This document shows, piece by piece, positions 1 to 64,000 of a DNA stretch of 64,000 nt (its first letter is position 1; every line of letters begins with the position of its first letter). Made by a program: the position numbers and the translations under genes. The stretch spans positions 2,232,001-2,296,000 of the forward strand of contig NZ_CP080382.1 in assembly GCF_019443425.1 (NCBI RefSeq), given 5' to 3'. The DNA is from Arthrobacter sp. PAMC25284 (GTDB lineage: Bacteria; Actinomycetota; Actinomycetes; Actinomycetales; Micrococcaceae). Below the pieces are notes generated by a model, which was given only the letters and a program-made list of their open reading frames with translations, was not told the DNA's origin and did not search any database.

Positions 1-987
1 GCCGGTCAGGTCGCCTCCATTGTGCGCTCGCTCTTCGACGTGGATTCAGCCGCCGTGACGCGCCTGACCGGTCCGACATCGGCGGAAATCGTCGCCATGG
101 CACCCATACGCCCACCAACCCTGAGCCGAAAGCACATCTTTTCCGCCAACGATTCCTCCGCCACCGTCCGGGTCGCGGTCACTGGCCAACCGGCGCTCGT
201 CACCTACTGCCCCGACGGCGGCACGGCCTCCGAGCAGATGCTCGCGGGAGGCTTTCGGTCCTCCGCGGCGGCGCCCATCCGGGTGAACGGCTCGCTGTGG
301 GGCGTCATTGCCCTGACCTCGAAGTCCCCGACCGGGCTCACCCGCGCGATGCTGGACAGGCTCGCGCAGTTCGCCGAGCTCGTGGAGATCGCGATCGGCA
401 ACGCCGAGGCCCGTGCGAGCCTGGAGCAGCAAGCCAGCACCGACGCGCTGAGCGGCCTGCCCAACCGGCGCGCCCTGGAAGAGCGCCTTGCCAAGGAAAC
501 CGCACTGGCACAGTCACAAGGCACAAAGCTCAGCGCCATCGTCCTGGATATCGACCACTTCAAGAAAGTCAACGACTCCTTCGGCCACCCGGCAGGCGAC
601 GTCGTCATCGTGGAGGTCGCGGCCAGGCTGCGCCAGGTCGCGCGCCAGGGGGAAATCGTGGCCCGCGTCGGCGGTGAGGAATTCGTCTGGCTGTTGCCTG
701 GAAGTACTGGCGCCGAAGCTGTCCAGGCCGCCGAACGGGCCCGCGCCGCCATCGCGTCAGCGCCTTTCGGAGAGGTCGGCACCGTCACGATTTCCGCAGG
801 GGTCTGTGAGCTCCGCGAGGCCGGTCAGCGCACCCTCCTGAGCTGCGCCGACCGTGCACTCTATTCGGCCAAGGACGGGGGCAGGAACCGCAGTTACCGC
901 TACGGGAACGACGCGGACGAGGCCGCGACGGAGGCCTCCCGGCCGGCGCCAGAGGCCGAGGCTGCACTGAAGGCCCGCCGGGCCTAG
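1..987 (+). CDS. GAF-GGDEF diguanylate cyclase, 5' end outside window
   Basis: The reading frame is open from base 1, so the start lies upstream; an internal GTG at 22 is the first candidate in the window but is probably not the real start. The first ~130 residues look like the second half of a GAF sensor domain (ending APIRVNGSLWGVIAL...). A GGDEF domain follows, with the LSGLPNRRALEERL entry, DIDHFKKVND and a GGEEF active-site variant (ARVGGEEFVWLLPG). GGEEF proteins can be active cyclases making c-di-GMP from GTP. The usual inhibitory RxxD site reads RQGE, so feedback inhibition may be weakened. The last ~30 residues are Ala/Glu-rich. No transmembrane segment is visible in this part, so it is probably a cytosolic sensor. 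The GGDEF call is secure; the signal is unknown. Confidence 0.9.
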   Translation, partial: AGQVASIVRSLFDVDSAAVTRLTGPTSAEIVAMAPIRPPTLSRKHIFSANDSSATVRVAVTGQPALVTYCPDGGTASEQMLAGGFRSSAAAPIRVNGSLWGVIALTSKSPTGLTRAMLDRLAQFAELVEIAIGNAEARASLEQQASTDALSGLPNRRALEERLAKETALAQSQGTKLSAIVLDIDHFKKVNDSFGHPAGDVVIVEVAARLRQVARQGEIVARVGGEEFVWLLPGSTGAEAVQAAERARAAIASAPFGEVGTVTISAGVCELREAGQRTLLSCADRALYSAKDGGRNRSYRYGNDADEAATEASRPAPEAEAALKARRA

Positions 988-1074
988 CGTCGCTGGTCCG
1001 CCGCGCGTCCGGTGCCTGCGGGGCCGGGGTCTCACGCCGGAGGAGCTCGCCGGCGGGTTTTCCCGGAACTCCCG

Positions 1075-1794
1075 TCAGGAGAGGAAGCCGCGCAACAGCG
1101 CTGCGGTGCCCTCAAGATGCTCGATGGTGGCCCGCTCTGCCGCCTCCGGGTCGCCGCTCAGGATGGCGTCTGCCATCTCCGCGTGCTGGACGTTGGAATG
1201 CTCCAGGTTGGTGACCAGGAACGGGATTCTATCCAAGAGGTTATTAAGCCTGGCCCTGGTTTCCGCCACGGCCGCAACCAGGCTCGGCGAGCCGGTCAAT
1301 TCGGCGATGGCGATGTGGAACCGGGCATCCCGGGGCCGGTAGTTGACCTCGCTGGCGCCCGAGACGTCCGCCAGGCAACTGCGCAGATGGCCCCGGGCCG
1401 CGGCCGACAAATTGGAACCGGCCGCGAGGGCACTGGCCGCCGGTTCGATGACGCCACGAAAGACCAGCACGTCATGGACGTCATCGGGATCGAGCCGCAG
1501 TACCCCCAGTGGTTGCTCGGGCACGCGGGTCTCGGAAATATATGTTCCGCCGTAGCGGCCCCGCTTGACTTCCAGGTAGCCTGCGGCCTGGAGTTCACCC
1601 AGCGCCTCCCGCAGGGTTGCCCGGGACACGCCGAGCCGATCCGCCAGCTCGCGCTCGGGCGGCAGTTTGTCCGCCGGCGCGAAGATCCCGAGCTTGATGG
1701 TCTGCAAAATATGCTCGATGGTTTCCTCGAAGGCATTGCCGCCGCGCACCGGCCGCAACATCGCGTACGGCTGCGGCAGAGAAAATTCGGTCAA
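1075..1794 (-). CDS. FadR/GntR-family (FCD) transcriptional regulator
   Basis: 239 residues. The N-terminal winged helix-turn-helix (about 25-90) has the GntR signature (LPPERELADRLGVSRATLREALGELQAAGYLEVKRGRYGGTYI). The C-terminal FCD ligand domain (about 105-230) carries the spaced metal-ligand pattern of this subfamily (DARFHIAIAELTG and H residues near the end). It is transcribed divergently from the permease gene at 2023, with a perfect 16-bp palindrome in the shared gap. It is the natural candidate for controlling that catabolic operon and itself. The effector cannot be read from sequence; a glutamylated amine or a pathway amine is inferred from context. Confidence 0.9.
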   Translation of the reverse strand: MTEFSLPQPYAMLRPVRGGNAFEETIEHILQTIKLGIFAPADKLPPERELADRLGVSRATLREALGELQAAGYLEVKRGRYGGTYISETRVPEQPLGVLRLDPDDVHDVLVFRGVIEPAASALAAGSNLSAAARGHLRSCLADVSGASEVNYRPRDARFHIAIAELTGSPSLVAAVAETRARLNNLLDRIPFLVTNLEHSNVQHAEMADAILSGDPEAAERATIEHLEGTAALLRGFLS

Positions 1795-1840
1795 GGTCAG
1801 CTCCCATCGGTTGCGAGCCCATATGTGCCACCAATAACGC

Positions 1841-1856
1841 TTTAGGGATCCCTAAA
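1841..1856. promoter_or_regulatory. Perfect 16-bp palindrome, candidate GntR operator
   Basis: TTTAGGGATCCCTAAA is a perfect palindrome in the gap between the GntR regulator (start 1794) and the permease (start 2023). FCD-type regulators usually bind short palindromes in their own divergent promoter. It sits closer to the regulator start, which fits autorepression. Binding is inferred. Confidence 0.55.
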
Positions 1857-1964
1857 AGCATAGCCAGCAGACCAATATTCCGCATCCCCTCCGAATATCC
1901 GGTCGATTTCTCGGGAAAACCTTGACGAATGTGACCTGCACCACCACACTTGTGGGATGCCCTT

Positions 1965-1980
1965 GGACTAATAACAGTCC
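1965..1980. promoter_or_regulatory. Inverted repeat GGACT-N6-AGTCC upstream of permease
   Basis: A 5-bp inverted repeat with a 6-nt AT-rich spacer lies 42 bp before the permease ATG, in promoter range. A TTGACG hexamer at 1922-1927 is a possible -35. The repeat could be a second regulator site or chance. Confidence 0.25.
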
Positions 1981-2022
1981 TTTGGATTTTCGGGCGACAC
2001 TCCTCTCATCAAAGGGAAACGC

Positions 2023-3472
2023 ATGAAATCAGCAGATCACGGCGCCGGTGCAACCGACCCGAGCAGCAACGAGGCCGAGTACCTGAAACACCGCACCCTG
2101 CAGCGCGGCGCCGCCGGCTGGGTCCTGCTCGCCGGGCTGGGTGTCGCCTACGTCATTTCCGGCGACTTCGCCGGCTGGAATCTCGGCCTCGCCGAAGGCG
2201 GCTGGGGCGGCCTGCTGATCGCATTCGTGCTGATGGGCATCATGTACACCTGCATGGTGTTCGGGCTCGCTGAGATGTCCTCCTCGCTCCCGACGGCGGG
2301 TGCCGGTTACGCCTTCGCCCGCAGGGGCCCTTGGTCCGCTGGGCGGCTACGCCACCGGCATCGCCGTCCTGATCGAATACGCCGTCGCGCCGGCGGCCAT
2401 CGCCACGTTTATCGGCGGCTACATCGAGGCGCTGGGCCTGTTCGGGCTCACGAACTCGTGGCCGGTCTACCTGGTCACTTACGTGCTCTTCATCGGCATC
2501 CATCTCCGCGGCGTCGGCGAGGCGCTCAAGATCATGTTCGCGATCACCGCGGTTGCCGTCGTCGCGCTCGTTGCGGTCGTCATCGGGCTCCTGCCGAAGT
2601 TCGACCCGGCCAAGCTGTTCGACATCGTCCCGGACGGTTCAGCCGGCTCCAGCGCATTCCTGCCCATGGGTATCAGCGGAGTACTCGCTGCCCTCGTCTA
2701 CGGCATCTGGTTCTTCCTGGCCGTCGAAGGCGTCCCGCTCGCCGCCGAGGAATCGGCCGACCCCAAGAAGGACATGCCCAAGGGCATCATCGTCGCCGTC
2801 GTCATCCTCGTCGTCTTCGGCGCCCTGATGCTGGTCCTGGTCCCGGGAGCCGCGGGTTCCCAGGCCATGAGCACGTCGGACAACCCCCTGCCTGAAGCCA
2901 TCCGGCTCGCCTACGACGGCAACACACTGCTGGCCGACTTCATCAACTACGCAGGACTTGCCGGGCTTGTAGCCAGCTTCTTCTCCATCATCTACGCCTA
3001 CTCACGCCAGCTCTTCGCCCTCTCCCGCGCCGGCTACCTGCCCAAGTGGCTCTCCCTCACCGGCTCCCGCCGGACGCCCTACTGGGCCCTCATCGTCCCC
3101 GGCACCATCGGCTTCCTCCTGGCCGCCATCACCCAGGATGGCGCCCTGCTGATCAACATCGCCGTCTTCGGCGCCACCGTCTCCTACGTCCTGCTGAACC
3201 TCTCGCACATCGTGCTGCGCATTAAGGAGCCGGAGCTCGAGCGCGGCTACCGCACCCCGGGCGGCATCGCCACCACCTCCGTCGCCCTTGTCCTGTCCGC
3301 GGTCGCCGTCGTCGCCACCTTCGTGGTGGATGTCTTCGCCGCCTCGATCACGGCGGGAATCTTCGGTGCCGCCATTGCCTACTACTGGTTCTACAGCCGC
3401 CACCGCATCGTCACCGGTTCCCCGGACGAGGAATTCGCGAAGCTGGCCCTTGCCGAAGCGGAACTGAAGTAG
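2023..3472 (+). pseudogene. Ethanolamine/amino-acid APC-family permease, frameshifted
   Basis: The coding sequence begins in one frame (MKSADHGAGATDPSSNEAEY..., hydrophobic segments, ending at AGAGYAFARR) and continues in the +1 frame (ALGPLGGYATGIAVLIEYAV...). The break is at the GGGG run 2324-2327. Removing one G restores a continuous ~482-residue APC permease with about 12 membrane segments. The stretch GIWFFLAVEGVPLAAEE is typical of ethanolamine permeases. Location is the inner membrane, importing an amine. It heads an operon with a glutamine-synthetase-like ligase, hydrolase and two dehydrogenases. The single-base insertion is either a real inactivating change or, more likely given the eight similar cases here, a sequencing error. 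Substrate assignment rests on family resemblance and neighbours. Confidence 0.85.
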
Positions 3473-3541
3473 CCACTCCCCGGCCATCACCCCACCACCC
3501 CCTGCAAAAAACCTTGCAAAGAACAACGTTGCGGAGCAACC

Positions 3542-4925
3542 ATGACTGAAGCATCCACCCAACACGGACTGAACGCCCAGCTCACCCTCGAGGAACTGCG
3601 CGCTGACGTCGCCTCCGGAGCCATCGACACCGTCGTCGTGGCCATCACGGACTCCCTTGGCCGGCTCCAGGGCAAACGCTGCGGCGCCCGTTCCTTCCTT
3701 GAGGACGTCCTGGACCACGGCGCGGAAGGCTGCAACTACCTCCTCGCTGTCGACGTCGAGATGAATACCATCGACGGCTACGCCATGTCCTCCTGGGAGT
3801 CCGGCTACGGCGACATGGTGATGCTCCCGGATGTCTCCACCCTGCGCCGGGTCCCGTGGCAGCAGGGAACGGCCATGGTCCTCTGCGACATCATGTGGGC
3901 AGACAAGTCGCCGGTCGTCGCGTCCCCGCGCCAGATCCTGCGCGCCCAGGTCGAGCGGCTCGAAAAGCTCGGATACCGCGCCCACATGGGCACGGAGCTC
4001 GAATTCCTGATGTTCGACGACTCGTACCGTGAGGCCCTGGCAGAAGAATTACCACGGACTGGATGCCTCCACCCAGTACAACGTGGACTACTCGCTGCTC
4101 GGCACGGCCCGTCTGGAACCGGTCATCCGGTCAATCCGCACCAACATGGAAGCAGCCGGCCTGGTGGTCGAATCCTCCAAGGGCGAATGCAACCTCGGCC
4201 AGCAGGAGATCACCTTCCGCTTCGATGAGGCTCTTAGCGCCTGCGACAAGCACACGTTCTATAAGAGCGGCGCGAAGGAAATCGCCGACCAGCACGGCAA
4301 GAGCGTCAGTTTCATGGCCAAGTACGACCAGCGCGAAGGCAACTCCTGCCACATCCATTTCAGCCTGACCGATCTCGACGGCAACCCCGTCCTGCCCGGC
4401 GACGGCGAACATGGCTTCAGCCCGGTCATGGAGCATTTTATGGCCGGACAGCTCAATGCCCTCAAGGAGCTCACCTACTTCCTGGCGCCCAACGTGAACT
4501 CCTACAAGCGGTTTGTCGAGGGCAGCTTCGCCCCCACGGCGATTGCCTGGGGCATGGACAACCGCAGCTGCGCCCTCCGGGTGGTGGGCCACGGTCGCGG
4601 CCTGCGCACCGAAATGCGCGTCGGCGGCGGGGACTTGAACCCCTACCTCGCGGCGGCCGCACTCATCGCCGCCGCGATCCACGGGCTGGAAAACCGGCTT
4701 CCGCTGGAGCCGGTGATGCAGGGCAGCGCCTACGCCTCCGACGCCGACCGGCTTCCGACCAACCTGCGCGACTCCCGGGACCTGCTGGCGGAGAGCAGCA
4801 TCGCCCGGAAGGCGTTCGGTGACGCCGTCGTGGACCACTACGTCCATGCAGCCGGCATCGAACTCAAAGCGTACGATAGCGCCGTCACGGACTGGGAGCG
4901 CGTGCGTGGCTTCGAACGACTCTAA
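3542..4925 (+). pseudogene. Gamma-glutamylamine synthetase (glutamine synthetase family), frameshifted
   Basis: The first frame gives the beta-grasp domain and the start of the catalytic barrel (AHMGTELEFLMFDDSYREA). The rest continues in the +1 frame (WQKNYHGLDASTQYNVDYS...). Removing one C from the run 4035-4037 restores a ~460-residue protein. Catalytic features include the metal glutamates of TELEF, NLGQQEITFRF, GNSCHIHFSL and the glutamate-binding FVEGSFAPTAIAWG...NRSCALRV. It resembles the GlnA3/GlnA4/PuuA branch, which joins glutamate to polyamines or ethanolamine with ATP rather than to ammonia. The permease before it and the amidotransferase-type hydrolase overlapping its end support an amine-glutamylating role. 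GGAGCAACC before the ATG is the ribosome site. Confidence 0.85.
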
Positions 4926-5656
4926 GGCGTACCGGCCCCGGATCGCCCTGACCAGCTACTACCAGGAAGCCTCATGGGGCGTGTGGAACGCAGCCGCGGC
5001 CATCGTCCCCGGAACCTATGTCGAGGCCGTGGTGGCAGCCGGCGGCACGCCCATCCTGCTCCCACCCCTGGGTACGGACGAAACCGTGCTGGACCTCGTC
5101 GACGGGCTGATCGTGGTGGGCGGCCCCGACGTCGAACCCACCAGGTACGGCGCCTCCGCCCACCCGCGGACCGTGCCGCAACCGTTGCGCGATGAGCACG
5201 ACACGATCCTGACCCGGGCCGCAATGGAGCGGGGGCTGCCACTGTTCGCCATCTGCCGCGGGGCGCAAATCCTCAACGTGGCACTCAACGGGAGCCTGAT
5301 CCAGCACATCCCGGACATTAATCCCACCGCCAACTACCAGCCGGGCCCCGGCGTCTTCGGTACGGCTGCGTTCATCACGACGCCAGGCAGCCTGATCCAG
5401 TCGCTGCTCGGCGACGCTTCCGAAGCGCCGTGTTACCACCACCAGGCGATGGATGCCGTGCCGCCAGGGCTGCGGGTCACTGCGGCCCTCCGCCGACGGG
5501 ACGGTCCAGGCCCTGGAGTCCGCCGACCCGTCCGGCTGGCTGCTGGGCGTGCAGTTCCATCCCGAACAAAACCCGGAAGACCTGCGGCTGTTCCGCGGCT
5601 TCGTCCAGGCCGCGGGGAGCTACCGTGCCAATCGAAAAGAGATGTCCACGCTATGA
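4906..5656 (+). pseudogene. Gamma-glutamyl-gamma-aminobutyrate hydrolase-like (class I GATase), frameshifted
   Basis: The GTG at 4906, preceded by GGGAGCG, overlaps the ligase gene by 20 bp and starts MASNDSKAYRPRIALTSYYQ. The nucleophile elbow FAICRGAQILNVALNG (Cys) and YHHQAMDAV are seen in the first frame. The C-terminal catalytic block (WLLGVQFHPEQNPEDLRLFRGF) is in the next frame. One extra C in 5486-5488 explains the switch; correction gives ~249 residues, the usual PuuD length. Such enzymes hydrolyse gamma-glutamyl amides to glutamate plus the amine or acid. The stop overlaps the aldehyde dehydrogenase start (ATGA). Because of the frameshift, a misleading 735-codon open frame appears to fuse this gene to the next one. 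Confidence 0.85.
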
Positions 5657-7026
5657 CCGCCACAACCTTTGACGTCATCAACCCCTCCACCGAGGAGATC
5701 ATTGAGACGGTTTCCCTCGCCGGCCTGGCTGAAGTCGACGACGCCATCGCCCGCGCGGCCGGGGCGTATGAGTCCTGGCGGGGGGTTGCCCCGGCGGACC
5801 GCTCGCTGCTGCTGCGCCGGTTCGCTGCCGCCGTGGATGCCGACCTCGAAAACCTGGCCCGGCTCGAAGTCCTCAACGCCGGCCACACCATTGGCAACGC
5901 CCGCTGGGAGGCCGGCAACGTCCGTGACGTGCTCAATTACTATTCGGCCGCCCCGGAGCGCCATTTCGGCAAGCAGATTCCGGTCGCGGGCGGCGTGAAC
6001 ATCACGTTCCACGAGCCCCTCGGCGTCGTCGGGATCATCGTCCCTTGGAACTTTCCCATGCCGATCGCGGCCTGGGGTTTCGCCCCGGCCCTGGCCGCCG
6101 GCAACACCGTGGTCCTCAAGCCCGCGGAGATGACACCACTGACCGCCCTCCGGCTGGCCGAACTGGCCCGTGAGGCCGGCATCCCGGACGGCGTCTTCCA
6201 AGTGATCCCCGGCAAGGGGTCCGTGGTGGGCGAGCGATTCGTGACCCACCCCGCCGTCCGGAAAGTCGTCTTCACCGGCTCCACCGGCGTCGGCAAGAAG
6301 ATCATGGCCGGCTGCGCGGACCAGGTGAAACGGGTGACTCTGGAACTCGGCGGCAAAAGCGCCAACATCGTCTTCGACGACGCCGACCTGGAGATGGCCG
6401 CCGCGGCCGCCCCGGGCGGCGCCTTCGACAACGCGGGCCAGGACTGCTGTGCCCGCTCGCGCATCCTGGTCCAGCGCAACGTCTATGACCGTTTTATGGA
6501 ACTGCTGGAGCCTGCAGTCAAGGCCATCACGGTCGGCGATCCGTCTGATGCGGCGACCACCATGGGTCCGCTGATCTCCGCCCAGCAGCGCCGGACCGTA
6601 GCCGGCTTCGTGCCGGACAATGCCGCGATCGCCTTCCAGGGGCAGGCCCCGACCGGACCCGGCTTCTGGTTTCCGCCGACGGTCCTGACCCCCGGCCTGG
6701 ACTCGCCGTCGTTCACGGAGGAAATCTTTGGCCCGGTGGTGACCGTGGTGCCGTTCACCGACGAAGCGGACGCCATCCGGATCGCGAACAACACCGACTA
6801 CGGACTTTCTGGCTCCATCTGGACCTCCAGCGTGGACCGCGCCCTGCGCGTGGCGCGCGGCGTCGAAGCCGGCAACCTTTCCGTGAATTCACACTCATCA
6901 GTCCGGTACTCGACTCCGTTCGGCGGCTTTAAGCAGTCCGGGCTGGGCCGTGAACTCGGACCCGACGCCCTCGATTCCTTCACCGAAACCAAAAACGTCT
7001 TTATTTCCACTCCGTCCCTCACCTGA
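5653..7026 (+). CDS. NAD(P)-dependent aldehyde dehydrogenase
   Basis: 457 residues. The aldehyde dehydrogenase fold is clear: VVGIIVPWNFPMPIAAWGFAPALAAGN (cofactor site), FTGSTGVGKKIM, the general-base region VTLELGGKSANIVFDDADL, and the catalytic cysteine in NAGQDCCARSR. The C-terminal EEIFGPVVTVVPF and PFGGFKQSGLGRELG motifs are intact. The start overlaps the hydrolase stop by four bases, indicating translational coupling. In the pathway suggested here it would oxidise a gamma-glutamylated aldehyde to the acid. This is the first intact gene of the operon after three frameshifted ones. Confidence 0.93.
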   Translation: MTATTFDVINPSTEEIIETVSLAGLAEVDDAIARAAGAYESWRGVAPADRSLLLRRFAAAVDADLENLARLEVLNAGHTIGNARWEAGNVRDVLNYYSAAPERHFGKQIPVAGGVNITFHEPLGVVGIIVPWNFPMPIAAWGFAPALAAGNTVVLKPAEMTPLTALRLAELAREAGIPDGVFQVIPGKGSVVGERFVTHPAVRKVVFTGSTGVGKKIMAGCADQVKRVTLELGGKSANIVFDDADLEMAAAAAPGGAFDNAGQDCCARSRILVQRNVYDRFMELLEPAVKAITVGDPSDAATTMGPLISAQQRRTVAGFVPDNAAIAFQGQAPTGPGFWFPPTVLTPGLDSPSFTEEIFGPVVTVVPFTDEADAIRIANNTDYGLSGSIWTSSVDRALRVARGVEAGNLSVNSHSSVRYSTPFGGFKQSGLGRELGPDALDSFTETKNVFISTPSLT

Positions 7027-7091
7027 TATCCCCGGCAATCCCCCTATCTGATCAGTTCCCCGACTTTCACCACCGCTATAAGGAGTTCCCC

Positions 7092-7874
7092 ATGCAGTCA
7101 GTAGTCTCCAACCGCCTTGCCGGCCGCAGTGCAGTCATCACCGGCGGTGCCAGCGGCATCGGCCTGGCTACCGCCCGCCGGATGGCGGCCGAAGGCGCCA
7201 ACGTTGTCATAGCCGACATTGAGCCCACGTCCGGCCTCGCCGCAGCCACCGAGGTCGGCGGCCTGTTCGTCAAGGTCGACGTCACGAGCGAAGAAGACGT
7301 CCGGAACCTCTACGCCCAGACCAAGGAAACCTACGGCAGCGTTGATATCGCCTTCAACAACGCCGGGATCTCCCCCGCCAATGACGGCTCCATCCTGGAC
7401 ACCGGCATCGATGCCTGGCGCAGGGTCCAGGAAGTCAACCTGACTTCCGTGTACTACTGCTGCAAGTACGCCATCCCCTACATGCAGGAACAGGGCAAGG
7501 GCTCCATCATCAACACGGCCTCCTTCGTCGCCGTGATGGGCGCAGCGACGTCGCAGATCTCCTACAGCGCTTCAAAAGGCGGCGTGCTGTCCATGACCCG
7601 GGAACTCGGCGTTGAATTCGCCCGGCAGGGCATCCGCATCAATGCCCTGTGCCCGGGACCGGTCAACACCCCGCTGCTGAAGGAACTCTTCGCGAAGGAC
7701 CCGGAAAAGGCCGCCCGCCGGCTCGTCCACGTGCCGCTCGGACGCTTTGCCGAGCCGGAGGAACTGGCCGCGGCCGTGACGTTCCTGGCCAGCGACGACG
7801 CATCCTTCATCACCGCGTCCACCTTCCTGGTCGATGGTGGAATTTCCGGTGCGTACGTCACTCCGATCGACTAG
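7092..7874 (+). CDS. SDR-family oxidoreductase
   Basis: 260 residues, classical short-chain dehydrogenase. It has the Rossmann motif TGGASGIG near residue 19, an acidic residue after beta-2 (VVIADIEP, suggesting NAD+), NNAG, and the catalytic SYSASKGG (Tyr/Lys). AAGGAGTTCCCC precedes the ATG. It is the last gene of the operon and is followed by two strong hairpins. With an ethanolamine-type substrate, an alcohol dehydrogenase is needed to turn gamma-glutamylethanolamide into its aldehyde before the aldehyde dehydrogenase acts; this SDR could fill that step. That role is inferred from context only. Confidence 0.9.
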   Translation: MQSVVSNRLAGRSAVITGGASGIGLATARRMAAEGANVVIADIEPTSGLAAATEVGGLFVKVDVTSEEDVRNLYAQTKETYGSVDIAFNNAGISPANDGSILDTGIDAWRRVQEVNLTSVYYCCKYAIPYMQEQGKGSIINTASFVAVMGAATSQISYSASKGGVLSMTRELGVEFARQGIRINALCPGPVNTPLLKELFAKDPEKAARRLVHVPLGRFAEPEELAAAVTFLASDDASFITASTFLVDGGISGAYVTPID

Positions 7875-7881
7875 CTGCCGA

Positions 7882-7971
7882 CGCCGGCCCGATCCTTCGG
7901 GCCGGCGCTGTCGACCCAAGACCCAACGGCGCCGGCCGGGACCCCCAACCCGCCGGCGCCGTTGCTTTTTT
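7882..7971 (+). terminator. Double hairpin terminator of the amine-catabolism operon
   Basis: A 10-bp perfect stem (7882-7891 with 7898-7907) is followed by a 12-bp perfect GC-rich stem (7925-7936 with 7952-7963) and a run of six T (7966-7971). The second is a textbook intrinsic terminator for + strand transcription. The facing acyl-CoA dehydrogenase gene ends at 8002. Confidence 0.85.
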
Positions 7972-8001
7972 CGGCGGAACCGGAACACCAGGCAATTCCG
8001 C

Positions 8002-9195
8002 CTAGACGAACGCTGATTTCCCGGTGACCGCACGGGCCACGATAAGCGAATTGATCTCGTAGCTGCCTTCATAGGTGTACAGGATCTCGGCGTCGCCGAA
8101 GAGCTTGCCCATCTCGTAGTCGGTGCTGATGCCGTTGCCGCCCATGAGGGACCGGCCCATCGCCACCGAGGCACGCGCCAGCCGGGTGGTGGTGGACTTG
8201 GCCATTGCGGCCTGGACCATTTCCAGCTTCCCCTCCGCCTGGACGCGTGCCAGCTGCGCCATGAGGGCCAGTGATGCCGTGGCGTTGCCGAGCATTTCGG
8301 CCAGCTGCTGCTGGATCAGCTGGAATCGGGCGAGTTCCTTGCCGAACTGCTTGCGCTCCAGGGCATACGCCCGGGCGATGTCGAACGCGGCCAACTGGAT
8401 ACCGGCTGCCTGCCAGCCCACCCAGGCCCGCGAATCACGCAGCAGGCTATTGGCGGCAGCGAAGTTCCCGGCGCCCGGCAGCATGTTCGATTCCGGGATG
8501 CGGACCTCATCGAGCACGATGTCCGCGTTCTGCATGATCCGCAGCCCGATCTTGTTGGAGATTTTGGTGGCCGTGTAGCCGGGCCGGTCCGTTTCGACGA
8601 TGAATCCCTTGATTTGCTGGTCCGCGACGTCACGGGCCCAGACGAGGGCAAAGTCCGCGATGGTGCCCGCGCCGATCCAGCGTTTGGCGCCGTTGATGAC
8701 CCATTCGCCGTCGTCGAGCCGGGCCGTCGTGGCCAGCCCGCCGGCGATGTCCGAGCCGTGGTCCGGTTCCGTCAGCGCAAACGCTCCCAGTTGCGTAAAC
8801 GCCGTCAGTCCCGGCAGCCAGCGGGATTTCTGGTCTTCGGAGCCCAGTTGATCAATCATGCCCACGATCAGCTCGTTATGGATCCCCACGAGCGCCGACA
8901 GCGACACATCGGCGCGGGCAACCTCGGTATACATCAGGCCCTTAAAAAGGGCGGAAGTGCCGTCGGTCTGCAGGCCGCCGAGCCCGTATTTGCCCAGCTC
9001 TGCCACAAGCCCGAAAGGGAACTCCTCCCGATTCCAGTAATCAATCGTGGCGGCCCGGATGCGCGACTGCAGGAAGTCGCGGACTTCCTGGTAGCGGGCC
9101 GCCTCGTCCGGCGGCAGCAGGTCCGCGATGTACATCAGATCGGCGTCCGGAAACGGCGGGGCCGGTTGGCTGCTGTCACGTCCTTGTGGCTGCAC
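8002..9195 (-). CDS. Acyl-CoA dehydrogenase (glutaryl-CoA dehydrogenase-like)
   Basis: 397 residues. The family signature FALTEPDHGSDIAGGLATTARL in the FAD/substrate region, INGAKRWIGAGTIADFALVWARD, and the C-terminal LYTYEGSYEINSLIVARAVTG are present. The Glu of YEGSYEIN is in the position of the catalytic base of the glutaryl-CoA/short-chain group. It would take two hydrogens from an acyl-CoA and pass electrons to ETF. It is divergent from the acyl-CoA ligase at 9322, so both may share control by the MarR protein. The exact acyl substrate is not readable; nearby valine-pathway genes make a short branched or dicarboxylic acyl-CoA plausible. Confidence 0.92.
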   Translation of the reverse strand: MQPQGRDSSQPAPPFPDADLMYIADLLPPDEAARYQEVRDFLQSRIRAATIDYWNREEFPFGLVAELGKYGLGGLQTDGTSALFKGLMYTEVARADVSLSALVGIHNELIVGMIDQLGSEDQKSRWLPGLTAFTQLGAFALTEPDHGSDIAGGLATTARLDDGEWVINGAKRWIGAGTIADFALVWARDVADQQIKGFIVETDRPGYTATKISNKIGLRIMQNADIVLDEVRIPESNMLPGAGNFAAANSLLRDSRAWVGWQAAGIQLAAFDIARAYALERKQFGKELARFQLIQQQLAEMLGNATASLALMAQLARVQAEGKLEMVQAAMAKSTTTRLARASVAMGRSLMGGNGISTDYEMGKLFGDAEILYTYEGSYEINSLIVARAVTGKSAFV

Positions 9196-9243
9196 GGGCA
9201 GGCATCCCTTCGTTGTGGACCGGTTCGGGGTCGCATCAGTTCT

Positions 9244-9258
9244 ACCAAACGCTTGGAT
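9244..9258. promoter_or_regulatory. Candidate operator between acyl-CoA dehydrogenase and ligase
   Basis: ACCAAACGCTTGGAT is a near-perfect inverted repeat (CCAA-ACGC-TTGG) in the divergent promoter gap. ACC-N-A-CG-N-TTGGT-like sites are common for TetR-type regulators of acyl-CoA metabolism in actinobacteria; a MarR protein encoded at 11052 is the local candidate. CTAGTATATTGCAG just after it could be a promoter -10. Confidence 0.4.
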
Positions 9259-9321
9259 GTCCTAGTATATTGCAGAGTGATGGGGACCACTAGGCGCATG
9301 ATGGCTTCGAAAGGCTGCACA

Positions 9322-11049
9322 ATGACCGTCACTGAGGAATTCCGGGCAGCCCGGGACAGGCTTCTGGCGCTGCGCGAGGACTACGCCCTGGCCCGCGAGG
9401 AGTTCCGCTGGCCCCGCTTCGAGGAATTCAATTTCGCCCTCGACTGGTTCGACCAGATCGCGGCTGATCCAGCCAAGGCGGACAACCCTGCCCTGGTGAT
9501 CGTGGAGCAGGACGGCTCAGCGACGCGGCGCAGCTTCGCCGAACTTTCGGCCCGCTCCGGACAGGTTGCGAACTGGCTGCGCGGCCAGGGCGTCCGGCGC
9601 GGGGACCGGATGATCATCATGCTCGGCAACCAGGTGGAACTGTGGGAACTGATGCTTGCCGGCATCAAGATGGGCATCGTCCTGATCCCGACCACGACCC
9701 TGATGGGGCCGGCGGACCTGGCGGACCGGGTGGAGCGCGGCGGTGCCGCGTGGGCCGCCGTCGGGTCTGCCAACATAGCCAATTTCACCGGTGTTCCGGG
9801 CGATTACACCCTGATCGAGGTCGGCGACGACGGCGGCGCCGATACCGACGCGCTGCGGTACCGTGATTCCGCCGGGGCACCGCCGGATTTTACCCCCGAC
9901 GCGCCGACGCTGGCCGACGAAACCCTGCTGCTCTACTTCACTTCGGGCACCACGTCCAAGGCCAAACTGGTGGAACACACGCACACGTCCTACCCGGTGG
10001 GGCACCTGTCCACAATGTTTTGGATCGGCGTGGAACCCGGCGACGTGCACCTCAGCGTGGCCTCGCCCGGCTGGGCGAAACACGCCTGGTCCAACGTCTT
10101 CACGCCGTGGATCGCAGAAGCCTGCGTGTTCATCTACAACTACGAGCGCTTCGACGCGGGGGCGCTCATGGAGCAAATGGACCGCGAACGGGTCACGAGC
10201 TTCTGCGCCCCGCCGACCGTCTGGCGGATGCTCATCCAGGCCGACCTCACCCTGCTCAAGCACCCTCCCACCAAGGTGGTCTCCGCCGGCGAACCGCTCA
10301 ACGCCGAGGTCATCGACCAAGTACACCGCGCCTGGGGACAGACAATCCGCGACGGCTTCGGGCAGACCGAATCCACCGTGCAGATCGCCAACACCCCTGG
10401 CCAGCCGATCAAGATCGGCGCCATGGGCAAGCCGCTGCCGGGCTACGACGTTGTCCTGCTGGACCCTGCCACCGGGGAGGAAAGCAACGAAGGGGAACTG
10501 TGCCTGCGCCTGGATCCCCGCCCCGCCGGCCTGATGAAGGCCTACTACGGGGACCCGGACAAAACAGCGGAAGCCTTCCGCGGCGGCTATTACCACACCG
10601 GTGACATGGCAAGCCGGGACGAGAGCGGCATTATCACCTATGTGGGGCGCGGCGACGACGTGTTCAAGTCCTCGGACTACCGGTTGTCCCCGTTCGAGCT
10701 GGAAAGCGTCCTGATCGAACACCCGGCCGTCGCGGAGGCCGCCGTCGTCCCATCCCCGGATCCGATCAAGTTCTCGGTTCCTAAGGCGTTCGTGGTCCTG
10801 GCGGCCGGGCACACCCCAGGGCCCGAGTTGGCCGAGGACATCCTGCAGTATTGCCGGGATCATCTGGCCCCCTTCAAGCGGATCCGCCGGCTGGAGTTCG
10901 CCGAGCTGCCTAAAACGATCTCCGGTAAGATCCGCCGGGTGGAGCTGCGGCACAGCGAAGAAGTGCGCCACGGCGGCGGCGCCGTGCCGGAAGGCCTCGG
11001 CATCGAGTACTCCGAGGCCGATTTCCCCGGACTCAAGGCACGGGGCTGA
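9322..11049 (+). CDS. AMP-dependent acyl-CoA synthetase
   Basis: About 575 residues from the ATG at 9322, chosen because AAAGG lies 7 bases upstream; upstream in-frame ATGs at 9301 and before are alternatives. The adenylate-forming motifs are complete: LYFTSGTTSKAKLVEHTH (P-loop), DGFGQTEST, YHTGDMASRDESG, GRGDDVFKSSDYRLSPFELES and the C-terminal catalytic Lys in LPKTISGKIRR. It activates a carboxylic acid with ATP to acyl-AMP and then acyl-CoA. Similarity is to the medium-chain/acetyl-CoA-synthetase-like group. The MarR gene follows after 2 bp, so the two are co-transcribed. Confidence 0.92.
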   Translation: MTVTEEFRAARDRLLALREDYALAREEFRWPRFEEFNFALDWFDQIAADPAKADNPALVIVEQDGSATRRSFAELSARSGQVANWLRGQGVRRGDRMIIMLGNQVELWELMLAGIKMGIVLIPTTTLMGPADLADRVERGGAAWAAVGSANIANFTGVPGDYTLIEVGDDGGADTDALRYRDSAGAPPDFTPDAPTLADETLLLYFTSGTTSKAKLVEHTHTSYPVGHLSTMFWIGVEPGDVHLSVASPGWAKHAWSNVFTPWIAEACVFIYNYERFDAGALMEQMDRERVTSFCAPPTVWRMLIQADLTLLKHPPTKVVSAGEPLNAEVIDQVHRAWGQTIRDGFGQTESTVQIANTPGQPIKIGAMGKPLPGYDVVLLDPATGEESNEGELCLRLDPRPAGLMKAYYGDPDKTAEAFRGGYYHTGDMASRDESGIITYVGRGDDVFKSSDYRLSPFELESVLIEHPAVAEAAVVPSPDPIKFSVPKAFVVLAAGHTPGPELAEDILQYCRDHLAPFKRIRRLEFAELPKTISGKIRRVELRHSEEVRHGGGAVPEGLGIEYSEADFPGLKARG

Positions 11050-11051
11050 CC

Positions 11052-11558
11052 ATGGGAAGTCCGTTGCCGCGGGACCCGATCGAGGAGGCCCGGCTGAATT
11101 GGGAACGGCACGGCTGGGCCGACGTCGCCGCCCCGATGGCCGCCATCACCGCCATCATGCGGACCCAGCAGATCCTGCTGGCCAAGATCGAAACCGTCCT
11201 CAAGCCGTTCGGGCTGACCTTTGCCCGCTATGAGCTGCTGGCCCTGTTGAGTTTCGCCCGCAGCGGCGCGCTTCCGATGAGCAAGGCCAGCGCACTGCTG
11301 CAGGTCCACCCCACCTCGGTGACGAACGCCGTCGACCGGCTGCAGGGGGCCGGCCTGGTGCTGCGCTCCCCGCATCCCACAGACGGGCGCACCACCCTGA
11401 TCGAGCTCACCCCCGAGGGGCGCACGCTGGCGAAGCGCGCGACGGCGGTGCTCAACGCCGAGGTCTTCGGCCAGTCCGGTTTCGCCGACGGCGACGTCGA
11501 CGAGCTGATCCGGATCCTCGGCGCCTTCCGTCGGGACGCCGGCGACTTCGCAGACTGA
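11052..11558 (+). CDS. MarR-family transcriptional regulator
   Basis: 168 residues. A winged helix core spans about residues 40-125: LKPFGLTFARYELLALLSFARSGALPMSKASALLQVHPTSVTNAVDRLQGAGLVLRSPHPTDGRTTLIELTPEG. The DGRTTLIELTPEG wing is typical of MarR proteins. It follows the acyl-CoA ligase by 2 bp and probably represses this ligase operon and/or the divergent dehydrogenase in response to an acyl-CoA or aromatic acid. Confidence 0.92.
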   Translation: MGSPLPRDPIEEARLNWERHGWADVAAPMAAITAIMRTQQILLAKIETVLKPFGLTFARYELLALLSFARSGALPMSKASALLQVHPTSVTNAVDRLQGAGLVLRSPHPTDGRTTLIELTPEGRTLAKRATAVLNAEVFGQSGFADGDVDELIRILGAFRRDAGDFAD

Positions 11559-11963
11559 GGCCGGGGCCGGGCCGCGCACGATGGCCCAGCTGATTTCCAG
11601 GGCACCGCGCCGCGAGCGATGCACCAGGTCCCGCGGCGGTTCGATGCTGACGATCCTGAACGTCGCTTGCGGCCCGCCCCAATCGGCGATGACATCACCG
11701 ACTTTCAACTCCTGCAGCGCGGGTTCAATGTGCCGCAGTCCGCGCCGCCGGGGCGGGACGACGAGTTCCGCCCAGCGCGGCAGGTACCAGCCGGACCGTT
11801 TCCTGCCCAGCTGCAGAACCCAGGGCCACACCGCATCCGGCGGTGCGGGCAGCTCGAAGCCGCGGTCCATAACGACGTCGGGAGAACGAACCGGCGTGTC
11901 CCCAGGCACGACAGCGAGGACCTCCTCCGGGTACGGTCCGACGCCGAGAAACCCGGTGTTCAT
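11559..11963 (-). pseudogene. 3'-truncated SRPBCC-like protein remnant
   Basis: From the ATG at 11963 the frame reads MNTGFLGVGPYPEE...ELPAPPDAVWPWVLQLGRKRSGWYLPRWAELVVPP...DWGGPQATFRIVSIEPPRDLVHRSRRGALEISWAIV. This resembles the first two thirds of the actinobacterial SRPBCC (START-like ligand-binding) proteins. Family-like sequence ends near 11570, where the frame runs antisense through the marR gene to 10860. The last strands and long C-terminal helix are missing. A deletion fusing its 3' end to the marR tail would explain this. It lies 24 bp downstream of the enoyl-CoA hydratase stop on the same strand. Confidence 0.5.
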
Positions 11964-11987
11964 GGCTGTCCCTTCCGGCGCTGCTGC

Positions 11988-12801
11988 CTAGCGGTGCGTG
12001 AAGTCGGGCTGGCGCTTCTCCGCGAAGGCTGCCATTCCCTCTTTCTGGTCTGCGGTGGCAAACATCGAATGGAACAGGCGCCGTTCAAACACCACGCCCT
12101 GGGCGAGTCCCGTCTCGAAGGCTGCATTGACGGCTTCCTTGGCCATCATCGCCGCCGGCTTGGACTTGGACGCGATGACCTCCGCGGCCTTGAGCGCCTC
12201 CTCCACGACGTCCGCGGCCGGGACGACGCGGGAGACCAGGGCCCGAGCGCTCGGCCTCCTCCGCGTCCATCAGGCGGCCGGTCAGAATCATGTCCATGGC
12301 CTTTGATTTGCCCACGGCGCGGGTAAGCCGCTGCGAACCGCCCATCCCCGGAAGCACGCCGAGATTGATCTCCGGCTGGCCAAACTTGGCGTTGTCACCG
12401 GCGATGATGAAATCGCACATCATGGCCAATTCGCAGCCGCCGCCCAGGGCGAAGCCGGACACCGCCGCGACGACGGGGATGCGCAGGCGGGTAAAGTCCT
12501 CCCAGCCACGGAACCAGTCCGACGCGTACATGTCCATGTAGCCCTGGGACTGCATTTCCTTGATGTCGGCACCGGCGGCGAAGGCCTTGGCGGAGCCGGT
12601 CAGCACGACCGCCCCGACCTCGGGGGCAGAATCCATGGCGGTCACGGCAGCCACCAGTTCATCCAGGGTGGCCTTATTGAGCGCGTTCAGGGCCTTGGGC
12701 CGGTTCAACGTAATGAGGCCCACCCGGCCGCGGCGCTCCACGAGAATATTTTCGAAGTTTTCGGTCATGCCTGTCCCCTTAGCTGAGTCTGTGGTGTGCA
12801 C
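11988..12801 (-). pseudogene. Enoyl-CoA hydratase, frameshifted
   Basis: The first frame ([31 protein letters not shown]... [69 protein letters not shown]) contains the crotonase oxyanion hole and both catalytic Glu regions. It breaks at AEEAERSG and resumes as [25 protein letters not shown] to a normal end PDFTHR. One extra C in 12242-12244 explains it; repaired length is ~270 residues. The usual start is MTENF near 12769; the longer frame starts at 12801. The enzyme hydrates 2-enoyl-CoA to 3-hydroxyacyl-CoA (methacrylyl-CoA in valine breakdown). It closes the mmsA/mmsB cluster. Confidence 0.85.
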
Positions 12802-12804
12802 CGG

Positions 12805-13731
12805 CTACTGCGCGGATTTGTCCCGGATATCGGTGATGATGCCGGAGAAGTCCCGGCCGGCCCCGCCTTCCGCTGCAAACGTATCGTAGATTTCCGAGGC
12901 CAGCGGTCCCAGCCGGGCCGCGACACCGGTGCTCTCGAGCGCGTTGAGCGCCAGCCTGAGATCCTTCGCCATGAGCGCGCCGGCGAACCCTGGCTGGTAG
13001 TCCCGGTTGGCGGGGCTGGCCGGGACAGGCCCCGGTACGGGGCAGTTGGTGGTCAGGGCCCAGCACTGCCCCGAAGCGGCCGAAGCGACGTCGAAGAGTG
13101 CCTGATGCGTCAGTCCCAGTTTCTCGCCGAGCACAAAAGCCTCACTCACCGCAATCATAGAGACGCCGAGAATCAGGTTGTTGCAGATCTTGGCGGCCTG
13201 GCCCGCACCGTGTTCCCCGCAATGGACCGCGCGTTTACCCATTACCTCCAGCAGCGGACGGACCGTCTCAAAATCGTCCGGCAGGGCACCGACCATAAAC
13301 GTCAGGGTTCCGGCTTCGGCCCCTACGACTCCGCCGGAAACGGGGGCATCCACTGACCGATGCCCGGCGGCAACGGCCAATTCCGCGGCTTGGCGGGCCT
13401 CGTCAACGTTGATGGTGGAGCAGTCCAGGAACATGGTGTCCGGACCCGCGACCTGCAGGAGCCCGGGCTGGCCTCCGGTGCCGCGGTAGGCCTCCAGCAC
13501 GTGCAGCCCGCTCGGGAACATGGTCAGGACGACGGCGGCTCCCGCCACGGCCTCGGCTGCCGTGGCCGTGGTGGCGATCCCGTGCGCGCGGGCTGCCTCC
13601 AGCGCCTCCGGGACGACGTCGAATCCGACCACGGTGTACCCGGCGTTGGCCAGGTTGACGGCCATCGGGCCACCCATGTGTCCCAGGCCCAGGAAGGCAA
13701 TGGTGCCGCTGTCCGGAATGGTTTCAGGCAT
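12805..13731 (-). CDS. mmsB: 3-hydroxyisobutyrate dehydrogenase
   Basis: 308 residues from the ATG at 13731, preceded by AAAGGAGAAGAACC. It has the NAD-binding GLGHMGGPMAVNLANAGY at the N-terminus, the substrate motif DAPVSGGVVGAEAGTLTFMVGA and the catalytic Lys in GAGQAAKICNNLILG. Glu-Gly-rich C-terminal GAGRDFSGIITDIRDK is typical of HIBADH. It oxidises 3-hydroxyisobutyrate to methylmalonate semialdehyde. It overlaps the stop of the upstream hydrolase gene by 8 bp, and the product is the substrate of MmsA encoded at 14831. Confidence 0.95.
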   Translation of the reverse strand: MPETIPDSGTIAFLGLGHMGGPMAVNLANAGYTVVGFDVVPEALEAARAHGIATTATAAEAVAGAAVVLTMFPSGLHVLEAYRGTGGQPGLLQVAGPDTMFLDCSTINVDEARQAAELAVAAGHRSVDAPVSGGVVGAEAGTLTFMVGALPDDFETVRPLLEVMGKRAVHCGEHGAGQAAKICNNLILGVSMIAVSEAFVLGEKLGLTHQALFDVASAASGQCWALTTNCPVPGPVPASPANRDYQPGFAGALMAKDLRLALNALESTGVAARLGPLASEIYDTFAAEGGAGRDFSGIITDIRDKSAQ

Positions 13732-14831
13732 GGTTCTTCTCCTTTGAAGAAAGCTGCAGTTCTCGCCGGCCAAGCGGCGCAAAGTAGGCCTCGACGTCGT
13801 CGTCCGCGACGTCCGCGAGAGCCGCGGGCTGCCAGTGCGGTGTCCGGTCCTTGTCCACCACCTGGGCCCTGATGCCCTCGCGGAAGTCCGCCCCGGCCAG
13901 GCACCGCAGCCCCACCCGGTACTCCTGTGCCAAGGCCCCGGCCAGGTCCATCCCCCGGACCCGGCGCAGCGAGGCCAACGTGACCTTGACGGAAGTCGGG
14001 GACTTGGCGTCGATCGTTTCGGCGGCCGCTGCGGCGTCGCCACCGCACTTGCCGTCGAAGGCGCGCAGCCGCCGCACGATTTCCCCTGCGTCATCGCCGC
14101 CGTAACAGCTATCAATCCAGTCCCGCTGCTGCTCCAGGGCGGACGGCGGTGCCGGCTCGGCGAAGCGCGCGACGACGGACTCGGCCGGTTCGGTTTCCAG
14201 CGCTGCCCCCAGATCGTCCAGGCGTTCGGACGGCACGAAGTGGTCGGCGAGACCAAGGAAGAGCGCGTCGGCGCCGGACAGGTGCGCACCGGTGAGGGCG
14301 GCATGGGTACCGGACTCCCCCGGCGCACGGGAGAGCAACAGGGTGCCCCCGACATCGGGCACAAAGCCGATGGTGGTTTCCGGCATGCCCATCCGGGTCC
14401 GTTCGGTGACGATCCGGACCGAACCGTGCGCGGAGATCCCCACCCCGCCGCCGAGGACCAGCCCGTCCATTAATGCCACGTATGGCTTCGGATAGGCGTC
14501 GATCAGGGCGTTCAGCCGGTACTCCTCGGCCCAGAATTCTTCCGTGGCGGCGCCGCCGGCGAGCATGTCCCGGTATATCGCCACGATGTCCCCGCCGGCG
14601 CAAAGCCCCCGGTCGCCGGCGCCGCGGACCAGGACCGCGTCCACCTCATCGTCGTCGGCCCATTGCGTGAGCTGGCGGAGCATGGCCGAAGCCATACCGG
14701 CGGTGAGGGCGTTGACAGCCTTGGGCCGGTTGAGCGTCACGATGCCGAGGCGGCCCCCGCTGCTCGAACAGGACCTCTTCCACTGCAACCCCGGATGCGG
14801 GATCGGCCGGGGCCGGAACCTGCTCCGCCAT
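13724..14831 (-). pseudogene. 3-hydroxyisobutyryl-CoA hydrolase, frameshifted near the N-terminus
   Basis: The true start is the ATG at 14831, overlapping the mmsA stop (TGATG): MAEQVPAPADPASGVAVEEVLFEQRG. The frame then breaks and continues as RLGIVTLNRPKAVNALTAGM. An extra C in the run 14754-14758 is responsible. A shorter start at 14788 (354 codons) is an artefact. The remaining body has AGGDIVAIYRDM, VALMDGLVLGGGVGISAHG and MPETTIGFVPDVGGT, the signature of HIBCH-type crotonases, and the family length (~368 residues). It releases 3-hydroxyisobutyrate from its CoA ester, feeding MmsB. Confidence 0.85.
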
Positions 14832-16330
14832 CAGCTGCCTGCCGGCATCACGAAGCTGGCACCCTGCCGGATCCCGGAAGGCCAGCGGGTGGTGACGGTT
14901 TTGGTCTTGGTATAGAACCGGAACGCGTCGGCGCCGTGCTGATTGAGGTCGCCGAAACCGGAGGCCTTCCAGCCGCCAAAGGTGTAATAGGCGATCGGCA
15001 CCGGGATGGGGACGTTGATGCCGACCATGCCCACCTGGACGCGGCTGGCGAAGTCGCGGGCAGTGTCGCCGTCGCGGGTGAAGATCGCCACACCGTTGCC
15101 GAACTCGTGCTCGCTGCACAGCCGGAGCGCCTCGTCGTAGTCCTCCGCACGGAGCACGCTCAGCACGGGACCGAATATCTCCTCTTTGTAGATCGACATG
15201 TCCTTCGTGACGTTGTCGAAGAGGGTCGGGCCGACCCAAAAACCGTCGTCGTAGCCCTCAACCGTGAGGCCACGGCCGTCGGCGACCAGGTTGGCTCCCG
15301 CGGCGACGCCGGCGGCGATATAGCCTTCGATCCGTTCCTTGGCCGCGGCCGTCACCACCGGACCGAAGTCCGAGTCAGCTGCGAGGCTGGGGCCAACTTT
15401 CAGTGCGGCAATACGCTCGGTGAGCCTGGCGACGAGAGCGTCGCCGGTAGCCTTACCGACCGGCACAGCCACGGAGATCGCCATGCAGCGCTCTCCGGCG
15501 GAGCCGAAGCCGGCGCCGATCAGGGCGTCCGCGGCCATGTCCAGGTCCGCGTCCGGTATGATCACCATGTGGTTTTTCGCCCCGCCGAAACACTGGGCGC
15601 GCTTGCCGTGTGCGGCCGCGGTGGCGTAAATGTACTGTGCGATGGGGGTGGATCCGACGAAGCCGACGGCCTGCACCCGGGAATCCTCCAGCAGCGCGTC
15701 CACAGCTTCCTTGTCCCCGTTGACCACGTTGAAGACGCCGTCAGGCAGCCCGGCCTCGGTGAACAGTTCGGCCAGGCGCAGCGGCACGGACGGATCCCGT
15801 TCGGAGGGCTTAAGGATGAAGGAGTTGCCCGCCGCGAGGGCGGGTCCGGACTTCCAGAGCGGAATCATGGCGGGGAAGTTGAACGGTGTGATTCCGGCGA
15901 CGACACCGAGCGGCTGACGCAGCGAGTGGACGTCGATGCCGGTCCCGGCACTGTCGGAGAACTCGCCCTTGAGCAGGTGCGGGGCGCCGGCGGCGAACTC
16001 CACGACCTCAATGCCGCGCTGGATGTCCCCCTTGGCGTCCGGGAAGGTCTTGCCGTGCTCCGAGGAGAGCAGGGTGGCCAATTCGTCCATGTGGTCGTTG
16101 ACGAGGTCAACAAATTTCAGCAGGATCCGGCCGCGTCGCTGGGGGTTCATGGCTGCCCATTCCAGCTGGCCCTTCTCCGCGCTGGCGATAGCGTTGCGGA
16201 CTTCCTCAGTGCTGGCCAGCGGAAGCCGCGCCTGCACCTTGCCGGTGCAGGGATCGAACACGTCACTGAAACGGCCCGAGGTACCTTCCACCCGTTGACC
16301 GTCGATGTAGTGGGATAGCTCGCGAACCAT
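14831..16330 (-). CDS. mmsA: Methylmalonate-semialdehyde dehydrogenase (CoA-acylating)
   Basis: 499 residues, the normal MmsA length. Motifs: GVVAGITPFNFPAMIPLWKSGPALAAGNSFILKPSERDPS, VGFVGSTPIAQYIY, AQCFGGAKNHMVIIPDADLD, and the catalytic Cys in GSAGERCMAISVAV; EEIFGPVLSVLRA near the C-terminus. The GERCMA context is characteristic of MmsA rather than ordinary aldehyde dehydrogenases. It converts methylmalonate semialdehyde with CoA and NAD+ to propionyl-CoA, the final step of valine catabolism. It is the first gene of a four-gene minus-strand operon. Confidence 0.95.
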   Translation of the reverse strand: MVRELSHYIDGQRVEGTSGRFSDVFDPCTGKVQARLPLASTEEVRNAIASAEKGQLEWAAMNPQRRGRILLKFVDLVNDHMDELATLLSSEHGKTFPDAKGDIQRGIEVVEFAAGAPHLLKGEFSDSAGTGIDVHSLRQPLGVVAGITPFNFPAMIPLWKSGPALAAGNSFILKPSERDPSVPLRLAELFTEAGLPDGVFNVVNGDKEAVDALLEDSRVQAVGFVGSTPIAQYIYATAAAHGKRAQCFGGAKNHMVIIPDADLDMAADALIGAGFGSAGERCMAISVAVPVGKATGDALVARLTERIAALKVGPSLAADSDFGPVVTAAAKERIEGYIAAGVAAGANLVADGRGLTVEGYDDGFWVGPTLFDNVTKDMSIYKEEIFGPVLSVLRAEDYDEALRLCSEHEFGNGVAIFTRDGDTARDFASRVQVGMVGINVPIPVPIAYYTFGGWKASGFGDLNQHGADAFRFYTKTKTVTTRWPSGIRQGASFVMPAGS

Positions 16331-16552
16331 GTCTCGAATGCTCCTTTATGCCTGTGGATGCCCGGTTTGTGAACGGGCCTGCCAGCCTCTTCGGTGGTGG
16401 GCGGTGTAGCCCCCGCGATCTCGGATGACGGCGGCGGCTTGTGAGCCAGCACACCTTCACTGCCGAATCTACTCGGACTTCCTACTAAATTCCAGAGGGC
16501 CTGTGGCGACCTGCCGCTTCGCCGGGCGGCCAAGTTCGGTAAGTTAGGGGGT

Positions 16553-17359
16553 GTGAAGATTGCTACCTGGAATGTGAACTCGCTTCGTGCCCGTGCCGAC
16601 CGTGTTGAGGCGTGGCTCCAGCGCTCGGACTGTGACGTCCTGGCGATTCAGGAAACGAAGTGCAAGGACGAAAACTTTCCGTGGGAGCTCTTCGAAAACA
16701 ACGGCTACGAGGTGGCGCACTTTGGCTTGAGTCAATGGAACGGGGTGGCGATCGCCTCCCGGGTGGGCCTCGACGACGTCGAACGCACCTTCCCTGACCA
16801 GCCGGTCTTCGGCAAAAACGGCAAGGACCCCGTACAGGAGGCCCGGGCAATCGGCGCCACATGCGGCGGCGTCCGGGTCTGGAGCCTTTACGTTCCCAAC
16901 GGCCGCGCCCTCAACGACGAGCACATGCCTTACAAGCTCAGCTGGCTTGAAACGCTGAAAAATCACGCCCAGGGCTGGGTCACGGCGGACCCGGAGACAC
17001 AAATCGCCTTGATGGGCGACTGGAATATCGCTCCGCAGGACGAGGATGTCTGGGACATCGAATACTTCCGCACCGAGGGCCTGACCCACGTCAGCGAACC
17101 TGAAAGGGCAGCGTTCCGGGCCTTCGAGGACGCCGGATACCAGGACGTCGTCCGCCCGCATGCGCCCGGCCCGGGGGTCTACACCTACTGGGATTACACC
17201 CAGCTGCGCTTTCCGAAGAAAGAAGGGATGCGGATCGACTTCGTGATGGCCTCCCCGGCGCTGTCGTCCCGTGTCACCGGAGCGGTGATCGACCGCGAAG
17301 AGCGGAAGGGCAAGGGCGCCTCGGACCATGCCCCCGTCATCGTCGAACTCGCCGACTGA
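16553..17359 (+). CDS. xth: Exodeoxyribonuclease III / AP endonuclease
   Basis: 268 residues starting with GTG at 16553 (MKIATWNVNSLRARADRVEAWL), the standard N-terminus of this family. Catalytic residues are visible: Asn in TWNVNS, Glu in AIQETKC, the GDWNIAP motif (Asp/Asn), RIDFVMAS and the GASDHAPV histidine. The enzyme cleaves DNA 5' of abasic sites and has 3'-5' exonuclease and 3'-phosphatase activity in base-excision repair. A tryptophan replaces the more usual Phe in GDFNIAP. Confidence 0.95.
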   Translation: MKIATWNVNSLRARADRVEAWLQRSDCDVLAIQETKCKDENFPWELFENNGYEVAHFGLSQWNGVAIASRVGLDDVERTFPDQPVFGKNGKDPVQEARAIGATCGGVRVWSLYVPNGRALNDEHMPYKLSWLETLKNHAQGWVTADPETQIALMGDWNIAPQDEDVWDIEYFRTEGLTHVSEPERAAFRAFEDAGYQDVVRPHAPGPGVYTYWDYTQLRFPKKEGMRIDFVMASPALSSRVTGAVIDREERKGKGASDHAPVIVELAD

Positions 17360-17390
17360 TGGACACAGGCCGTGGAAGCATCGTGATCCC

Positions 17391-18321
17391 GTGACCGGAA
17401 ACCTATACCGCGGGCAGGCAGGGCTGCCGTTTTCCTCAGCGCTCAGGATCTATGAGCCGCTGGAAGCATTCCCGGCCGGCCAGCAGGACTTCCTGCGCAC
17501 GGCCGCAGCCGGCACAGCGTCCCGGGCGGCAGTGGAAAACGCCGAGCTGCTCGCGTCGCTGGGCCGCATTACGCGCCCTGGCGGCGACCCGTTTCCGACT
17601 GGGCGGACCGATCTGGTGCGGATCGTCCCGCTCCCGCCCGCCGGAAAGAACGCACCGGCCACTGCCGGGGAGGTGGCCGGGGAGGTGGCCGGGTCTGGCA
17701 CGCCGGCGGCGGCCCCGGTCCGCCGAAGAACTGCTGTATTGCCCCAGCCAGCTGGTCCTCCGGGCGGGTTTGGCCGCGAACGCGTTGATGGAAGGTATCC
17801 ATGGGCCCTTGGCCCAGCTCCTGATCCCGGCGGAGCAGCGGGACAAGCACCAGGGCCGCATCGACGAGGCGCGGGCGCAGGAGGGCCTCATCCGCGTCCA
17901 TACCCGCGCTTCCACATGGGGCATACCGTTCAGCTGGTTCTGCCTCTTCCAGGAATCGGACCTCACCGAGGTCATCGAATCTGAGGGCCACATTGTCACT
18001 GTCCGTATCCGGGCGAGAATCGAAGCGGCCCTGGAACGGGTGCGTTTTGCGGTGTCGCATTTGGCCGTTGCCGCGCCGGACCTCGACATGCTTGAGGATC
18101 TGACCCAGCTCACGGAGTGGATCGAACTCTTCCACCCGGGGTCGGTCGTGGAACTTGACTACGGCGCGGTTGCTGACAAGGTCTTCCCGGACGATTCCCC
18201 GCTCGATGTAAGGCTCGGCATTGAGTGCCTGGCCGAAGGCGACATGACAGGGGCGGCGGCAGCGTACCGCAGGCTCGCCTCCCGCTGGATCCCGATCCGG
18301 CAACTGGCCCGCGCGTCCTGA
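17391..18321 (+). pseudogene. Unrecognised protein, frameshifted
   Basis: I do not recognise this family. From the GTG at 17391 it reads MTGNLYRGQAGLPFSSALRIYEPLEAFPAGQQDFLRTAAAGTASRAAVENAELLASLGRI..., passes a GEVAGEVAG repeat (two 12-bp units near 17670-17690), then shifts frame at the CCCC run 17713-17716 and continues RSAEELLYCPSQLVLRAGLAANALMEGIHGPLAQLLIPAEQ...SWFCLFQESDLTEVIESEGHIVTVRIRARIEAALERV...ECLAEGDMTGAAAAYRRLASRW to a normal stop. Corrected length is ~309 residues. No signal peptide or membrane segment. It directly follows xth (32 bp) and is conserved-looking (helical, charged), so it may belong with it. Confidence 0.65.
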
Positions 18322-18375
18322 GCCGGCGGGTCCAGCCGCCGGCCTGGCCGGCGGACCGCACGTCGTGTCAGGACC

Positions 18376-19431
18376 TTATGCGCGGCGCGGCGGCGCGGTT
18401 GAGGTCCTGACGATAAGCCGGTGCGGCGCCACGACTGACCGGACGGAGCCGGCCGCGCCGCCGAGCTCGTCGAGCAGCATCCTGGTGGCGAGCTCTGCCT
18501 GTTCGTCCGGTCGCTGAGCCACGGTGGTGAGTCCCACCGCAGCGGAAAATTCGTGGTCGTCGATGCCGATCACGGAAAGATCCTCCGGAACCCGGACACC
18601 GGCTCGTTTCGCTTCGAAGATCACCCCCATCGCCATCTCATCCGCTGCGCAGAAAATTGCGGTGGGCTTCGGCCCGGGCTTGGTCCAGAGCCGTCGGAAC
18701 GCCCGTTGCCCGCTCGCCAGCGTAAAGTCGCCCGCTTCATCCCACTCCGGCCGGGGGTCGAGTCCCGCCGCCGTCATCATTTCCTGGTAGGCCCGGATCC
18801 GGATGCGGGGAACATCAAAATTCAGGTCGGTTGCATCGTCGCCGTGCAGCAGTGCAATGTCCCGGTGGCCGATGTCGATCAGGTGCCGGACCGCGTCGGC
18901 CGCGGCGGCATAGTCATCGATGCCGATGTAGGCGCACTCCTCGACATGCCCACCGACGACCACGAGCGGGATGTCGAGCTTGTGCAGATGCTCGATTTCC
19001 TCGTGGGAGAGCGCCATGCAGAGGACCAGGAGGGCGTCGATCTGTTTGTAAACCATGGTCTTGTTGAACAGCCGCTCACGGTTGCTGCCGTGCCCGCCCA
19101 GGTTAAAGAGCGAGAGACCATACTGGCGGGCGTGGAGTTCCCGGTCAGCGCCCTCGAGTGACTGGGAGAAAAACCAGCGGCTCACGAACGGCGCGAGGAC
19201 CCCGATGGTCCGGGTTCGTCCGGTGGCAAGACCGGACGCCGAGGAGGAGGCAACGTAGCCCAGGTCCGCGGCGATACCCAGGATTTTCTCCCGTGTGGCG
19301 GGAGAGACCCTGGGCAGTCCGCGGACTGCGCGGGACACCGTGGCGGTTGAGACCCCGGCGGCGGCGGCCACATCGTCGATGCTGACGCCGTGGTGGCCGC
19401 TGCGCTGCGCCCTGTCTGAAGTCCGTGTCAC
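18376..19431 (-). CDS. LacI-family transcriptional regulator
   Basis: 351 residues. The LacI helix-turn-helix and hinge are at about residues 15-75 (VSIDDVAAAAGVSTATVSRAVRGLPRVSPATREKILGIAADLGYVASSSASGLATGRT). The periplasmic-binding-protein-like sensor follows (IGVLAPFVSRWFFSQSLEGADREL ... PTAIFCAADEMAMGVIFEAKRAGVRVPEDLSVIGIDDHE). It lies downstream of, and in the same direction as, the sugar ABC genes at 19565-22943 and is probably their repressor. A LacI-type half-matching site is present upstream of the binding-protein gene. Confidence 0.93.
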   Translation of the reverse strand: MTRTSDRAQRSGHHGVSIDDVAAAAGVSTATVSRAVRGLPRVSPATREKILGIAADLGYVASSSASGLATGRTRTIGVLAPFVSRWFFSQSLEGADRELHARQYGLSLFNLGGHGSNRERLFNKTMVYKQIDALLVLCMALSHEEIEHLHKLDIPLVVVGGHVEECAYIGIDDYAAAADAVRHLIDIGHRDIALLHGDDATDLNFDVPRIRIRAYQEMMTAAGLDPRPEWDEAGDFTLASGQRAFRRLWTKPGPKPTAIFCAADEMAMGVIFEAKRAGVRVPEDLSVIGIDDHEFSAAVGLTTVAQRPDEQAELATRMLLDELGGAAGSVRSVVAPHRLIVRTSTAPPRRA

Positions 19432-19564
19432 GCTGTCCCTTGTCGATTGGATGAGGAGGGTTCTCGCAATCCTCCCAAGTCCTGAAATAGTTACGCCTTA
19501 CCGGCACCAAAGCACCCGTGCCCGATTCAATACCGCCTGACTCTCGCCCTTTATGGCTGCCCTG

Positions 19565-20542
19565 TTATCCCTTGAGACCGCCCGCGAGTAGGCCACGGAC
19601 GAAGAACCGCTGAAGCCCGAAAAAGACTGCCAATGGGACAATGATTGACACGAACGCCGCAGCGGGGTTGAGGAAGTCTTTGCTCCCGCGGGTCCCGGAG
19701 ATCTCCGCGAGCCGCTGGGTAATAGGGGCCACATCGGCAGTGCCGCCGGAGAACACAAGGGCCACCAGCAAGTCGTTCCAGACCCAGAGGAACTGGAAGA
19801 TCGCCAGGGACGCCAACGCCGGAACAGACAAGGGCAGGATAATGCGCCAAAAAATAGTGGTGTGACCGGCGCCGTCGACCCTGGCAGCCTCGATCATTTC
19901 CCCCGGGATCTCCGAGATGAAGTTGTGCAGCAGGAAGATCCCCAGAGGCAGCCCGAACATTGTGTGGGCAATCCACAGTTGGGCGTAGGAGCCGGAAGGC
20001 AGCTGCAGCACCTGGGTGAAAAGCTGAAGCAACGGTATAAGGGACATCTGCAGGGGGATGATCTGCAGGGCGAAAACAAAAATGAACACCCCGTCCCGGC
20101 CCCGGAACTTTCCCCAGGCGAAGATGTACGCCGCCATTGACGCCAGCACCAGAATAAAGATGGTGACGGGGATAACGATCGCGAGGGAGTTCACGAAGTA
20201 CTGGGACAGATTCGGCGACTGGGAACCCGAGGAGGCAGTGACGTCTAGGTAGTGCTGGAACGTGAATTGCCAGTCAGCAAAGAAGTTCCACCACCCGTCC
20301 GAGCGCGGACCGATCTGTTTTGGGGCAGGCCGGAAAGACGAGACAAACAGACCGAAAGTCGGAACCGTCCAGACGACGGCGATGAATACAGCCGCCGCTG
20401 TGGCCCAGCGCGAGGTGAGCCTCTGCTTGACTCTTCGCATGATCGGAGCGGCGTCCTCTGGGGACCCGGAGTCGCCCTGCGCGTTGCGGGGTTGGGTACG
20501 AGTCGACTCGGAAGCTTTGTCCGGAACGGGGGTGGCGGTCAT
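19565..20542 (-). CDS. Sugar ABC transporter permease (MalG/AglG type)
   Basis: 325 residues: a polar ~45-residue N-terminus, then six membrane segments. The EAA loop that contacts the ATPase reads EMIEAARVDGAGHTTIFWRIILPLSVPALAS. The C-terminal end is FGLQRFFVRGLLAGGLKG, standard for MalG/AglG. The start overlaps the stop of the upstream permease gene by four bases. No ATPase gene is adjacent; such importers usually share a common MsiK/MalK-type ATPase encoded elsewhere. Confidence 0.93.
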   Translation of the reverse strand: MTATPVPDKASESTRTQPRNAQGDSGSPEDAAPIMRRVKQRLTSRWATAAAVFIAVVWTVPTFGLFVSSFRPAPKQIGPRSDGWWNFFADWQFTFQHYLDVTASSGSQSPNLSQYFVNSLAIVIPVTIFILVLASMAAYIFAWGKFRGRDGVFIFVFALQIIPLQMSLIPLLQLFTQVLQLPSGSYAQLWIAHTMFGLPLGIFLLHNFISEIPGEMIEAARVDGAGHTTIFWRIILPLSVPALASLAIFQFLWVWNDLLVALVFSGGTADVAPITQRLAEISGTRGSKDFLNPAAAFVSIIVPLAVFFGLQRFFVRGLLAGGLKG

Positions 20543-21504
20543 CGGATCTCCCTTTGCTGACGGAGGACGCGGGCGTTGTATACAACAATGGGCAGGACCA
20601 GCAGGAACAGCACCAGGGCCAGGGCAGCGCCGCGGCCCGGTTCGCCAGCCCGGAATGCTTGGGTATACATCTCGTTTGCGACGACGGAGGTATCGAAATT
20701 GCCGGCCGTCATGGTGCGTACGATGTCAAAGACCTTCAGCGTTGCGATGGTGATGGTAGTCAGCACCACGACCAGAGCCCCGCGGATTCCAGGAACGGTT
20801 ACATTGCGGAACTGTTGCCACGGGTTCGCCCCGTCCAAACGGGAGGCCTCGATCAGCTCCGTCGGTACGCCTTTGATAGCGGCCGACAAAATGACCATGG
20901 CAAACCCGGTCTGAATCCAGACCATGACAACAATGAGGAAGATCGTATTTTCCGGCGCATCCAGCAGGAACTGTTTGGGATCAAATCCCAAAGCAACACG
21001 GAGGAAATTGAGGACGCCTGTCTGCTCAATACTGGGGCCCCGATAATCGTAGACGAGTTTCCAAATGATGCCAGCACCCACGAAGGAGATGGCCATCGGC
21101 ATGAAAACCAGAGCCTTCAGTACCTTCTCCCCGCGCGCCTTATCAATAAACACGGCGTATGCCAAGCCGAAACTCGTTGACAACAACGGAACCAGAACGG
21201 TCCACACGACAGTGTTCCTGAGGGTAACCAGTGCCTCCGGCTGGGTGAACATCCATACGAAGTTTTCTACGCCATTCACTTGGCCGTTGGCGTCTGTAAA
21301 GGCCAGGAATGACGTCCGGAAAGCCGGATATACGAGACCCACCAGCATTAGAATTGCCGCCGGCGCCAGAAAACCGATGACCGTCAGTCTGTCCCGGGCC
21401 GATTTTGGAGCCTTGTCTACAACCAGCATGATGAGGCCAATGATGGCGGCAAAAACAGCCAGCGCGATTACTACTTGAAGAAGTTTCCCTCCGATAAATT
21501 CCAT
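20539..21504 (-). CDS. Sugar ABC transporter permease (MalF/AglF type)
   Basis: 321 residues with about eight hydrophobic segments. The EAA loop is ELIEASRLDGANPWQQFRNVTVPGIRGALVVVLTT. The first ~60 residues add two helices before the core, as in the alpha-glucoside AglF group. It is the membrane partner of the MalG-type protein and is separated from the binding-protein gene by a 97-bp gap with a stable hairpin. It forms the inner-membrane channel of an importer for an oligosaccharide, possibly alpha-glucosides, which is inferred from similarity. Confidence 0.92.
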   Translation of the reverse strand: MEFIGGKLLQVVIALAVFAAIIGLIMLVVDKAPKSARDRLTVIGFLAPAAILMLVGLVYPAFRTSFLAFTDANGQVNGVENFVWMFTQPEALVTLRNTVVWTVLVPLLSTSFGLAYAVFIDKARGEKVLKALVFMPMAISFVGAGIIWKLVYDYRGPSIEQTGVLNFLRVALGFDPKQFLLDAPENTIFLIVVMVWIQTGFAMVILSAAIKGVPTELIEASRLDGANPWQQFRNVTVPGIRGALVVVLTTITIATLKVFDIVRTMTAGNFDTSVVANEMYTQAFRAGEPGRGAALALVLFLLVLPIVVYNARVLRQQREIR

Positions 21505-21550
21505 AGCCCGTCCTTCCGAGGTGCCTGTGGATCAGTGAGTTCGGCAGACA

Positions 21551-21592
21551 CGCTGCCTTCCCGCCCCTGAATTACGAGGCAGGAAGGCAGCG
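21551..21592 (-). promoter_or_regulatory. Intercistronic hairpin between binding-protein and permease genes
   Basis: CGCTGCCTTCC and GGAAGGCAGCG form a perfect 11-bp stem around a 20-nt loop. No T-run follows, so it is more likely an mRNA-stabilising or partial attenuation structure than a full terminator. Such hairpins commonly let the binding protein be made in excess over the permeases. Confidence 0.65.
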
Positions 21593-21601
21593 CACTTGAG
21601 A

Positions 21602-22943
21602 TCAGCTCTTGGGCCAGCTGGATTCGATGCTGTCGGCTACCTCCTGGGCGGGCGTTCCGTTGATCCAGGTGACGATGCCCTTCCAGAAGGAGTTCGAGCC
21701 GACGGCCCCGGGCATCAGGTCTGAGCCGTCAAACCGGAATACCGTCTTCGTATCCTGGAGGAGCTTGACGGACTGCTTGTCCAGTTCGGACTGCGCGTTG
21801 TTCGGATCCAGTCCCTTATTGGCGCTGATGACACCGCCAAGCTTCACGCGGTTGTTAGCAAAGTCAGCGCTCGCCATGTACGCGAGGTATGCCTGGATCT
21901 CCGGCGTGTCGTTATAGGCACCGATCATCTCGCCGCCACCGGTGATGGCCACTCCCTGGCTGGCGTCGATCGGCGGGGTAACGAACGCCCAGACGTCACC
22001 TTCCGGAGCAACAACTGTCCCTTCCGGCCAGTTGGAGGCTTGGAAGTTGGCCTGGTGGTGCATGGCGCATTGACCGTCAAGTACGGGCTGGCCGGCCTGC
22101 GCAAACCCGGTTGTCAGGATGGACCGGACGTCACCGAATCCGCCGTTCACGAAGTCCTGGTTGAGTAGGATCTCGCCTGTCTTGTCGAAGGCGCTGACGA
22201 TTTTGGGATCGTTGAACGGGATCTCGTGGTTAACCCACTGGTCGTATACTTCAGGGCCCTCTGCCCGGAGGACGACGTCTTCGATCCAGTCCGTGCCAGG
22301 CCAGCCGGTAGCTTCGCCGGACTCGAATCCCGCACACCACGGTTTCATCGCATTGTCGTCTGCGATTTTCTTGCTGAGAGTCAACATCTCGTCCCAGGTC
22401 TTCGGGACTTCCCAACCCTTTTCCTGGAATGTCTTCGGGGCGTACCAAATGTAACCCTTGACATTGGCCAGCATGGGGGCCGCGTAGAACTTGCCGTCGA
22501 CGGTTCCGTATCCCTTCCAGTCGGTCGACCAGTTCTTGTCCACGAGATCCGAAACTTCCTTGGATGCTTCCTTCAGGTTACCGGCCCGGGCCCTGGTCAG
22601 CCATGAGTCCGGGCTGCGGGAAAATGGCGACATCCGGCGCGTTTCCGGCTTGGGCACGCACACCGATCTGGGTCTCGAATTCCTTGCTTCCCTCGTACTT
22701 CACGGTGATGCCGGTGCACTGCTCAAACGGCGCCCACGCGGCCTCGAGATTCGTCGCTTCCGTATCAACAATGGTCGAGTAAACAGAAACCGTCTTGCCG
22801 TCGTGTTTGCCGTAGCTGGAGTAGGTAGCGCAGTCCACGTCAGCCGCAGGTTCGGTGCTGCCCGTGGATCCGCTGCATGCGCTCAGGGACAGGGCCAAAA
22901 CCCCGACCGTGGCGACTGGCAGCAAGTACTTGCGGTTTTTCAT
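21602..22943 (-). pseudogene. Sugar ABC transporter substrate-binding lipoprotein (AglE-like), frameshifted
   Basis: Start at the ATG 22943 with AGGAG upstream. The signal peptide MKNRKYLLPVATVGVLALSLSAC ends in a lipobox (LSAC), so the mature protein is lipid-anchored. The first frame ends at FPQPGLMADQ and the next begins ARAGNLKEASKEVSDLVDKNW. One extra base in GGGCCC at 22588-22593 explains this. Corrected length is ~446 residues. The rest is typical of AglE-like binding proteins (WAAPMLANVKGYIWYAPKTFQEKGW, AMHHQANFQASNWP, GVAITGGGEMIGAYND). The gene heads the transporter operon. Confidence 0.85.
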
Positions 22944-23036
22944 GCGGAGACTCCTCATTGAGTGGGTAAAAATCGGCACTGGGGTGGTCATGCACTCGTG
23001 TGGCGCCCTTCACACTAGCCTGCGCCCGATCTCGAA

Positions 23037-23050
23037 TGCAAGCGTTTACG
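23037..23050. promoter_or_regulatory. Candidate LacI-family operator
   Basis: TGCAAGCGTTTACG, read on the minus strand as CGTAAACGCTTGCA, matches the LacI-family half-site pattern around a central CG (AAACGCTT). It lies ~95 bp upstream of the binding-protein start, in promoter range. The LacI regulator encoded at 18376 is the likely binder. Confidence 0.5.
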
Positions 23051-23158
23051 CAAGCATGGTGAACGCTGCCCCGCCGGCGGGCTCCAGAACCTCCGGGCCG
23101 GTAGCCGGCCATCCCCGAAGAGCTGCCGAACTGTTCCCCGATTCTCAACTCGGCAGCG

Positions 23159-23770
23159 TCAGCGGACGCGTTCGGCCCGTCTGAACCGGGAACGCGCCCC
23201 GGAAGCGATGTGGATCAGGACCGGTGTGCGCTGGCCAACGACGGCGTCGAGCGCCTCGACGAGGGCGGACACCTCGGCGGCCAGGAGGTGCGGGGCCACG
23301 CCCTGGCGCGGCTGTACCCGGACCTTCAGCGCCGGTTCGCCCCGGATTTCGTAGGTGGTGATAGTGGCACCGGCGAGGTCGGGGCGGTCGGCGAGGGCTT
23401 CACGGAGGGCCTGCTCCGCGACGCCCCGGCCGATCCGGATATCGCCCGGCACGTCGCCCGGGTCCTGCTCATAAACGAGAAGGTCGCCGCGGCCTTTGCC
23501 CTGCTGCGCCGCCCACGCCACCATGGCGCCGATAACCACGGCGAGCAGCACGGTGATGACCAGCCACAGCCAGCTCTCCTGGCGTCCCGGGAAGCGCGTT
23601 CGTTCGAACAGATCGCGCCAAATACTCCAGACACCGCCGGCCCAGTCCCGCCACCAGGCGCCGACGGCTGGAACCGCTGCCAGCAGGATCATCAGGACAC
23701 CGAGGGCGAGGAGCTTGGCGCCGAAAATTCCGATCAGGATGCGGTTCAGGAGTCTGGGGGTGTTGTTCAT
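23159..23770 (-). CDS. Alkaline-shock-response membrane anchor (AmaP-like)
   Basis: 203 residues with two membrane helices (about 11-37 and 65-87, LWLVITVLLAVVIGAMVAWAA) and a soluble C-terminal domain ending at RFRRAERVR. The soluble part (DLLVYEQDPGDVPGDIRIGRGVAEQALREAL ... ALKVRVQPRQGVAPHLLAAEVSALVEALDAVVG) is Asp23-like in pattern. AmaP proteins anchor Asp23 at the membrane in Gram-positive bacteria. It is the last of five overlapping genes (ATGA junctions) of an envelope-stress cluster. Confidence 0.8.
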   Translation of the reverse strand: MNNTPRLLNRILIGIFGAKLLALGVLMILLAAVPAVGAWWRDWAGGVWSIWRDLFERTRFPGRQESWLWLVITVLLAVVIGAMVAWAAQQGKGRGDLLVYEQDPGDVPGDIRIGRGVAEQALREALADRPDLAGATITTYEIRGEPALKVRVQPRQGVAPHLLAAEVSALVEALDAVVGQRTPVLIHIASGARSRFRRAERVR

Positions 23771-24450
23771 GCCCCGACCACACCCGACGTGGCGACGTTG
23801 ATGCTGACCTCAGGCATCGGTGAGAGCCGCATTTCCTGGAGCTCCTGGCGCACGGCGGACACAATCATCTCCGGGTTCAGCGGGACGCCGGAGGTCGGCC
23901 GGATGTTCAGGAGGACCCGGCGCCGGGACACGATCACCATAACCTGTTCCTGGGTCACGTTGGCAGCAAGGCGTGCCTGCCGCGCCAAGGCAGCGGCGAT
24001 CACCTCGTCGTCAACAATGACGGCGGCGCGCTGGTTCCGCAATACGTGCCGCGCCCTGTGCCCGGGCAGCACTGCGTTGAGCAAAAGGATCAATCCGGCC
24101 ATAGCGGCCACAGCCCCGATCACTCCCAGCAGGAGCGGCGGAAACCCCTCGGGAAGGGCGATGATCTGCTCTGCGGCCGCCTGGGGAGCAATGATCCATG
24201 GCGGCTGTCCGATGGCGCGGACGGCCGCTTCCAGCAGTGCGTAGGCACAAATAGCCGCGACCAGGACTGCCGCCACGACGGAAGCAGTGGCCCGGGAGGA
24301 GGACGTCTCACGTCTGAGGATCCGTTCCATGCCGGCCGGGGCGGGCTCAGCGGGCACGGCTTCTACCGCACCGGGTCCGGGCGCCGCCGCGGACGGGAAC
24401 GGCGGGACAGCACCGCGGTCACCGCGTTGCTTGTGGAGAGCACGGTTCAC
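23767..24450 (-). CDS. DUF6286-type membrane protein of the Asp23 cluster
   Basis: 227 residues. A Pro/Ala-rich cytosolic N-terminus, two membrane helices (about 53-72 and 101-125, LLLGVIGAVAAMAGLILLLNAVLPG), then a soluble domain (RAAVIVDDEVIAAALARQARLAANVTQEQVMVIVSRRRVLLNIRPTSGVPLNPEMIVSAVRQEL) that looks like a divergent Asp23/Gls24 fold. Overlaps its neighbours by four bases on both sides. Function in envelope stress is inferred from the cluster; no enzymatic motif is visible. Confidence 0.75.
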   Translation of the reverse strand: MNRALHKQRGDRGAVPPFPSAAAPGPGAVEAVPAEPAPAGMERILRRETSSSRATASVVAAVLVAAICAYALLEAAVRAIGQPPWIIAPQAAAEQIIALPEGFPPLLLGVIGAVAAMAGLILLLNAVLPGHRARHVLRNQRAAVIVDDEVIAAALARQARLAANVTQEQVMVIVSRRRVLLNIRPTSGVPLNPEMIVSAVRQELQEMRLSPMPEVSINVATSGVVGA

Positions 24451-24830
24451 CGCACCCGCCCTCCTTCGCGCACCGTGGCGCCGCTAATCCGGATGTCCAC
24501 CCGGCTGAGCTTCGCGCCGCTCAGTTCGGTCACGCGGTGCAGGATCCTGGTCTTGGCGGCGACGACACGCTCCCGGATGGAGCCACCCAGCGCCGTGACC
24601 CGCATGGGGTCCCGGAGCACCGCGCCCAGCGGCGGGACCGCGATAGGGGTGACGAGGGACAGCGCAAGCAGGCCGTCGTCGTCGGACCATTCGGCGCGGA
24701 CGGCGTGCGGAGGAACGCCCAGGGCCTCCCCCGCGGCAGCCCGCGCAACACTGGTCAGGGCCTGGTTGCTGATCCGGTTGTGCCCGGCCAGTTGGCCGCG
24801 GTGAATAACATTTCCGGCTGTACTGCTCAT
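24447..24830 (-). CDS. Small Asp23/Gls24-related protein
   Basis: 127 residues, soluble, no membrane segment. It contains an Asp23-like pattern (HNRISNQALTSVARAAAGEALGVPPHAVRAEWSDDDGLLALSLVTPIAV ... SIRERVVAAKTRILHRVTELSGAKLSRVDIRISG). It overlaps the DUF2273 gene upstream and the DUF6286 gene downstream by four bases each, so the five proteins are probably made in fixed ratio. Confidence 0.75.
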   Translation of the reverse strand: MSSTAGNVIHRGQLAGHNRISNQALTSVARAAAGEALGVPPHAVRAEWSDDDGLLALSLVTPIAVPPLGAVLRDPMRVTALGGSIRERVVAAKTRILHRVTELSGAKLSRVDIRISGATVREGGRVR

Positions 24831-25018
24831 GAGGAGGAACGCCGGCCGGTGAGGGCGTCAAAGACGCTTCGCAGGTCCAGTTTTCCTTCCGCGGCGCGGC
24901 CCAGCAATGCGCCGATGCCCATAAACAGCAATGCCCCGAGAAATCCCCAAGCGCCAAACTGGAAGGACATAAAGGCCACAAAGGCCCCAACCGCGATCCC
25001 AACAACCGTCAGATTCAC
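24827..25018 (-). CDS. DUF2273-like small membrane protein
   Basis: 63 residues with one long or two short hydrophobic segments (LTVVGIAVGAFVAFMSFQFGAWGFLGALLFMGIGALLGRAAEGKLDL) and a basic C-terminus ending ALTGRRSSS. The small DUF2273 protein regularly sits beside asp23 in Gram-positive bacteria. Overlaps both neighbours by four bases. It may work with the AmaP-like protein to attach Asp23 to the membrane. Confidence 0.8.
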   Translation of the reverse strand: MNLTVVGIAVGAFVAFMSFQFGAWGFLGALLFMGIGALLGRAAEGKLDLRSVFDALTGRRSSS

Positions 25019-25488
25019 TGGACTGCCTCCTTTATTTGCCTGGCCTCACCGGACGGGGTCTGCTTCGCGGGGCCGGAAACATAGACGTCGTTGATTTCAA
25101 TGTTGACTTCGATGACCTGCAGCCCGACCAGTTCCTCGACAGCGGAATAGACGGCAGCGCGAATCTGGTCCGCGAGGGCGTGCAGGGGCGTGCCGTAGAG
25201 TGCCACCAGCTCAATGTCCACAGCGACCTGTTTTTCGCCGACTTCGGCGTGGACCCCGGCTGCATGGTCGGAGCTACCGACGGCGTCGCGGATGGCGCCC
25301 AGCGCCCGCGATGGCGCGGAACCCAGCGAGTACACGCCGGGAACAGCGCGGGCTGCGATACCGGCAACCTTGGCGACAGCCGCTTCGGAAATCATGGTGC
25401 GGCCGCTGCCGCGGGGCGCTGCCGCCCCGACTGCAGGACCCGCCACGGCCGCAGGACCCGCCACGGGATGCGAATTCTGGTCTTCCAT
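25015..25488 (-). CDS. Asp23/Gls24-family envelope stress response protein
   Basis: 157 residues. The Asp23 core is clear: GRTMISEAAVAKVAGIAARAVPGVYSLGSA ... DHAAGVHAEVGEKQVAVDIELVALYGTPLHALADQIRAAVYSAVEELVGLQVIEVNIEINDVYV. The start is preceded by a short Ala/Pro-rich N-terminus with repeated AVAGPA. It is the first gene of a five-gene operon. Asp23 proteins form abundant membrane-associated structures in Firmicutes; the role in actinobacteria is less defined. Confidence 0.9.
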   Translation of the reverse strand: MEDQNSHPVAGPAAVAGPAVGAAAPRGSGRTMISEAAVAKVAGIAARAVPGVYSLGSAPSRALGAIRDAVGSSDHAAGVHAEVGEKQVAVDIELVALYGTPLHALADQIRAAVYSAVEELVGLQVIEVNIEINDVYVSGPAKQTPSGEARQIKEAVQ

Positions 25489-25688
25489 GCGCCATCCACC
25501 CTTCTCTTTGTGACCACCCTAACGCCTGCCGCGGCGAAGGCGCCCGCGCGGCGCCGGGAATCCGGTTCGGGGCTTCGGCACCGTGCCATCCACAGCGAAG
25601 CAGGTCCCGCAAATGCTGCCGAAGCGGCCCAGTTCAACTTCCCGGGTGGCGGAATCCGATGCCCGGATGCCGCCACCCGGATGCCTTC

Positions 25689-28652
25689 CTAGGGCTTCTG
25701 GCCCTTCGGCGTGACCTGGAACCGGTCAAAAGTGACCTGCTGCCCGCGCGAGTCGAGAACCACAACGTCATCCCGGCCATTCTTCACGTCGTCCGGCAGA
25801 ATGAATTCCACGGTGTCGTTCCGTCCCGGAAAAATCCAGCCGAGCCGGTAGAGGCCCTTGTTGAGGTAGACGTAATACCACTGGCCATGCTCGAGGTTGT
25901 GGAGCGTCACCTTCTGCCCGGTCCGATACTTGTCGTCGGTACCCAGCCCCGTCGGAGCAGTCCCTCCGTCGAGATCCTGGGTTTGGAGGGTAGGGATGGC
26001 CTCGGGCCTCGCCGGCTGGGCGCGCAAGGCGAGCGCCTCCCGCGTGACGGTGAGCGCGACAGTTTTCGACCCGTTCCTGGCAGTCACAGTGAAACTAGCA
26101 GCTGGCAGCTCCCCAGCGTCCACATCGGCGGCGGTCAGGATGTAGTCCTCGTGCCGGGTCGCGGTAGCCGCGGCGGCAAAAACCGGCTCCGTAATGCCCA
26201 TGCCCGGGGCCTGCAGATCAGAGAGCTCGACGTTTCCGGCATTCCCCAGCATGTAGGTGAAGGTGACCTTCTCCCCGGCAGTGGCGTAGCCGTCGTCATT
26301 TGAATCCTCCCAGGCGGCTGCAGCCGTGCCGTCAAGCAACGCGTTCCTGGCCACCAGGTCCACTTCCCCGCCGTCAACCTCAAGAACCTTGGGGCTTTGC
26401 CCGGGTACCGTCAGTGTCCACGAGGTCCGGGGCACAAAGAACCCCTGGTCCGCTTCGGCCTGGGTCACGGTGTGCCGCGGGGTGGTGCAGTTGTACCTGC
26501 CGGCAGGAACAAGGTTTCGCCACCTGCAGTTGCCGGCACCTTCCGGAACCAGCGGCGCGAAGTTGCCTGCGGTCGGCGTGACGGTAGTGGTGAGCGGGCC
26601 GCTGTTCGTGACCGCGAAGGCGTAGGGTACCTGGTCGCCCGCAGCGTAGGGCTGCAATGCGAGGTCCCGGCCCTCGTCATTGCGCCGTCCGCTGATGTCG
26701 GCCATCGCCAGCCCGTCCCGAAGTGCGATGTTAGCGCCGTTGAAGACTACGGCCTGAGTCAGGGATGGTGTCGCGGAGGCAGTCACCGTGAACGTCGCCT
26801 GCGGAGCGAAGTACCCGCGCGAGATATCTTCCTCCGTCAAGGTATGCCTCGCCGTGGTGCAGCTGTAGGTGGAGCCTGCGGAGAGGTTGTTGTAGCGGCA
26901 GTTCGGTGCGGTCGGGGGGACGTATCCGGTTTCGAAGTTGCCCCCGGTGGGGACGGCGTTGGAAGTCACGCTGCCGGTGTTCCGGACCGTGAACGAATAT
27001 GCCAGGACGTCTCCAGCTTTGTACGGGGAGCTCATGACATCGCGGTCCGGGGCTGCGCCGGTGATGCTGAGCCCGACCTGCTGCGCCTGGGGCGCCGTCG
27101 CGACGAACGTGTGCTGGGCAACGTTGCCGTTGGCGGCAGTGAACGCCGCGTTGAGATTCTGTGCGCCCGCGGCTCCTGACGGGACGCTCAGGTTCACGCT
27201 GACCGTCACGGATGCGCCGGGTGCGACGTCGGGTACCGGCACGGTGGTGGCGGACCAACCAGCGGGGGTGTAGATGGTCGCGGATCCACCGGAAAGCACG
27301 GCGCTTTCCTGGTTCGTGACCGTTACTGGGACAGCCTTGTCCGCGCCGGGCGTCACGGCCTGCGCGTCCACGCTAAGCGGTGCGCAGACGTAGTTGAGCC
27401 ACGCATCGTTAAACTTCGCGAAAGGCATGTTGTCGGTGTAGTTAGCCTCGTACAGCACCCCGAACTGTCCGGCCTCCAGGCGCGTGACGGTGGAGTAAGC
27501 GGAGAAACCCGCGCGGATCGTGCGGACGCCTGGCCACGTCGCCCCGTCGTCGCAGGAGACCCTGGCGGAAACGTTTTGGCGGCCGGACTTGGAGTTGGCG
27601 TTTGTAAAGATCAGCTTTTTGGCTTCGGCCGATCCCGCCGGAGCTTCGGGGAACATCCGGGCGATCGCACCGTTGTTTGCCGGGTCCGGAAGTTCCGTGT
27701 CCTGGGCGACCTCACCATAGGTGGCCCCGCCGTCGTTGGAGAAGGCCACCTTCCGGAACCCTCCGTTGAAACTGTCTCGGGTATTGAGCATGACCCGGCC
27801 GTCCGACAACTCAACCGTTTTGTTTTCATCCATGCCGGCGCCAACGGAAGCGCCTTTCTGCCAGGTCAAGCCATGATCGTCGGAGAAGACACTGTAGGCC
27901 TGGAAAGCCTGGCTGCCATTTGCCTGCAGGACCATCCCCGAGTATTGCTGGATGAGACGTCCCTTATGGATGCCGTACTTGAGCTGGATTCCTTCGCCCG
28001 AGGCTGCAAAGTTGCTCCGGACGTCTCCCGGCTGAGGGTTTGTGCGGCTCGTTCCGGGCTTGGTGATACTGGTGATGAGCCGCGGGGAACTCCAGGTCTG
28101 CCCGCCATCAGCAGACTCGATTATCGCGGATGAAATCACCGAACGGTCGGCGTCATCGTTGCCAAAGACGCTGCCGCCGAACCCCTGGTCTTTTGAATAG
28201 ACGAAAAATGCGAACACTTTTCCGGTTTCGGCATCATGGATGTACGAGGGATCGCTGTAACCAAACTTCGGGCCGCTCGCATCCCCCACATGCCCGGCGG
28301 CAATCACCTGTTGCGGACCCCACGTCCGTCCGCTGTCTGTGCTGCGTCGTTGAACAATGGAGTTGGGGTTGGGCGCATCTGCCGCACTCCCGGGGCGTCC
28401 GTCCCAGGCCGCCAGCACCACGCCGCCGCCGAGGTATGTCAGGGCTGGTATCCGGTAGAACAGATTGTCGGGCGTGCGGTCGGCGGCGATATTCGATTCG
28501 GAGAACTCACCAGGACCGGCGGTCGGTGTGCTTGGTGGAATGGGCGCGGCGGCCGCCGGAAGGCCTGAGCCGGCCACCAGACCCAATCCCAGGATGCCGG
28601 CGACGGCCCGTGCCCGTAGGCGCGGAACGCCAGATGTCTTTCGTAAAGTCAC
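25689..28652 (-). CDS. Secreted exo-alpha-sialidase (GH33) with C-terminal repeat domains
   Basis: 987 residues. Signal peptide ends near residue 36 (GLPAAAA). The six-bladed sialidase domain (about 50-420) has the YRIP arginine motif (R67) and several Asp boxes (STDSGRTW at 104-111, SADGGQTW, SDDHGLTW, SNDGGATY, CDDGATW). FAASGEGIQLKYG, GMDENKTVELSDGRVML and SAYSTVTRLEAGQFGVLYE carry the catalytic Glu, Arg and Tyr regions. It closely follows the Micromonospora sialidase pattern. Next comes a NEW3-type domain (about 430-520) and repeated DUF11-like modules ending in a ~90-residue tail. It cleaves terminal sialic acids outside the cell. No sialic acid catabolic genes are nearby. Confidence 0.93.
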   Translation of the reverse strand: MTLRKTSGVPRLRARAVAGILGLGLVAGSGLPAAAAPIPPSTPTAGPGEFSESNIAADRTPDNLFYRIPALTYLGGGVVLAAWDGRPGSAADAPNPNSIVQRRSTDSGRTWGPQQVIAAGHVGDASGPKFGYSDPSYIHDAETGKVFAFFVYSKDQGFGGSVFGNDDADRSVISSAIIESADGGQTWSSPRLITSITKPGTSRTNPQPGDVRSNFAASGEGIQLKYGIHKGRLIQQYSGMVLQANGSQAFQAYSVFSDDHGLTWQKGASVGAGMDENKTVELSDGRVMLNTRDSFNGGFRKVAFSNDGGATYGEVAQDTELPDPANNGAIARMFPEAPAGSAEAKKLIFTNANSKSGRQNVSARVSCDDGATWPGVRTIRAGFSAYSTVTRLEAGQFGVLYEANYTDNMPFAKFNDAWLNYVCAPLSVDAQAVTPGADKAVPVTVTNQESAVLSGGSATIYTPAGWSATTVPVPDVAPGASVTVSVNLSVPSGAAGAQNLNAAFTAANGNVAQHTFVATAPQAQQVGLSITGAAPDRDVMSSPYKAGDVLAYSFTVRNTGSVTSNAVPTGGNFETGYVPPTAPNCRYNNLSAGSTYSCTTARHTLTEEDISRGYFAPQATFTVTASATPSLTQAVVFNGANIALRDGLAMADISGRRNDEGRDLALQPYAAGDQVPYAFAVTNSGPLTTTVTPTAGNFAPLVPEGAGNCRWRNLVPAGRYNCTTPRHTVTQAEADQGFFVPRTSWTLTVPGQSPKVLEVDGGEVDLVARNALLDGTAAAAWEDSNDDGYATAGEKVTFTYMLGNAGNVELSDLQAPGMGITEPVFAAAATATRHEDYILTAADVDAGELPAASFTVTARNGSKTVALTVTREALALRAQPARPEAIPTLQTQDLDGGTAPTGLGTDDKYRTGQKVTLHNLEHGQWYYVYLNKGLYRLGWIFPGRNDTVEFILPDDVKNGRDDVVVLDSRGQQVTFDRFQVTPKGQKP

Positions 28653-28704
28653 TTGTGGCCTCTCATGTGTTGGAGATTTAACGCGCGGAAATCATGCGCA
28701 TTCC

Positions 28705-28722
28705 ACGTTCTATATAGAACGT
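28705..28722. promoter_or_regulatory. Perfect 18-bp palindrome upstream of sialidase
   Basis: ACGTTCTATATAGAACGT is fully self-complementary and lies 53 bp before the sialidase start, in the promoter zone. Its core TTCTATATAGAA is the most AT-rich stretch for hundreds of bases. A regulator operator (GntR- or LacI-type) is likely, but its gene is not adjacent. Confidence 0.6.
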
Positions 28723-28828
28723 CCTACGACCCTAATGTGAAAGGACTCACATGTCGACGGTTTGCCGGGTTCGAACAGAAGTGGGTGCCGGTCGATTGAC
28801 GCGGCGGGCAGGATCCTGGCCTGAACGT

Positions 28829-28867
28829 TAAAAGAAGAAAAGCACCAGTTCTAAAAGAACTGATGCT
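28829..28867 (-). terminator. Intrinsic terminator of tRNA operon
   Basis: Stem 28841-28852 pairs with 28856-28867 (12 bp, one mismatch) around an AAA/TTT loop. On the minus strand a T-rich tail (TTTCTTCTTTT) follows. It lies just after the tRNA-Phe gene. Confidence 0.85.
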
Positions 28868-28873
28868 TCCCAG

Positions 28874-28949
28874 TGGTGGCTCCGACCGGCGTCGATCCGG
28901 TGACCTTTCGATTTTCAGTCGAACGCTCTACCAACTGAGCTACAGAGCC
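28874..28949 (-). tRNA. tRNA-Phe (GAA)
   Basis: Cloverleaf reads 5' GGCTCTGTAGCTCAGTTGG from 28949 with acceptor pairing to CGGAGCC, anticodon loop CTGAAAA (anticodon GAA) and a GGTCAC variable loop. The 3' CCA is encoded (28874-28876). Third gene in the Glu-Asp-Phe operon. Confidence 0.95.
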
Positions 28950-28951
28950 TA

Positions 28952-28965
28952 GGTGACATGTCACC
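28952..28965. repeat. 14-bp perfect palindrome in tRNA spacer
   Basis: GGTGACATGTCACC lies between the tRNA-Asp and tRNA-Phe genes. In the transcript it could fold only with a tiny loop. It may be a processing signal or chance. Confidence 0.35.
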
Positions 28966-28997
28966 ATGATCACCGGAATTTTTTCCGGCAATCAAAG

Positions 28998-29071
28998 CGA
29001 CCCTGACGGGACTTGAACCCGCGACCTCCGCCGTGACAGGGCGGCGCGCTAACCAACTGCGCTACAGGGCC
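28998..29071 (-). tRNA. tRNA-Asp (GTC)
   Basis: Starts GGCCCTGTAGCGCAGTTGG at 29071; anticodon stem CCGCC/GGCGG holds loop CTGTCAC (anticodon GTC). Acceptor 3' strand CAGGGTC, discriminator G, CCA not encoded. Confidence 0.95.
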
Positions 29072-29166
29072 ATACTGATTTCTTGCTTCCCCCAGTATCG
29101 CTACTGCGGTTTTTCAAGGCTTTTAGCCTACCAGACTTTTTCATCCGGCCAGACCACTTCCTTGCG

Positions 29167-29239
29167 TACCCCCAACGGGATTCGAACCCGTGCCGCCGCC
29201 GTGAAAGGGCGGTGTCCTAGGCCGCTAGACGATGGGGGC
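29167..29239 (-). tRNA. tRNA-Glu (TTC)
   Basis: Starts GCCCCCATCGTCTAGCGG at 29239; anticodon stem CCGCC/GGCGG with loop CTTTCAC (anticodon TTC); T arm GGTTCGAATCC. CCA not encoded. First gene of the operon. Confidence 0.95.
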
Positions 29240-29329
29240 CAGAACGCAATTCGATTGAACCAGAGCAGAAAATCCGGGCTATGCCCTTCGTTCCTGTCCT
29301 TCCGGGTTCCTCCGAACTGGACCTGTAAA

Positions 29330-29358
29330 ACTATAGAGCCTACTTCCGGAATATACAA
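29330..29358 (-). promoter_or_regulatory. Sigma-70-type promoter of tRNA operon
   Basis: On the minus strand TTGTAT (29358-29353) is separated by 17 bp from TATAGT (29335-29330), close to the consensus. It lies ~90 bp upstream of tRNA-Glu and is strikingly AT-rich against its surroundings. Confidence 0.7.
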
Positions 29359-29385
29359 AATCGAGGTTTCCGGCCCCGCCTGACC

Positions 29386-29997
29386 TCACACAATGAGCAG
29401 TACGGCGAGGGTTCCCATCACCACGGCAATCCCCCCATCGAGCACCCGCCACGCGCTCGGGCGCTGGAACAATGGCCCCAGGAAGCGCGCGCCGAATCCG
29501 AGCGCCGTGAACCACGCGATGCTCCCAAGTCCTGCACCGGCGGCGAACCACCATTTGCCGTCCGGGCCGTGGGCGTTCGCCAGGGACCCCAGCAGCAGCA
29601 CGGTGTCGAGATAAACGTGGGGGTTCAGCCAGGTCAAGGCAAGGCAGGTGCCCAGCGCCGCCGCCCAGTGCCCGTTCACGGACGCCGCGGAGGGGGCCAG
29701 TTGGCCGCCGCGGATCGCACGGCCGGCGGCGAGGCCGCCGTAAACCAGCAGGAATGCGGCACCCGCCCACCGCACGACGTCGACGGCGGCCGGAGCCTGC
29801 TCAATAACGACGCCGAGGCCGGCAACGCCGAGCAGGATCAGGATCAGATCGGACACTGCGCACACGGCAATAACGAGGACCACGTGCGAGCGCCGGATAC
29901 CCTGCCGGAGGACGAACGCATTCTGGGAGCCGATGGCGATGATGAGCGACAGCCCGCTGGCGAGGCCGGAAAAAATTGAGAGGATCACGGCTTCCAC
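29386..29997 (-). CDS. lysE: LysE/ArgO-type amino acid exporter
   Basis: 203 residues, six predicted membrane helices. The N-terminal GLASGLSLIIAIGSQNAFVLRQGIRRSHVVLVIAVCAVSDLILILLGVAGLG and the internal LTWLNPHVYLDTVLLLGS are the LysE/ArgO hallmark. It exports basic amino acids (lysine or arginine). It is divergent from a LysR-type regulator of the LysG/ArgP kind with a 60-bp gap, the classical arrangement in which that regulator activates the exporter when basic amino acids accumulate. Confidence 0.93.
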   Translation of the reverse strand: MEAVILSIFSGLASGLSLIIAIGSQNAFVLRQGIRRSHVVLVIAVCAVSDLILILLGVAGLGVVIEQAPAAVDVVRWAGAAFLLVYGGLAAGRAIRGGQLAPSAASVNGHWAAALGTCLALTWLNPHVYLDTVLLLGSLANAHGPDGKWWFAAGAGLGSIAWFTALGFGARFLGPLFQRPSAWRVLDGGIAVVMGTLAVLLIV

Positions 29998-30057
29998 GGT
30001 AGGCGCGGGAACAACATGAAACCAGTTAATGATTATTGGTCAACATAAGATGAGCTA

Positions 30058-30942
30058 ATGATTGATATTCAGCCGGACCAGGCCCGCACCCTCGCGGCGA
30101 TTGTCGCCCACGGCAGTTTCGAAGCGGCTGCCGGCCAACTATCCGTAACGGCTTCCGCCGTGAGCCAACGGGTCCGCGCCCTTGAGATCGCCGTCGGCCG
30201 CCCGGTCCTGCAACGCACCCGGCCCGTCGAACTCACCGACGCCGGGCAGGCCGTGGTGCGCTTCGCCCGCCAGCTGGACATGCTCTCCACGGATCTGGCG
30301 GAGGAGCTGCAGCCGGGAGTCCCCCGCGCCGGCACCCGCCTCGCCCTGGTCATCAACAGTGATTCGCTGCATACCTGGGTGTTGCCGGCCCTGGCCGAGG
30401 TGTCCGGCACCGTCCAGCTCGAAATCCTGCGCGAGGACCAGGACTACTCCTTGGAGCTGCTCCGCAGCGGCGCCGCCGCAGCAGCCATCACAGCCACAGC
30501 CGCGCCTGCGCCCGGGTGCCGGTCCCGCAGCCTGGGGACCATGCGATACCTTGCGGTCTGCGCGCCGTCATTTGCCGCGGATTGGTTCAGCGGCGGTGTC
30601 AGCACGGAAAGCCTTGCCGAAGCCCCGGTGGTCACTTTTGACCGCAAGGATGAGCTGCAGGATCGCTTCCTGCGGCTGCAGGGCCATCAGAGGCTGAAGC
30701 CGCCGCGGCACTATGTTCCCGCCGCGCACGAATTTTCCGAAGCCATCCGGCTGGGGATGGGATGGGGAATGGTTCCGGAGATCGAGATCGCCGCTGATCT
30801 GGAACTCCAGCGGCTCCGGGAGCTGGTTCCGGGTTCCGTTGTCGATGTTCCGCTTTACTGGCAGCAGTGGCGGTACGGTTCCGCGGCCTTGGACGACGTC
30901 GCCGCGGCCGTCAGCCACGAAGCCGCCCGCCTACTGAGGTGA
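30058..30942 (+). CDS. LysR-family regulator, ArgP/LysG type
   Basis: 294 residues. N-terminal helix-turn-helix: MIDIQPDQARTLAAIVAHGSFEAAAGQLSVTASAVSQRVRALEIAVGRPVLQRTRPVELTDAGQAVVRFARQL. The effector domain (about 90-290) follows, including a conserved HEFSEAIRLGMGWGMVPE stretch shared by ArgP/LysG proteins. It is divergent from the lysE-type exporter gene. The short shared region, rich in AT (GATTATTGGTCAACATAAGATGAG), would hold both promoters and its binding site. Confidence 0.93.
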   Translation: MIDIQPDQARTLAAIVAHGSFEAAAGQLSVTASAVSQRVRALEIAVGRPVLQRTRPVELTDAGQAVVRFARQLDMLSTDLAEELQPGVPRAGTRLALVINSDSLHTWVLPALAEVSGTVQLEILREDQDYSLELLRSGAAAAAITATAAPAPGCRSRSLGTMRYLAVCAPSFAADWFSGGVSTESLAEAPVVTFDRKDELQDRFLRLQGHQRLKPPRHYVPAAHEFSEAIRLGMGWGMVPEIEIAADLELQRLRELVPGSVVDVPLYWQQWRYGSAALDDVAAAVSHEAARLLR

Positions 30943-31021
30943 AGCCGCCCGGCACGCGCCGGGAGTCCACCGCCGGCCACAACCGACCAGGCATCGTTCA
31001 CGGCCGACAATTCGGCTTGCC

Positions 31022-31948
31022 TCACCGCGGGTCGATCACCATTTCCAGGCCGGCCTCCCGTTCGGAAACCCGCCACAGCCGGGTAATCGCCTCATCGGCG
31101 CCGGGGCGCAGGACAGGGCGCCGGACGGCCGCCCCGGAGTTCACGAACCGCGGAGCGTAGAAGTCCCCGCCTTTTGCCCGGGGGTCCGTGGCGGCGCGCA
31201 GCTGCGGCAGCGCGCCGTCGTCCGGGCTCATGCCGGTGCGCTGGACGAGATTGTGGAATAAGGTGCCAAGGCGCCCACCGCCGCCTTCACTGACGGTTGT
31301 GGACTGGAGGCCCGTGCGGGAGAGGCCCGGATGTGCCAACAGGCTGGTTGTACGAACCGAGGCCCGTTCGAATTCGCGCTGCAGTCCCAACGCGAAGTGG
31401 TAATTGGCGAGCTTGGACTGGCCGTAGGCCCGCCAGGCATCATAGTTGCCGCGCAGGTGCGGGTTCTCGGGGTCGAGCATGCGCCCGAAGTGGTGCGCAG
31501 TGCTCGTCACCGACACGACCCGGCCCGCGGGAGCCCGGAGCAACGCGGGCATCAGGTGCGCGGTGAGGGCCCAGTGACCGAGATGGTTGACCCCCAGCTG
31601 CATCTCGAAACCGTCCTCGGTCCTGCGCTCGGGCATGGCCATCACGCCGGCGTTGTTGACGAGGATGTCGATCCGCTCATGCCTGCCCAGCATTGCCGCG
31701 GCGGCAGCCGAGACCGACGTGAGCGACGCGAGATCGAGCGGCACGAGTTCCACGGAGGCGCCGGGGGAAGCCGCCCGGATCACCGCCACCGCATCGGCTG
31801 CCTTGTCCTGGTCGCGCACGGCCATCACAACATGCGCGCCCTTCGCGGCGAGCGCCTTGGCAGTCTCCAGTCCGAGTCCCCCGTTCGCGCCGGTGACGAC
31901 GGCGGTTGTGCCGGACAGGTCTGGAATCGAGGCGGTGGTGTACTTCAT
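31022..31948 (-). CDS. SDR-family oxidoreductase (retinol-dehydrogenase/protochlorophyllide-reductase-like)
   Basis: 308 residues from the ATG at 31948 (GGAGAAACTCCACG upstream); a longer in-frame start at 32023 lacks support. Rossmann motif TGANGGLG, VVMAVRD (Arg after beta-2, suggesting NADP), NNAGVM, a YGQSKLAN catalytic Tyr/Lys. It resembles the large oxidoreductases of the retinol/WW-domain group whose substrates in bacteria are unknown. It converges with the LysR gene and is divergent from the EamA transporter. Confidence 0.9.
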   Translation of the reverse strand: MKYTTASIPDLSGTTAVVTGANGGLGLETAKALAAKGAHVVMAVRDQDKAADAVAVIRAASPGASVELVPLDLASLTSVSAAAAAMLGRHERIDILVNNAGVMAMPERRTEDGFEMQLGVNHLGHWALTAHLMPALLRAPAGRVVSVTSTAHHFGRMLDPENPHLRGNYDAWRAYGQSKLANYHFALGLQREFERASVRTTSLLAHPGLSRTGLQSTTVSEGGGGRLGTLFHNLVQRTGMSPDDGALPQLRAATDPRAKGGDFYAPRFVNSGAAVRRPVLRPGADEAITRLWRVSEREAGLEMVIDPR

Positions 31949-32162
31949 CGTGGAGTTTCTCCGAGCTTGGGGAACGGCCGCGTGGCTACCCCCATTGTTG
32001 ACGTCGCGGACAGAACCTGCCACCCACGCCGCAGGTCAGGCGGGGGCGTCACGACCGGCGAAGCAGGGCGCAGGACCGCACCGCCGGATATTGGCGGGAT
32101 CTTGATGCGACGTGACCGATTTCCGCCAGCCGCGGGCGCCCGGCAGCGGCTAGATTGGCAGC

Positions 32163-33122
32163 ATGGCAACAACCGCCGAAACAGGCCCCCTGCAGCCGGA
32201 CAGCGCCCACGAAGTGCTGCCGCCACCCGCCACTCCCTCCCGCCCCACACCACCCGGCCAGATCAGCAGGCTCGGGATCGCCGCCGTCGTCGTCACCGTG
32301 GTGCTCTGGGCCTCCGCCTTCGTCGGCATCCGGGCCGTCGGCCCCAGCTTCTCCCCCGGTCCCCTGACGCTCGGACGGCTGGCAATCGCCGCCGTCGTGC
32401 TGGGACTCGTGGTGTTGCCCAAGCTGCGGACACTGCCGCAGGGCCGCGAGTGGTGGCCGATCCTGGCCTACGGCGTGATGTGGTTCGGCGGCTACAACAT
32501 TGCCTTGAACGCCGCCGAGCACGTCCTCGACGCGGGAACCGCCGCCCTTTTGATCAACGTCAACCCCATCCTTGTCGCGGTAATGGCCGGCCTGATCCTG
32601 AAGGAAGGCTTTCCGCGCTGGCTGATCATCGGCAGCGTGGTCGCGTTCGGCGGGGTGGCCATGATCGCGCTGGGATCCGGTCAGCGTTCGACGGCGGATG
32701 TGGCGGGCGTGCTGCTCTGCCTCCTGGCCGCGGCCCTCGCCGCCGTCAGCGTGATCGTCCAGAAACCGGTGCTGCGGAAATTCCCGGCCGCCCAGGCCAC
32801 CTGGTTCGGCATTATGGTCGGAGCTGTGTGCTGCCTTCCGTTCAGCGGCCAGCTCCTCACCGAGCTGCAGGCAGCGCCGCTGCCGGCCACGCTGGGGCTT
32901 GTCTACCTCGGCATCTTCCCCACCGCTATTGCATTCACCACGTGGGCGTATGCCTTGTCCCTGATCGACGCCGGGAGGCTAGCGGCCACCACCTATCTGG
33001 TGCCCGGCACCACCATCCTGATCTCCTGGCTGGTGCTCGGTGAAATCCCCACCATCTGGGGCCTGGTTGGCGGCGTCATCTGCCTCGTGGGGGTGGGGCT
33101 GACCCGTCGCCGGTCCCGCTAG
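32163..33122 (+). CDS. EamA-family (DMT) transporter
   Basis: 319 residues with ten hydrophobic segments arranged as two EamA repeats. After a ~40-residue Pro/Thr-rich N-terminus comes LGIAAVVVTVVLWASAFVGIRAVGPSFSPGPLTLGRL, the typical start of the first repeat; the second begins near VAGVLLCLLAAALAAVSVIVQKPVL. Inner-membrane exporter of small metabolites, substrate unknown. The zincin gene follows after 9 bp. Confidence 0.9.
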   Translation: MATTAETGPLQPDSAHEVLPPPATPSRPTPPGQISRLGIAAVVVTVVLWASAFVGIRAVGPSFSPGPLTLGRLAIAAVVLGLVVLPKLRTLPQGREWWPILAYGVMWFGGYNIALNAAEHVLDAGTAALLINVNPILVAVMAGLILKEGFPRWLIIGSVVAFGGVAMIALGSGQRSTADVAGVLLCLLAAALAAVSVIVQKPVLRKFPAAQATWFGIMVGAVCCLPFSGQLLTELQAAPLPATLGLVYLGIFPTAIAFTTWAYALSLIDAGRLAATTYLVPGTTILISWLVLGEIPTIWGLVGGVICLVGVGLTRRRSR

Positions 33123-33131
33123 GGTTCGTAT

Positions 33132-33569
33132 ATGCCTTCTTCCCTGCCGCCAGGCCTGCCGATCGTTCCGGGCGGTGCCGCCGACGATTCCTCCGACGGC
33201 CCGTATCCGATGTCTGCAGCCGACTTCGAGGCGGCCGTCAGCGACGCGCTGGACCGGATTCCGCCGGCGCTGGCGAAAACCATGGACAACGTGGCCATCT
33301 TCATCGAGGACGACTACACACCGCAGCCCGGCGAGGACGCGGACACAGTGCTGCTGGGCCTCTACGAGGGCGTGCCGCTGACCGAACGCGACTCCTGGTG
33401 GGGTGCCGGTTCACTGCCGGACCGGATCACTATCTATCGGCAGCCCATCCTGGACATCTGCGCCTCCCGCGCCGACGTCATCGAGGAAGTCACCATCACC
33501 GTGGTGCATGAGATCGCCCACCACTTCGGCATCAGCGACGAGCGCCTGCACGAGCTCGGCTGGGGCTAG
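33132..33569 (+). CDS. Small zinc metallopeptidase-fold protein (DUF1025-like)
   Basis: 145 residues, the usual length. The zinc motif HEIAHHFGISDERLHELGW (HExxH plus downstream Glu) is near the C-terminus. MSAADFEAAVSDALDRIPPALAKTMDNVAIFIEDDY is the conserved N-terminal part. Members of this minimal zincin family are widespread in actinobacteria; peptidase activity has not been clearly shown. It is followed 10 bp later by the CDF transporter gene, suggesting one transcript. Confidence 0.9.
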   Translation: MPSSLPPGLPIVPGGAADDSSDGPYPMSAADFEAAVSDALDRIPPALAKTMDNVAIFIEDDYTPQPGEDADTVLLGLYEGVPLTERDSWWGAGSLPDRITIYRQPILDICASRADVIEEVTITVVHEIAHHFGISDERLHELGWG

Positions 33570-33579
33570 CCTTGTAGGC

Positions 33580-34500
33580 ATGGGACACGACCACAGCCAC
33601 TCGCACGGCATCACGGCCACCGGCAAACACCGCAAGCGCCTCATCGCCGTCCTGTGTATCACCCTCACCGTTGTGCTGGTCCAGATCGTCGGCGCTGCCG
33701 TGTCCGGCTCGCTCGCGCTGCTCGCCGACGCCGGGCACATGCTTTCCGACGCCGCCGGTGTGTTCATCGCCCTGCTGGCCGCCTGGATTGCCACGCGGCC
33801 GGCCAGCGACCAGCGCACCTACGGCTACCTGCGGGCGGAAGTCCTGGCCGCGCTGGCCAATGCGCTGGTGCTGATTGTGATCTCCGTGGTCATCGTCATT
33901 GAGGCCGTCCGGCGGTTCGGCTCCGCCCATGAGGTTGAGACCGGCGTGATGCTCTGGGCTGCCGTCGCCGGCGCCGCCGCCAATCTGGTCTCGCTGCTGA
34001 TCCTGCGCGGGGCCCAGAAAGAGAGCCTGAACATCCGGGGCGCCTACCTCGAGGTCCTCGGCGACCTGCTGGGTTCCTTTGCCGTGATCGCGGCCGCGCT
34101 CGTCATTATGGTCACCGGGTATCAGGCGGCAGACACTATCGCATCGCTCCTGATCGCCGTGATGATCCTGCCGCGGGCCTGGCACCTGCTCCGTGACGTG
34201 GTGGATGTCCTCTTGGAGGCAACTCCGAAGGGTGTGGATGTCAACATGATCCGCGAACACATTCTCGCGGTGGAGGGCGTCACCTCGGTGCACGACATCC
34301 ACATCTGGACGATCACGTCCGGGGTTCCGGTCTTCTCCGCGCACGTTGTAGTGGAGGACGCGGCCCTGGGCGCCCGCGGCGCGGACCGCGTGTTGGACAA
34401 GCTGGCGGTCTGCCTCGGATCGCATTTCGACACCGAGCACTGCACCTTCCAGCTGGAACCGGCGTCACATGCGGAACATGAGGCCCGCCAGCACGCCTGA
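33580..34500 (+). CDS. Cation diffusion facilitator (zinc/cadmium/cobalt efflux)
   Basis: 306 residues from the ATG at 33580 (MGHDHSHSHGITATGKH, a His-rich cytosolic N-terminus); an apparent longer frame from 33403 overlaps the zincin gene. Six helices with the first metal-site pair in LLADAGHMLSDAAG (His/Asp). The second pair reads YLEVLGDLLGS, with Glu where many family members have His, which may shift ion preference. The C-terminal cytosolic domain (VDVNMIREHILAVEGVTSVHDIHIWTITSG) is intact. It exports divalent cations in exchange for protons. Confidence 0.93.
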   Translation: MGHDHSHSHGITATGKHRKRLIAVLCITLTVVLVQIVGAAVSGSLALLADAGHMLSDAAGVFIALLAAWIATRPASDQRTYGYLRAEVLAALANALVLIVISVVIVIEAVRRFGSAHEVETGVMLWAAVAGAAANLVSLLILRGAQKESLNIRGAYLEVLGDLLGSFAVIAAALVIMVTGYQAADTIASLLIAVMILPRAWHLLRDVVDVLLEATPKGVDVNMIREHILAVEGVTSVHDIHIWTITSGVPVFSAHVVVEDAALGARGADRVLDKLAVCLGSHFDTEHCTFQLEPASHAEHEARQHA

Positions 34501-34534
34501 CCCCGGCGGACCGGGCGCTGCCCGGAGGCCGGGG
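34501..34534. terminator. GC-rich hairpin between convergent genes
   Basis: CCCCGGC...GCCGGGG outer arms with an inner CCGGG/CCCGG stem lie directly after the CDF stop codon and before the end of the convergent ABC permease gene. No strong T-run on either side. It probably serves as a two-way termination or stabilising structure. Confidence 0.5.
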
Positions 34535-34546
34535 CAGGGCCAAGTG

Positions 34547-35419
34547 CTAGGAGAGCACGTCCTTGTTGCTGAATTTGCCATAGGCGAGGGCCCCGAAGAC
34601 AGCGATGTAGGCGCCCTGCAGCATGGCGTTGCTGGCGAACGAGTCCCACGCAATCGGCTGGCGCAGGAGATCGGCGAAATCGAGCCAGTAGTGCGTGAAC
34701 AGCCAGGGGTGCAGCCACTCCAGCTGCGGCAGCACGTCCAGCACCTGCGAGACGACGGAGAGGACCACGGTGGTCGCCATCGCCCCCACCGGCACGTCAG
34801 TCAGGGTGGACACAAAGAGGCCGATCGCGGCGAGCCCCAGCAGGGAAACGGCCAGATAGGCCCCAATCAGCACGAGCCGCAGCACCGCCTCCCACGGCCC
34901 GATCGAGTCCCCCGAGAGCAGTGTCACCGGCCCCACCGGGAACAGTGCGGCGCCGATTCCGGCGCCCACGAGGGCCACCACCAGGGGTGCCACAATAACG
35001 AACACGGCCACACCGGCGTATTTCACCAGCAGCAGCCGGATCCGGCCGGCGGGGGCCACAAGGAGGTACCGCAGCGTTCCCTGCCCGGCCTCGCCCGCGA
35101 TCGTGTCCCCCGCGACGACCCCCACGGTGAGGGGCAGGAAGAGCGGAACGGCCAGCACCATGGACGTGATGCCGACAAACAGTCCGTTCTGCGCGATCCG
35201 GTCCAGGAAGGCCGGGCCGCGGCCGGCCGGGACAGCGGAGGACAGCCGCACGGCAACGGCAATCAGAATGGGGATGGCGGCCAGTGCCAACAGCATTGCC
35301 CAGGTCCTGCGGCGGCGGAACAGCACCCCCAGCTCGGATGCCAGCAGTCCGCCGCCCCGCGGACCACGCCGGCGGGGCGGAGCCGGGGCGGGCGCGGTCG
35401 CCGGGAGGTCACTGGACAA
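34547..35419 (-). CDS. ABC-2 type exporter permease
   Basis: 290 residues; a Pro/Arg-rich cytosolic start (PAPAPPRRRGPRGGGLLASELGVLFRRRRTW), then six membrane helices (including AMLLALAAIPILIAVAVRL and FVGITSMVLAVPLFLPLTVGVVAGDTIAGEAGQGTLRYLLVAPAGRIRLLLVKYAGV). The GEAGQGTLRYLL pattern is typical of ABC-2 permeases. It overlaps the ATPase gene by 11 bp. Substrate unknown. Confidence 0.9.
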   Translation of the reverse strand: MSSDLPATAPAPAPPRRRGPRGGGLLASELGVLFRRRRTWAMLLALAAIPILIAVAVRLSSAVPAGRGPAFLDRIAQNGLFVGITSMVLAVPLFLPLTVGVVAGDTIAGEAGQGTLRYLLVAPAGRIRLLLVKYAGVAVFVIVAPLVVALVGAGIGAALFPVGPVTLLSGDSIGPWEAVLRLVLIGAYLAVSLLGLAAIGLFVSTLTDVPVGAMATTVVLSVVSQVLDVLPQLEWLHPWLFTHYWLDFADLLRQPIAWDSFASNAMLQGAYIAVFGALAYGKFSNKDVLS

Positions 35420-36455
35420 CGTCGAACCCCTCTCCCGTCAGGGCCACGAAGCGGTCCTCGAGACTGACCTGTTCTGCCGCGAAGCCACGGACCCGGACGC
35501 CGGCTGCCACCAGCGCTGCCACCATCTCTTCGGGCGCGACCACACCGTCCGCGCTGAAGTCGCTGTCGGCGGGTCTCCCGTCGTCCGAACCGCCAGAGAA
35601 GCGGGCGGGCAGCGGCGCGAAAATGACCGCTCCCGTACCGTCGGGACCGCCGGCGCCGCTGCTGGCGTCGGCGCCCCGGGTGGGGTTCAGGCCAAGACGG
35701 GTCAGCACCTGCGCGGCGGCCCCCGGGTCGGGAGTCAGGACACGGATTCGGGCCTGGCCTGCCTGGCGGAGTTCGGTCAGGGTTCCCTGCGCCACGAGCT
35801 TGCCCGCACTCATGATTGCCGCGTGCGTGCAGATCTGTTCAACCTCGGCCAGCAGATGGCTGGAGACAAACACGGTGGCGCCGTCCGCGGCCAGGGAACG
35901 CACCAGGCTCCGCACTTCCCTGGTGCCCTGCGGGTCCAGCCCGTTGGTGGGCTCGTCGAGCACCAGAAGATCGCGCGGGGCGAGCAGGGCATTAGCGATC
36001 CCGAGGCGTTGCTTCATGCCGAGCGAGTACGCGCGGACTTTTTTGTCCGCGGCGTGCGTCAGCCCCACCCGTTCCAGCGCCGAGTGAACCCGGTCCCGCC
36101 GCGTGCGCGCAGACCCAAGAGGATCGGCGGCGTCCAGGCGGCGCAGGTTGGCGGCGCCGGACAGGTAGGGATAGAAAGCCGGCCCTTCGACGAGGGCCCC
36201 GACCCGGGGCAGCACGTCATGCAGCCGGCGCGGCATTTCTTCCCCGAGGACCCGCACGGAGCCGCTCGTCGCGGCGGCCAGGCCCAGCATCAGCCGGATG
36301 GTGGTGGTCTTGCCCGAACCGTTCGGGCCGAGGAAGCCGAAGACCGACCCCGTAGGCACGGCCAAGTCGACACTGTTGACGGCCATTTGGTGTCCGAACC
36401 GCTTGCTCAGGCCGGTGGTCTCAATGCTCAGTTCAGCGGGACCGACGCCGGTCAT
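35409..36455 (-). CDS. ABC transporter ATP-binding protein
   Basis: 348 residues. Walker A FLGPNGSGKTTTIRLMLGL, signature YSLGMKQRLGIANALL, Walker B DLLVLDEPTNGLDPQG and the switch VFVSSHLLAEVEQI are all present. The last ~120 residues form the DUF4162-like C-terminal region of drug- and peptide-exporter ATPases (AQGTLTELRQAGQARIRVLTP). It pairs with the permease it overlaps and follows the LolA/RseB-like gene after 19 bp. Confidence 0.93.
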   Translation of the reverse strand: MTGVGPAELSIETTGLSKRFGHQMAVNSVDLAVPTGSVFGFLGPNGSGKTTTIRLMLGLAAATSGSVRVLGEEMPRRLHDVLPRVGALVEGPAFYPYLSGAANLRRLDAADPLGSARTRRDRVHSALERVGLTHAADKKVRAYSLGMKQRLGIANALLAPRDLLVLDEPTNGLDPQGTREVRSLVRSLAADGATVFVSSHLLAEVEQICTHAAIMSAGKLVAQGTLTELRQAGQARIRVLTPDPGAAAQVLTRLGLNPTRGADASSGAGGPDGTGAVIFAPLPARFSGGSDDGRPADSDFSADGVVAPEEMVAALVAAGVRVRGFAAEQVSLEDRFVALTGEGFDVVQ

Positions 36456-36474
36456 CCGGCGGCCCCTGCGGCCG

Positions 36475-37806
36475 TCACCGCGACGCCGCTGCGGCCTGGA
36501 GCCGCTCCAGGGGCACGGACCCGATGAAGATCCGGCCGTCGTCGAGCACGAGCATATTTACCAGCGACGTCGATAGGAGCCGTCCGCCCGGGACGGGGGT
36601 CAAGGCCTGCTCCAGCGGCGCTTCCGCGCTAACGTCCGTCCCGCGGGGGTCCGTCCGGCCGCGCAGGTCCTGGTCCGGGGCCGCCGGGCCGGGCAGGGCC
36701 TGATCGGCCGTCCCGCCGAACAGCGCAGCGGCCGAGCCTGCGGGGAAGCCGAGTACGGTCTCCCATCCGGAACCGGAGATAGTCGGCCTGCGGGAGTCCT
36801 TCGATTCCCTGTCCGGCCGCACTGCCTCACCCGGCGGTGCGGCGTCATCGGGCCCTGCGGCATCGTTCGGCCGCACTGCCTCACCCGGCGGTGCGGCGTC
36901 ACCGGGCTTGCCGTGCTGCCAGGCGTCGTCCTTCTTCCGCTCCGGGTCCGGAATCTCTGTCACGGTGGCCCCTGCCGGCGGAGAAAAGGCGAAGATCGAT
37001 ACGTCGGGGGCTTCGAGCAACAGGTTCGTATAGGCCATTCGGAAGGCGGGAGTGGACTGGCCCCTGGCTTTGACGGTCACTGACAGTGGCATCCCGGTCT
37101 CACCGTCGACCGCGATCGCCATCGACTCGAAGAGCGTGACGGTGGAACGCGGCGCGATCTTCAGGTCGTAGGCCGCCCGTCCGGCCACTTGGACGTCGTC
37201 TCCGACCGTTACGGCCGTGTGTTCATCGATTTTGTCCAACAGCATTCCGGCCAGGCGGTCGGGGCTGCCCCACATGCCTTTGCCGTCGCGGCCGTCCAGC
37301 ATGCCTTCGTAGTCACGCTTGTAGTCGAGGCTGTCCATCATGCCCTTGTGGGCGGCATCGTGATCAGCGCCGCCCGTCGGCGGACGGAAGTGGCTTGCGG
37401 TGTTGTCTTTCGAGTTATAGGTCCACAGTTCATGGCCGTTCTTGATGAGATTGCGTTCGGCCATCCGGTCCATCACCTGGACCCGGGCGTTGTCGGCACC
37501 GTCGAAATAGACCCGCGCGGTGTGCGATCCGGACAAGAGTTCAAGCCATCCGGTGCCTGAGGGGCCGCTGCCGGACATGGTCTGCGGCAACGCCGGAAAG
37601 CCGAGCTCCGAGACCTGCTCCACAGTTCCGGACAGGGCTTGTTTGCGGTGCTGCGCCAGCAGCTGCAGCACCTCCGCCGGCGTCTTGGCCGGCAGCGGAT
37701 CCCCCGCGCTCGCTGGCAGCGATCCGAGCAGCGTGCCGGCTGCTATCACCGCCGGGACGATCGCGGCGGGCACCCAGCGCAACCATCGGCGGGTCACCGC
37801 ACCCAC
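36475..37806 (-). CDS. LolA/RseB-like exported protein
   Basis: 443 residues. A signal/anchor helix at about 12-33 (WVPAAIVPAVIAAGTLLGSLPASA) is followed by a LolA/RseB N-terminal-type beta-sheet domain (TPAEVLQLLAQHRKQALSGTVEQVSELGFPALP ... GHELWTYNSKDNTASHFRPP ... VTVGDDVQVAGRAAYDLKIAPR). The second half is Pro/Asp-rich with a repeated APPGEAVRP(D/N) tract. Actinobacteria lack the Gram-negative Lol system; these proteins may bind lipids or act as sensors beside ABC exporters. First gene of a three-gene unit with the ABC exporter. Confidence 0.85.
   Translation of the reverse strand: MGAVTRRWLRWVPAAIVPAVIAAGTLLGSLPASAGDPLPAKTPAEVLQLLAQHRKQALSGTVEQVSELGFPALPQTMSGSGPSGTGWLELLSGSHTARVYFDGADNARVQVMDRMAERNLIKNGHELWTYNSKDNTASHFRPPTGGADHDAAHKGMMDSLDYKRDYEGMLDGRDGKGMWGSPDRLAGMLLDKIDEHTAVTVGDDVQVAGRAAYDLKIAPRSTVTLFESMAIAVDGETGMPLSVTVKARGQSTPAFRMAYTNLLLEAPDVSIFAFSPPAGATVTEIPDPERKKDDAWQHGKPGDAAPPGEAVRPNDAAGPDDAAPPGEAVRPDRESKDSRRPTISGSGWETVLGFPAGSAAALFGGTADQALPGPAAPDQDLRGRTDPRGTDVSAEAPLEQALTPVPGGRLLSTSLVNMLVLDDGRIFIGSVPLERLQAAAASR
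36814..36901 (-). repeat. 34-bp direct repeat inside LolA-like gene
   Basis: Two identical 34-bp copies (36814-36847 and 36868-36901) are offset by 54 bp, an exact 18-codon period. They encode repeated PGEAVRP-DAA units in the low-complexity linker. Unequal crossing-over would change linker length without breaking the frame. Confidence 0.8.
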
Positions 37807-37887
37807 ATCCCTACGTCAAACCGAAGTGCTCCACCGTTGCAGCTCATGATTCAACATTACGCCCCCGCGGCAACGGCACCACCTGGC

Positions 37888-38925
37888 CTACGCGCCGCCG
37901 AGCATCGGACCGAAGCTGGCCCGGTCGGCCAGCCGCGGATCCGCACGATCCGGAACCACCATGACTGGGCTCTTGGCGTGGTGCAGGACGCCGTCAGTGG
38001 TCGATCCCAGCAGCATCCCGGCGAAACCGCCATGGCCGCGGGTTCCCAGCACCAATAACTCCACGTTCCGGCTGGCCTCCACGAGGACGTCGACGGGAGA
38101 GCCGTCCAGAAGTTGCGTTTCCATGGTCAGGGCCGGGAAGTGGCTCGCCAGCCATGCCGCACCGGCGTCGAGCTGGGCCTGGATTTCGGTGAAGAGCGCG
38201 TCGCGGTCCAGCGGCGCCGGCACCCACGCGAGCGACCCGCTGTATTGCGGTACGGCGCACACCACACGGAGCCGGGCCGAGAGGCGTTCCGCCTGGGCCG
38301 CTGCGTCGAGCACTGCTATCCGGGCCTGTTCAGATCCGTCGACCCCCACGACGACGACGTTTGCGATGAGTTCCCGGCCCGACTTGGCCTGCTCGGCGAG
38401 CACGTGCTTGTCGTCGGTGATTTCACCCAGACGGTCAGCACAGACCAGAGGGACAGTCACGGTGGGGCACTTGGCGTGGGCGGGCAGTGCGCTGCTGACT
38501 GAGCCGAGCATCCGTCCGACGAAGCCGCCCCGGCCGCGGGTGCCGAAAACCAGCAGTTCCGCGGTTTCACTCATTTCGAGCAATACGCCGGAGGCGTCCC
38601 CGTTTTCAACAGAAGCGTCGACGTCGATGTTGTATCCGGCGACCTTGTCGAGGGCTTGTTTCTGGACAGCCTCGGCGCCATCACGGATCACGGAGTCATC
38701 CACCGTCGCATAGCCGCCGTCGAGTCCCGATGCGGCGAATATCGGCACCGAATAGGCGGTGACGATGTGCAGGGGGCGGCGTCGGCGCTCTGCTTCGCGG
38801 GCGGCCCAGGCCAGGGCACAATGGCTGTGGTCCGAGCCGTCCACCCCTACGACAATCCCCCGGGGAGGCACTGGCTGTACGCCGGATTCCGCTGCCGGTT
38901 CCGGATGCGCCTGCTCACGGCCCAT
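37888..38925 (-). CDS. Tandem universal stress protein
   Basis: 345 residues from the ATG at 38925, chosen for the AAGGAGG ribosome site; upstream in-frame starts lack one. Two UspA domains: residues ~20-165 (VVGVDGSDHSHCALAWAAREAE ... LLVFGTRGRGGFVGRMLGSVSS) and ~185-335 (VVVGVDGSEQARIAVLDAA ... LLVLGTRGHGGFAGMLLGSTTD). Both keep the ATP-binding G-x2-G-x9-G(S) motif. Cytosolic stress protein, often induced by starvation or low oxygen in actinobacteria. Confidence 0.93.
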   Translation of the reverse strand: MGREQAHPEPAAESGVQPVPPRGIVVGVDGSDHSHCALAWAAREAERRRRPLHIVTAYSVPIFAASGLDGGYATVDDSVIRDGAEAVQKQALDKVAGYNIDVDASVENGDASGVLLEMSETAELLVFGTRGRGGFVGRMLGSVSSALPAHAKCPTVTVPLVCADRLGEITDDKHVLAEQAKSGRELIANVVVVGVDGSEQARIAVLDAAAQAERLSARLRVVCAVPQYSGSLAWVPAPLDRDALFTEIQAQLDAGAAWLASHFPALTMETQLLDGSPVDVLVEASRNVELLVLGTRGHGGFAGMLLGSTTDGVLHHAKSPVMVVPDRADPRLADRASFGPMLGGA

Positions 38926-39379
38926 GGGGTCCGCCTCCTTGAGATTGTGCCTGATGTTCCGGCTATTCTGCCAGACCTGCCTGCGCCGGGCGGCCAGCCG
39001 AAGCGCATTTCTCATCCGTGTACCTCCCAACTCTTCTCCGCGGGCCATGAACAGGCAAGCGGGTGCGGCGGGCTTCTCCCTCGCCGGTTCCGGGAATCAG
39101 GACCGCAGACTGTTTACGCAGAATTAACCTCGCCCGCGGTGGCGCGGAATCCCGCAGTTCCCGGTTGCGGAGATCGCGGAACCCTGGAATCTACTGCGCA
39201 GTAACTTCCTTCGACGAAGCCCTATCCACGAACTCAAATGTTGGGTATTCTTCGACACACTGCTGAACCGAGACTCGTGTTTCAGAACCCGTCCCGAGAG
39301 GCCGGGCCTGAAAACGGCGCTTGGAAGGCAGCCGGGGTCCACACCCGGCAACTGGAAACGTTCGGGAAGGGACCCTGCA
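38926..39379. other. Non-coding region with structured leader of the flavoprotein gene
   Basis: No convincing gene in this 454-bp stretch. The first part is upstream of the universal stress gene. In the last ~120 bp before the GTG at 39380 are two possible RNA hairpins: TTTCAG/CTGAAA with an inner CCCG/CGGG near 39280-39313, and GCCGGG/CCCGGC near 39333-39352. A GGGAAGGGA ribosome site precedes the start. The leader may regulate translation; no known riboswitch was recognised. Confidence 0.35.
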
Positions 39380-40033
39380 GTGTTGAGCATGCCTGTCCAT
39401 GGGGGAATTGAGCGGACCGCAGCGGTGGTGATTGGCACTGGGCTTTCGGGTCTGGCCGTCGCGAGCGAACTGCAGCGCCACGGCGTGGCCTCCATAGTCG
39501 TGGAAGGCCTCGACCTGCTGGGCGCCGGGTATCCCGCCAACACCTCCTCGCTCCAGCGCTGTGACGCGGCAGACGCGGCCAGCCTTCAGGAGCGCAACGA
39601 GATTCTTCGGCATCTGCGGAACTATGCCACCAATCATCAACTCGATGTCCGGAACAGCATCAGGGCACTCCAGCTGGACCATCTTGCCGCCGAAGCCGCC
39701 GATGCCGCGGACTTCGGGCAGGCGGCCGGGAAGTGGGCCGTGCGAACCCCGGGAGGCGTCCTCCTTGCCGATCATCTGGTGCTGACCAGATGCGCGCACA
39801 GCCAGCTGCGGCGCATGCTCACCGAGCTCGGTATGGCCACCCGGCAAAACCTCATGGCTGCGATGCACGCCCTGGGAATGTATCTGGTGGGCGTGGGAGA
39901 GCTGATCACGCCGTCGCCGAAGGAGGTGCTTCGGCAGGCGAAGGCGGTGGGGCAGGCAATTTCAGCCAAGGTCTACCCGGACGGGCTTCCAGCCAGCGTC
40001 ACCGGGGGCCTGGCCTTGGCGGCTCCCGCCTAG
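39380..40033 (+). CDS. Short FAD/NAD-binding flavoprotein-like protein
   Basis: 217 residues from a GTG at 39380. A dinucleotide-binding motif VVIGTGLSGLAVASELQRHGVASIVVEG is near the N-terminus, followed by a region resembling the start of flavin monooxygenases (SLQRCDAADAASLQERNEILRHLRNYA...RALQLDHL...FGQAAGKWAVRTPGGVLLADHLVL). The NADP-binding half of full-length enzymes (350-450 residues) is missing and replaced by a helical C-terminus. It may be a degenerate or specialised relative. Its last codons (LAAPA) form the first unit of the downstream tandem repeat. Confidence 0.7.
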   Translation: MLSMPVHGGIERTAAVVIGTGLSGLAVASELQRHGVASIVVEGLDLLGAGYPANTSSLQRCDAADAASLQERNEILRHLRNYATNHQLDVRNSIRALQLDHLAAEAADAADFGQAAGKWAVRTPGGVLLADHLVLTRCAHSQLRRMLTELGMATRQNLMAAMHALGMYLVGVGELITPSPKEVLRQAKAVGQAISAKVYPDGLPASVTGGLALAAPA

Positions 40034-40132
40034 TTTTATCTTGGCGGCTCCCGCCTGTTTTATCTTGGCGGCTCCCGCCTGTTTTATCTTGGCGGCTCCC
40101 GCCTGTTTTATCTTGGCGGCTCCCGCGTCGTT
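40015..40132 (+). repeat. Five tandem terminator-like hairpins, 24-bp period
   Basis: CTTGGCGGCTCCCGCC recurs at 40015, 40040, 40064, 40088 and 40112 (periods 25, 24, 24, 24). Each unit contains GGCGG-CTC-CCGCC, a 5-bp GC stem, followed by TGTTTTAT (TAGTTTTAT in the first, TCGTTTTAG in the last, whose stem has one mismatch). Read on the + strand each is a small intrinsic terminator. The array fills the whole space between the flavoprotein stop codon and the convergent copC stop codon. Confidence 0.85.
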
Positions 40133-40717
40133 TTAGTCGTCGCCGCCGGAGGTCAGCCTCCGCTTCGCCATCAGGCCCAGGGTGACGAGGATGCCGACCG
40201 CCACACCAACGAAGATCACGATGCTCCAGGCAAACGGTGGCGCGGAGTCGGCGGGTTCTGCCGGCGCGGCGGTTGTTCCCGGCTCAGGTGTCCCCAGCGT
40301 CGGGACAGCGGCAGCCGCCGTCGAACCCGCCGCCCCCGCCGTCGCCGTGAACGTGGAGCGGCCTTCGATGGGGTGGCCGTCGGAGCTGGCGACCCGCCAC
40401 TGCACGGTGTATGTCCCGGCCGGGGCACCTGGCCGCAGCCGCTGCGAGGCAACGTTGTCCACGATCTCCACCGGCCCATCGGCCCAACTGGCGCCTGCGG
40501 CGTCAGTGACCACAAACTCCGCACCGAGACCCAGCGGGTTGTTGCTGAACGTCACGGACACCTGGTCCGGCGGGGTGGCGAGGGTGGCGCCGTCCGCTGG
40601 GCTGCTGGATTCCGCGGCGTCGTGCGCCGCCGCCGGACCCGCGGCGGCGCCGAGCAGTATGGCGGCAAAGACCAGGGCGCCGAGCAGCGCGCTCAAAAGC
40701 TGTCGGATGGGGCGCAT
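40133..40717 (-). CDS. CopC-family copper-resistance protein
   Basis: 194 residues from the ATG at 40717; a longer frame to 40834 runs into the next promoter. Signal peptide ends at GPAAA with mature start AHDAAESSSPADGATLATPPDQVSVTFSNNPLG. The N-terminal His (AHD) and DGHPIEG are the copper ligands of the CopC/PcoC beta-barrel. A Thr/Pro-rich linker leads to one C-terminal helix (FAWSIVIFVGVAVGILVTLGLMAKRR), so it is membrane-anchored and faces outward. CopD is not adjacent. Confidence 0.9.
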   Translation of the reverse strand: MRPIRQLLSALLGALVFAAILLGAAAGPAAAHDAAESSSPADGATLATPPDQVSVTFSNNPLGLGAEFVVTDAAGASWADGPVEIVDNVASQRLRPGAPAGTYTVQWRVASSDGHPIEGRSTFTATAGAAGSTAAAAVPTLGTPEPGTTAAPAEPADSAPPFAWSIVIFVGVAVGILVTLGLMAKRRLTSGGDD

Positions 40718-40826
40718 GAGCAGGCTACTCCTAATGTTGGCTTCCTTACAGACTAGGCGAAACCGCCGGGTTGCCGCCTTGGCACCCATTAAGATGCAGG
40801 TGACACCCAAATCTCCCGGAGGATAA

Positions 40827-42269
40827 ATGCTCAAGCAGGGCTCTGCACTCGATCGCTATTTCATGATTTCCGAACGGGGGTCCAGCCTGTCGCGCGAGAT
40901 CCGCGGCGGATTCGCCACCTTCTTCGCGATGAGCTACATCGTGGTGCTGAACCCGCTCATCCTTTCCGGGCCTGATTCCTCCGGCGCGACGCTCGGATTC
41001 CCCGCCGTGGCCGCGGTCACCGCGTTCGTGGCCGGCATCCTGACCATCCTGATGGGCGCCTGGGCCAAACACCCCTTCGCCATGGCCACCGGGCTGGGCG
41101 TCAACGCATTCGTCGCCGTTACCGTAGCCACCAACCCGGGCCTGACCTGGCCTGACATGATGGGCCTCGTGGTGCTCTCCGGCGTCACCATGCTGATCCT
41201 GGTCCTCACCGGGTTCCGGACCGCCGTGTTCAGGGCTGTCCCGGAAGGGCTGAAAACGGCGATTGTGGTCGGCATCGGCCTGTTCATCGCGCTCATCGGG
41301 CTGGTCAACGCCGGCTTCGTGCGGCGAATCCCCGATGTCGCCGGCACCACAGTCCCCGTAGGCCTGGGTTTCGACGGCAAACTGCTCGGCTGGCCTACTT
41401 TGGTATTCGTTTTCGGCCTGATCCTCACGATTGGCCTCGTGGTCCGCAAGGTCAAGGGCGCGATCCTGATCGGAATCGTCACTTCCACGGTTCTCTCCGT
41501 GATCCTCGAATCCACCCTGAACATCGGGCCCAGCTTCGACGGCAAGAACTTCAACCCGATGGGCTGGTCCCTCGTGGCACCCACGTTCACCGAATGGGCC
41601 GCCCCGGACCTGTCCCTGATCGGCAAAGCCAGCCCCTTCGGTGCCTTTGAGCACTTGGGCTTCGTCGCCGCGACCCTGCTCGCGTTCGTGATCCTCCTGA
41701 GCATCTTCTTCGACGCCATGGGCACCATGGTGGGCCTGGCCACCGAGGCCGGTTCGATCGACAAGGACGGCAACATCCCGAACGTGGACCGGGTCCTCCA
41801 GGTGGATGCCCTCGGCGCGATCATCGGCGGCGGCACCTCGGTGTCCTCCAACCAGATTTATGTCGAGTCCGGCGCGGGCATCGGCGAAGGAGCGCGCACC
41901 GGTGTGGCGTCCATCGTCACGGGCCTGCTGTTCCTCGTTGCAATGTTCTTCACCCCGCTGATCAATCTGGTGCCGTTCGAGGCCGTGGCTCCGGCGCTCG
42001 TCGTCGTCGGTTTTATGATGGTCTCCCAGGTCGGCAAGATCGACTGGCAGGACTGGGGCATTGCGATCCCGGCGTTCCTGACCTTCACCCTGATGCCCTT
42101 CACGTACTCAATCGCGAACGGCCTGGGCGCCGGCTTTATCTCCTTCGTCCTGATCCGCACGTTCCAGGGCCGGGCCCGCGAAGTGCACCCGCTGATGTGG
42201 GCTGTCGCTTCGGCGTTCCTGCTGTTCTTCGGCATCGGTCCGATCGAGGCTGCCCTCGGCATCAGCTAG
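40827..42269 (+). CDS. NCS2/AzgA-type hypoxanthine-guanine permease
   Basis: 480 residues, ~12-14 membrane segments. The AzgA hallmark GGFATFFAMSYIVVLNPLILS is at the N-terminus, with GLGVNAFVAVTV and the central FFDAMGTMVGLATEAG and IGGGTSVSSNQIYVESGAGIGEGARTGVASIV. It imports purine bases with protons. Translation starts MLKQGSALDRYF after GGAGGATAA. It is followed by a strong hairpin and the hutG gene. Confidence 0.93.
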   Translation: MLKQGSALDRYFMISERGSSLSREIRGGFATFFAMSYIVVLNPLILSGPDSSGATLGFPAVAAVTAFVAGILTILMGAWAKHPFAMATGLGVNAFVAVTVATNPGLTWPDMMGLVVLSGVTMLILVLTGFRTAVFRAVPEGLKTAIVVGIGLFIALIGLVNAGFVRRIPDVAGTTVPVGLGFDGKLLGWPTLVFVFGLILTIGLVVRKVKGAILIGIVTSTVLSVILESTLNIGPSFDGKNFNPMGWSLVAPTFTEWAAPDLSLIGKASPFGAFEHLGFVAATLLAFVILLSIFFDAMGTMVGLATEAGSIDKDGNIPNVDRVLQVDALGAIIGGGTSVSSNQIYVESGAGIGEGARTGVASIVTGLLFLVAMFFTPLINLVPFEAVAPALVVVGFMMVSQVGKIDWQDWGIAIPAFLTFTLMPFTYSIANGLGAGFISFVLIRTFQGRAREVHPLMWAVASAFLLFFGIGPIEAALGIS

Positions 42270-42290
42270 CCGGCGTCTGTCCGCCGGGGT

Positions 42291-42327
42291 GGCAGGTTAT
42301 GGCAATGGAGCATTGCCATAACCTGCC
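42291..42327. repeat. 17-bp perfect inverted repeat with 3-nt loop
   Basis: GGCAGGTTATGGCAATG, GAG, then CATTGCCATAACCTGCC. It is the strongest hairpin in this region and lies 22 bp after the purine permease stop. No T-run follows, so it may be an mRNA-end stabiliser, a terminator acting by stem strength, or a small mobile repeat. Confidence 0.75.
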
Positions 42328-42351
42328 GTCCCGGCGCTGTTTAAGCAATAA

Positions 42352-42367
42352 GTCCGGGATTCCGGAC
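42352..42367. promoter_or_regulatory. Candidate hut operator upstream of hutG
   Basis: GTCCGGGATTCCGGAC: 6-bp arms around GATT, ending 54 bp before the hutG ATG. It matches sites upstream of hutU (62734) and of iclR (63775), consensus GTCYGGGATWCCRGAC. It is therefore likely bound by the IclR protein encoded at 62797. Confidence 0.7.
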
Positions 42368-42421
42368 AGTCCGACGGCGGCGCGGCTGGTCTTCGGGCCG
42401 GGGCTGGGGTGAGCTAGGACA

Positions 42422-43393
42422 ATGGCTACTTCCGCACCCACCATCGATGTCCCTCCACAGCCCTGGACCGGGCGGTTCGACGGCGACAGCCCCGAGCACC
42501 GGCGCTGGTGGCAGGCCGTGAGCCCCTACGTGCCGCGGGCGATACCGGCAAGTTCGGCGGCCACCGCAGGGCGTCCCCGTGCGGCTGTCCTCCTCGGCTT
42601 CGGCAGCGACGAGGGGGTCCGCCGCAACAAGGGCAGGGCCGGTGCCGCAGCAGGCCCTGCGGCCATCCGTGCCGCGCTCGGTCCGCTCGCCTTCCATCTC
42701 CACCGGGAGGTGCACGACGCCGGAGACGTCACCGTGGCGGGGCAGTCGCTGGAGGCCGGACAGGCCCGCGCCGGGCTCGCCATCACGAGCCTGCTCGACG
42801 CCGGTGTGCTTCCCGTGGTGCTCGGCGGCGGGCACGAGACCGCGTTTGCCAGCTATTTGGGGATGGCCGGATCGCAGGCGGTCCGCGAGGGACTTCGGGT
42901 GGGCGTGTTGAACCTCGACGCGCATTTTGACCTCCGCGATGAACCGGCGCCCAGTTCCGGCACCCCGTTCCTTCAGATGGCCCGCGCGGAAACCGCCGCT
43001 GGCCGCGAACTGAAGTACGCCGTCGTCGGGATTTCCGAACCGGGCAACACCCGGGCGTTGTTCCGTACCGCCGCGGAGCTGGGCGTCGACTACCTGCTGG
43101 ACGAGGACTGCTCGGCGGAGAACACGCACACGTTCGTGGCGGCGTTCCTGGCACACGTCGACGCCCTATACCTGACCATCGACCTGGACGTGTTGCCGGC
43201 GTCGGTGGCGCCCGGGGTGAGCGCACCCGCCGCCTACGGGGTCCCGCTTCAGGTGATCAGCGCGGTGTGCCGCCAGGTCGCTGCGAGCGGGAAGCTGTTG
43301 CATGTGGACGTGGCTGAGCTGAACCCTGGGTTCGACATCGACGGCCGCACCGCGAAGGTGGCCGCTCGGCTGGTGAATACGCTGCTGCTGTAG
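42422..43393 (+). CDS. hutG: Formimidoylglutamase
   Basis: 323 residues of the ureohydrolase (arginase) family. Metal ligands are visible in VVLGGGHETAFASY, LNLDAHFDLRDEPAPSSGTPF and TIDLDVLPASVAPGVSAPAAYG. These carry the His, Asp and Asp residues of the binuclear Mn2+ centre. It hydrolyses N-formimino-L-glutamate to glutamate and formamide, the last step of histidine breakdown. The rest of the pathway (hutH, hutU) lies 16 kb downstream on the other strand; a shared palindrome links them. Confidence 0.9.
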   Translation: MATSAPTIDVPPQPWTGRFDGDSPEHRRWWQAVSPYVPRAIPASSAATAGRPRAAVLLGFGSDEGVRRNKGRAGAAAGPAAIRAALGPLAFHLHREVHDAGDVTVAGQSLEAGQARAGLAITSLLDAGVLPVVLGGGHETAFASYLGMAGSQAVREGLRVGVLNLDAHFDLRDEPAPSSGTPFLQMARAETAAGRELKYAVVGISEPGNTRALFRTAAELGVDYLLDEDCSAENTHTFVAAFLAHVDALYLTIDLDVLPASVAPGVSAPAAYGVPLQVISAVCRQVAASGKLLHVDVAELNPGFDIDGRTAKVAARLVNTLLL

Positions 43394-43520
43394 CGCCGAC
43401 CGGGGCCGGTGCCGGAGCCGGAGGCGTGCCATCCAGCGCCAGCGGAAGCACTGCCAGGGTTTCCTCACTGCAGCGTTTGGGGTTGTCTTTATTGTCAGAC
43501 CCCCGTGCCATGCTGAATGT

Positions 43521-45164
43521 ATGGAAAGCAGCGCAGGGTGGAGCGCAGGGTGGACTGCGGAAGGCAGAAACGCCTTTGAGGCCGTGGCCTCGTCCGTGGC
43601 TGCGCTTGCTGTTCTTGTAGGTGCCGGCGCAGACTCAACCCGGTCCTGTGATGCTGATCCGCTCCGCCGGTTGGCCGATGATTGCCTGGACACGCTTGCC
43701 GAGATTGCCCGTCTGGAGGCCCGGATCGCTGCCCTGAAAGTCCGTGCAACCGCAAAGTACCTCGAAGCTGCCAGGGCGATCGCGCCCCCGGCGGCGTCGC
43801 CCCGGGACCAGGCTGCCCAGGACATGTCGCTCGTCGCGGAGGTTGCGTGCGTCCTGACCGTCAGCGAACGGGCCGCAGGGGCTCTGCTCGCCGAGTCCCA
43901 TGCACTCACCGCAGGCCTGCCGCGGACGCTCCTTGCGCTGCAGTCCGGGGCGATCTCGTGGCAGCACGCCCGGATCATGATCGATGAAGCGGCCAGCCTC
44001 GGCGCTATAGGCGCGTCTTCGCTGGAATCCCATTTCCTGGACCCGGATGCGGTGAAACCCGCGCGCGGCTGCCCAGCCGGTGACCTCGTCCCTTCCCGGT
44101 TCCGCGCCAAGGCCAGGACCTGGCGCGAACGTCACCACCCGGTCAGCATCGAGAAGCGCCATGCCACCAGCGTCGTGGACCGTCGGCTCGAGTACGTTCC
44201 TGACCGGGACGGGATGGCCTGGGTCTCGGCGTACCTCCCGGCAGATACCGCGGCCGGGATCTGGAACAGGACCACAACCGCGGCCCGCGACCTCCAATGC
44301 CCGACCGAACCGAGGACCCTCACTCAACTCCGCGCGGACATCGCCGCCATCTGGCTACTCAGCGCGGACACCGGCGGAACCGCCACCGGCATAGCGGCAA
44401 ACGCCGCCCGGCCCGGCCACCGTGTGTCGTCCGGCGGTGCGGCATCGGCTGGCGGTGCGGCCTCCGCTGGCGGGGCGCTGGCTGGCGCGCCATTCATGCG
44501 TGTGCCCTCACCCGCTGCCCAGGTGTTGGTGACCGTGCCGGTGTTCTCGCTGATGTCCCTTACTGACGAACCCGCTATCCTCGACGGTTACGGGCCGATC
44601 CCAGCCTCCATGGCCCGCACCCTCGTCGCCGACGGCGCCACGTCTTTCCACCGCGTCCTCACAGACCCCAGCACCGGGGCGCCCCTGGAGATCGGACGGA
44701 CCAGCTACCGAATCCCGACCGCTATGCGGCAATGGCTCCGCCTCAGAGACGGTAAATGCCCCTTCCCCGGCTGCTCGGGCCAGTCCCTGGACAACGAGGC
44801 GGACCACGTCCTCGCTTGGACGCACGGCGGCACCACCGGCATCAGCAACCTCGGCCAACTGTGCCCTAAACACCACAAACTAAAACACGCCACGCAATGG
44901 ACACCTACCGAAAGCAGCCTGAACAAACCACCCGGTTGGACTTCACCAACCGGCCGCCATTACCCCAGCGAGCAGCAGGACTGGGAACCAGCGCACCGCC
45001 CCAATCAGATCCTGCACTTGCAGAAACGCATCAGCCCGGAAGACATGCCGGATTACTCGGCGCCCAAGGACGCACTACCCGAGGACCCCTTGCCCGATGC
45101 GGCTTGGCTGGCGATCCCCTGCGAGGAACCGTGCCTGGACTGGGCCCTCTGGGAGGCAGCCTAG
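43521..45164 (+). CDS. DUF222/HNH endonuclease-domain protein (13E12-type)
   Basis: 547 residues. An N-terminal helical DUF222 domain (about 50-360) is followed by an HNH module: KCPFPGCSGQSLDNEADHVLAWTHGGTTGISNLGQLCPKHHKLKH, with paired cysteines and the catalytic His in ADHVLAW. An Ala/Gly repeat (GGAASAGGAASAGGALAG) sits between. Such proteins occur in many copies in Arthrobacter and mycobacteria and are suspected to be linked to mobile elements, but the role is unknown. Confidence 0.9.
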   Translation: MESSAGWSAGWTAEGRNAFEAVASSVAALAVLVGAGADSTRSCDADPLRRLADDCLDTLAEIARLEARIAALKVRATAKYLEAARAIAPPAASPRDQAAQDMSLVAEVACVLTVSERAAGALLAESHALTAGLPRTLLALQSGAISWQHARIMIDEAASLGAIGASSLESHFLDPDAVKPARGCPAGDLVPSRFRAKARTWRERHHPVSIEKRHATSVVDRRLEYVPDRDGMAWVSAYLPADTAAGIWNRTTTAARDLQCPTEPRTLTQLRADIAAIWLLSADTGGTATGIAANAARPGHRVSSGGAASAGGAASAGGALAGAPFMRVPSPAAQVLVTVPVFSLMSLTDEPAILDGYGPIPASMARTLVADGATSFHRVLTDPSTGAPLEIGRTSYRIPTAMRQWLRLRDGKCPFPGCSGQSLDNEADHVLAWTHGGTTGISNLGQLCPKHHKLKHATQWTPTESSLNKPPGWTSPTGRHYPSEQQDWEPAHRPNQILHLQKRISPEDMPDYSAPKDALPEDPLPDAAWLAIPCEEPCLDWALWEAA

Positions 45165-45260
45165 CCAACGTGAACTCTCGCGGCAGGCCTGGGCGCCAGC
45201 CTGATCAATACGCTGCTGACATAGCGGCACTCGGGGCGGCGGGTTCAACGAGCCTTGCCT

Positions 45261-45447
45261 GCTCTGCTGACTGCCCCTGCACCGCGGACGGCGCCAGCCC
45301 TGCGGACCGCACCAACCTGCTCTGCTGACTGCCCCTGCACCGCGGACGGCGCCAGCCCTGCGGACCGCACCAACCAGCTCTGCTGACTGCCCCTATACCG
45401 CGGACGGCGCCAGCCCTGCGGACCGCCCCGGCTCTGCTGACTGCCCC
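45261..45447. repeat. 58-bp tandem repeat, about 3.3 copies
   Basis: Units begin GCTCTGCTGACTGCCCC at 45261, 45319, 45377 and 45431 (58, 58 and 54 bp apart, the last partial). Copies 1 and 2 are identical except for the last base. The minus-strand HAD gene ends inside copy 3. The unit length is not a multiple of three, so copy number changes would alter the reading of the HAD C-terminus. Confidence 0.85.
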
Positions 45448-46307
45448 ACGATCCCGTGCGCGATCCGCAGGATCTCCTCCCCGGCAAGGATTCCGGTAGC
45501 TTCGGTCACGGTCAGGTTCGGGCGGGTGTAGGCGTCGTTGTGGAGTTCCCCGTGGGCCGGACGGATCGCGATGTCCGCGAGTTCGAGGATGCCCGCGTCC
45601 AGCCGCGAATCGCCGGCAGCGACGAGCAGGCCTGCGCCGGTGCGCCGCCGGACCTCGTCCACGGCGGCTTCCTTCGTGACCGGGACAGGCACGCAGTAGA
45701 GCTTGCGCCCCTGCAGGGACGTGGTCCAGCCCCGGGCCCGGCACCACTCCTCAAGCTCTTCCGTATACCCCGCAGGCAGAGCCTGCCGGTCAACGATCGA
45801 GTAGGCGAAGATGTCTTCCGCGGTCCGGACCCGCAGGATCGCGGGAACCGCAGCCTGGCCCGTGAGCCGGTCCAGCACTTCGCGCAAGGGAGCGCATTCA
45901 GTCTTGAGTGAGCGCCGGATGTGGCGCGACCAGTCAGGATCCGGCTCGCCGTCGCGCAGCAGTACTGCTCCGTTCGTTGTGACGGCGTAGCCACGGCCGC
46001 GGCCCGGCAACCGGACCCGGGAGAACTGCGCCTGCGTGCGGGTCGTGACCGGCACGAAGACGCTCTGCTCCTTGATCGCCGCCAGCAGGTCCTCGGCCGC
46101 CCGGGTCATAAACGACAGCGGCGCCGCGTCGTAGACCTCTGAGACCACCATCCGGGGCGCCGCATTGTCAGCGCCGGCAAGCCCCATGGAGTTCGCCGAG
46201 TAGATCAGGGTCCGGTCGAGATCGCTGGCGACCATGACCGGAGCCGTTGGAGCCCCCGACGAGTGGTGCGCGGAGAAGCCGGGCGTGGAACGGTGTGCGG
46301 TGCTCAT
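45393..46307 (-). CDS. HAD-family hydrolase of the Ter biosynthetic module
   Basis: 304 residues from the ATG at 46307, overlapping the stop of the phosphoribosyltransferase gene. HAD motif I is VASDLDRTLIYS (DLDRT, Asp nucleophile), motif II lies at VPVTTRT, and the C-terminal acidic motif is AAGDSRLDAGILELAD. The last ~20 residues (GQSAEPGRSAGLAPSAV) are encoded by the 58-bp tandem repeat and look added on. HAD proteins of this type are standard members of Ter-linked gene sets, presumably acting on a phosphorylated intermediate. Confidence 0.88.
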   Translation of the reverse strand: MSTAHRSTPGFSAHHSSGAPTAPVMVASDLDRTLIYSANSMGLAGADNAAPRMVVSEVYDAAPLSFMTRAAEDLLAAIKEQSVFVPVTTRTQAQFSRVRLPGRGRGYAVTTNGAVLLRDGEPDPDWSRHIRRSLKTECAPLREVLDRLTGQAAVPAILRVRTAEDIFAYSIVDRQALPAGYTEELEEWCRARGWTTSLQGRKLYCVPVPVTKEAAVDEVRRRTGAGLLVAAGDSRLDAGILELADIAIRPAHGELHNDAYTRPNLTVTEATGILAGEEILRIAHGIVGQSAEPGRSAGLAPSAV

Positions 46308-48991
46308 AAATCGATCACGGTCTTTCCGTCCGCACCCGTGGCACCCGGGGTGTGGATCGGGTGGATCAGGCCAACGCAACTGTAGGGCAGGTCCGGCACT
46401 TCCACCACCTCAACTCCCCGTTGTTCCGCGAGGTGCAGCACATGGCTGATGTCGCCGGCCGCATCCGGATGCACCAGAACTTTCCACGGCACACGCCGCA
46501 GCAGCACGCGCGTGGTCTCGCCGACCCCTGGCTTGACGAGGTTCACGTTATTGATGCCGAACCGCCGGCTGAGCTCTTCCACCGCGGCCCATCCCGACCA
46601 GTCGGCCTCGGGGAGATCCCCAACCTGCGCGGGGACGGACGCCGTCGCGGCCATCACGTCATCCCGGACCGCTGCAAACTGCGCGGTGACGGCGTCCAGG
46701 AACGTCGTAGAGACGTCACTGCCGGCCAGGTCCGAGTAAAACTTGGCACCGTGGAAATCGCCGGGGCCGATCAGCGCCTTGTTGAAGACGGTTCGGGAAA
46801 TTAGCCCCGAGACGGTCGAGTTCAGGCAGGCGGAGGGTACGAGGTAGTCCTCCCTCGTTCCGAAGATCCGGACGCAGTGCCCGGGGTCGGCGAGGACCGC
46901 GAGATCCGCCCGGAACGCGGCGCCGTCAGTTGTCTGGAAGAGTTCGACGGCGGCTGCCAGTTCCCGGGCGATGGCACCTTTTCCCGTCCAGCCGTCAACG
47001 AACATGATGCGTTTGGGGTCGTGGCGGGCCGCGAGGTAGCCCAGGGCGGCCTGGTCGATGCCGAGCCCGCGGACGATGCTGACGGCGTAGTGCGCCAAAT
47101 CCAGGCCGTGGACCTCGCGGGCCCAGCGCTTCATCAGGATCCCGACCGGTGTTCCGGCCCGGGCGAGGGACACCAGGACGGGTGCGTTGCCGCGCAGTTT
47201 CAGGACTTGTTCGGTCAGTGTGCCGGCAGCGTGCGCGATCCGGGCGGCCGAGCGCTCCAGCGCTTCGTGGAACAGGGCACCGTACTCGGGCGAGGGTTCA
47301 AACTCCTGGGGCAGCGACTCCGCGTAGCTGGCTTTGCCGGACTGGATGGCGGCCTCGCGTTCGGCCCGGGGCGCCTCCAGCTGCGCCGAGCTCAGGTCTT
47401 TGAGCAGCCAGCGAACGTCCTCCCGTGAGTAGGAGCCAAAAGCCGGACCGGCGAGTGGTTCCGGGAATGGCGCCTGCCGGGGAAGCAACACGACCTCGAC
47501 CGCGGCACCGCTGCCCGCGACGGCCTCCGCGATCCTGCCCGGGGCCAGGAGTCGGGATGCGGGGGTGCCGGGTTCCGCAAGGATCACCACGGTGTCGAAG
47601 CGTCCCCCGGGGTGCGCGAAGTTGTACGCGAACCGGGGACCGGGTCCGTCGGCGGCATCGTCGTCGCTGTCGAAGCTGATGGCCGAGCGGATGGCGTAGC
47701 CGGGTTCGTCCACGGCCGCGACCGGGGACCGGGTGCTGGTCGAATACCGGATGTCGGCGTCGGGGCAAAGCTCCTGCAGCCGGACGGCGACGGCCAGCGG
47801 GATCGCCATGAATTCCTCGGTGGCCAGTACCAGGACGGAAGATCCTGCCGCGCCGCCGCCAAGGGCGGAGGCGACGTGCTGGGCAATTTCGGCAGCCTCT
47901 CCGGGATCGGGACGCCCGGAAACACCGAAGCGCGCGCTGCGGATCGGCGGGACGACGCCGTTCAGGTCCAGCACCCCCATCCGGCCGACACCGGTTGCGG
48001 CCTGATCCGGCACCGGAAGGCCGCTGATCAGTTCTGCCGCGTCGGCGGTGAGGCTCGCCGGCAGGTCGATGCTTCCGTGGGCCAACGCTACGGCGCTGAT
48101 ACCGGCGCCGAGTTCGAGGGCCAGGGCAGCAAACTCGGCCTGATCGGACGCAGACCGGAGGTCCACGAGCGAGGCAATGACGTACCGGCGGTGCGGGGCC
48201 GTGCGGTGGAGTTCGCGGATGGTGTTGATAATCGTCGCGCCGGTACTCAGTTCATCGTCCACCAGGACGACGGTGTCCGCCAGGTGCAGCTCGGCGCGGC
48301 CCGTCGGGAGGAGCTGATGGGAGGTCGCATGGGAATGGGACTCTTCGAACGCACCATACGGCGCCACCCCCTCGGTGCTGTGCCGGGTCGAGTGGATGTA
48401 GTAGGTGCCCAGTTGCGCGGCGACCAGCTGTCCCAGCCCGGTGGCCGTTTCTGCGTAGCCTATGGTCACGACGCCAGGAACGTCCGTCTGCTGGCCGGCC
48501 AGCAGGGCACAGAGTTCTGTCACGGCAACTGCACGGGCCCGCCGGACCGCCGGGTCCTCGGTACCAACCTCGGCACCAGCTTCGGCGCCAACACCGACGC
48601 CGGCGCCGCGAAATCCAGTCCGGCTGGTGCCCTCCGCCAGGAGGCGTTCAAGCCGGTCCGCGGCCTCCTCGATGACCGCGGCGAGCGGCGTCGGGGATGC
48701 GGCTGCCGGGTCCCCGGCGGCGGGGTGGTCGGGATCCCGCTGGAGTTCCTGCCGGACCAACAGGCCCAGCAGCCAACCGGCCGCCGTCGCGATCCCGGGT
48801 TCGGTGGGAACGTGCTTGGCGAGGACGCGGGACACAAGCAGGTGCGCCCGTTTCGGGTTGCGCCGCAGTGCCAGCCCGACCAGGGAGCGCACCGGCAGGA
48901 CACTGTGCCCTGGTGCCGACGCCACGTCGACGCCGAGGGCATCACGCACGTAGCTTCCGCTCCAGGGGGCGTCGGTCCGGATGACCTTCAT
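46304..48991 (-). CDS. Fused double phosphoribosyltransferase (PRTase_2-TRSP plus StiP/PRTase_1-like)
   Basis: 895 residues. The N-terminal half has a phosphoribosyltransferase domain (about 150-330) with YIHSTRHSTEGVAPYGAFEESHSHATSHQLLP and the PRPP loop TVVLVDDELSTGATIINTIRELH, then a TRSP-like segment (RFGVSGRPDPGEAAEIAQHVASALGG). The C-terminal half (from about 540) is a second such unit: YSREDVRWLLKDLS, LVSLARAGTPVGILMKRWA and RIMFVDGWTGKGAIARELA, as in the StiP/PRTase_1 family. Comparative work on Ter systems proposed that these make a nucleoside-like compound. Here the two parts, often separate genes, are one polypeptide. It overlaps its neighbours by four bases on each side. Confidence 0.85.
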   Translation of the reverse strand: MKVIRTDAPWSGSYVRDALGVDVASAPGHSVLPVRSLVGLALRRNPKRAHLLVSRVLAKHVPTEPGIATAAGWLLGLLVRQELQRDPDHPAAGDPAAASPTPLAAVIEEAADRLERLLAEGTSRTGFRGAGVGVGAEAGAEVGTEDPAVRRARAVAVTELCALLAGQQTDVPGVVTIGYAETATGLGQLVAAQLGTYYIHSTRHSTEGVAPYGAFEESHSHATSHQLLPTGRAELHLADTVVLVDDELSTGATIINTIRELHRTAPHRRYVIASLVDLRSASDQAEFAALALELGAGISAVALAHGSIDLPASLTADAAELISGLPVPDQAATGVGRMGVLDLNGVVPPIRSARFGVSGRPDPGEAAEIAQHVASALGGGAAGSSVLVLATEEFMAIPLAVAVRLQELCPDADIRYSTSTRSPVAAVDEPGYAIRSAISFDSDDDAADGPGPRFAYNFAHPGGRFDTVVILAEPGTPASRLLAPGRIAEAVAGSGAAVEVVLLPRQAPFPEPLAGPAFGSYSREDVRWLLKDLSSAQLEAPRAEREAAIQSGKASYAESLPQEFEPSPEYGALFHEALERSAARIAHAAGTLTEQVLKLRGNAPVLVSLARAGTPVGILMKRWAREVHGLDLAHYAVSIVRGLGIDQAALGYLAARHDPKRIMFVDGWTGKGAIARELAAAVELFQTTDGAAFRADLAVLADPGHCVRIFGTREDYLVPSACLNSTVSGLISRTVFNKALIGPGDFHGAKFYSDLAGSDVSTTFLDAVTAQFAAVRDDVMAATASVPAQVGDLPEADWSGWAAVEELSRRFGINNVNLVKPGVGETTRVLLRRVPWKVLVHPDAAGDISHVLHLAEQRGVEVVEVPDLPYSCVGLIHPIHTPGATGADGKTVIDL

Positions 48992-50169
48992 CGCATGCTC
49001 GCTTCCAGTAACTCCACAAAATTTACTCCGGGCCGGGCAACACCGAAGGCCCGGGCACGCAGCAGGGTGCGTTCCGCCCAGGCGCGGTGCGGTTTCGACT
49101 CGTTCATCTTGTTGCCATAGGACGACGCCTTCACACCGCCCCCCGCGCTGGCGGCAATATCCAGGGCGTCAAGATATTCTTCGTGGCTCACCACGCAGAG
49201 GGAATGCACGACGGGAACGTGGCTTGGGTGGATGACGGTCTTGCCCAGCAGCCCGTTGGCCAGGTCCAGTTCAATCTCGCGGATCAGGCCGTCCAGGTTT
49301 TCCAGTAGGAGACGCTGGCGCAACGCGCCTTCGTTGACTGCTTCAAAGGGCGTGGCCCGCAATTGCGGGCGCAGCACCCGTTCGGTGTTGACGTAGTGCT
49401 CCCATACCGGGCCGGAGATGACCCAACCGTCCTTCGGCCGACCGAAAATGTTCACGACGTCGCCGATGATGTTGGCGACGACCTTGACGTTGTAGATGGT
49501 CAGGTCCCGCGAACGCCGCAGCCCGAAGGCGCTGGACATGTCCGTTGCCCCGATCCGGACGCAGAGCACCAGATCGCGGAACTCCTCGATCAGTGCCAGA
49601 TTGTCCGTCAGCACCCGGACCCGCGACTCCAGATGGGTTGTCGACAGGTCCTCGATGATCGGCATGGCCCGCAACACGGGGGTTTCGGGCGTCCCGCGGC
49701 CGGTCTCCAGGTTAAGGAGCCGCAGCGCTTCCAGAAACGCGCGTCCGCGCCCGGTCTCGTTCTCGAACTTCGGCAGAACAAAGCCGTAGACGACATGGAG
49801 GGATTCGCCGGCGCGCCGTCCGATATCGAGCAGTTGTTCCGGCGTGCGGCAGCGAATGAAGATCAGTGGCAGTTCCGCCCGGACGTCCGGCGCGTCAAGT
49901 TCCCGCAGGGCCGCGAGCAGGTTGCTTTCCGCCCCGGGCAACTCGTCATCCGCCACGGCGTCTTCAAGGCAAATAACGGCGCTCATGCATCCGGCCCGGG
50001 CCTGTTTCAGCAGGCCTTTCGCCAGGCCGTCCCGTGAACCCGGCGAATACAGGGTGGCGCCCAGGGCGACGGCAAGCAGGCCCGGGTCCGAGGTGTGGTG
50101 CAGCACCTCGGGGCGCAGGTGGAATAGCCGGTTTTGGACAGATTCAGCCAAGGCTGCGAAGTGCTGCAT
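48988..50169 (-). CDS. HpcH/HpaI (citrate-lyase-like) aldolase of the Ter module
   Basis: 393 residues, TIM-barrel lyase fold. MSAVICLEDAVADDELPGAE is the conserved metal-site region of the HpcH/CitE group, with LIFIRCRTPEQLLDI, VLPKFENETGRG and RIGATDMSSAFGLRRS further on. Such proteins are recurrent in Ter-linked biosynthetic modules. It probably forms or breaks a C-C bond in building the predicted metabolite; substrate unknown. Coupled (ATGA) to the double phosphoribosyltransferase gene. Confidence 0.85.
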   Translation of the reverse strand: MQHFAALAESVQNRLFHLRPEVLHHTSDPGLLAVALGATLYSPGSRDGLAKGLLKQARAGCMSAVICLEDAVADDELPGAESNLLAALRELDAPDVRAELPLIFIRCRTPEQLLDIGRRAGESLHVVYGFVLPKFENETGRGRAFLEALRLLNLETGRGTPETPVLRAMPIIEDLSTTHLESRVRVLTDNLALIEEFRDLVLCVRIGATDMSSAFGLRRSRDLTIYNVKVVANIIGDVVNIFGRPKDGWVISGPVWEHYVNTERVLRPQLRATPFEAVNEGALRQRLLLENLDGLIREIELDLANGLLGKTVIHPSHVPVVHSLCVVSHEEYLDALDIAASAGGGVKASSYGNKMNESKPHRAWAERTLLRARAFGVARPGVNFVELLEASMR

Positions 50170-50206
50170 TTGTGCCCCTCGGGGTTAGCGGTGCCGGGCT
50201 GCCTGG

Positions 50207-51028
50207 TTAGCGCGGAAGGACGTGTTGGTCCAGGGGAATGGTCATCGTGAACCCGAAAATTTCCCAGATGGCGGCGTCGGAGGCTTCCGCCGGGACGAAC
50301 TCAGCGCGGAGTTCAAGGACCGCCCCTATCCGGGAAATATACAGCACGGACCGCTGGCCGTCGTCGTCCACGGCCGGAACTGCGGCGGCGGCGCCGTCGA
50401 AGACTCCGATCGTGAGCGGAGTCTCGCCCGCGATAAACAGGGCGCGGCGGAGCAGCTGCACGTGGCGCAGCGACACCACCCCGGCGGAGTCCTGGATACC
50501 GACCAGAGGCCGGTTGCCGGGCGTTCTGACTGCAGCGCCCGCTGTGTGCCCGTGACTGTGGTGGGCGCCGGTAGTGAAGTCCTCACCCTCCCACGCGACC
50601 GCCCGGACGCCGGTCACCAGGAGCGAGCCAATGGCCGACTGTCGTGCGTTCAGGCGCGCCACGGGGTGCGCCCCGTCGAGTTGGCGGAGGTCGCCGAAGC
50701 CGGGGGCAGGAAAGGCCCGGTTCGGGGCCGCAACGCTGGAGCGGGCCGCCGGAGCAGGCCGGGATGACGCGGGCTGGAGGTTGAGCCCGGCACCAGGCTG
50801 GCTCCCGGCTGAAGACGCAGCTGCCGGGGCGCGGGATACGAGATTCAGCGAGGCCGCCGGGGCGCGGGTTCCGGCTGAAGACGCGGCTGCCGGGGCGCGG
50901 TTGCCGAGACTAAGCGTGGCGCCTGCAGCAGCCGCGGCAGGCGTTACGGGGGGTGGCGTTTCCGCGGGTTTCCGCCGACGACGGAGATAATCCAGGTCTG
51001 CCCTGATGGCGGTTCGGTCGCGGACCAT
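50207..51028 (-). CDS. TerA-like protein with TerD-type C-terminal domain
   Basis: 273 residues. A basic start (MVRDRTAIRADLDYLRRRRK) precedes a ~90-residue Ala/Pro/Ser linker built from APAAASSAG repeats. The folded part (about 105-273: LNARQSAIGSLLVTGVRAVAWEGEDFTT ... SVLYISRIGAVLELRAEFVPAEASDAAIWEIFGFTMTIPLD) resembles TerA-type members of the TerD superfamily. Its start is 1 bp after the stop of the TerD gene before it, so they are one transcript. Confidence 0.7.
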   Translation of the reverse strand: MVRDRTAIRADLDYLRRRRKPAETPPPVTPAAAAAGATLSLGNRAPAAASSAGTRAPAASLNLVSRAPAAASSAGSQPGAGLNLQPASSRPAPAARSSVAAPNRAFPAPGFGDLRQLDGAHPVARLNARQSAIGSLLVTGVRAVAWEGEDFTTGAHHSHGHTAGAAVRTPGNRPLVGIQDSAGVVSLRHVQLLRRALFIAGETPLTIGVFDGAAAAVPAVDDDGQRSVLYISRIGAVLELRAEFVPAEASDAAIWEIFGFTMTIPLDQHVLPR

Positions 51029-51029
51029 G

Positions 51030-51581
51030 TCAGAGCTTCAGCCTGAAATCGGCGGCAACGGCGGCGAGCCCGGTTTCGTAGCCCTGGCCAAGGGCGCGGA
51101 ATTTCCAGCCCCCACCGTGCCGGTAGAGTTCGCCGAGGATCATGGCGTTGATCTTGTCCATGTTCACCGGTGGAACGTCGAAGCGGAGCAACTCACGGTT
51201 CTCTTCATCGGCTACCCGGAGATAGGTGTTCCTGACCGCGCCGAAGGTGCCGGGGCCGCGCACATCCGGGTCGATATACACGAGCACGGCGATTTTGCTG
51301 ACGCTATCAGGCACCCGGTTGAGGTCGACGTCGATCTGCTCCTGGTCCTCCGTTCCAGCGAAAGCAATGCTTCCCTCGGGGCTGGCGATCTGGTTGAAGA
51401 ACACGAGGTGCTCGTCCGAGACGGCGCGCCCGTCCGGTCCGCACATAATGACCATGGGGACCGGTTCGGACTGCGGACCGCGGCTCGGCACCGTGTCCCA
51501 GCCGATGCCCAGCAGCACTTTCCCCAGATCCGGGTTTTCTGCGGTGAGGGCGGCGTTGCTGCCCGCGACCATCGAAGCCAC
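51030..51581 (-). CDS. TerD-family protein (divergent)
   Basis: 183 residues starting at a GTG that overlaps the upstream stop (TAGTG). TerD features: LGKVLLGIGWDTVP, VFFNQIASPEGSIAF, MILGELYRHGGGWKFRALGQGYETGLAAVAADFRLKL. The acidic calcium loop that reads GEGDGDDE in the paralogues is AGTEDQEQ here, so this copy probably binds Ca2+ weakly or not at all. Confidence 0.9.
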   Translation of the reverse strand: MASMVAGSNAALTAENPDLGKVLLGIGWDTVPSRGPQSEPVPMVIMCGPDGRAVSDEHLVFFNQIASPEGSIAFAGTEDQEQIDVDLNRVPDSVSKIAVLVYIDPDVRGPGTFGAVRNTYLRVADEENRELLRFDVPPVNMDKINAMILGELYRHGGGWKFRALGQGYETGLAAVAADFRLKL

Positions 51582-52114
51582 TAGTGTCCTTCCAAACGAA
51601 GACCGTCAACGTTAAATTTGTCCCTCAGGAACTGGCCATGGACGGCCAGTTCCGTTATGGCCCCCGTGCGGACCTGATGATCGAGATTCCTGGCCGTGGA
51701 ATGCAGCGTGTCCAGTTGCTCCAGCAAGCCCGTCGTCTGGGCCGAGTCCACGGTCCGCGCCGGCCGGCCGAGCAGCAGATACGTGTGCAGCGGGGACGGC
51801 ATGTAGTCGGTGATGACCGCGTTCAGCAGTACGCGCTGCTCCGTGGACGCACCGGAGCGTTCGATGTAGCCGATCAGCGCGCCAAGGGTGTCCAGGAGCT
51901 GCAGAACTTGTGAGAGGACAAGGGTGGGCAGTTCAGCGCCTTTGCCAAGCACCGTCCGGCGCAGATCATGGAGCGCCGCCTTGGTGACCGCCAGTTCCTC
52001 CGCCGCAGGATCGGCGGACCCGGAAGCCGGTTCAGGCTGGCCCTCACCTGAGCCGGCAGCGGAACGGGGATCCGATCCGCTGCCGAACAAGGAGCCTAAG
52101 AATTTTGCGACCAT
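51581..52114 (-). CDS. Ter-operon hypothetical protein
   Basis: 177 residues; family not recognised. A disordered N-terminus (FLGSLFGSGSDPRSAAGSGEGQPEPASGSADPAAEE) is followed by a helical domain (LAVTKAALHDLRRTVLGKGAELPTLVLSQVLQLLDTLGALIGYIERSGASTEQRVLLNAVITDYMPSPLHTYLLLGRPARTVD...). No signal peptide, no membrane helix. It lies between telA and a terD gene, so a role with TelA is likely. Confidence 0.75.
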   Translation of the reverse strand: MVAKFLGSLFGSGSDPRSAAGSGEGQPEPASGSADPAAEELAVTKAALHDLRRTVLGKGAELPTLVLSQVLQLLDTLGALIGYIERSGASTEQRVLLNAVITDYMPSPLHTYLLLGRPARTVDSAQTTGLLEQLDTLHSTARNLDHQVRTGAITELAVHGQFLRDKFNVDGLRLEGH

Positions 52115-52148
52115 AGCCCGTAAGCCTATTGCTCAGGGCTGGATGCCG

Positions 52149-53348
52149 CTAATTCCCCTCCTGCTGGCGGACGCGGTCCAGGTACGGACGGGCCCGCTCC
52201 AAGCCAGATTCGAGGGCATGGACGGTGCCTTCCATGTTCTTGTTGGCCTGTGAGCGGAACGTGTCGATCGCATCCATGGTCTGGAAGACGTTGTCGAACG
52301 CTTTCTGCAGGGTTTCGACGTTGACGCCGGAGCTGGCCGCCTGCTGGTGGATCCGGCCAGTCTGATCCTTGAGCATCTCGCTGGTCTTGAGGATCATGTT
52401 GTTCGTGGTGGTGTTGATGGCATCAATCTGATCCAGGACCATCTTCTGGTTGGCAAGGGCCTGGGCCACGATGACTGCGGTACGCAGCGCCGAGATCGTG
52501 GTGGTGCGTGCCCGTTCGACACCCTTTATCAGCTCGGTGTTGTTCTTGCGGATCATGTCGATGGCAAGGTAACCCTGCACGGAGACGGCCAACTGCGTCA
52601 GGATGTCCTGATGCCGTTGACGGATGGGGAACAGCACGTCCGCATCAATCTTGTTCGCCTCCTCAATCTGGCCCGACATCTTCATGTCGTCGATCTTGGC
52701 GGCGGTGGCGGCGTCCAGTGCCTTGGCGAAGACGGCGTATTCGCTTAGCCCCTGCATGGTCTCCCAGAGCTGGGTTTTTTCCTGCGCGAGGGAGGCATTG
52801 TCTTTGAGCAGCGAATCCTGCCCGGCCATCAGCGACTTGATGATCTTGTCCAGCTGGGTCTGGGCCGACTCGTACTTCTGGAAGTACTTGGCCAGTTTGT
52901 TGCCGCCGGGGATGATGCCCAGGATCTTGCGGCCTACGCTCAAGTCGCTCTGGTTCGGCGTGAGATCCTCCACGGTGGAGCGGAGTTCGCCGAGCGTGGA
53001 AGCGACCTGCACCTGGGCGCTGCTGCCGGATTTCTTGGCACCCGCCAGGGAGGTGGACGACCGTTCGAGCAGACGGCTGGAGGTGTTGGCGGATGCCACC
53101 AGCTCAGCGCCGGCCAGACGGTTGATGCCATCGATCTTGCTGGTGTACTCGGGGCTGTGCGGGTTCATCGCCGCGATCTCGCTGACGAACGCGCGGGCCT
53201 GGGCGTTGATCTCCTGCTGCCGTTCGGCAGGGACCGGGACCATGCCCGGAGCATCATCCTCTTTGACGATACTCAAGGGTTCCGGTGCGTTCAGTACAAG
53301 GTCCGTCGGTGAGGCTGCCTCGGGGGGTGTGAGTTGCATGCTCATCAT
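52149..53348 (-). CDS. telA: TelA-family toxic anion resistance protein
   Basis: 399 residues, all-helical, no membrane segment. Typical TelA blocks: FQKYESAQTQLDKIIKSLMAGQDSLLKDNASLAQEKTQLWETMQGLSEYAVFAKALDA and PIRQRHQDILTQLAVSVQGYLAIDMIRKNNTELIKGVERARTTTISALRTAVIVAQALANQKMVLDQI. TelA works with Ter proteins in resistance to tellurite and various stresses; the mechanism is not settled. Start is one of two adjacent ATGs after GAGAGAGA. Confidence 0.93.
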   Translation of the reverse strand: MMSMQLTPPEAASPTDLVLNAPEPLSIVKEDDAPGMVPVPAERQQEINAQARAFVSEIAAMNPHSPEYTSKIDGINRLAGAELVASANTSSRLLERSSTSLAGAKKSGSSAQVQVASTLGELRSTVEDLTPNQSDLSVGRKILGIIPGGNKLAKYFQKYESAQTQLDKIIKSLMAGQDSLLKDNASLAQEKTQLWETMQGLSEYAVFAKALDAATAAKIDDMKMSGQIEEANKIDADVLFPIRQRHQDILTQLAVSVQGYLAIDMIRKNNTELIKGVERARTTTISALRTAVIVAQALANQKMVLDQIDAINTTTNNMILKTSEMLKDQTGRIHQQAASSGVNVETLQKAFDNVFQTMDAIDTFRSQANKNMEGTVHALESGLERARPYLDRVRQQEGN

Positions 53349-53370
53349 TCTCTCTCTTTAATCGCGGAGC

Positions 53371-53952
53371 TTAGCCGAGCTGGACACCGAAGTCGGAGGC
53401 AATGCCTGCCAACCCGGTGGCGTAGCCCTGGCCGACTGCCTTGAACTTCCACTCGCCGTTGTGCCGGTAGAGCTCTGAGAAAATCATGCAGGTCTCAGGG
53501 GCCGCGTCTTCGCTGAGGTCATAGCGCACCACTTCGGCGTCGGTCTCGTGGTTCACGACGCGGCAGTAGGCGGCGCGCACCTGGCCAAAGTTCTGGCGGC
53601 GGGACTCTGCCTGGTCAATGGAAACCACGAAGACGATGCGCTCAACATCCGAGCCCACGGCGGAGAGTTCGATAGCGATCACTTCATCGTCGCCGTCACC
53701 CTCACCGGAGCGGTTGTCACCCTTGTGGACTACCGAGCCGTCGGCCGCGGCCGGCTGGTTGTAGAAGATGAAATCGGCGGAACTGCGCACCTTGCCATCG
53801 GCCCCGAGCAGGAGCGCGGAGGCGTCCAGATCGAACTGATCGCCGGTGGTCGTCCGGGGATCCCAGCCGAGTCCGACATGAACCTTGTTCAACCCGGGAT
53901 CGGTTTTGGTGAGCGAGAGATTACTGCCTTTGGTAAGGGTCAAGCCAGCCAT
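53371..53952 (-). CDS. terD: TerD-family calcium-binding stress protein
   Basis: 193 residues. MAGLTLTKGSNLSLTKTDPGLNKVHVGLGWDPRTTTGDQFDLDASALLL is the classical TerD start, and DNRSGEGDGDDEVIAIELS holds the acidic calcium site. C-terminal ELYRHNGEWKFKAVGQGYATGLAGIASDFGVQLG. Good ribosome site CAGGAG. It is a near-duplicate of the next TerD protein, showing local duplication. Confidence 0.95.
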   Translation of the reverse strand: MAGLTLTKGSNLSLTKTDPGLNKVHVGLGWDPRTTTGDQFDLDASALLLGADGKVRSSADFIFYNQPAAADGSVVHKGDNRSGEGDGDDEVIAIELSAVGSDVERIVFVVSIDQAESRRQNFGQVRAAYCRVVNHETDAEVVRYDLSEDAAPETCMIFSELYRHNGEWKFKAVGQGYATGLAGIASDFGVQLG

Positions 53953-53989
53953 GCTTTTACTCCTGGTTCAGTCTGTGGGGTGGTGGGGG

Positions 53990-54018
53990 CTGGTGTCCCG
54001 GACGTCCGGGACCACCAG
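53990..54018 (-). repeat. Near-palindromic hairpin between two terD genes
   Basis: GTCCCGGAC-GTCCGGGAC is close to an 18-bp perfect palindrome at its centre, flanked by CTGGTG and CCACCAG arms with one unpaired base. It sits in the 70-bp gap between duplicated terD genes and may balance their expression by mRNA stabilisation or partial termination. Confidence 0.6.
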
Positions 54019-54022
54019 GTTG

Positions 54023-54604
54023 CTAGTCCAGTGAGATGCCGAAATCAGTGGCCACGCCGTGCAGCCCGGAGGCGTATCCCTGCCCGACGGCACGGAATTT
54101 CCATTCAGCGTTGTGGCGGTAGATCTCGGCGAAGACCATGCAGGTTTCCGCGGCGGCGTCCTCGGTGAGGTCGTAGCGGACAACCTCGTTGTCGGTCTCC
54201 TGATTGACGACGCGGCAGAAGGCGTCCCGCACCTGTCCGAAGTTCTGCCGGCGGGACTCTGCCTGGTCGATGGAAACAACAATGACGATCTTCTGGATGT
54301 CGGGGGCCACGGCGTCCAGATCGATCAGGATTTGCTCGTCGTCGCCGTCGCCTTCGCCGGTGCGGTTGTCGCCCTGGTGCACGACTGAACCGTCCGCTGC
54401 TGACAACTGGTTGTAGAAGATGAAATCGTCATTCGAGCGGACCTTGCCGTCAGCCCGGACAAGCAGCGCTGACGCGTCGAGGTCGAACTGTTCTCCCGCC
54501 GTGGTCCGGGGGTCCCAGCCCAGGCCGATCATGGCCTTGCGGAGCCCCGGATCGGCCTTTGTCAGGGACAGATTGCTGCCCTTGCTCAGAGTCAAGCTAG
54601 CCAC
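54023..54604 (-). CDS. terD: TerD-family calcium-binding stress protein
   Basis: 193 residues beginning with GTG at 54604 after AAGGAGGAAAC. MASLTLSKGSNLSLTKADPGLRKAMIGLGWDPRTTAGEQFDLDASALLV; calcium loop in DNRTGEGDGDDEQILIDL; ending ASGLHGVATDFGISLD. Same length as, and very similar to, the terD product at 53371. Cytosolic; the family is linked to tellurite resistance and oxidative or envelope stress. Confidence 0.95.
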   Translation of the reverse strand: MASLTLSKGSNLSLTKADPGLRKAMIGLGWDPRTTAGEQFDLDASALLVRADGKVRSNDDFIFYNQLSAADGSVVHQGDNRTGEGDGDDEQILIDLDAVAPDIQKIVIVVSIDQAESRRQNFGQVRDAFCRVVNQETDNEVVRYDLTEDAAAETCMVFAEIYRHNAEWKFRAVGQGYASGLHGVATDFGISLD

Positions 54605-54633
54605 GTTTCCTCCTTGGGTGCGTGAATTCAGAC

Positions 54634-55226
54634 TTAGAGAGCGGCGGCGGCCGCGCCGAGTACCTCGCCCGCGGTGCGGCCGTTGGCTGGCGCCCCGATC
54701 GCCTGGAAGTTCCAGGTACTGCCGTTCCTGGAGAGCTTCGACATAATCATCGCCGTGTTCTGGCCCGCCTCGGTAAGGGAGTATCGCGCTACTTCCGGGC
54801 TGCCGGCCACGGAGTCGTCGATGACGCGGCAGAAGGCGTTCTGAACCATGTCAAATGTCTGCTTGCTGTAGCTCGTGATGACAAAAACGATGTTCGCCAC
54901 TGCCGGGGAAACGCCGGGCAGGTTCACCATGAGGGTCTCGTCGTCGCCGTCGCCGGCGCCGGTCAGGTTATCCCCGGTGTGGCGGACCGAACCGTCTTTG
55001 CTGGTGAGCTGATTGAAGAACACTGTATCCAGGTGCTTGCCGGCGGCGTCGAACATGATGGCGGAGGCATCCAGATCGATCTCAACAGTTTTGGTGCCGC
55101 CGAAGAAGCCTTTTTTCACTGGAACCGCGGAATCCCAGCCGAGGGCCCCAGCCGGACGTTGGTCAGGGAGTCACCATTCTGCTTCGTCAGTGACAGTGAC
55201 TGGCCTTTTTGCAAACTCAAACCCAT
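54634..55226 (-). pseudogene. terD: TerD-family protein, frameshifted (+2)
   Basis: The start at 55226 gives MGLSLQKGQSLSLTKQNGDSLTNVRLG, a standard TerD N-terminus. The frame then hits GPSAGIPRFQ and a stop. The correct continuation LGWDSAVPVKKGFFGGTKTVEIDLDASAIMF is two bases out of phase. One extra G and one extra C within 55143-55149 explain this, and ~196 residues result. The calcium motif DNLTGAGDGDDETLMVNL is intact. A shorter open frame from 55119 lacks the N-terminal strand and is not the real start. Confidence 0.85.
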
Positions 55227-55286
55227 GATTTACTCGCTTTCCATCGTGTTGGTCATGAAAGGTGCTCTGATGCCTGCCGGAAGCGG

Positions 55287-56396
55287 TCAGATAGTCGTAT
55301 TGGCTGATTCCTGCGGTTTTTTCACTTCGGCAGCCGCACGCCGGTTGCGCAGCACGGAGCCGATCAAAGCGGCGCCGATGAAGATCACGCCGATGAGGCC
55401 CGTGATGACTTCGTTGACGGGAATCTCGATGGTGATCAGCAGAATGATTGCCAGCGCACCAACGGCCCAGTGCGCGCCGTGGTCGAGGTATTCGAATTCG
55501 TCCAGCGTTCCCTCGCGGACCAGGAAGACGGTCAGGGAGCGGACGAACATGGCGCCGATGAAGCCCAGTCCGAGCGCGATGATGATGGGGTCGGACGTGA
55601 TGGCAAAAGCCCCGATGACTCCGTCGAACGAGAAGGAGGCGTCGATGACTTCCAAGTACAGGAAGAGCATAAAAGCAGCCTTGCCGGCCAGCTTGGCGGG
55701 AGCGGAGGGGCCCGAGCGCCCTCCAGATTCGGCGCCCACGGCGTCGATGACATCGTCCTCGCCCACATCGAAGAGGTTTCCGAGCCCGTTAACCAGGAAG
55801 TAGGTGATCATGCCAAGCAGCCCCGAGAACAGAACGATTCCCTGCTTCTCGCCGGCAACGGCACCGGTTAGGGCCAGTGCGATCATTCCGAGGATCAGGG
55901 ACGCGCTGTCGAGCTTGCCGACCTTCGCGAGCGGTACTTCGAGGATCCTGATCCACTTGATGTCCCGTTGGGCGAGGATGAAGTCCAGGAAGAGCATCAG
56001 GAGGAACATTCCGCCGAAGGCCGCGATCTGCGGGTGCGCTTCGTGCAGGACGTAGCCGTAGCTGCCCGGAGTCTCCGGATCGCCCTTTTCCATGGCGAGG
56101 CTGATGGCGTCGACGGGATTCAGCCCGGCGGTGACCCCCACGATCAGGAGCGGGAAGAGGATGCGCATGCCGAACACGGCGATGATGATGCCCACGCTCA
56201 GGAACATTTTCTGCCAGAAGGCATTCATCCGCTCCAGGATTCTGGCGTTGACCACTGCGTTGTCGAAGCTCAGGCTGACTTCGAGGATACCCAGGATGAT
56301 GCAGAGAATGAGCGCCTGGGGGCCGCCATAGAGAAAGGCCACCACCAGTGCGACGATAGTGACCGCGAACGACCAACCGAATGTCTTGAGGAACAA
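55287..56396 (-). CDS. TerC-related DUF475 integral membrane protein
   Basis: 369 residues, about nine membrane helices. The TerC-like signature EVSLSFDNAVVNARILERMN lies in the second helix, and a second copy SFSFDGVIGAFAITSDPIIIALG follows. The intervening loop (MEKGDPETPGSYGYVLHEAHPQI) is typical of DUF475. The start is a TTG at 56396 with CAGGAG upstream. It is the first gene of the Ter operon and could be the membrane ion-handling partner of the TerD proteins. A membrane Ter complex has been described for E. coli TerC with TerD-type proteins. Confidence 0.9.
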   Translation of the reverse strand: MFLKTFGWSFAVTIVALVVAFLYGGPQALILCIILGILEVSLSFDNAVVNARILERMNAFWQKMFLSVGIIIAVFGMRILFPLLIVGVTAGLNPVDAISLAMEKGDPETPGSYGYVLHEAHPQIAAFGGMFLLMLFLDFILAQRDIKWIRILEVPLAKVGKLDSASLILGMIALALTGAVAGEKQGIVLFSGLLGMITYFLVNGLGNLFDVGEDDVIDAVGAESGGRSGPSAPAKLAGKAAFMLFLYLEVIDASFSFDGVIGAFAITSDPIIIALGLGFIGAMFVRSLTVFLVREGTLDEFEYLDHGAHWAVGALAIILLITIEIPVNEVITGLIGVIFIGAALIGSVLRNRRAAAEVKKPQESANTTI

Positions 56397-56603
56397 GCTG
56401 GGACAACTCCTGGAGCGATGGTCGTACCGGTCCAGGACCGCACGACGGTGTTAACATCCCGGAAGCTATCCCCCCAAGACTTCGTGCAACCATCTTAGCC
56501 GCCGGGTCCGGCCCTATCCAGCGATGTCCTCCACCAGCGCAAAGCCGCCAACGCGAAGCCGTTGCCTGACCAACGCAGATTGCCGTATCGCGCGTGACGT
56601 TGG

Positions 56604-58598
56604 TCAGCCGGCACTTGTGTGCGCGTCACGGGTGTCCGCCGAAGTCCGGTACGCGTCCCGCCACTCGTCGAAGGCCGCTGCGGGGACGGGCCGGCAGAGG
56701 TAGAAGCCCTGGGCGCTGTCACAGTCGAAGGTAGTCAGATGGTTGAGCGCCTCGGCCGTCTCCACCCCCTCGGCGAGCACAGTCATACCCAGATTGTGGC
56801 CAAGGTCGATGATGCTGTGGGCGATGAGGGCATCGCTTGGCTCCAGGCCCATGTTGAGGATGAAGGATTTATCTATCTTGATCTCGGTGATCGGCAGGTT
56901 CTTGAGCTGCCCCAGGCTCGTGTATCCCGCGCCGAAGTCGTCGATGGACAGCCGGATGCCCATGAGTGCGAGCATCGCCAGTAGTCGCTGGGCCTGAACG
57001 GGCTCTGCCATGAGCGCGCTCTCCGTTATCTCAAGCTCCAGCAGTTCCGCGGGGACCCGGTGTTTGGCCAGCGACTCGGCGACCTGCTGCGGCAGCCCGT
57101 CGTCCAGCAGGCTCCGGGCGGAGAGATTGACGGATACGGTGAGGGGCGCTCCCGCGTCGATCCAAATCCTGGCTTGAGCCAGCGCAGAGTCCAGCACGTG
57201 GCTGGTCAGGGGCCCGATCAAGCCAGTGTGCTCGGCCAGCGGGATGAAGGCATCCGGCGAAATCAGGCCCTTGACGGGGTGCTCCCAGCGGATGAGTGCC
57301 TCCGCGCCGACGATTTCCCCGCTCGTCAGATTCACCTTGGGCTGGTAGTGCAGAACCAGCTGGCCGCTGCTGAGGGCGCGGCGCAAATCTCCGAGCAGGG
57401 CAAGCTTCGCCGGGCTGTGTGCGTCCACCGACGGGTCGTAGGCGAAGACACCGAGGTTTTGGGTCTTGGCGATGTACATTGCGACGTCCGCGCGTTGCAG
57501 CAGCACCGTGGGTTCATTCCCATGTTCACCGGAAAGGACCACCCCGACGCTGGCTTCGACGTCGAGGTCCACGCCTTCCACCGTAAAGGGCTCCTCGAGA
57601 ACGGCGCGCAACCTGCAGCCGATTTCCACGGCAGCCCCGGAATCTGCGATTTCCGGCAGCAATATAGCGAATTCATCCCCGCCCAGCCGGGCCATCGTCT
57701 GGCCCTCCCCCAGCACGGAGCACATCCTGTCACCGACCAGCTTGAGCAGTTCGTCCCCGTAGTGGTGACCGAACGTGTCATTGATTTCCTTGAACCTGTC
57801 CAGGTCGATGAGCAATAGCGCAGCTGTGGTTCCCGAGCGTTCGGCGGCGGACAGCGCCCGCCGGCACCGCTCAAAGAGCAGGGTGCGGTTGGGCAATCCC
57901 GTCAGGGAGTCGTGCAACGAATCGTGGAGCGCCTGGCGACGCTCGGCATCCAGCAGCCTGCGGTGGCCGTGGTTTACCCACGTCATCGCCATTGTCAGGA
58001 GCAGACCCACGATGAAAACCCACGGCGTCAGCCGGCTGGTGAGCGTCTCCAGCTCCCGGAGCTCCGCGAGCTTCGCCACGACATCGTCATGGTGACTGGC
58101 TGCGGCCCCGTGAACCGCCTCCGCTATGGCATCGAAAAGGGGCTCGGTCTCCCGCTGGTCAAGATCCAGGACAAGGGCCAGGTCGCCGGCGTCGACGGCA
58201 TCGAACATTCGTTTGATTGACGCGAGGTAGTCCTGATGGTCCAACCGAAGTTCTTCCGCACGTGCACGGTCGGCCTGGTTGCCATTGGCGGCGACGAGAT
58301 CCAGGGCCTGCACCAGATCGGCGGCTACGTCATCGAATTTTTCCCGCACCCCGGGGCCAGGCTCGAGCCGGTACTTGCGCTCCAATGATTCTTCCGCCGA
58401 GACGGCGCGATCGGCCCGGTCATAATGATCGGACAGCATAGCCGCCACGTCCGCCGCGTGGGCAGCCCGCGACATCGCCTGGGATGACCAGATGGCGAAG
58501 CTGCTGACACCGACCAGAACCGCGACCAGTACGATGCTCGCGATGCGGCTGTGCAAAGTTGTCCGGTCCGCGGCTGGTGCCTTTGGTCGTTCACTCAT
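56604..58598 (-). CDS. Membrane GGDEF-EAL protein (c-di-GMP turnover)
   Basis: 664 residues from the ATG at 58598 (GGAGGAATCG upstream). A helix near 20-38, a ~150-residue outer four-helix-type sensor, then a second helix (WVFIVGLLLTMAMTWVNHG), a GGDEF domain (LTGLPNRTLLFERC, DLDRFKEINDTFGHHYGDELL, ARLGGDEFAILLPE) and an EAL domain (GAEALIRWEHPVKG, SVNLSARSL, LLELEITESAL, IDDFGAGYTSLGQLKNLPITEIKIDKSFI, TVLAEGVETAE). Both active sites look complete, so it could make or degrade c-di-GMP. The RxxD feedback site is absent. Confidence 0.94.
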   Translation of the reverse strand: MSERPKAPAADRTTLHSRIASIVLVAVLVGVSSFAIWSSQAMSRAAHAADVAAMLSDHYDRADRAVSAEESLERKYRLEPGPGVREKFDDVAADLVQALDLVAANGNQADRARAEELRLDHQDYLASIKRMFDAVDAGDLALVLDLDQRETEPLFDAIAEAVHGAAASHHDDVVAKLAELRELETLTSRLTPWVFIVGLLLTMAMTWVNHGHRRLLDAERRQALHDSLHDSLTGLPNRTLLFERCRRALSAAERSGTTAALLLIDLDRFKEINDTFGHHYGDELLKLVGDRMCSVLGEGQTMARLGGDEFAILLPEIADSGAAVEIGCRLRAVLEEPFTVEGVDLDVEASVGVVLSGEHGNEPTVLLQRADVAMYIAKTQNLGVFAYDPSVDAHSPAKLALLGDLRRALSSGQLVLHYQPKVNLTSGEIVGAEALIRWEHPVKGLISPDAFIPLAEHTGLIGPLTSHVLDSALAQARIWIDAGAPLTVSVNLSARSLLDDGLPQQVAESLAKHRVPAELLELEITESALMAEPVQAQRLLAMLALMGIRLSIDDFGAGYTSLGQLKNLPITEIKIDKSFILNMGLEPSDALIAHSIIDLGHNLGMTVLAEGVETAEALNHLTTFDCDSAQGFYLCRPVPAAAFDEWRDAYRTSADTRDAHTSAG

Positions 58599-58848
58599 CG
58601 ATTCCTCCGGTCGCATGCCGGCTGGTGGTCGGCCGTCAAAGGAACTATCGGCAGCTGTCGCCGCCGTGTAAAGGGTCGAAGCCCGGAATTTACCGGAATC
58701 CTTGCCGGAATCCGGGAATCCGTCAGCGGCCGGCTACCCGACCCACAGATTTGCCCGATCAACGCAGAAAGTCCCCTCCCCGGCCCGCCCCGCTCGATGC
58801 GAAGGCAGCCCGAAGGCGGGGACTTTCTGGCGATTCCCTCAGGCGGCG

Positions 58849-59085
58849 CTAGCTGCGCCGCACCTGGACGGCGTCGGATTTCAGGAATTGCTGCGTTGCT
58901 GAACCGGACTCCGGCAGGAGCCAAAGGACATGGCCGCTGGGTGAAACTTCTTCGACCTCACCGGCTGTCAAAACGCGTGCATGCTTGATAATTTCGACCC
59001 GATCGCCGGCCTTGAGACCTGTCCAGTCGGATACTGTTGCGGCTGGTGCCAGCCGCCTGGACATGACCGTCCCCCGTGCTTTCAT
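58849..59085 (-). CDS. DUF1918 small protein
   Basis: 78 residues from the ATG at 59085 (AGGGGTAG upstream). The DUF1918 pattern is seen in GLKAGDRVEIIKHARVLTAGEVEEVSPSGHVLWLLPESGSATQQFLKSDAVQVRR, an SH3-like small domain common in actinobacteria. No function known. It sits between the hutH hairpin and the GGDEF-EAL gene on the same strand. Confidence 0.85.
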   Translation of the reverse strand: MKARGTVMSRRLAPAATVSDWTGLKAGDRVEIIKHARVLTAGEVEEVSPSGHVLWLLPESGSATQQFLKSDAVQVRRS

Positions 59086-59167
59086 CGAACTTCTACCCCT
59101 TTGTATTGGTTCTTTTGCCACAACATCATTGGTGTGGGCTTAATCACTACACGCTTAGTTCTACTAC

Positions 59168-59222
59168 AATTCCCGGGCCCCCGCCCATTGTGTCGCCAAG
59201 AATTCCGGGGGCGCCGGGAATT
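59168..59222 (-). terminator. Long hairpin downstream of hutH
   Basis: AATTCCCGG-GCCCCCG at 59168-59183 pairs with CGGGGGCGCCGGGAATT at 59206-59222, a ~16-bp stem with one extra base and a 22-nt loop. It lies 29 bp after the hutH stop. A T-run is weak, so termination by stem strength or an mRNA-end role is inferred. Confidence 0.55.
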
Positions 59223-59250
59223 AGTCATCTGCAATGCCGAATATTCACTT

Positions 59251-60924
59251 TTAGGCGAGAATTCCGACGGCGGATTCGGCCGCCGCCCGGACGGCACCCG
59301 ACGCGACAAGGGCGTCTGCCGCTTCGAGCTCCGGCGACAGGAACCTGTCCGTTCCCGGACCGTCGACGACGCCGCGCAGCGCCGCGATGACGGCAATGCC
59401 CGCCGGCCCCGGCGTGAGCTCCCCGCCGGAGAGCTGAACTCGCATGTCCAGCGCGCGGGCCGACGTCACGAGTTCAATCGCGAGGACGCGGCGCAGGTTT
59501 TCCACGGCACGGCGTAGCTTGCGGGCCGCGTGCCAGCCCATGGACACGTGGTCCTCCTGCATGGCCGAACTCGGGATCGAGTCCACCGACGCCGGGACGG
59601 CGAGGCGTTTGTTGTCAGAGACGAGCCCTGCCTGGGTGTACTGGGCAATCATCAGGCCCGAATCGACGCCTGGGTCCGCGGCCAGGAACGCCGGCAGTCC
59701 GTGCGAGCGGGCCGGGTCCAGCATCCGGTCCGTCCGCCGCTCGGCAATGGAACTGAGGTCCGCGACGGCGATGGCCAGGAAGTCCAGCACATACGCCACC
59801 GGGGCGCCGTGGAAGTTTCCGTTGGAGCTGACCCGGCCATCGGGCAGCACCACCGGATTGTCGATCGCGGCGGCGAGCTCGCGCGAGGCGACCAGGGCGG
59901 CGTGGTCCACGGTGTCGCGGACGGCGCCGGCCACCTGGGGTGCGCAGCGCAGCGAGTACGCGTCCTGGACCTTGGTGTCGTTGACCCGGTGCGAGGCCAC
60001 GATCGGGGAGTCGGACAGGACCCGCAGCATGTTGTCGGCCGAGGCGGCCTGACCGGGGTGCGGCCGCAGCGCGGCGTGCAGCTCCGGCAGGAACACCTGG
60101 TCCGTGCCGAGCAGCGCCTCGACGCTGAGCGCGGCGGTGATGTCTGCCGTCGTCAGCAACTGGCGGACATCGGCGATCGCCATCAGCAGCATGCCAAGCA
60201 TGCCCTCGGTACCGTTGACGAGTGCCAGGCCCTCCTTTTCCGCCAGGGTGACCGGGTCAATCCCGTGTGCGGCAAGAAGCTCGGCGACGGTGCGGCGGCC
60301 TTTGCCGCCATACAGTTCGCCGTCGGGGCCGGTGGCTTCGCCCTCGCCCATCAGGACCAGGGCGCAGTGGGACAACGGTGCGAGGTCGCCGGAGCAGCCC
60401 AGCGAACCGAATTCGCGCACCACCGGCGTGATGCCGGAGTTGAGCAGGTCCACCATGGTCTGCAACACCACCGGCCGGACTCCGGTGCGGCCGGAGGCGA
60501 GGGTTTTTGCCCGCAGGAACATGACGCAGCGGACGACTTCGCGTTCCACTGCCGGGCCCATGCCCGCAGCGTGGCTGCGGATCAGCGACTTTTGCAGCTG
60601 GGTGCGCAGTTCGTTGGGGATGTGCCGGTTGGCCAACGCCCCGAAACCGGTGGAGATGCCGTAGGCGGGCACGTCGCTGTGGGCGAGCTCGTCGATGTGG
60701 GCGCGGACTTTGGCGACGGTGTCCAGGGCATCCTGGGACACAGTCACCTTCGCGTCGTGGCGTGCGACGGCGACAACGTCCTCGGGGGTGACGCCGCTGG
60801 AGCCCAGGGTGACGGTGAGGGGTTCGTGGGTCGGGGCCACGCGAACAGGGTTCCCCGACTGAGCTTGCGAAGGCCGGGAACCGGTGGGGACGGGCGTGGT
60901 CAGTGAGTTCGTGGGGAGTGTCAC
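59251..60924 (-). CDS. hutH: Histidine ammonia-lyase
   Basis: 557 residues, with a ~35-residue extra N-terminus ([19 protein letters not shown]) before the core [18 protein letters not shown]. The prosthetic group (MIO) forms here from [14 protein letters not shown], with Cys-Ser-Gly rather than the commoner Ala-Ser-Gly. [33 protein letters not shown] and [18 protein letters not shown] are conserved active-site parts. It deaminates L-histidine to urocanate. Its start overlaps the hutU stop by four bases. Confidence 0.95.
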
Positions 60925-62625
60925 TTCGTGGTTCCTTCGTTCATGGGGATGCGGACGCTGCGTTCCTGGGCGACCTCGACGGCGCGGTCGTAACCGGCGT
61001 CGACATGGCGGATGACACCCATGCCGGGGTCATTGGTCAGCAGGCGCTCGAGCTTCTGCGCGGCGAGGTCGGTGCCGTCGGCGACGGACACTTGGCCGGC
61101 GTGGATGGAACGGCCGATTCCGACGCCGCCGCCGTGGTGGATGGAGACCCAGGTGGCGCCGGAGGCGGTATTGAGCAGGGCGTTGAGCAGCGGCCAGTCG
61201 GCCACCGCGTCCGACCCGTCGGCCATGGACTCTGTCTCGCGGTAGGGCGAGGCGACGGAGCCGGAATCGAGGTGGTCGCGGCCGATCACGATGGGGGCCT
61301 TGACCTTGCCTTCCTTGACGAGCTGGTTGAAGAGCAGCCCGGCTTTGGCGCGGTCGCCGTAGCCGAGCCAGCAGATCCGGGCCGGCAGGCCCTCGAACTC
61401 GACGCGTTCCTGTGCGGCGTTAATCCAGCGGTGCAGGTGCTTGTTGTCCGGGAAGAGCTCCTTGATGGCCTTATCCGTGACGGCGATGTCTTCCGGATCG
61501 CCGGAGAGCGCCACCCAGCGGAACGGGCCGAGACCCTCGCAGAACAGCGGGCGGATGTATGCCGGGACGAATCCCGGAAATTCGAAGGCGCGCTTGTAGC
61601 CGCCCTTGCGGGCCTCATCGCGGATCGAGTTGCCATAGTCGAAGACCTCGGCGCCGGCGTCCTGGAATTCCACCATGGCCTGAACCTGCCTGGCCATGGA
61701 GGCCTGGGCCTTTTTGGTGAAGCCTTCCGGATCGGCGGAGGACTCGCGGTGCCATTCGGCGACGGTGATGCCTTCCGGGAGGTAGCTCAGCGGATCGTGG
61801 GCGGAGGTCTGGTCGGTGACGATGTCCACGGTGAGTTCGCCGGCCATGTGGCGGCGAAGGATTTCGGGGAAGACCTCGGCGGCGTTCCCGACGTATCCGA
61901 CGGACCAGCCGCGGCGCTCCTCTTTGGCTGCCAGGACCTTGGCGATGGCGGCGTCGAGGTCGGTTTCGACCTCGTCGAGGTAGCGTTTTCCGGCGCGGCG
62001 GCGCAGGCGGGTCTCGTCGACGTCGACGATCAGGCAGGCGCCGTCGTTAAGGGTGACGGCGAGCGGCTGGGGCCCCGCCCATGCCGCCGCAGCCGCCGGT
62101 CAGGGTCAGCGTTCCGGCGAGTGTGCCCTCCTCGTTGCCGGTGAGCTTGCGGGCAATTGCGGCGAACGTCTCGAAGGTGCCCTGCAGGATGCCCTGGGTG
62201 CCGATGTAGATCCAGGATCCTGCGGTCATCTGGCCGTACATCATCAGGCCTTCGGCCTCGAGTCGCCGGAATTCCGGCCAGGTGGCCCAGTCGCCGACGA
62301 GGTTGGAGTTGGCCAGCAACACCCGGGGCGCCCATTCGTTGGTGCGGAAGACGCCGACGGGCTTGCCGGACTGGACCAGGAGGGTCTCGTCTTTTTCCAT
62401 CGTTTCCAGGGTGCGGGTGATCGCATCAAACGCGGCCCAGGACCGTACGGCCCGGCCGGTGCCGCCGTAGACCACCAGGTCATCGGGGCGTTCGGCAACC
62501 TCGGGGTCCAAGTTGTTCATCAGCATGCGCAGCGGGGCTTCGGTCTGCCACGACTTGGCAGTGAGCTCGGTGCCGCGGGCCGCTTTGACCGGGCGGGCAC
62601 CGGTGGTGAAGTCGGCGGGTGCCAT
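60921..62625 (-). pseudogene. hutU: Urocanate hydratase, frameshifted
   Basis: The first frame ([61 protein letters not shown] ... [17 protein letters not shown]) breaks at the run 62069-62076. It continues in another frame ([44 protein letters not shown] ... [21 protein letters not shown]) to a normal end. One extra G explains it; corrected length ~567 residues. NAD-binding [24 protein letters not shown] and [23 protein letters not shown] are typical. Converts urocanate to imidazolone propionate. Confidence 0.9.
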
Positions 62626-62733
62626 GAGGGCTCCTTCGTGTTTAGTGCGCTTGTTAAGTGCGGTCCGGGAAGATCTTCTGTTTCAACTAAAGCCTGTGCG
62701 CCGCCCCGGAAACAGGGCCTTCAGCCGGGTGCT

Positions 62734-62749
62734 GTCCGGGATTCCAGAC
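62734..62749. promoter_or_regulatory. Candidate hut operator upstream of hutUH
   Basis: GTCCGGGATTCCAGAC, a palindrome with one arm mismatch, lies 108 bp upstream of hutU. It differs by one base from the hutG site and by two from the iclR site. Confidence 0.7.
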
Positions 62750-62796
62750 CCGACCGGCGTTCGGGACCTGGCTCCGGCCGCGCCCGGACGGGCATC

Positions 62797-63684
62797 TCAT
62801 GCGGGCTGGTTGGATCCCGGTCTGCCGTGGATCCGGAGCGAGAGTTCGTCGGCGGCCTTTTGGACCCGTGCGGCCAGGGCCGGCCATTGATCTGCGGGCA
62901 GCTTGTCCTCGAGGAATGTCACGGCCACGGCTGCCGTCGGCCAGCCGGCATGGTCGGTGACGGCGGCGGCGATCGAGCCGAACCCGGGCGTCACCTCGCC
63001 GTGTTCGGTGGCGTAGCCGCGCTGCCGGACCTGGTCCAGGTGTGAGGAGAGCACCGAGTACTTCATGATCGGCGATTCGGTCTCGTGCCGGGCGGTGAAG
63101 GCGGCGGTGTTCGGGTACAGCGCCCGGACCTGGGACTTCGGCAGCGCGGCGAGGATTGCCCGGCCGCTGGCGGTGAGGTGGCTGGGCAGCCGGACGCCGA
63201 CGTCGGTCACCAGGGATGGCCGGTTCTTGGCCCGTTCCTCCACGATATAGAGCACGTCACGGCCGTGCAGGACGGCCAGGTGGGCGCTTTCGCCAATCAC
63301 GTCCACGAGCGAGGCAAGCAGCGGCCGGCCCAGCCGGGACAGCGGTTCCTGGCGCGAATAGCCGGAGCTGAGTTCGAAGGCACTGATGCCCAGGCCATAG
63401 CGCTGTTCCTCGTGCAGGTGCAGCACAAAGCCGTTCGCCTCCATCACCCCGAGAAGGTGGTAGACGCTGGAGCGCGGCAACCCGAGCGCCGCGGCGATGT
63501 TCGACGCGGCCATCGGCCCGCGCTTGGAGGCGAGCAGTTTGAGGATGCGCAAGGTATTTTCCGCCGCCGGAACCTTGGACGCCTGCTTCACGGGCCGCGG
63601 GCGCGGAGGAACGCCAGCGGCAGAGTCCGCGGCGGACTCTGGCGCGGCGGCCGGTAACACGGCGGCGGTACTCACGGCTGGCAT
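62797..63684 (-). CDS. IclR-family transcriptional regulator of hut genes
   Basis: 295 residues. After a ~30-residue Ala/Pro-rich start, the winged helix covers about 38-95 (NTLRILKLLASKRGPMAASNIAAALGLPRSSVYHLLGVMEANGFVLHLHEEQRYGLG). The IclR effector domain follows (SRLGRPLLASLVDVIGESAHLAVLHGRDVLYIVEE ... RLPSHLTASGRAILAALP ... RQRGYATEHGEVTPGFGSIAAAV). It precedes hutU on the same strand and matching palindromes occur upstream of hutUH, hutG and itself. Histidine, urocanate or formiminoglutamate are likely effectors. Confidence 0.93.
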   Translation of the reverse strand: MPAVSTAAVLPAAAPESAADSAAGVPPRPRPVKQASKVPAAENTLRILKLLASKRGPMAASNIAAALGLPRSSVYHLLGVMEANGFVLHLHEEQRYGLGISAFELSSGYSRQEPLSRLGRPLLASLVDVIGESAHLAVLHGRDVLYIVEERAKNRPSLVTDVGVRLPSHLTASGRAILAALPKSQVRALYPNTAAFTARHETESPIMKYSVLSSHLDQVRQRGYATEHGEVTPGFGSIAAAVTDHAGWPTAAVAVTFLEDKLPADQWPALAARVQKAADELSLRIHGRPGSNQPA

Positions 63685-63708
63685 ACATCCTCTTTTCAGC
63701 GGGCGGCG

Positions 63709-63724
63709 TCCGGTATCCCGTACT
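63709..63724. promoter_or_regulatory. Weaker hut-like palindrome near iclR start
   Basis: GTCCGGTATCCCGTAC has arms matching five of six positions and lies 25 bp upstream of the iclR start. It resembles, but is more degenerate than, the three hut sites and could be an auxiliary site. Confidence 0.35.
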
Positions 63725-63774
63725 CAAGCATGCGCCCTCGCAGCACTCATTGGTCAGACCGGCCGGGTTGAAAT

Positions 63775-63790
63775 GTCTGGGATACCAGAC
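63775..63790. promoter_or_regulatory. Candidate hut operator upstream of iclR
   Basis: GTCTGGGATACCAGAC has perfect 6-bp arms around a 4-bp centre. It lies 91 bp before iclR and 45 bp before the divergent gene at 63835, so it may control both. Confidence 0.7.
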
Positions 63791-63834
63791 TAATGGCCAT
63801 GCCTGCCGCTCGCGGAACGGCTACGCTCGTGCCC

Positions 63835-64000
63835 ATGGGACAGCTGTGGGAACAATCCCAGGACGGCGTCGTGGTTTTTCCATCTGGCCGGAGAATCCGC
63901 GGGCGGGGCCTGCGCCACCGCGTGCCTGCCGGACCGCTTCCGGATTTCGGGCTGTATTTGCTGGGCGTTCCTCCCCCTCCGGTGGAATGGGAGTCCAGAT
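63835..64000 (+). CDS. Probable protein-tyrosine-phosphatase-family protein, 3' end outside window
   Basis: The ATG at 63835 opens MGQLWEQSQDGVVVFPSGRRIRGRGLRHRVPAGPLPDFGLYLLGVPPPPVEWESR, still open at the window end. The RGRGLR...PDFGLYLLG...PPPPVEWE pattern resembles the N-terminus of a small actinobacterial phosphatase family whose CxxGxGRT-type active site would lie further on, outside view. The call is therefore by resemblance only. It is divergent from iclR. Confidence 0.5.
   Translation, partial: MGQLWEQSQDGVVVFPSGRRIRGRGLRHRVPAGPLPDFGLYLLGVPPPPVEWESR

Follow-up and report, generated by a model that had tools for sequence, protein, structure and literature searches.

A fusion of two phosphoribosyltransferase-fold units in an Arthrobacter Ter operon that is best read as part of the known Ter-linked biosynthetic module

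Our analysis of a 64,000-nucleotide stretch of the Arthrobacter sp. PAMC25284 genome (hereafter the window; the genome is a single contig of 3.88 Mb) indicated that the Ter operon at 45393-56396 is best read as belonging to an already known Ter biosynthetic module. As the sequence-only reading of this DNA had proposed, the genes for PRTase_2, StiP, an HpcH-like lyase, and a HAD phosphatase adjoin TerD-, TelA-, and TerC-type genes here. Such a Ter-linked biosynthetic module was reportedly described by Anantharaman, Iyer and Aravind in 2012, and, going by Pfam names, the HpcH-like lyase is taken to be one of its members. A nucleoside-like product has been proposed in general terms for Ter modules (PMC7824862 and PMC8115787), and terZ-F are described as sufficient for tellurite resistance (PMC8115787). 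Gene content, overlapping starts and stops, a natural fusion, two phosphoribosyltransferase (PRTase) folds in confident models, conserved motifs of active-site type, and the family relation of the HAD protein are the observations from which we start. On balance, we favor the view that the Ter-linked biosynthetic module takes an actinobacterial form in this operon, where a small molecule would be phosphoribosylated and then dephosphorylated by the HAD enzyme.

Open reading frames and Pfam matches placed all genes of the operon on the minus strand, and every gene named in the earlier reading was recovered between 45393 and 56396, as follows.

55287..56396, minus strand: DUF475/TerC-family membrane protein, 369 aa (PF04332, 2.2e-122; PF03741, 2.8e-15)
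54634..55119, minus strand: TerD1, disrupted, an ORF without its N-terminal part (PF02342 from profile position 35)
54023..54604, minus strand: TerD2, 193 aa (PF02342, 1.2e-81 in the own-genome search)
53371..53952, minus strand: TerD3, 193 aa (PF02342, 5.4e-81)
52149..53348, minus strand: TelA, 399 aa (PF05816, 2.9e-83)
51581..52114, minus strand: uncharacterized 177-aa protein, helical according to the earlier reading, without a Pfam match, aligned with 13 relatives
51030..51581, minus strand: divergent TerD, 183 aa (PF02342, 7.1e-49)
50207..51028, minus strand: 273-aa protein, previously called TerA-like, without a Pfam match, aligned with relatives
48988..50169, minus strand: HpcH/CitE-like C-C bond lyase, 393 aa (PF15617, 3.7e-106)
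46304..48991, minus strand: PRTase_2-TRSP-StiP-PELOTA fusion, 895 aa (Pfam and structure model)
45393..46307, minus strand: HAD phosphatase (weak HAD-IIB matches; probable start at ATG 46307)

ATGA overlaps were found at two junctions, between the lyase stop and the fusion start and between the fusion stop and the HAD start, and the stop of the 177-aa gene overlaps the start of the divergent TerD gene by one base. The longest HAD ORF (45393-46379) opens with TTG; the true start is probably the ATG at 46307, because it results in the ATGA overlap with the fusion stop. The eleven-gene order is kept in nine of the 11 fetched Arthrobacter and Pseudarthrobacter loci, with full DUF475 and TerD2 matches missing from two of the 11 (L008 and L009), and operon variants were present in Sinomonas, Sanguibacter, Micromonospora, Yinghuangia, and Actinomadura. 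PADLOC, run on nine operon proteins, returned only PRTase_III-A (0.00093) and JetA (0.0035). Promoter-like sites numbered three, with 1.2 expected, and terminator-like sites eight, with 7.0 expected.

The fusion protein contains four domains, matched at E-values well clear of chance, two of which (TRSP and PELOTA) had been left unnamed in the first reading.

48074..48883, minus strand: PRTase_2 domain, residues 37-306 (Pfam, 7.7e-59; APRT-like fold)
47567..47938, minus strand: TRSP domain, residues 352-475 (PF12500, 1.8e-24)
46688..47437, minus strand: StiP domain, residues 519-768 (PF11202, 1.3e-101; PRTase fold)
46361..46600, minus strand: PELOTA domain, residues 798-877 (PF15608, PELOTA_1, 1.7e-34; L7Ae-like)

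Among named genomes, those with the closest relatives of the fusion belong to Arthrobacter and Pseudarthrobacter, with identities reaching 76%, and all four domains occur in 118 of the 120 whole-protein homologues listed, the window's own included, from a search in which 6120 of 7997 candidates fell below E 0.001. When 25 related loci from named genomes were compared, PRTase_2 and StiP lay in one frame in 16 (one of these, L021, has StiP broken further on by a frame change) and in two genes in seven, while two had no PRTase_2 match (L029 and L027, the contig of the latter starting within StiP). One two-gene locus (L028) carries the HAD gene between PRTase_2 and StiP; the split genes of the six others are adjacent, with a 4-base stop/start overlap in five (ATGA in four, GTGA in one) and an unsure StiP start in L022. 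An assembly join of two genes was ruled out by the 16 single-frame loci together with the 118 listed four-domain proteins, leaving the fusion as the genuine single protein that it had been taken for. Its recurrence argues for a physical association of the two PRTase units but does not by itself establish the channelling of the two transferase steps that the earlier reading drew from the fusion; in many relatives PRTase_2 and StiP are separate genes.

StiP was detected in 12 of 246 genomes of the phylum (11 over the cut-off) and in 18 of 149 genomes of the family, where nine StiP matches lie in frames of at least 905 residues and nine in frames of at most 653. PRTase_2 and StiP fell in same-length frames in all nine same-class genomes tested. 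Only two of the eight same-genus genomes listed have StiP, and the distribution of the operon is therefore patchy. A rapid tree built from 82 StiP rows, hand-picked out of 361 and with long outgroup branches, implied about nine changes between the fused and split states; its starred branches force at least five changes for the split label, the split rows having been taken from contigs longer than 7 kb and some labels possibly being in error through draft frames or gene calls.

Both transferase units form PRTase folds in confident structure models, in agreement with the two PRTase-like units recognized at the outset, and the case of a single fold was not encountered. PRTase_2 has an APRT-like fold with the acidic PRPP motif DDELSTG at residues 245-251, and differs from adenine phosphoribosyltransferase and its relatives in its low identity (about 15-19% in the alignments listed) and its fused TRSP domain. 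The secondary-structure order of TRSP in the fusion model looks PRTase-like, which would make TRSP a candidate third, degenerate PRTase; profile tests of TRSP for this likeness returned nothing, but the positive control, PRTase_2 versus StiP, failed likewise, so that these tests carry no weight. The StiP domain carries the motifs S608..R611-A-G and D666-G-W-T-G-K-G. In an alignment of 361 rows (the C half of the window's protein, the listed homologue matches, and two loci, with near-duplicates kept), S608, R611, A612, G613, S638, G644, D646, D666, W668, G672, S732, and R733 are present in all rows, H634 in 360, and H747 in 359, so the PRPP-loop Asp (D666) and the pyrophosphate-type loop are invariant. 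StiP is, in our judgment, probably a PRPP-using transferase.

The residue following D666 is Gly in 360 of the 361 rows, and the vicinal acidic pair of the PRPP loop is missing from StiP. Uracil PRTases also lack this pair, and its loss therefore does not single out the glycan PRTases. In one of the latter, CriT, the pair is likewise missing, and the acids come from two loops (PMC10299916). Glycan O-phosphoribosyltransferases (CriT-CrpP of Hib Bcs3, 8a0c/8a0m; Thermobacillus, 7shg) ranked first in VIA searches with the StiP model, with the best scores, and Hib Bcs3 resembles the window in having a PRTase fold next to a HAD domain. The window differs from these systems in having no capsule or glycan context and in the L7Ae-like tail of its StiP. 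7shg was absent from the 50 rows listed for one VIA search with the StiP model, glycan PRTases were absent from the Foldseek best 50 for the C half, and glycan O-phosphoribosyltransferases were absent from the PDB sequence-profile matches. The formation of an O- rather than an N-glycoside by StiP is a tentative idea that we hold to be less likely than not. The boldest reading, an O-ribosylated product, seems unlikely: PRTase_2 would make a ribonucleotide-like intermediate, StiP, working like the capsule glycan PRTases, would add a second ribofuranosyl-5-phosphate to a hydroxyl of an acceptor (this intermediate, or RNA held on the L7Ae-like tail), and HAD would remove the phosphate. If this were true, the "nucleoside-like metabolite" would turn out to be either a ribosylated RNA or a disaccharide nucleoside, and an O-phosphoribosyltransferase family would stand behind the label "cysteine protease StiP".

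PyrR was the next best fold for the StiP model in VIA, and together with the lost vicinal acid this is consistent with StiP, or the whole fusion, being a catalytically weak PyrR-like sensor or scaffold of PRTase descent, which would control the Ter response and take PRPP or nucleotides as ligands. We consider such a role quite improbable, since D666 and the pyrophosphate-type loop do not vary and the HAD and lyase genes that accompany StiP in the loci inspected point to chemistry. A further scenario places RNA at the center of the module, with PELOTA positioning the RNA, StiP attaching or exchanging a phosphoribosyl group, and PRTase_2 and HAD making or recycling partners. The PELOTA profile matched the RNA-binding Rpp38, L7Ae, and Snu13 chains of the PDB (best E 0.0042), and K820, P821, G822, G824, E825, T827, and R828 are each present in at least 97% of the 361 rows, and RNA binding by this domain is possible; the first rank of O-phosphoribosyltransferases for StiP in VIA also speaks for this scenario. 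However, an Rfam search of 43000-60000 gave four matches up to E 1, each far under its gathering score, the lyase, HAD, and, elsewhere, ATP-grasp would fit a small molecule better, and an L7Ae fold may have been recruited to a different function, which makes action on RNA rather far-fetched.

The lyase profile matched malyl-CoA and citrate lyases in the PDB (3e-9), and its residues R106, E173, R205, and D210 are kept in 16 of 16 rows. No Pfam family matched the HAD protein at E = 1 or better and its HAD-IIB matches in NCBIfam were weak, yet it retains the HAD motifs (DxD, T/S, K, GDxxxD), with D55, T112, K236, G256, D257, and D261 in 16 of 16 rows and D53 in all 14 rows reaching that position. 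Its 16-row profile found one strong relative in the PDB, the "Trehalose phosphatase" 6d3v/6d3w/6cj0 (2.9e-33 over 233 positions; the next match was only 0.00036), a chain that is probably the enzyme reported by Cross et al. in 2018. The aligned stretch of this chain shares 99.6% identity with a gene carried by one Pseudomonas aeruginosa plasmid and 93.7% with genes on others, and in both P. aeruginosa plasmid stretches opened the counterpart is flanked by the PRTase and StiP genes, after which come HpcH, HAD, and TerD and, at a greater distance, TerB and TerC. The Klebsiella plasmid reads ATP-grasp, PRTase, a gene without a name where the HAD match falls, StiP, and HpcH in this order. The window's HAD had matches in 2474 of 72,556 plasmid records, and in all four records opened genes for StiP, PRTase, and HpcH adjoin this match or, in the two Pseudomonas records, the near-identical counterpart of the solved chain. 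The solved chain thus resembles the window's HAD in profile and in its Ter-operon plasmid genes, and differs in lineage.

This link between a solved "trehalose phosphatase" and Ter operons appears to be new. It also amends the initial statement that no biochemistry is known for this gene set, because the HAD family has a relative with solved structures whose near-identical genes lie in Ter operons; among the titles and abstract starts listed in literature searches, none reported biochemistry tying Ter operons to PRTases, StiP, or trehalose phosphatase. An extrachromosomal P. aeruginosa trehalose-6-phosphate phosphatase has been assayed as a phosphatase (PMC6838324, whose accessible part does not state its identity with the solved chain), which, together with the deposited name of the only strong PDB relative, is consistent with the HAD protein being a trehalose-6-phosphate phosphatase and with a module concerned with trehalose or another phosphorylated disaccharide instead of a nucleoside. 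We regard this as very unlikely: the neighbors of HAD are PRTases, the annotated genes of the three opened gammaproteobacterial plasmid stretches include no trehalose-phosphate synthase, and the window's own genome has another Trehalose_PPase match over the cut-off in an 893-aa frame. Whether HAD dephosphorylates the phosphoribosyl product of the module is, in our estimate, an evenly balanced question. The notion that StiP is a cysteine protease, so that the fusion would join one PRTase to a protease processing Ter proteins under stress, draws on the family name in Pfam (PF11202) and on the source names of many homologues at NCBI, but is barely credible given that the confident StiP model matches PRTases with no protease in the 50 VIA or 50 Foldseek rows listed, that a search for a conserved Cys gave a best column of 239 of 361 rows (otherwise Ile or Val) beside invariant PRTase-type loops, and that the literature, as far as accessible (PMC12111023 among it), offered no biochemical source for the name.

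The ATP-grasp member often listed with such modules had not been visible in the first reading, and the operon indeed has no PF15632 match; the genome search gave one match of 26.4 bits, below the cut-off, in a 1116-aa frame of a size suggesting carbamoyl-phosphate synthase. With linkage defined as a match of more than 100 bits within 10 kb of StiP, a linked ATP-grasp was found in two of nine proteobacterial StiP genomes (G275 and G252, the latter being the center of the proteobacterial sample) and in none of 35 actinobacterial genomes (our own and 34 further ones, two of which, G130 and G210, carry a StiP that is only distant or weak). Where actinobacterial genomes do hold matches over 100 bits, these are on other contigs or at distances of about 250 kb or more, and a match on another contig of a draft genome may still be near StiP; in G333, a match of 42 bits is located 23 kb from StiP. 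An ATP-grasp gene is present in all three opened gammaproteobacterial plasmid stretches, and none is annotated in the Mycolicibacterium plasmid stretch. We read ATP-grasp as an optional rather than a defining member of the module.

Returning to the favored reading, a Ter-linked module making a small molecule, we infer its substrates, order of steps, product, and PELOTA role as follows. Four core activities would be involved: an APRT-like PRTase (PRTase_2-TRSP), a divergent PRTase (StiP) with its PELOTA tail, a C-C lyase, and a HAD phosphatase. The lyase would prepare a base-like or carboxylate acceptor, to which PRTase_2 would transfer 5-phosphoribosyl from PRPP; StiP would carry out a second PRPP-dependent transfer, and the phosphate would be stripped by HAD, the solved relative of which takes its name from a phosphorylated disaccharide, trehalose-6-phosphate. 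The small nucleoside-like product may then work alongside the operon's TerD, TelA, and TerC-family proteins, and the suggestion that it is a signal sensed by TerD is a doubtful one. The window shares with the Ter-linked module its PRTases, HAD, and HpcH-like lyase beside TerD, TelA, and TerC-family genes, whereas its PRTases form one chain with TRSP and PELOTA, a linked ATP-grasp is absent, and two uncharacterized proteins and a divergent TerD precede the lyase. In the plasmid Ter operons of P. aeruginosa and Klebsiella (L054, L055, and L057), genes for a PRTase, a HAD-type protein, StiP, and HpcH likewise follow one another close to TerD, TerB, or TerC, but as four separate genes, with HAD between the PRTases, an ATP-grasp, and TerC/Alx in place of DUF475. 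The PRTase fold of StiP without a conserved Cys, the repeated PRTase fusion, the optional ATP-grasp, and the solved phosphatase together suggest a minimal set of four activities. With a solved structure in the HAD family, the molecule sought for the Ter operon becomes easier to test for, and a concrete assay would be to incubate the fusion with PRPP and candidate acceptors, followed by HAD.

The remaining proteins of the operon gave minor observations. The 273-aa protein is rich in Pro and Ala in its N-terminal part and conserved in its C-terminal part; it showed no similarity to a profile of the local TerD set, no Pfam match, and three chance-level PDB matches (best E 1.4), so the name "TerA-like" is unsupported. 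PDB profile matches of the 177-aa protein were mostly to coiled-coil stretches of viral spikes (best E 7.2e-05) and are read as chance. The frameshift noted earlier in one TerD gene was evident in TerD1, whose start and remainder lie in different frames, with the N-terminal part upstream of the 54634..55119 ORF; the site is read through in one frame in all nine relatives examined, one of which (L010) deviates at the C-terminal end. A Trehalose_PPase match elsewhere in the same genome (1937490-1938060) is also in two frames, and sequencing indels in the assembly are therefore a fair possibility.

Plasmid-borne Ter operons provided near-identical counterparts of the solved 'trehalose phosphatase' chain (PDB 6cj0/6d3v/6d3w), itself related to the HAD protein of the operon in the window. 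Genes 99.6% and 93.7% identical to this chain were located within the Ter operons of two Pseudomonas plasmids (L054, 11983-12741; L057, 6983-7741, respectively). The Ter ATP-grasp protein of L054 (7017-8015) additionally matched PF14397, the sugar-transfer associated ATP-grasp family, at 1.2e-05, below the cut-off of that family, a match that would fit a sugar-linked product. In a Mycolicibacterium plasmid locus (L056), the gene for the HpcH/CitE-like lyase is preceded by a 346-aa protein (5403-6443) with no Pfam match over the cut-off, occupying the same place before HpcH as the 273-aa protein of the window.

The window's Ter operon is flanked by two genes:
43521-45164, plus strand, DUF222-HNH gene
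56604-58616, minus strand, GGDEF-EAL gene

Within these borders, the frameshift that the sequence-only reading had assigned to one TerD gene was confirmed in the first of them (TerD1, 54634-55295), the same place being read through in all nine relatives examined; either a true mutation or an error in the sequencing may account for it. A search of the strain's own genome (G000) revealed, outside the window, a Trehalose_PPase match at C1:1937490-1938060, hinting at indel errors in the window's assembly or at a second broken gene, because the match is split over two frames.

In the 895-aa fusion protein, the predicted order of helices and strands in the TRSP domain (47567-47938) looks like that of a reduced PRTase, profile tests being uninformative. 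A fusion protein 75% identical to that of the window (P0156) is labelled Burkholderia sp. RS01, a record that is probably contaminated or mislabelled. The record of L028, a relative locus with PRTase_2 and StiP as separate genes, is titled Azospirillum sp. RU38E; the StiP protein identical to that of this locus carries the name Niveispirillum sp. BGYR6.
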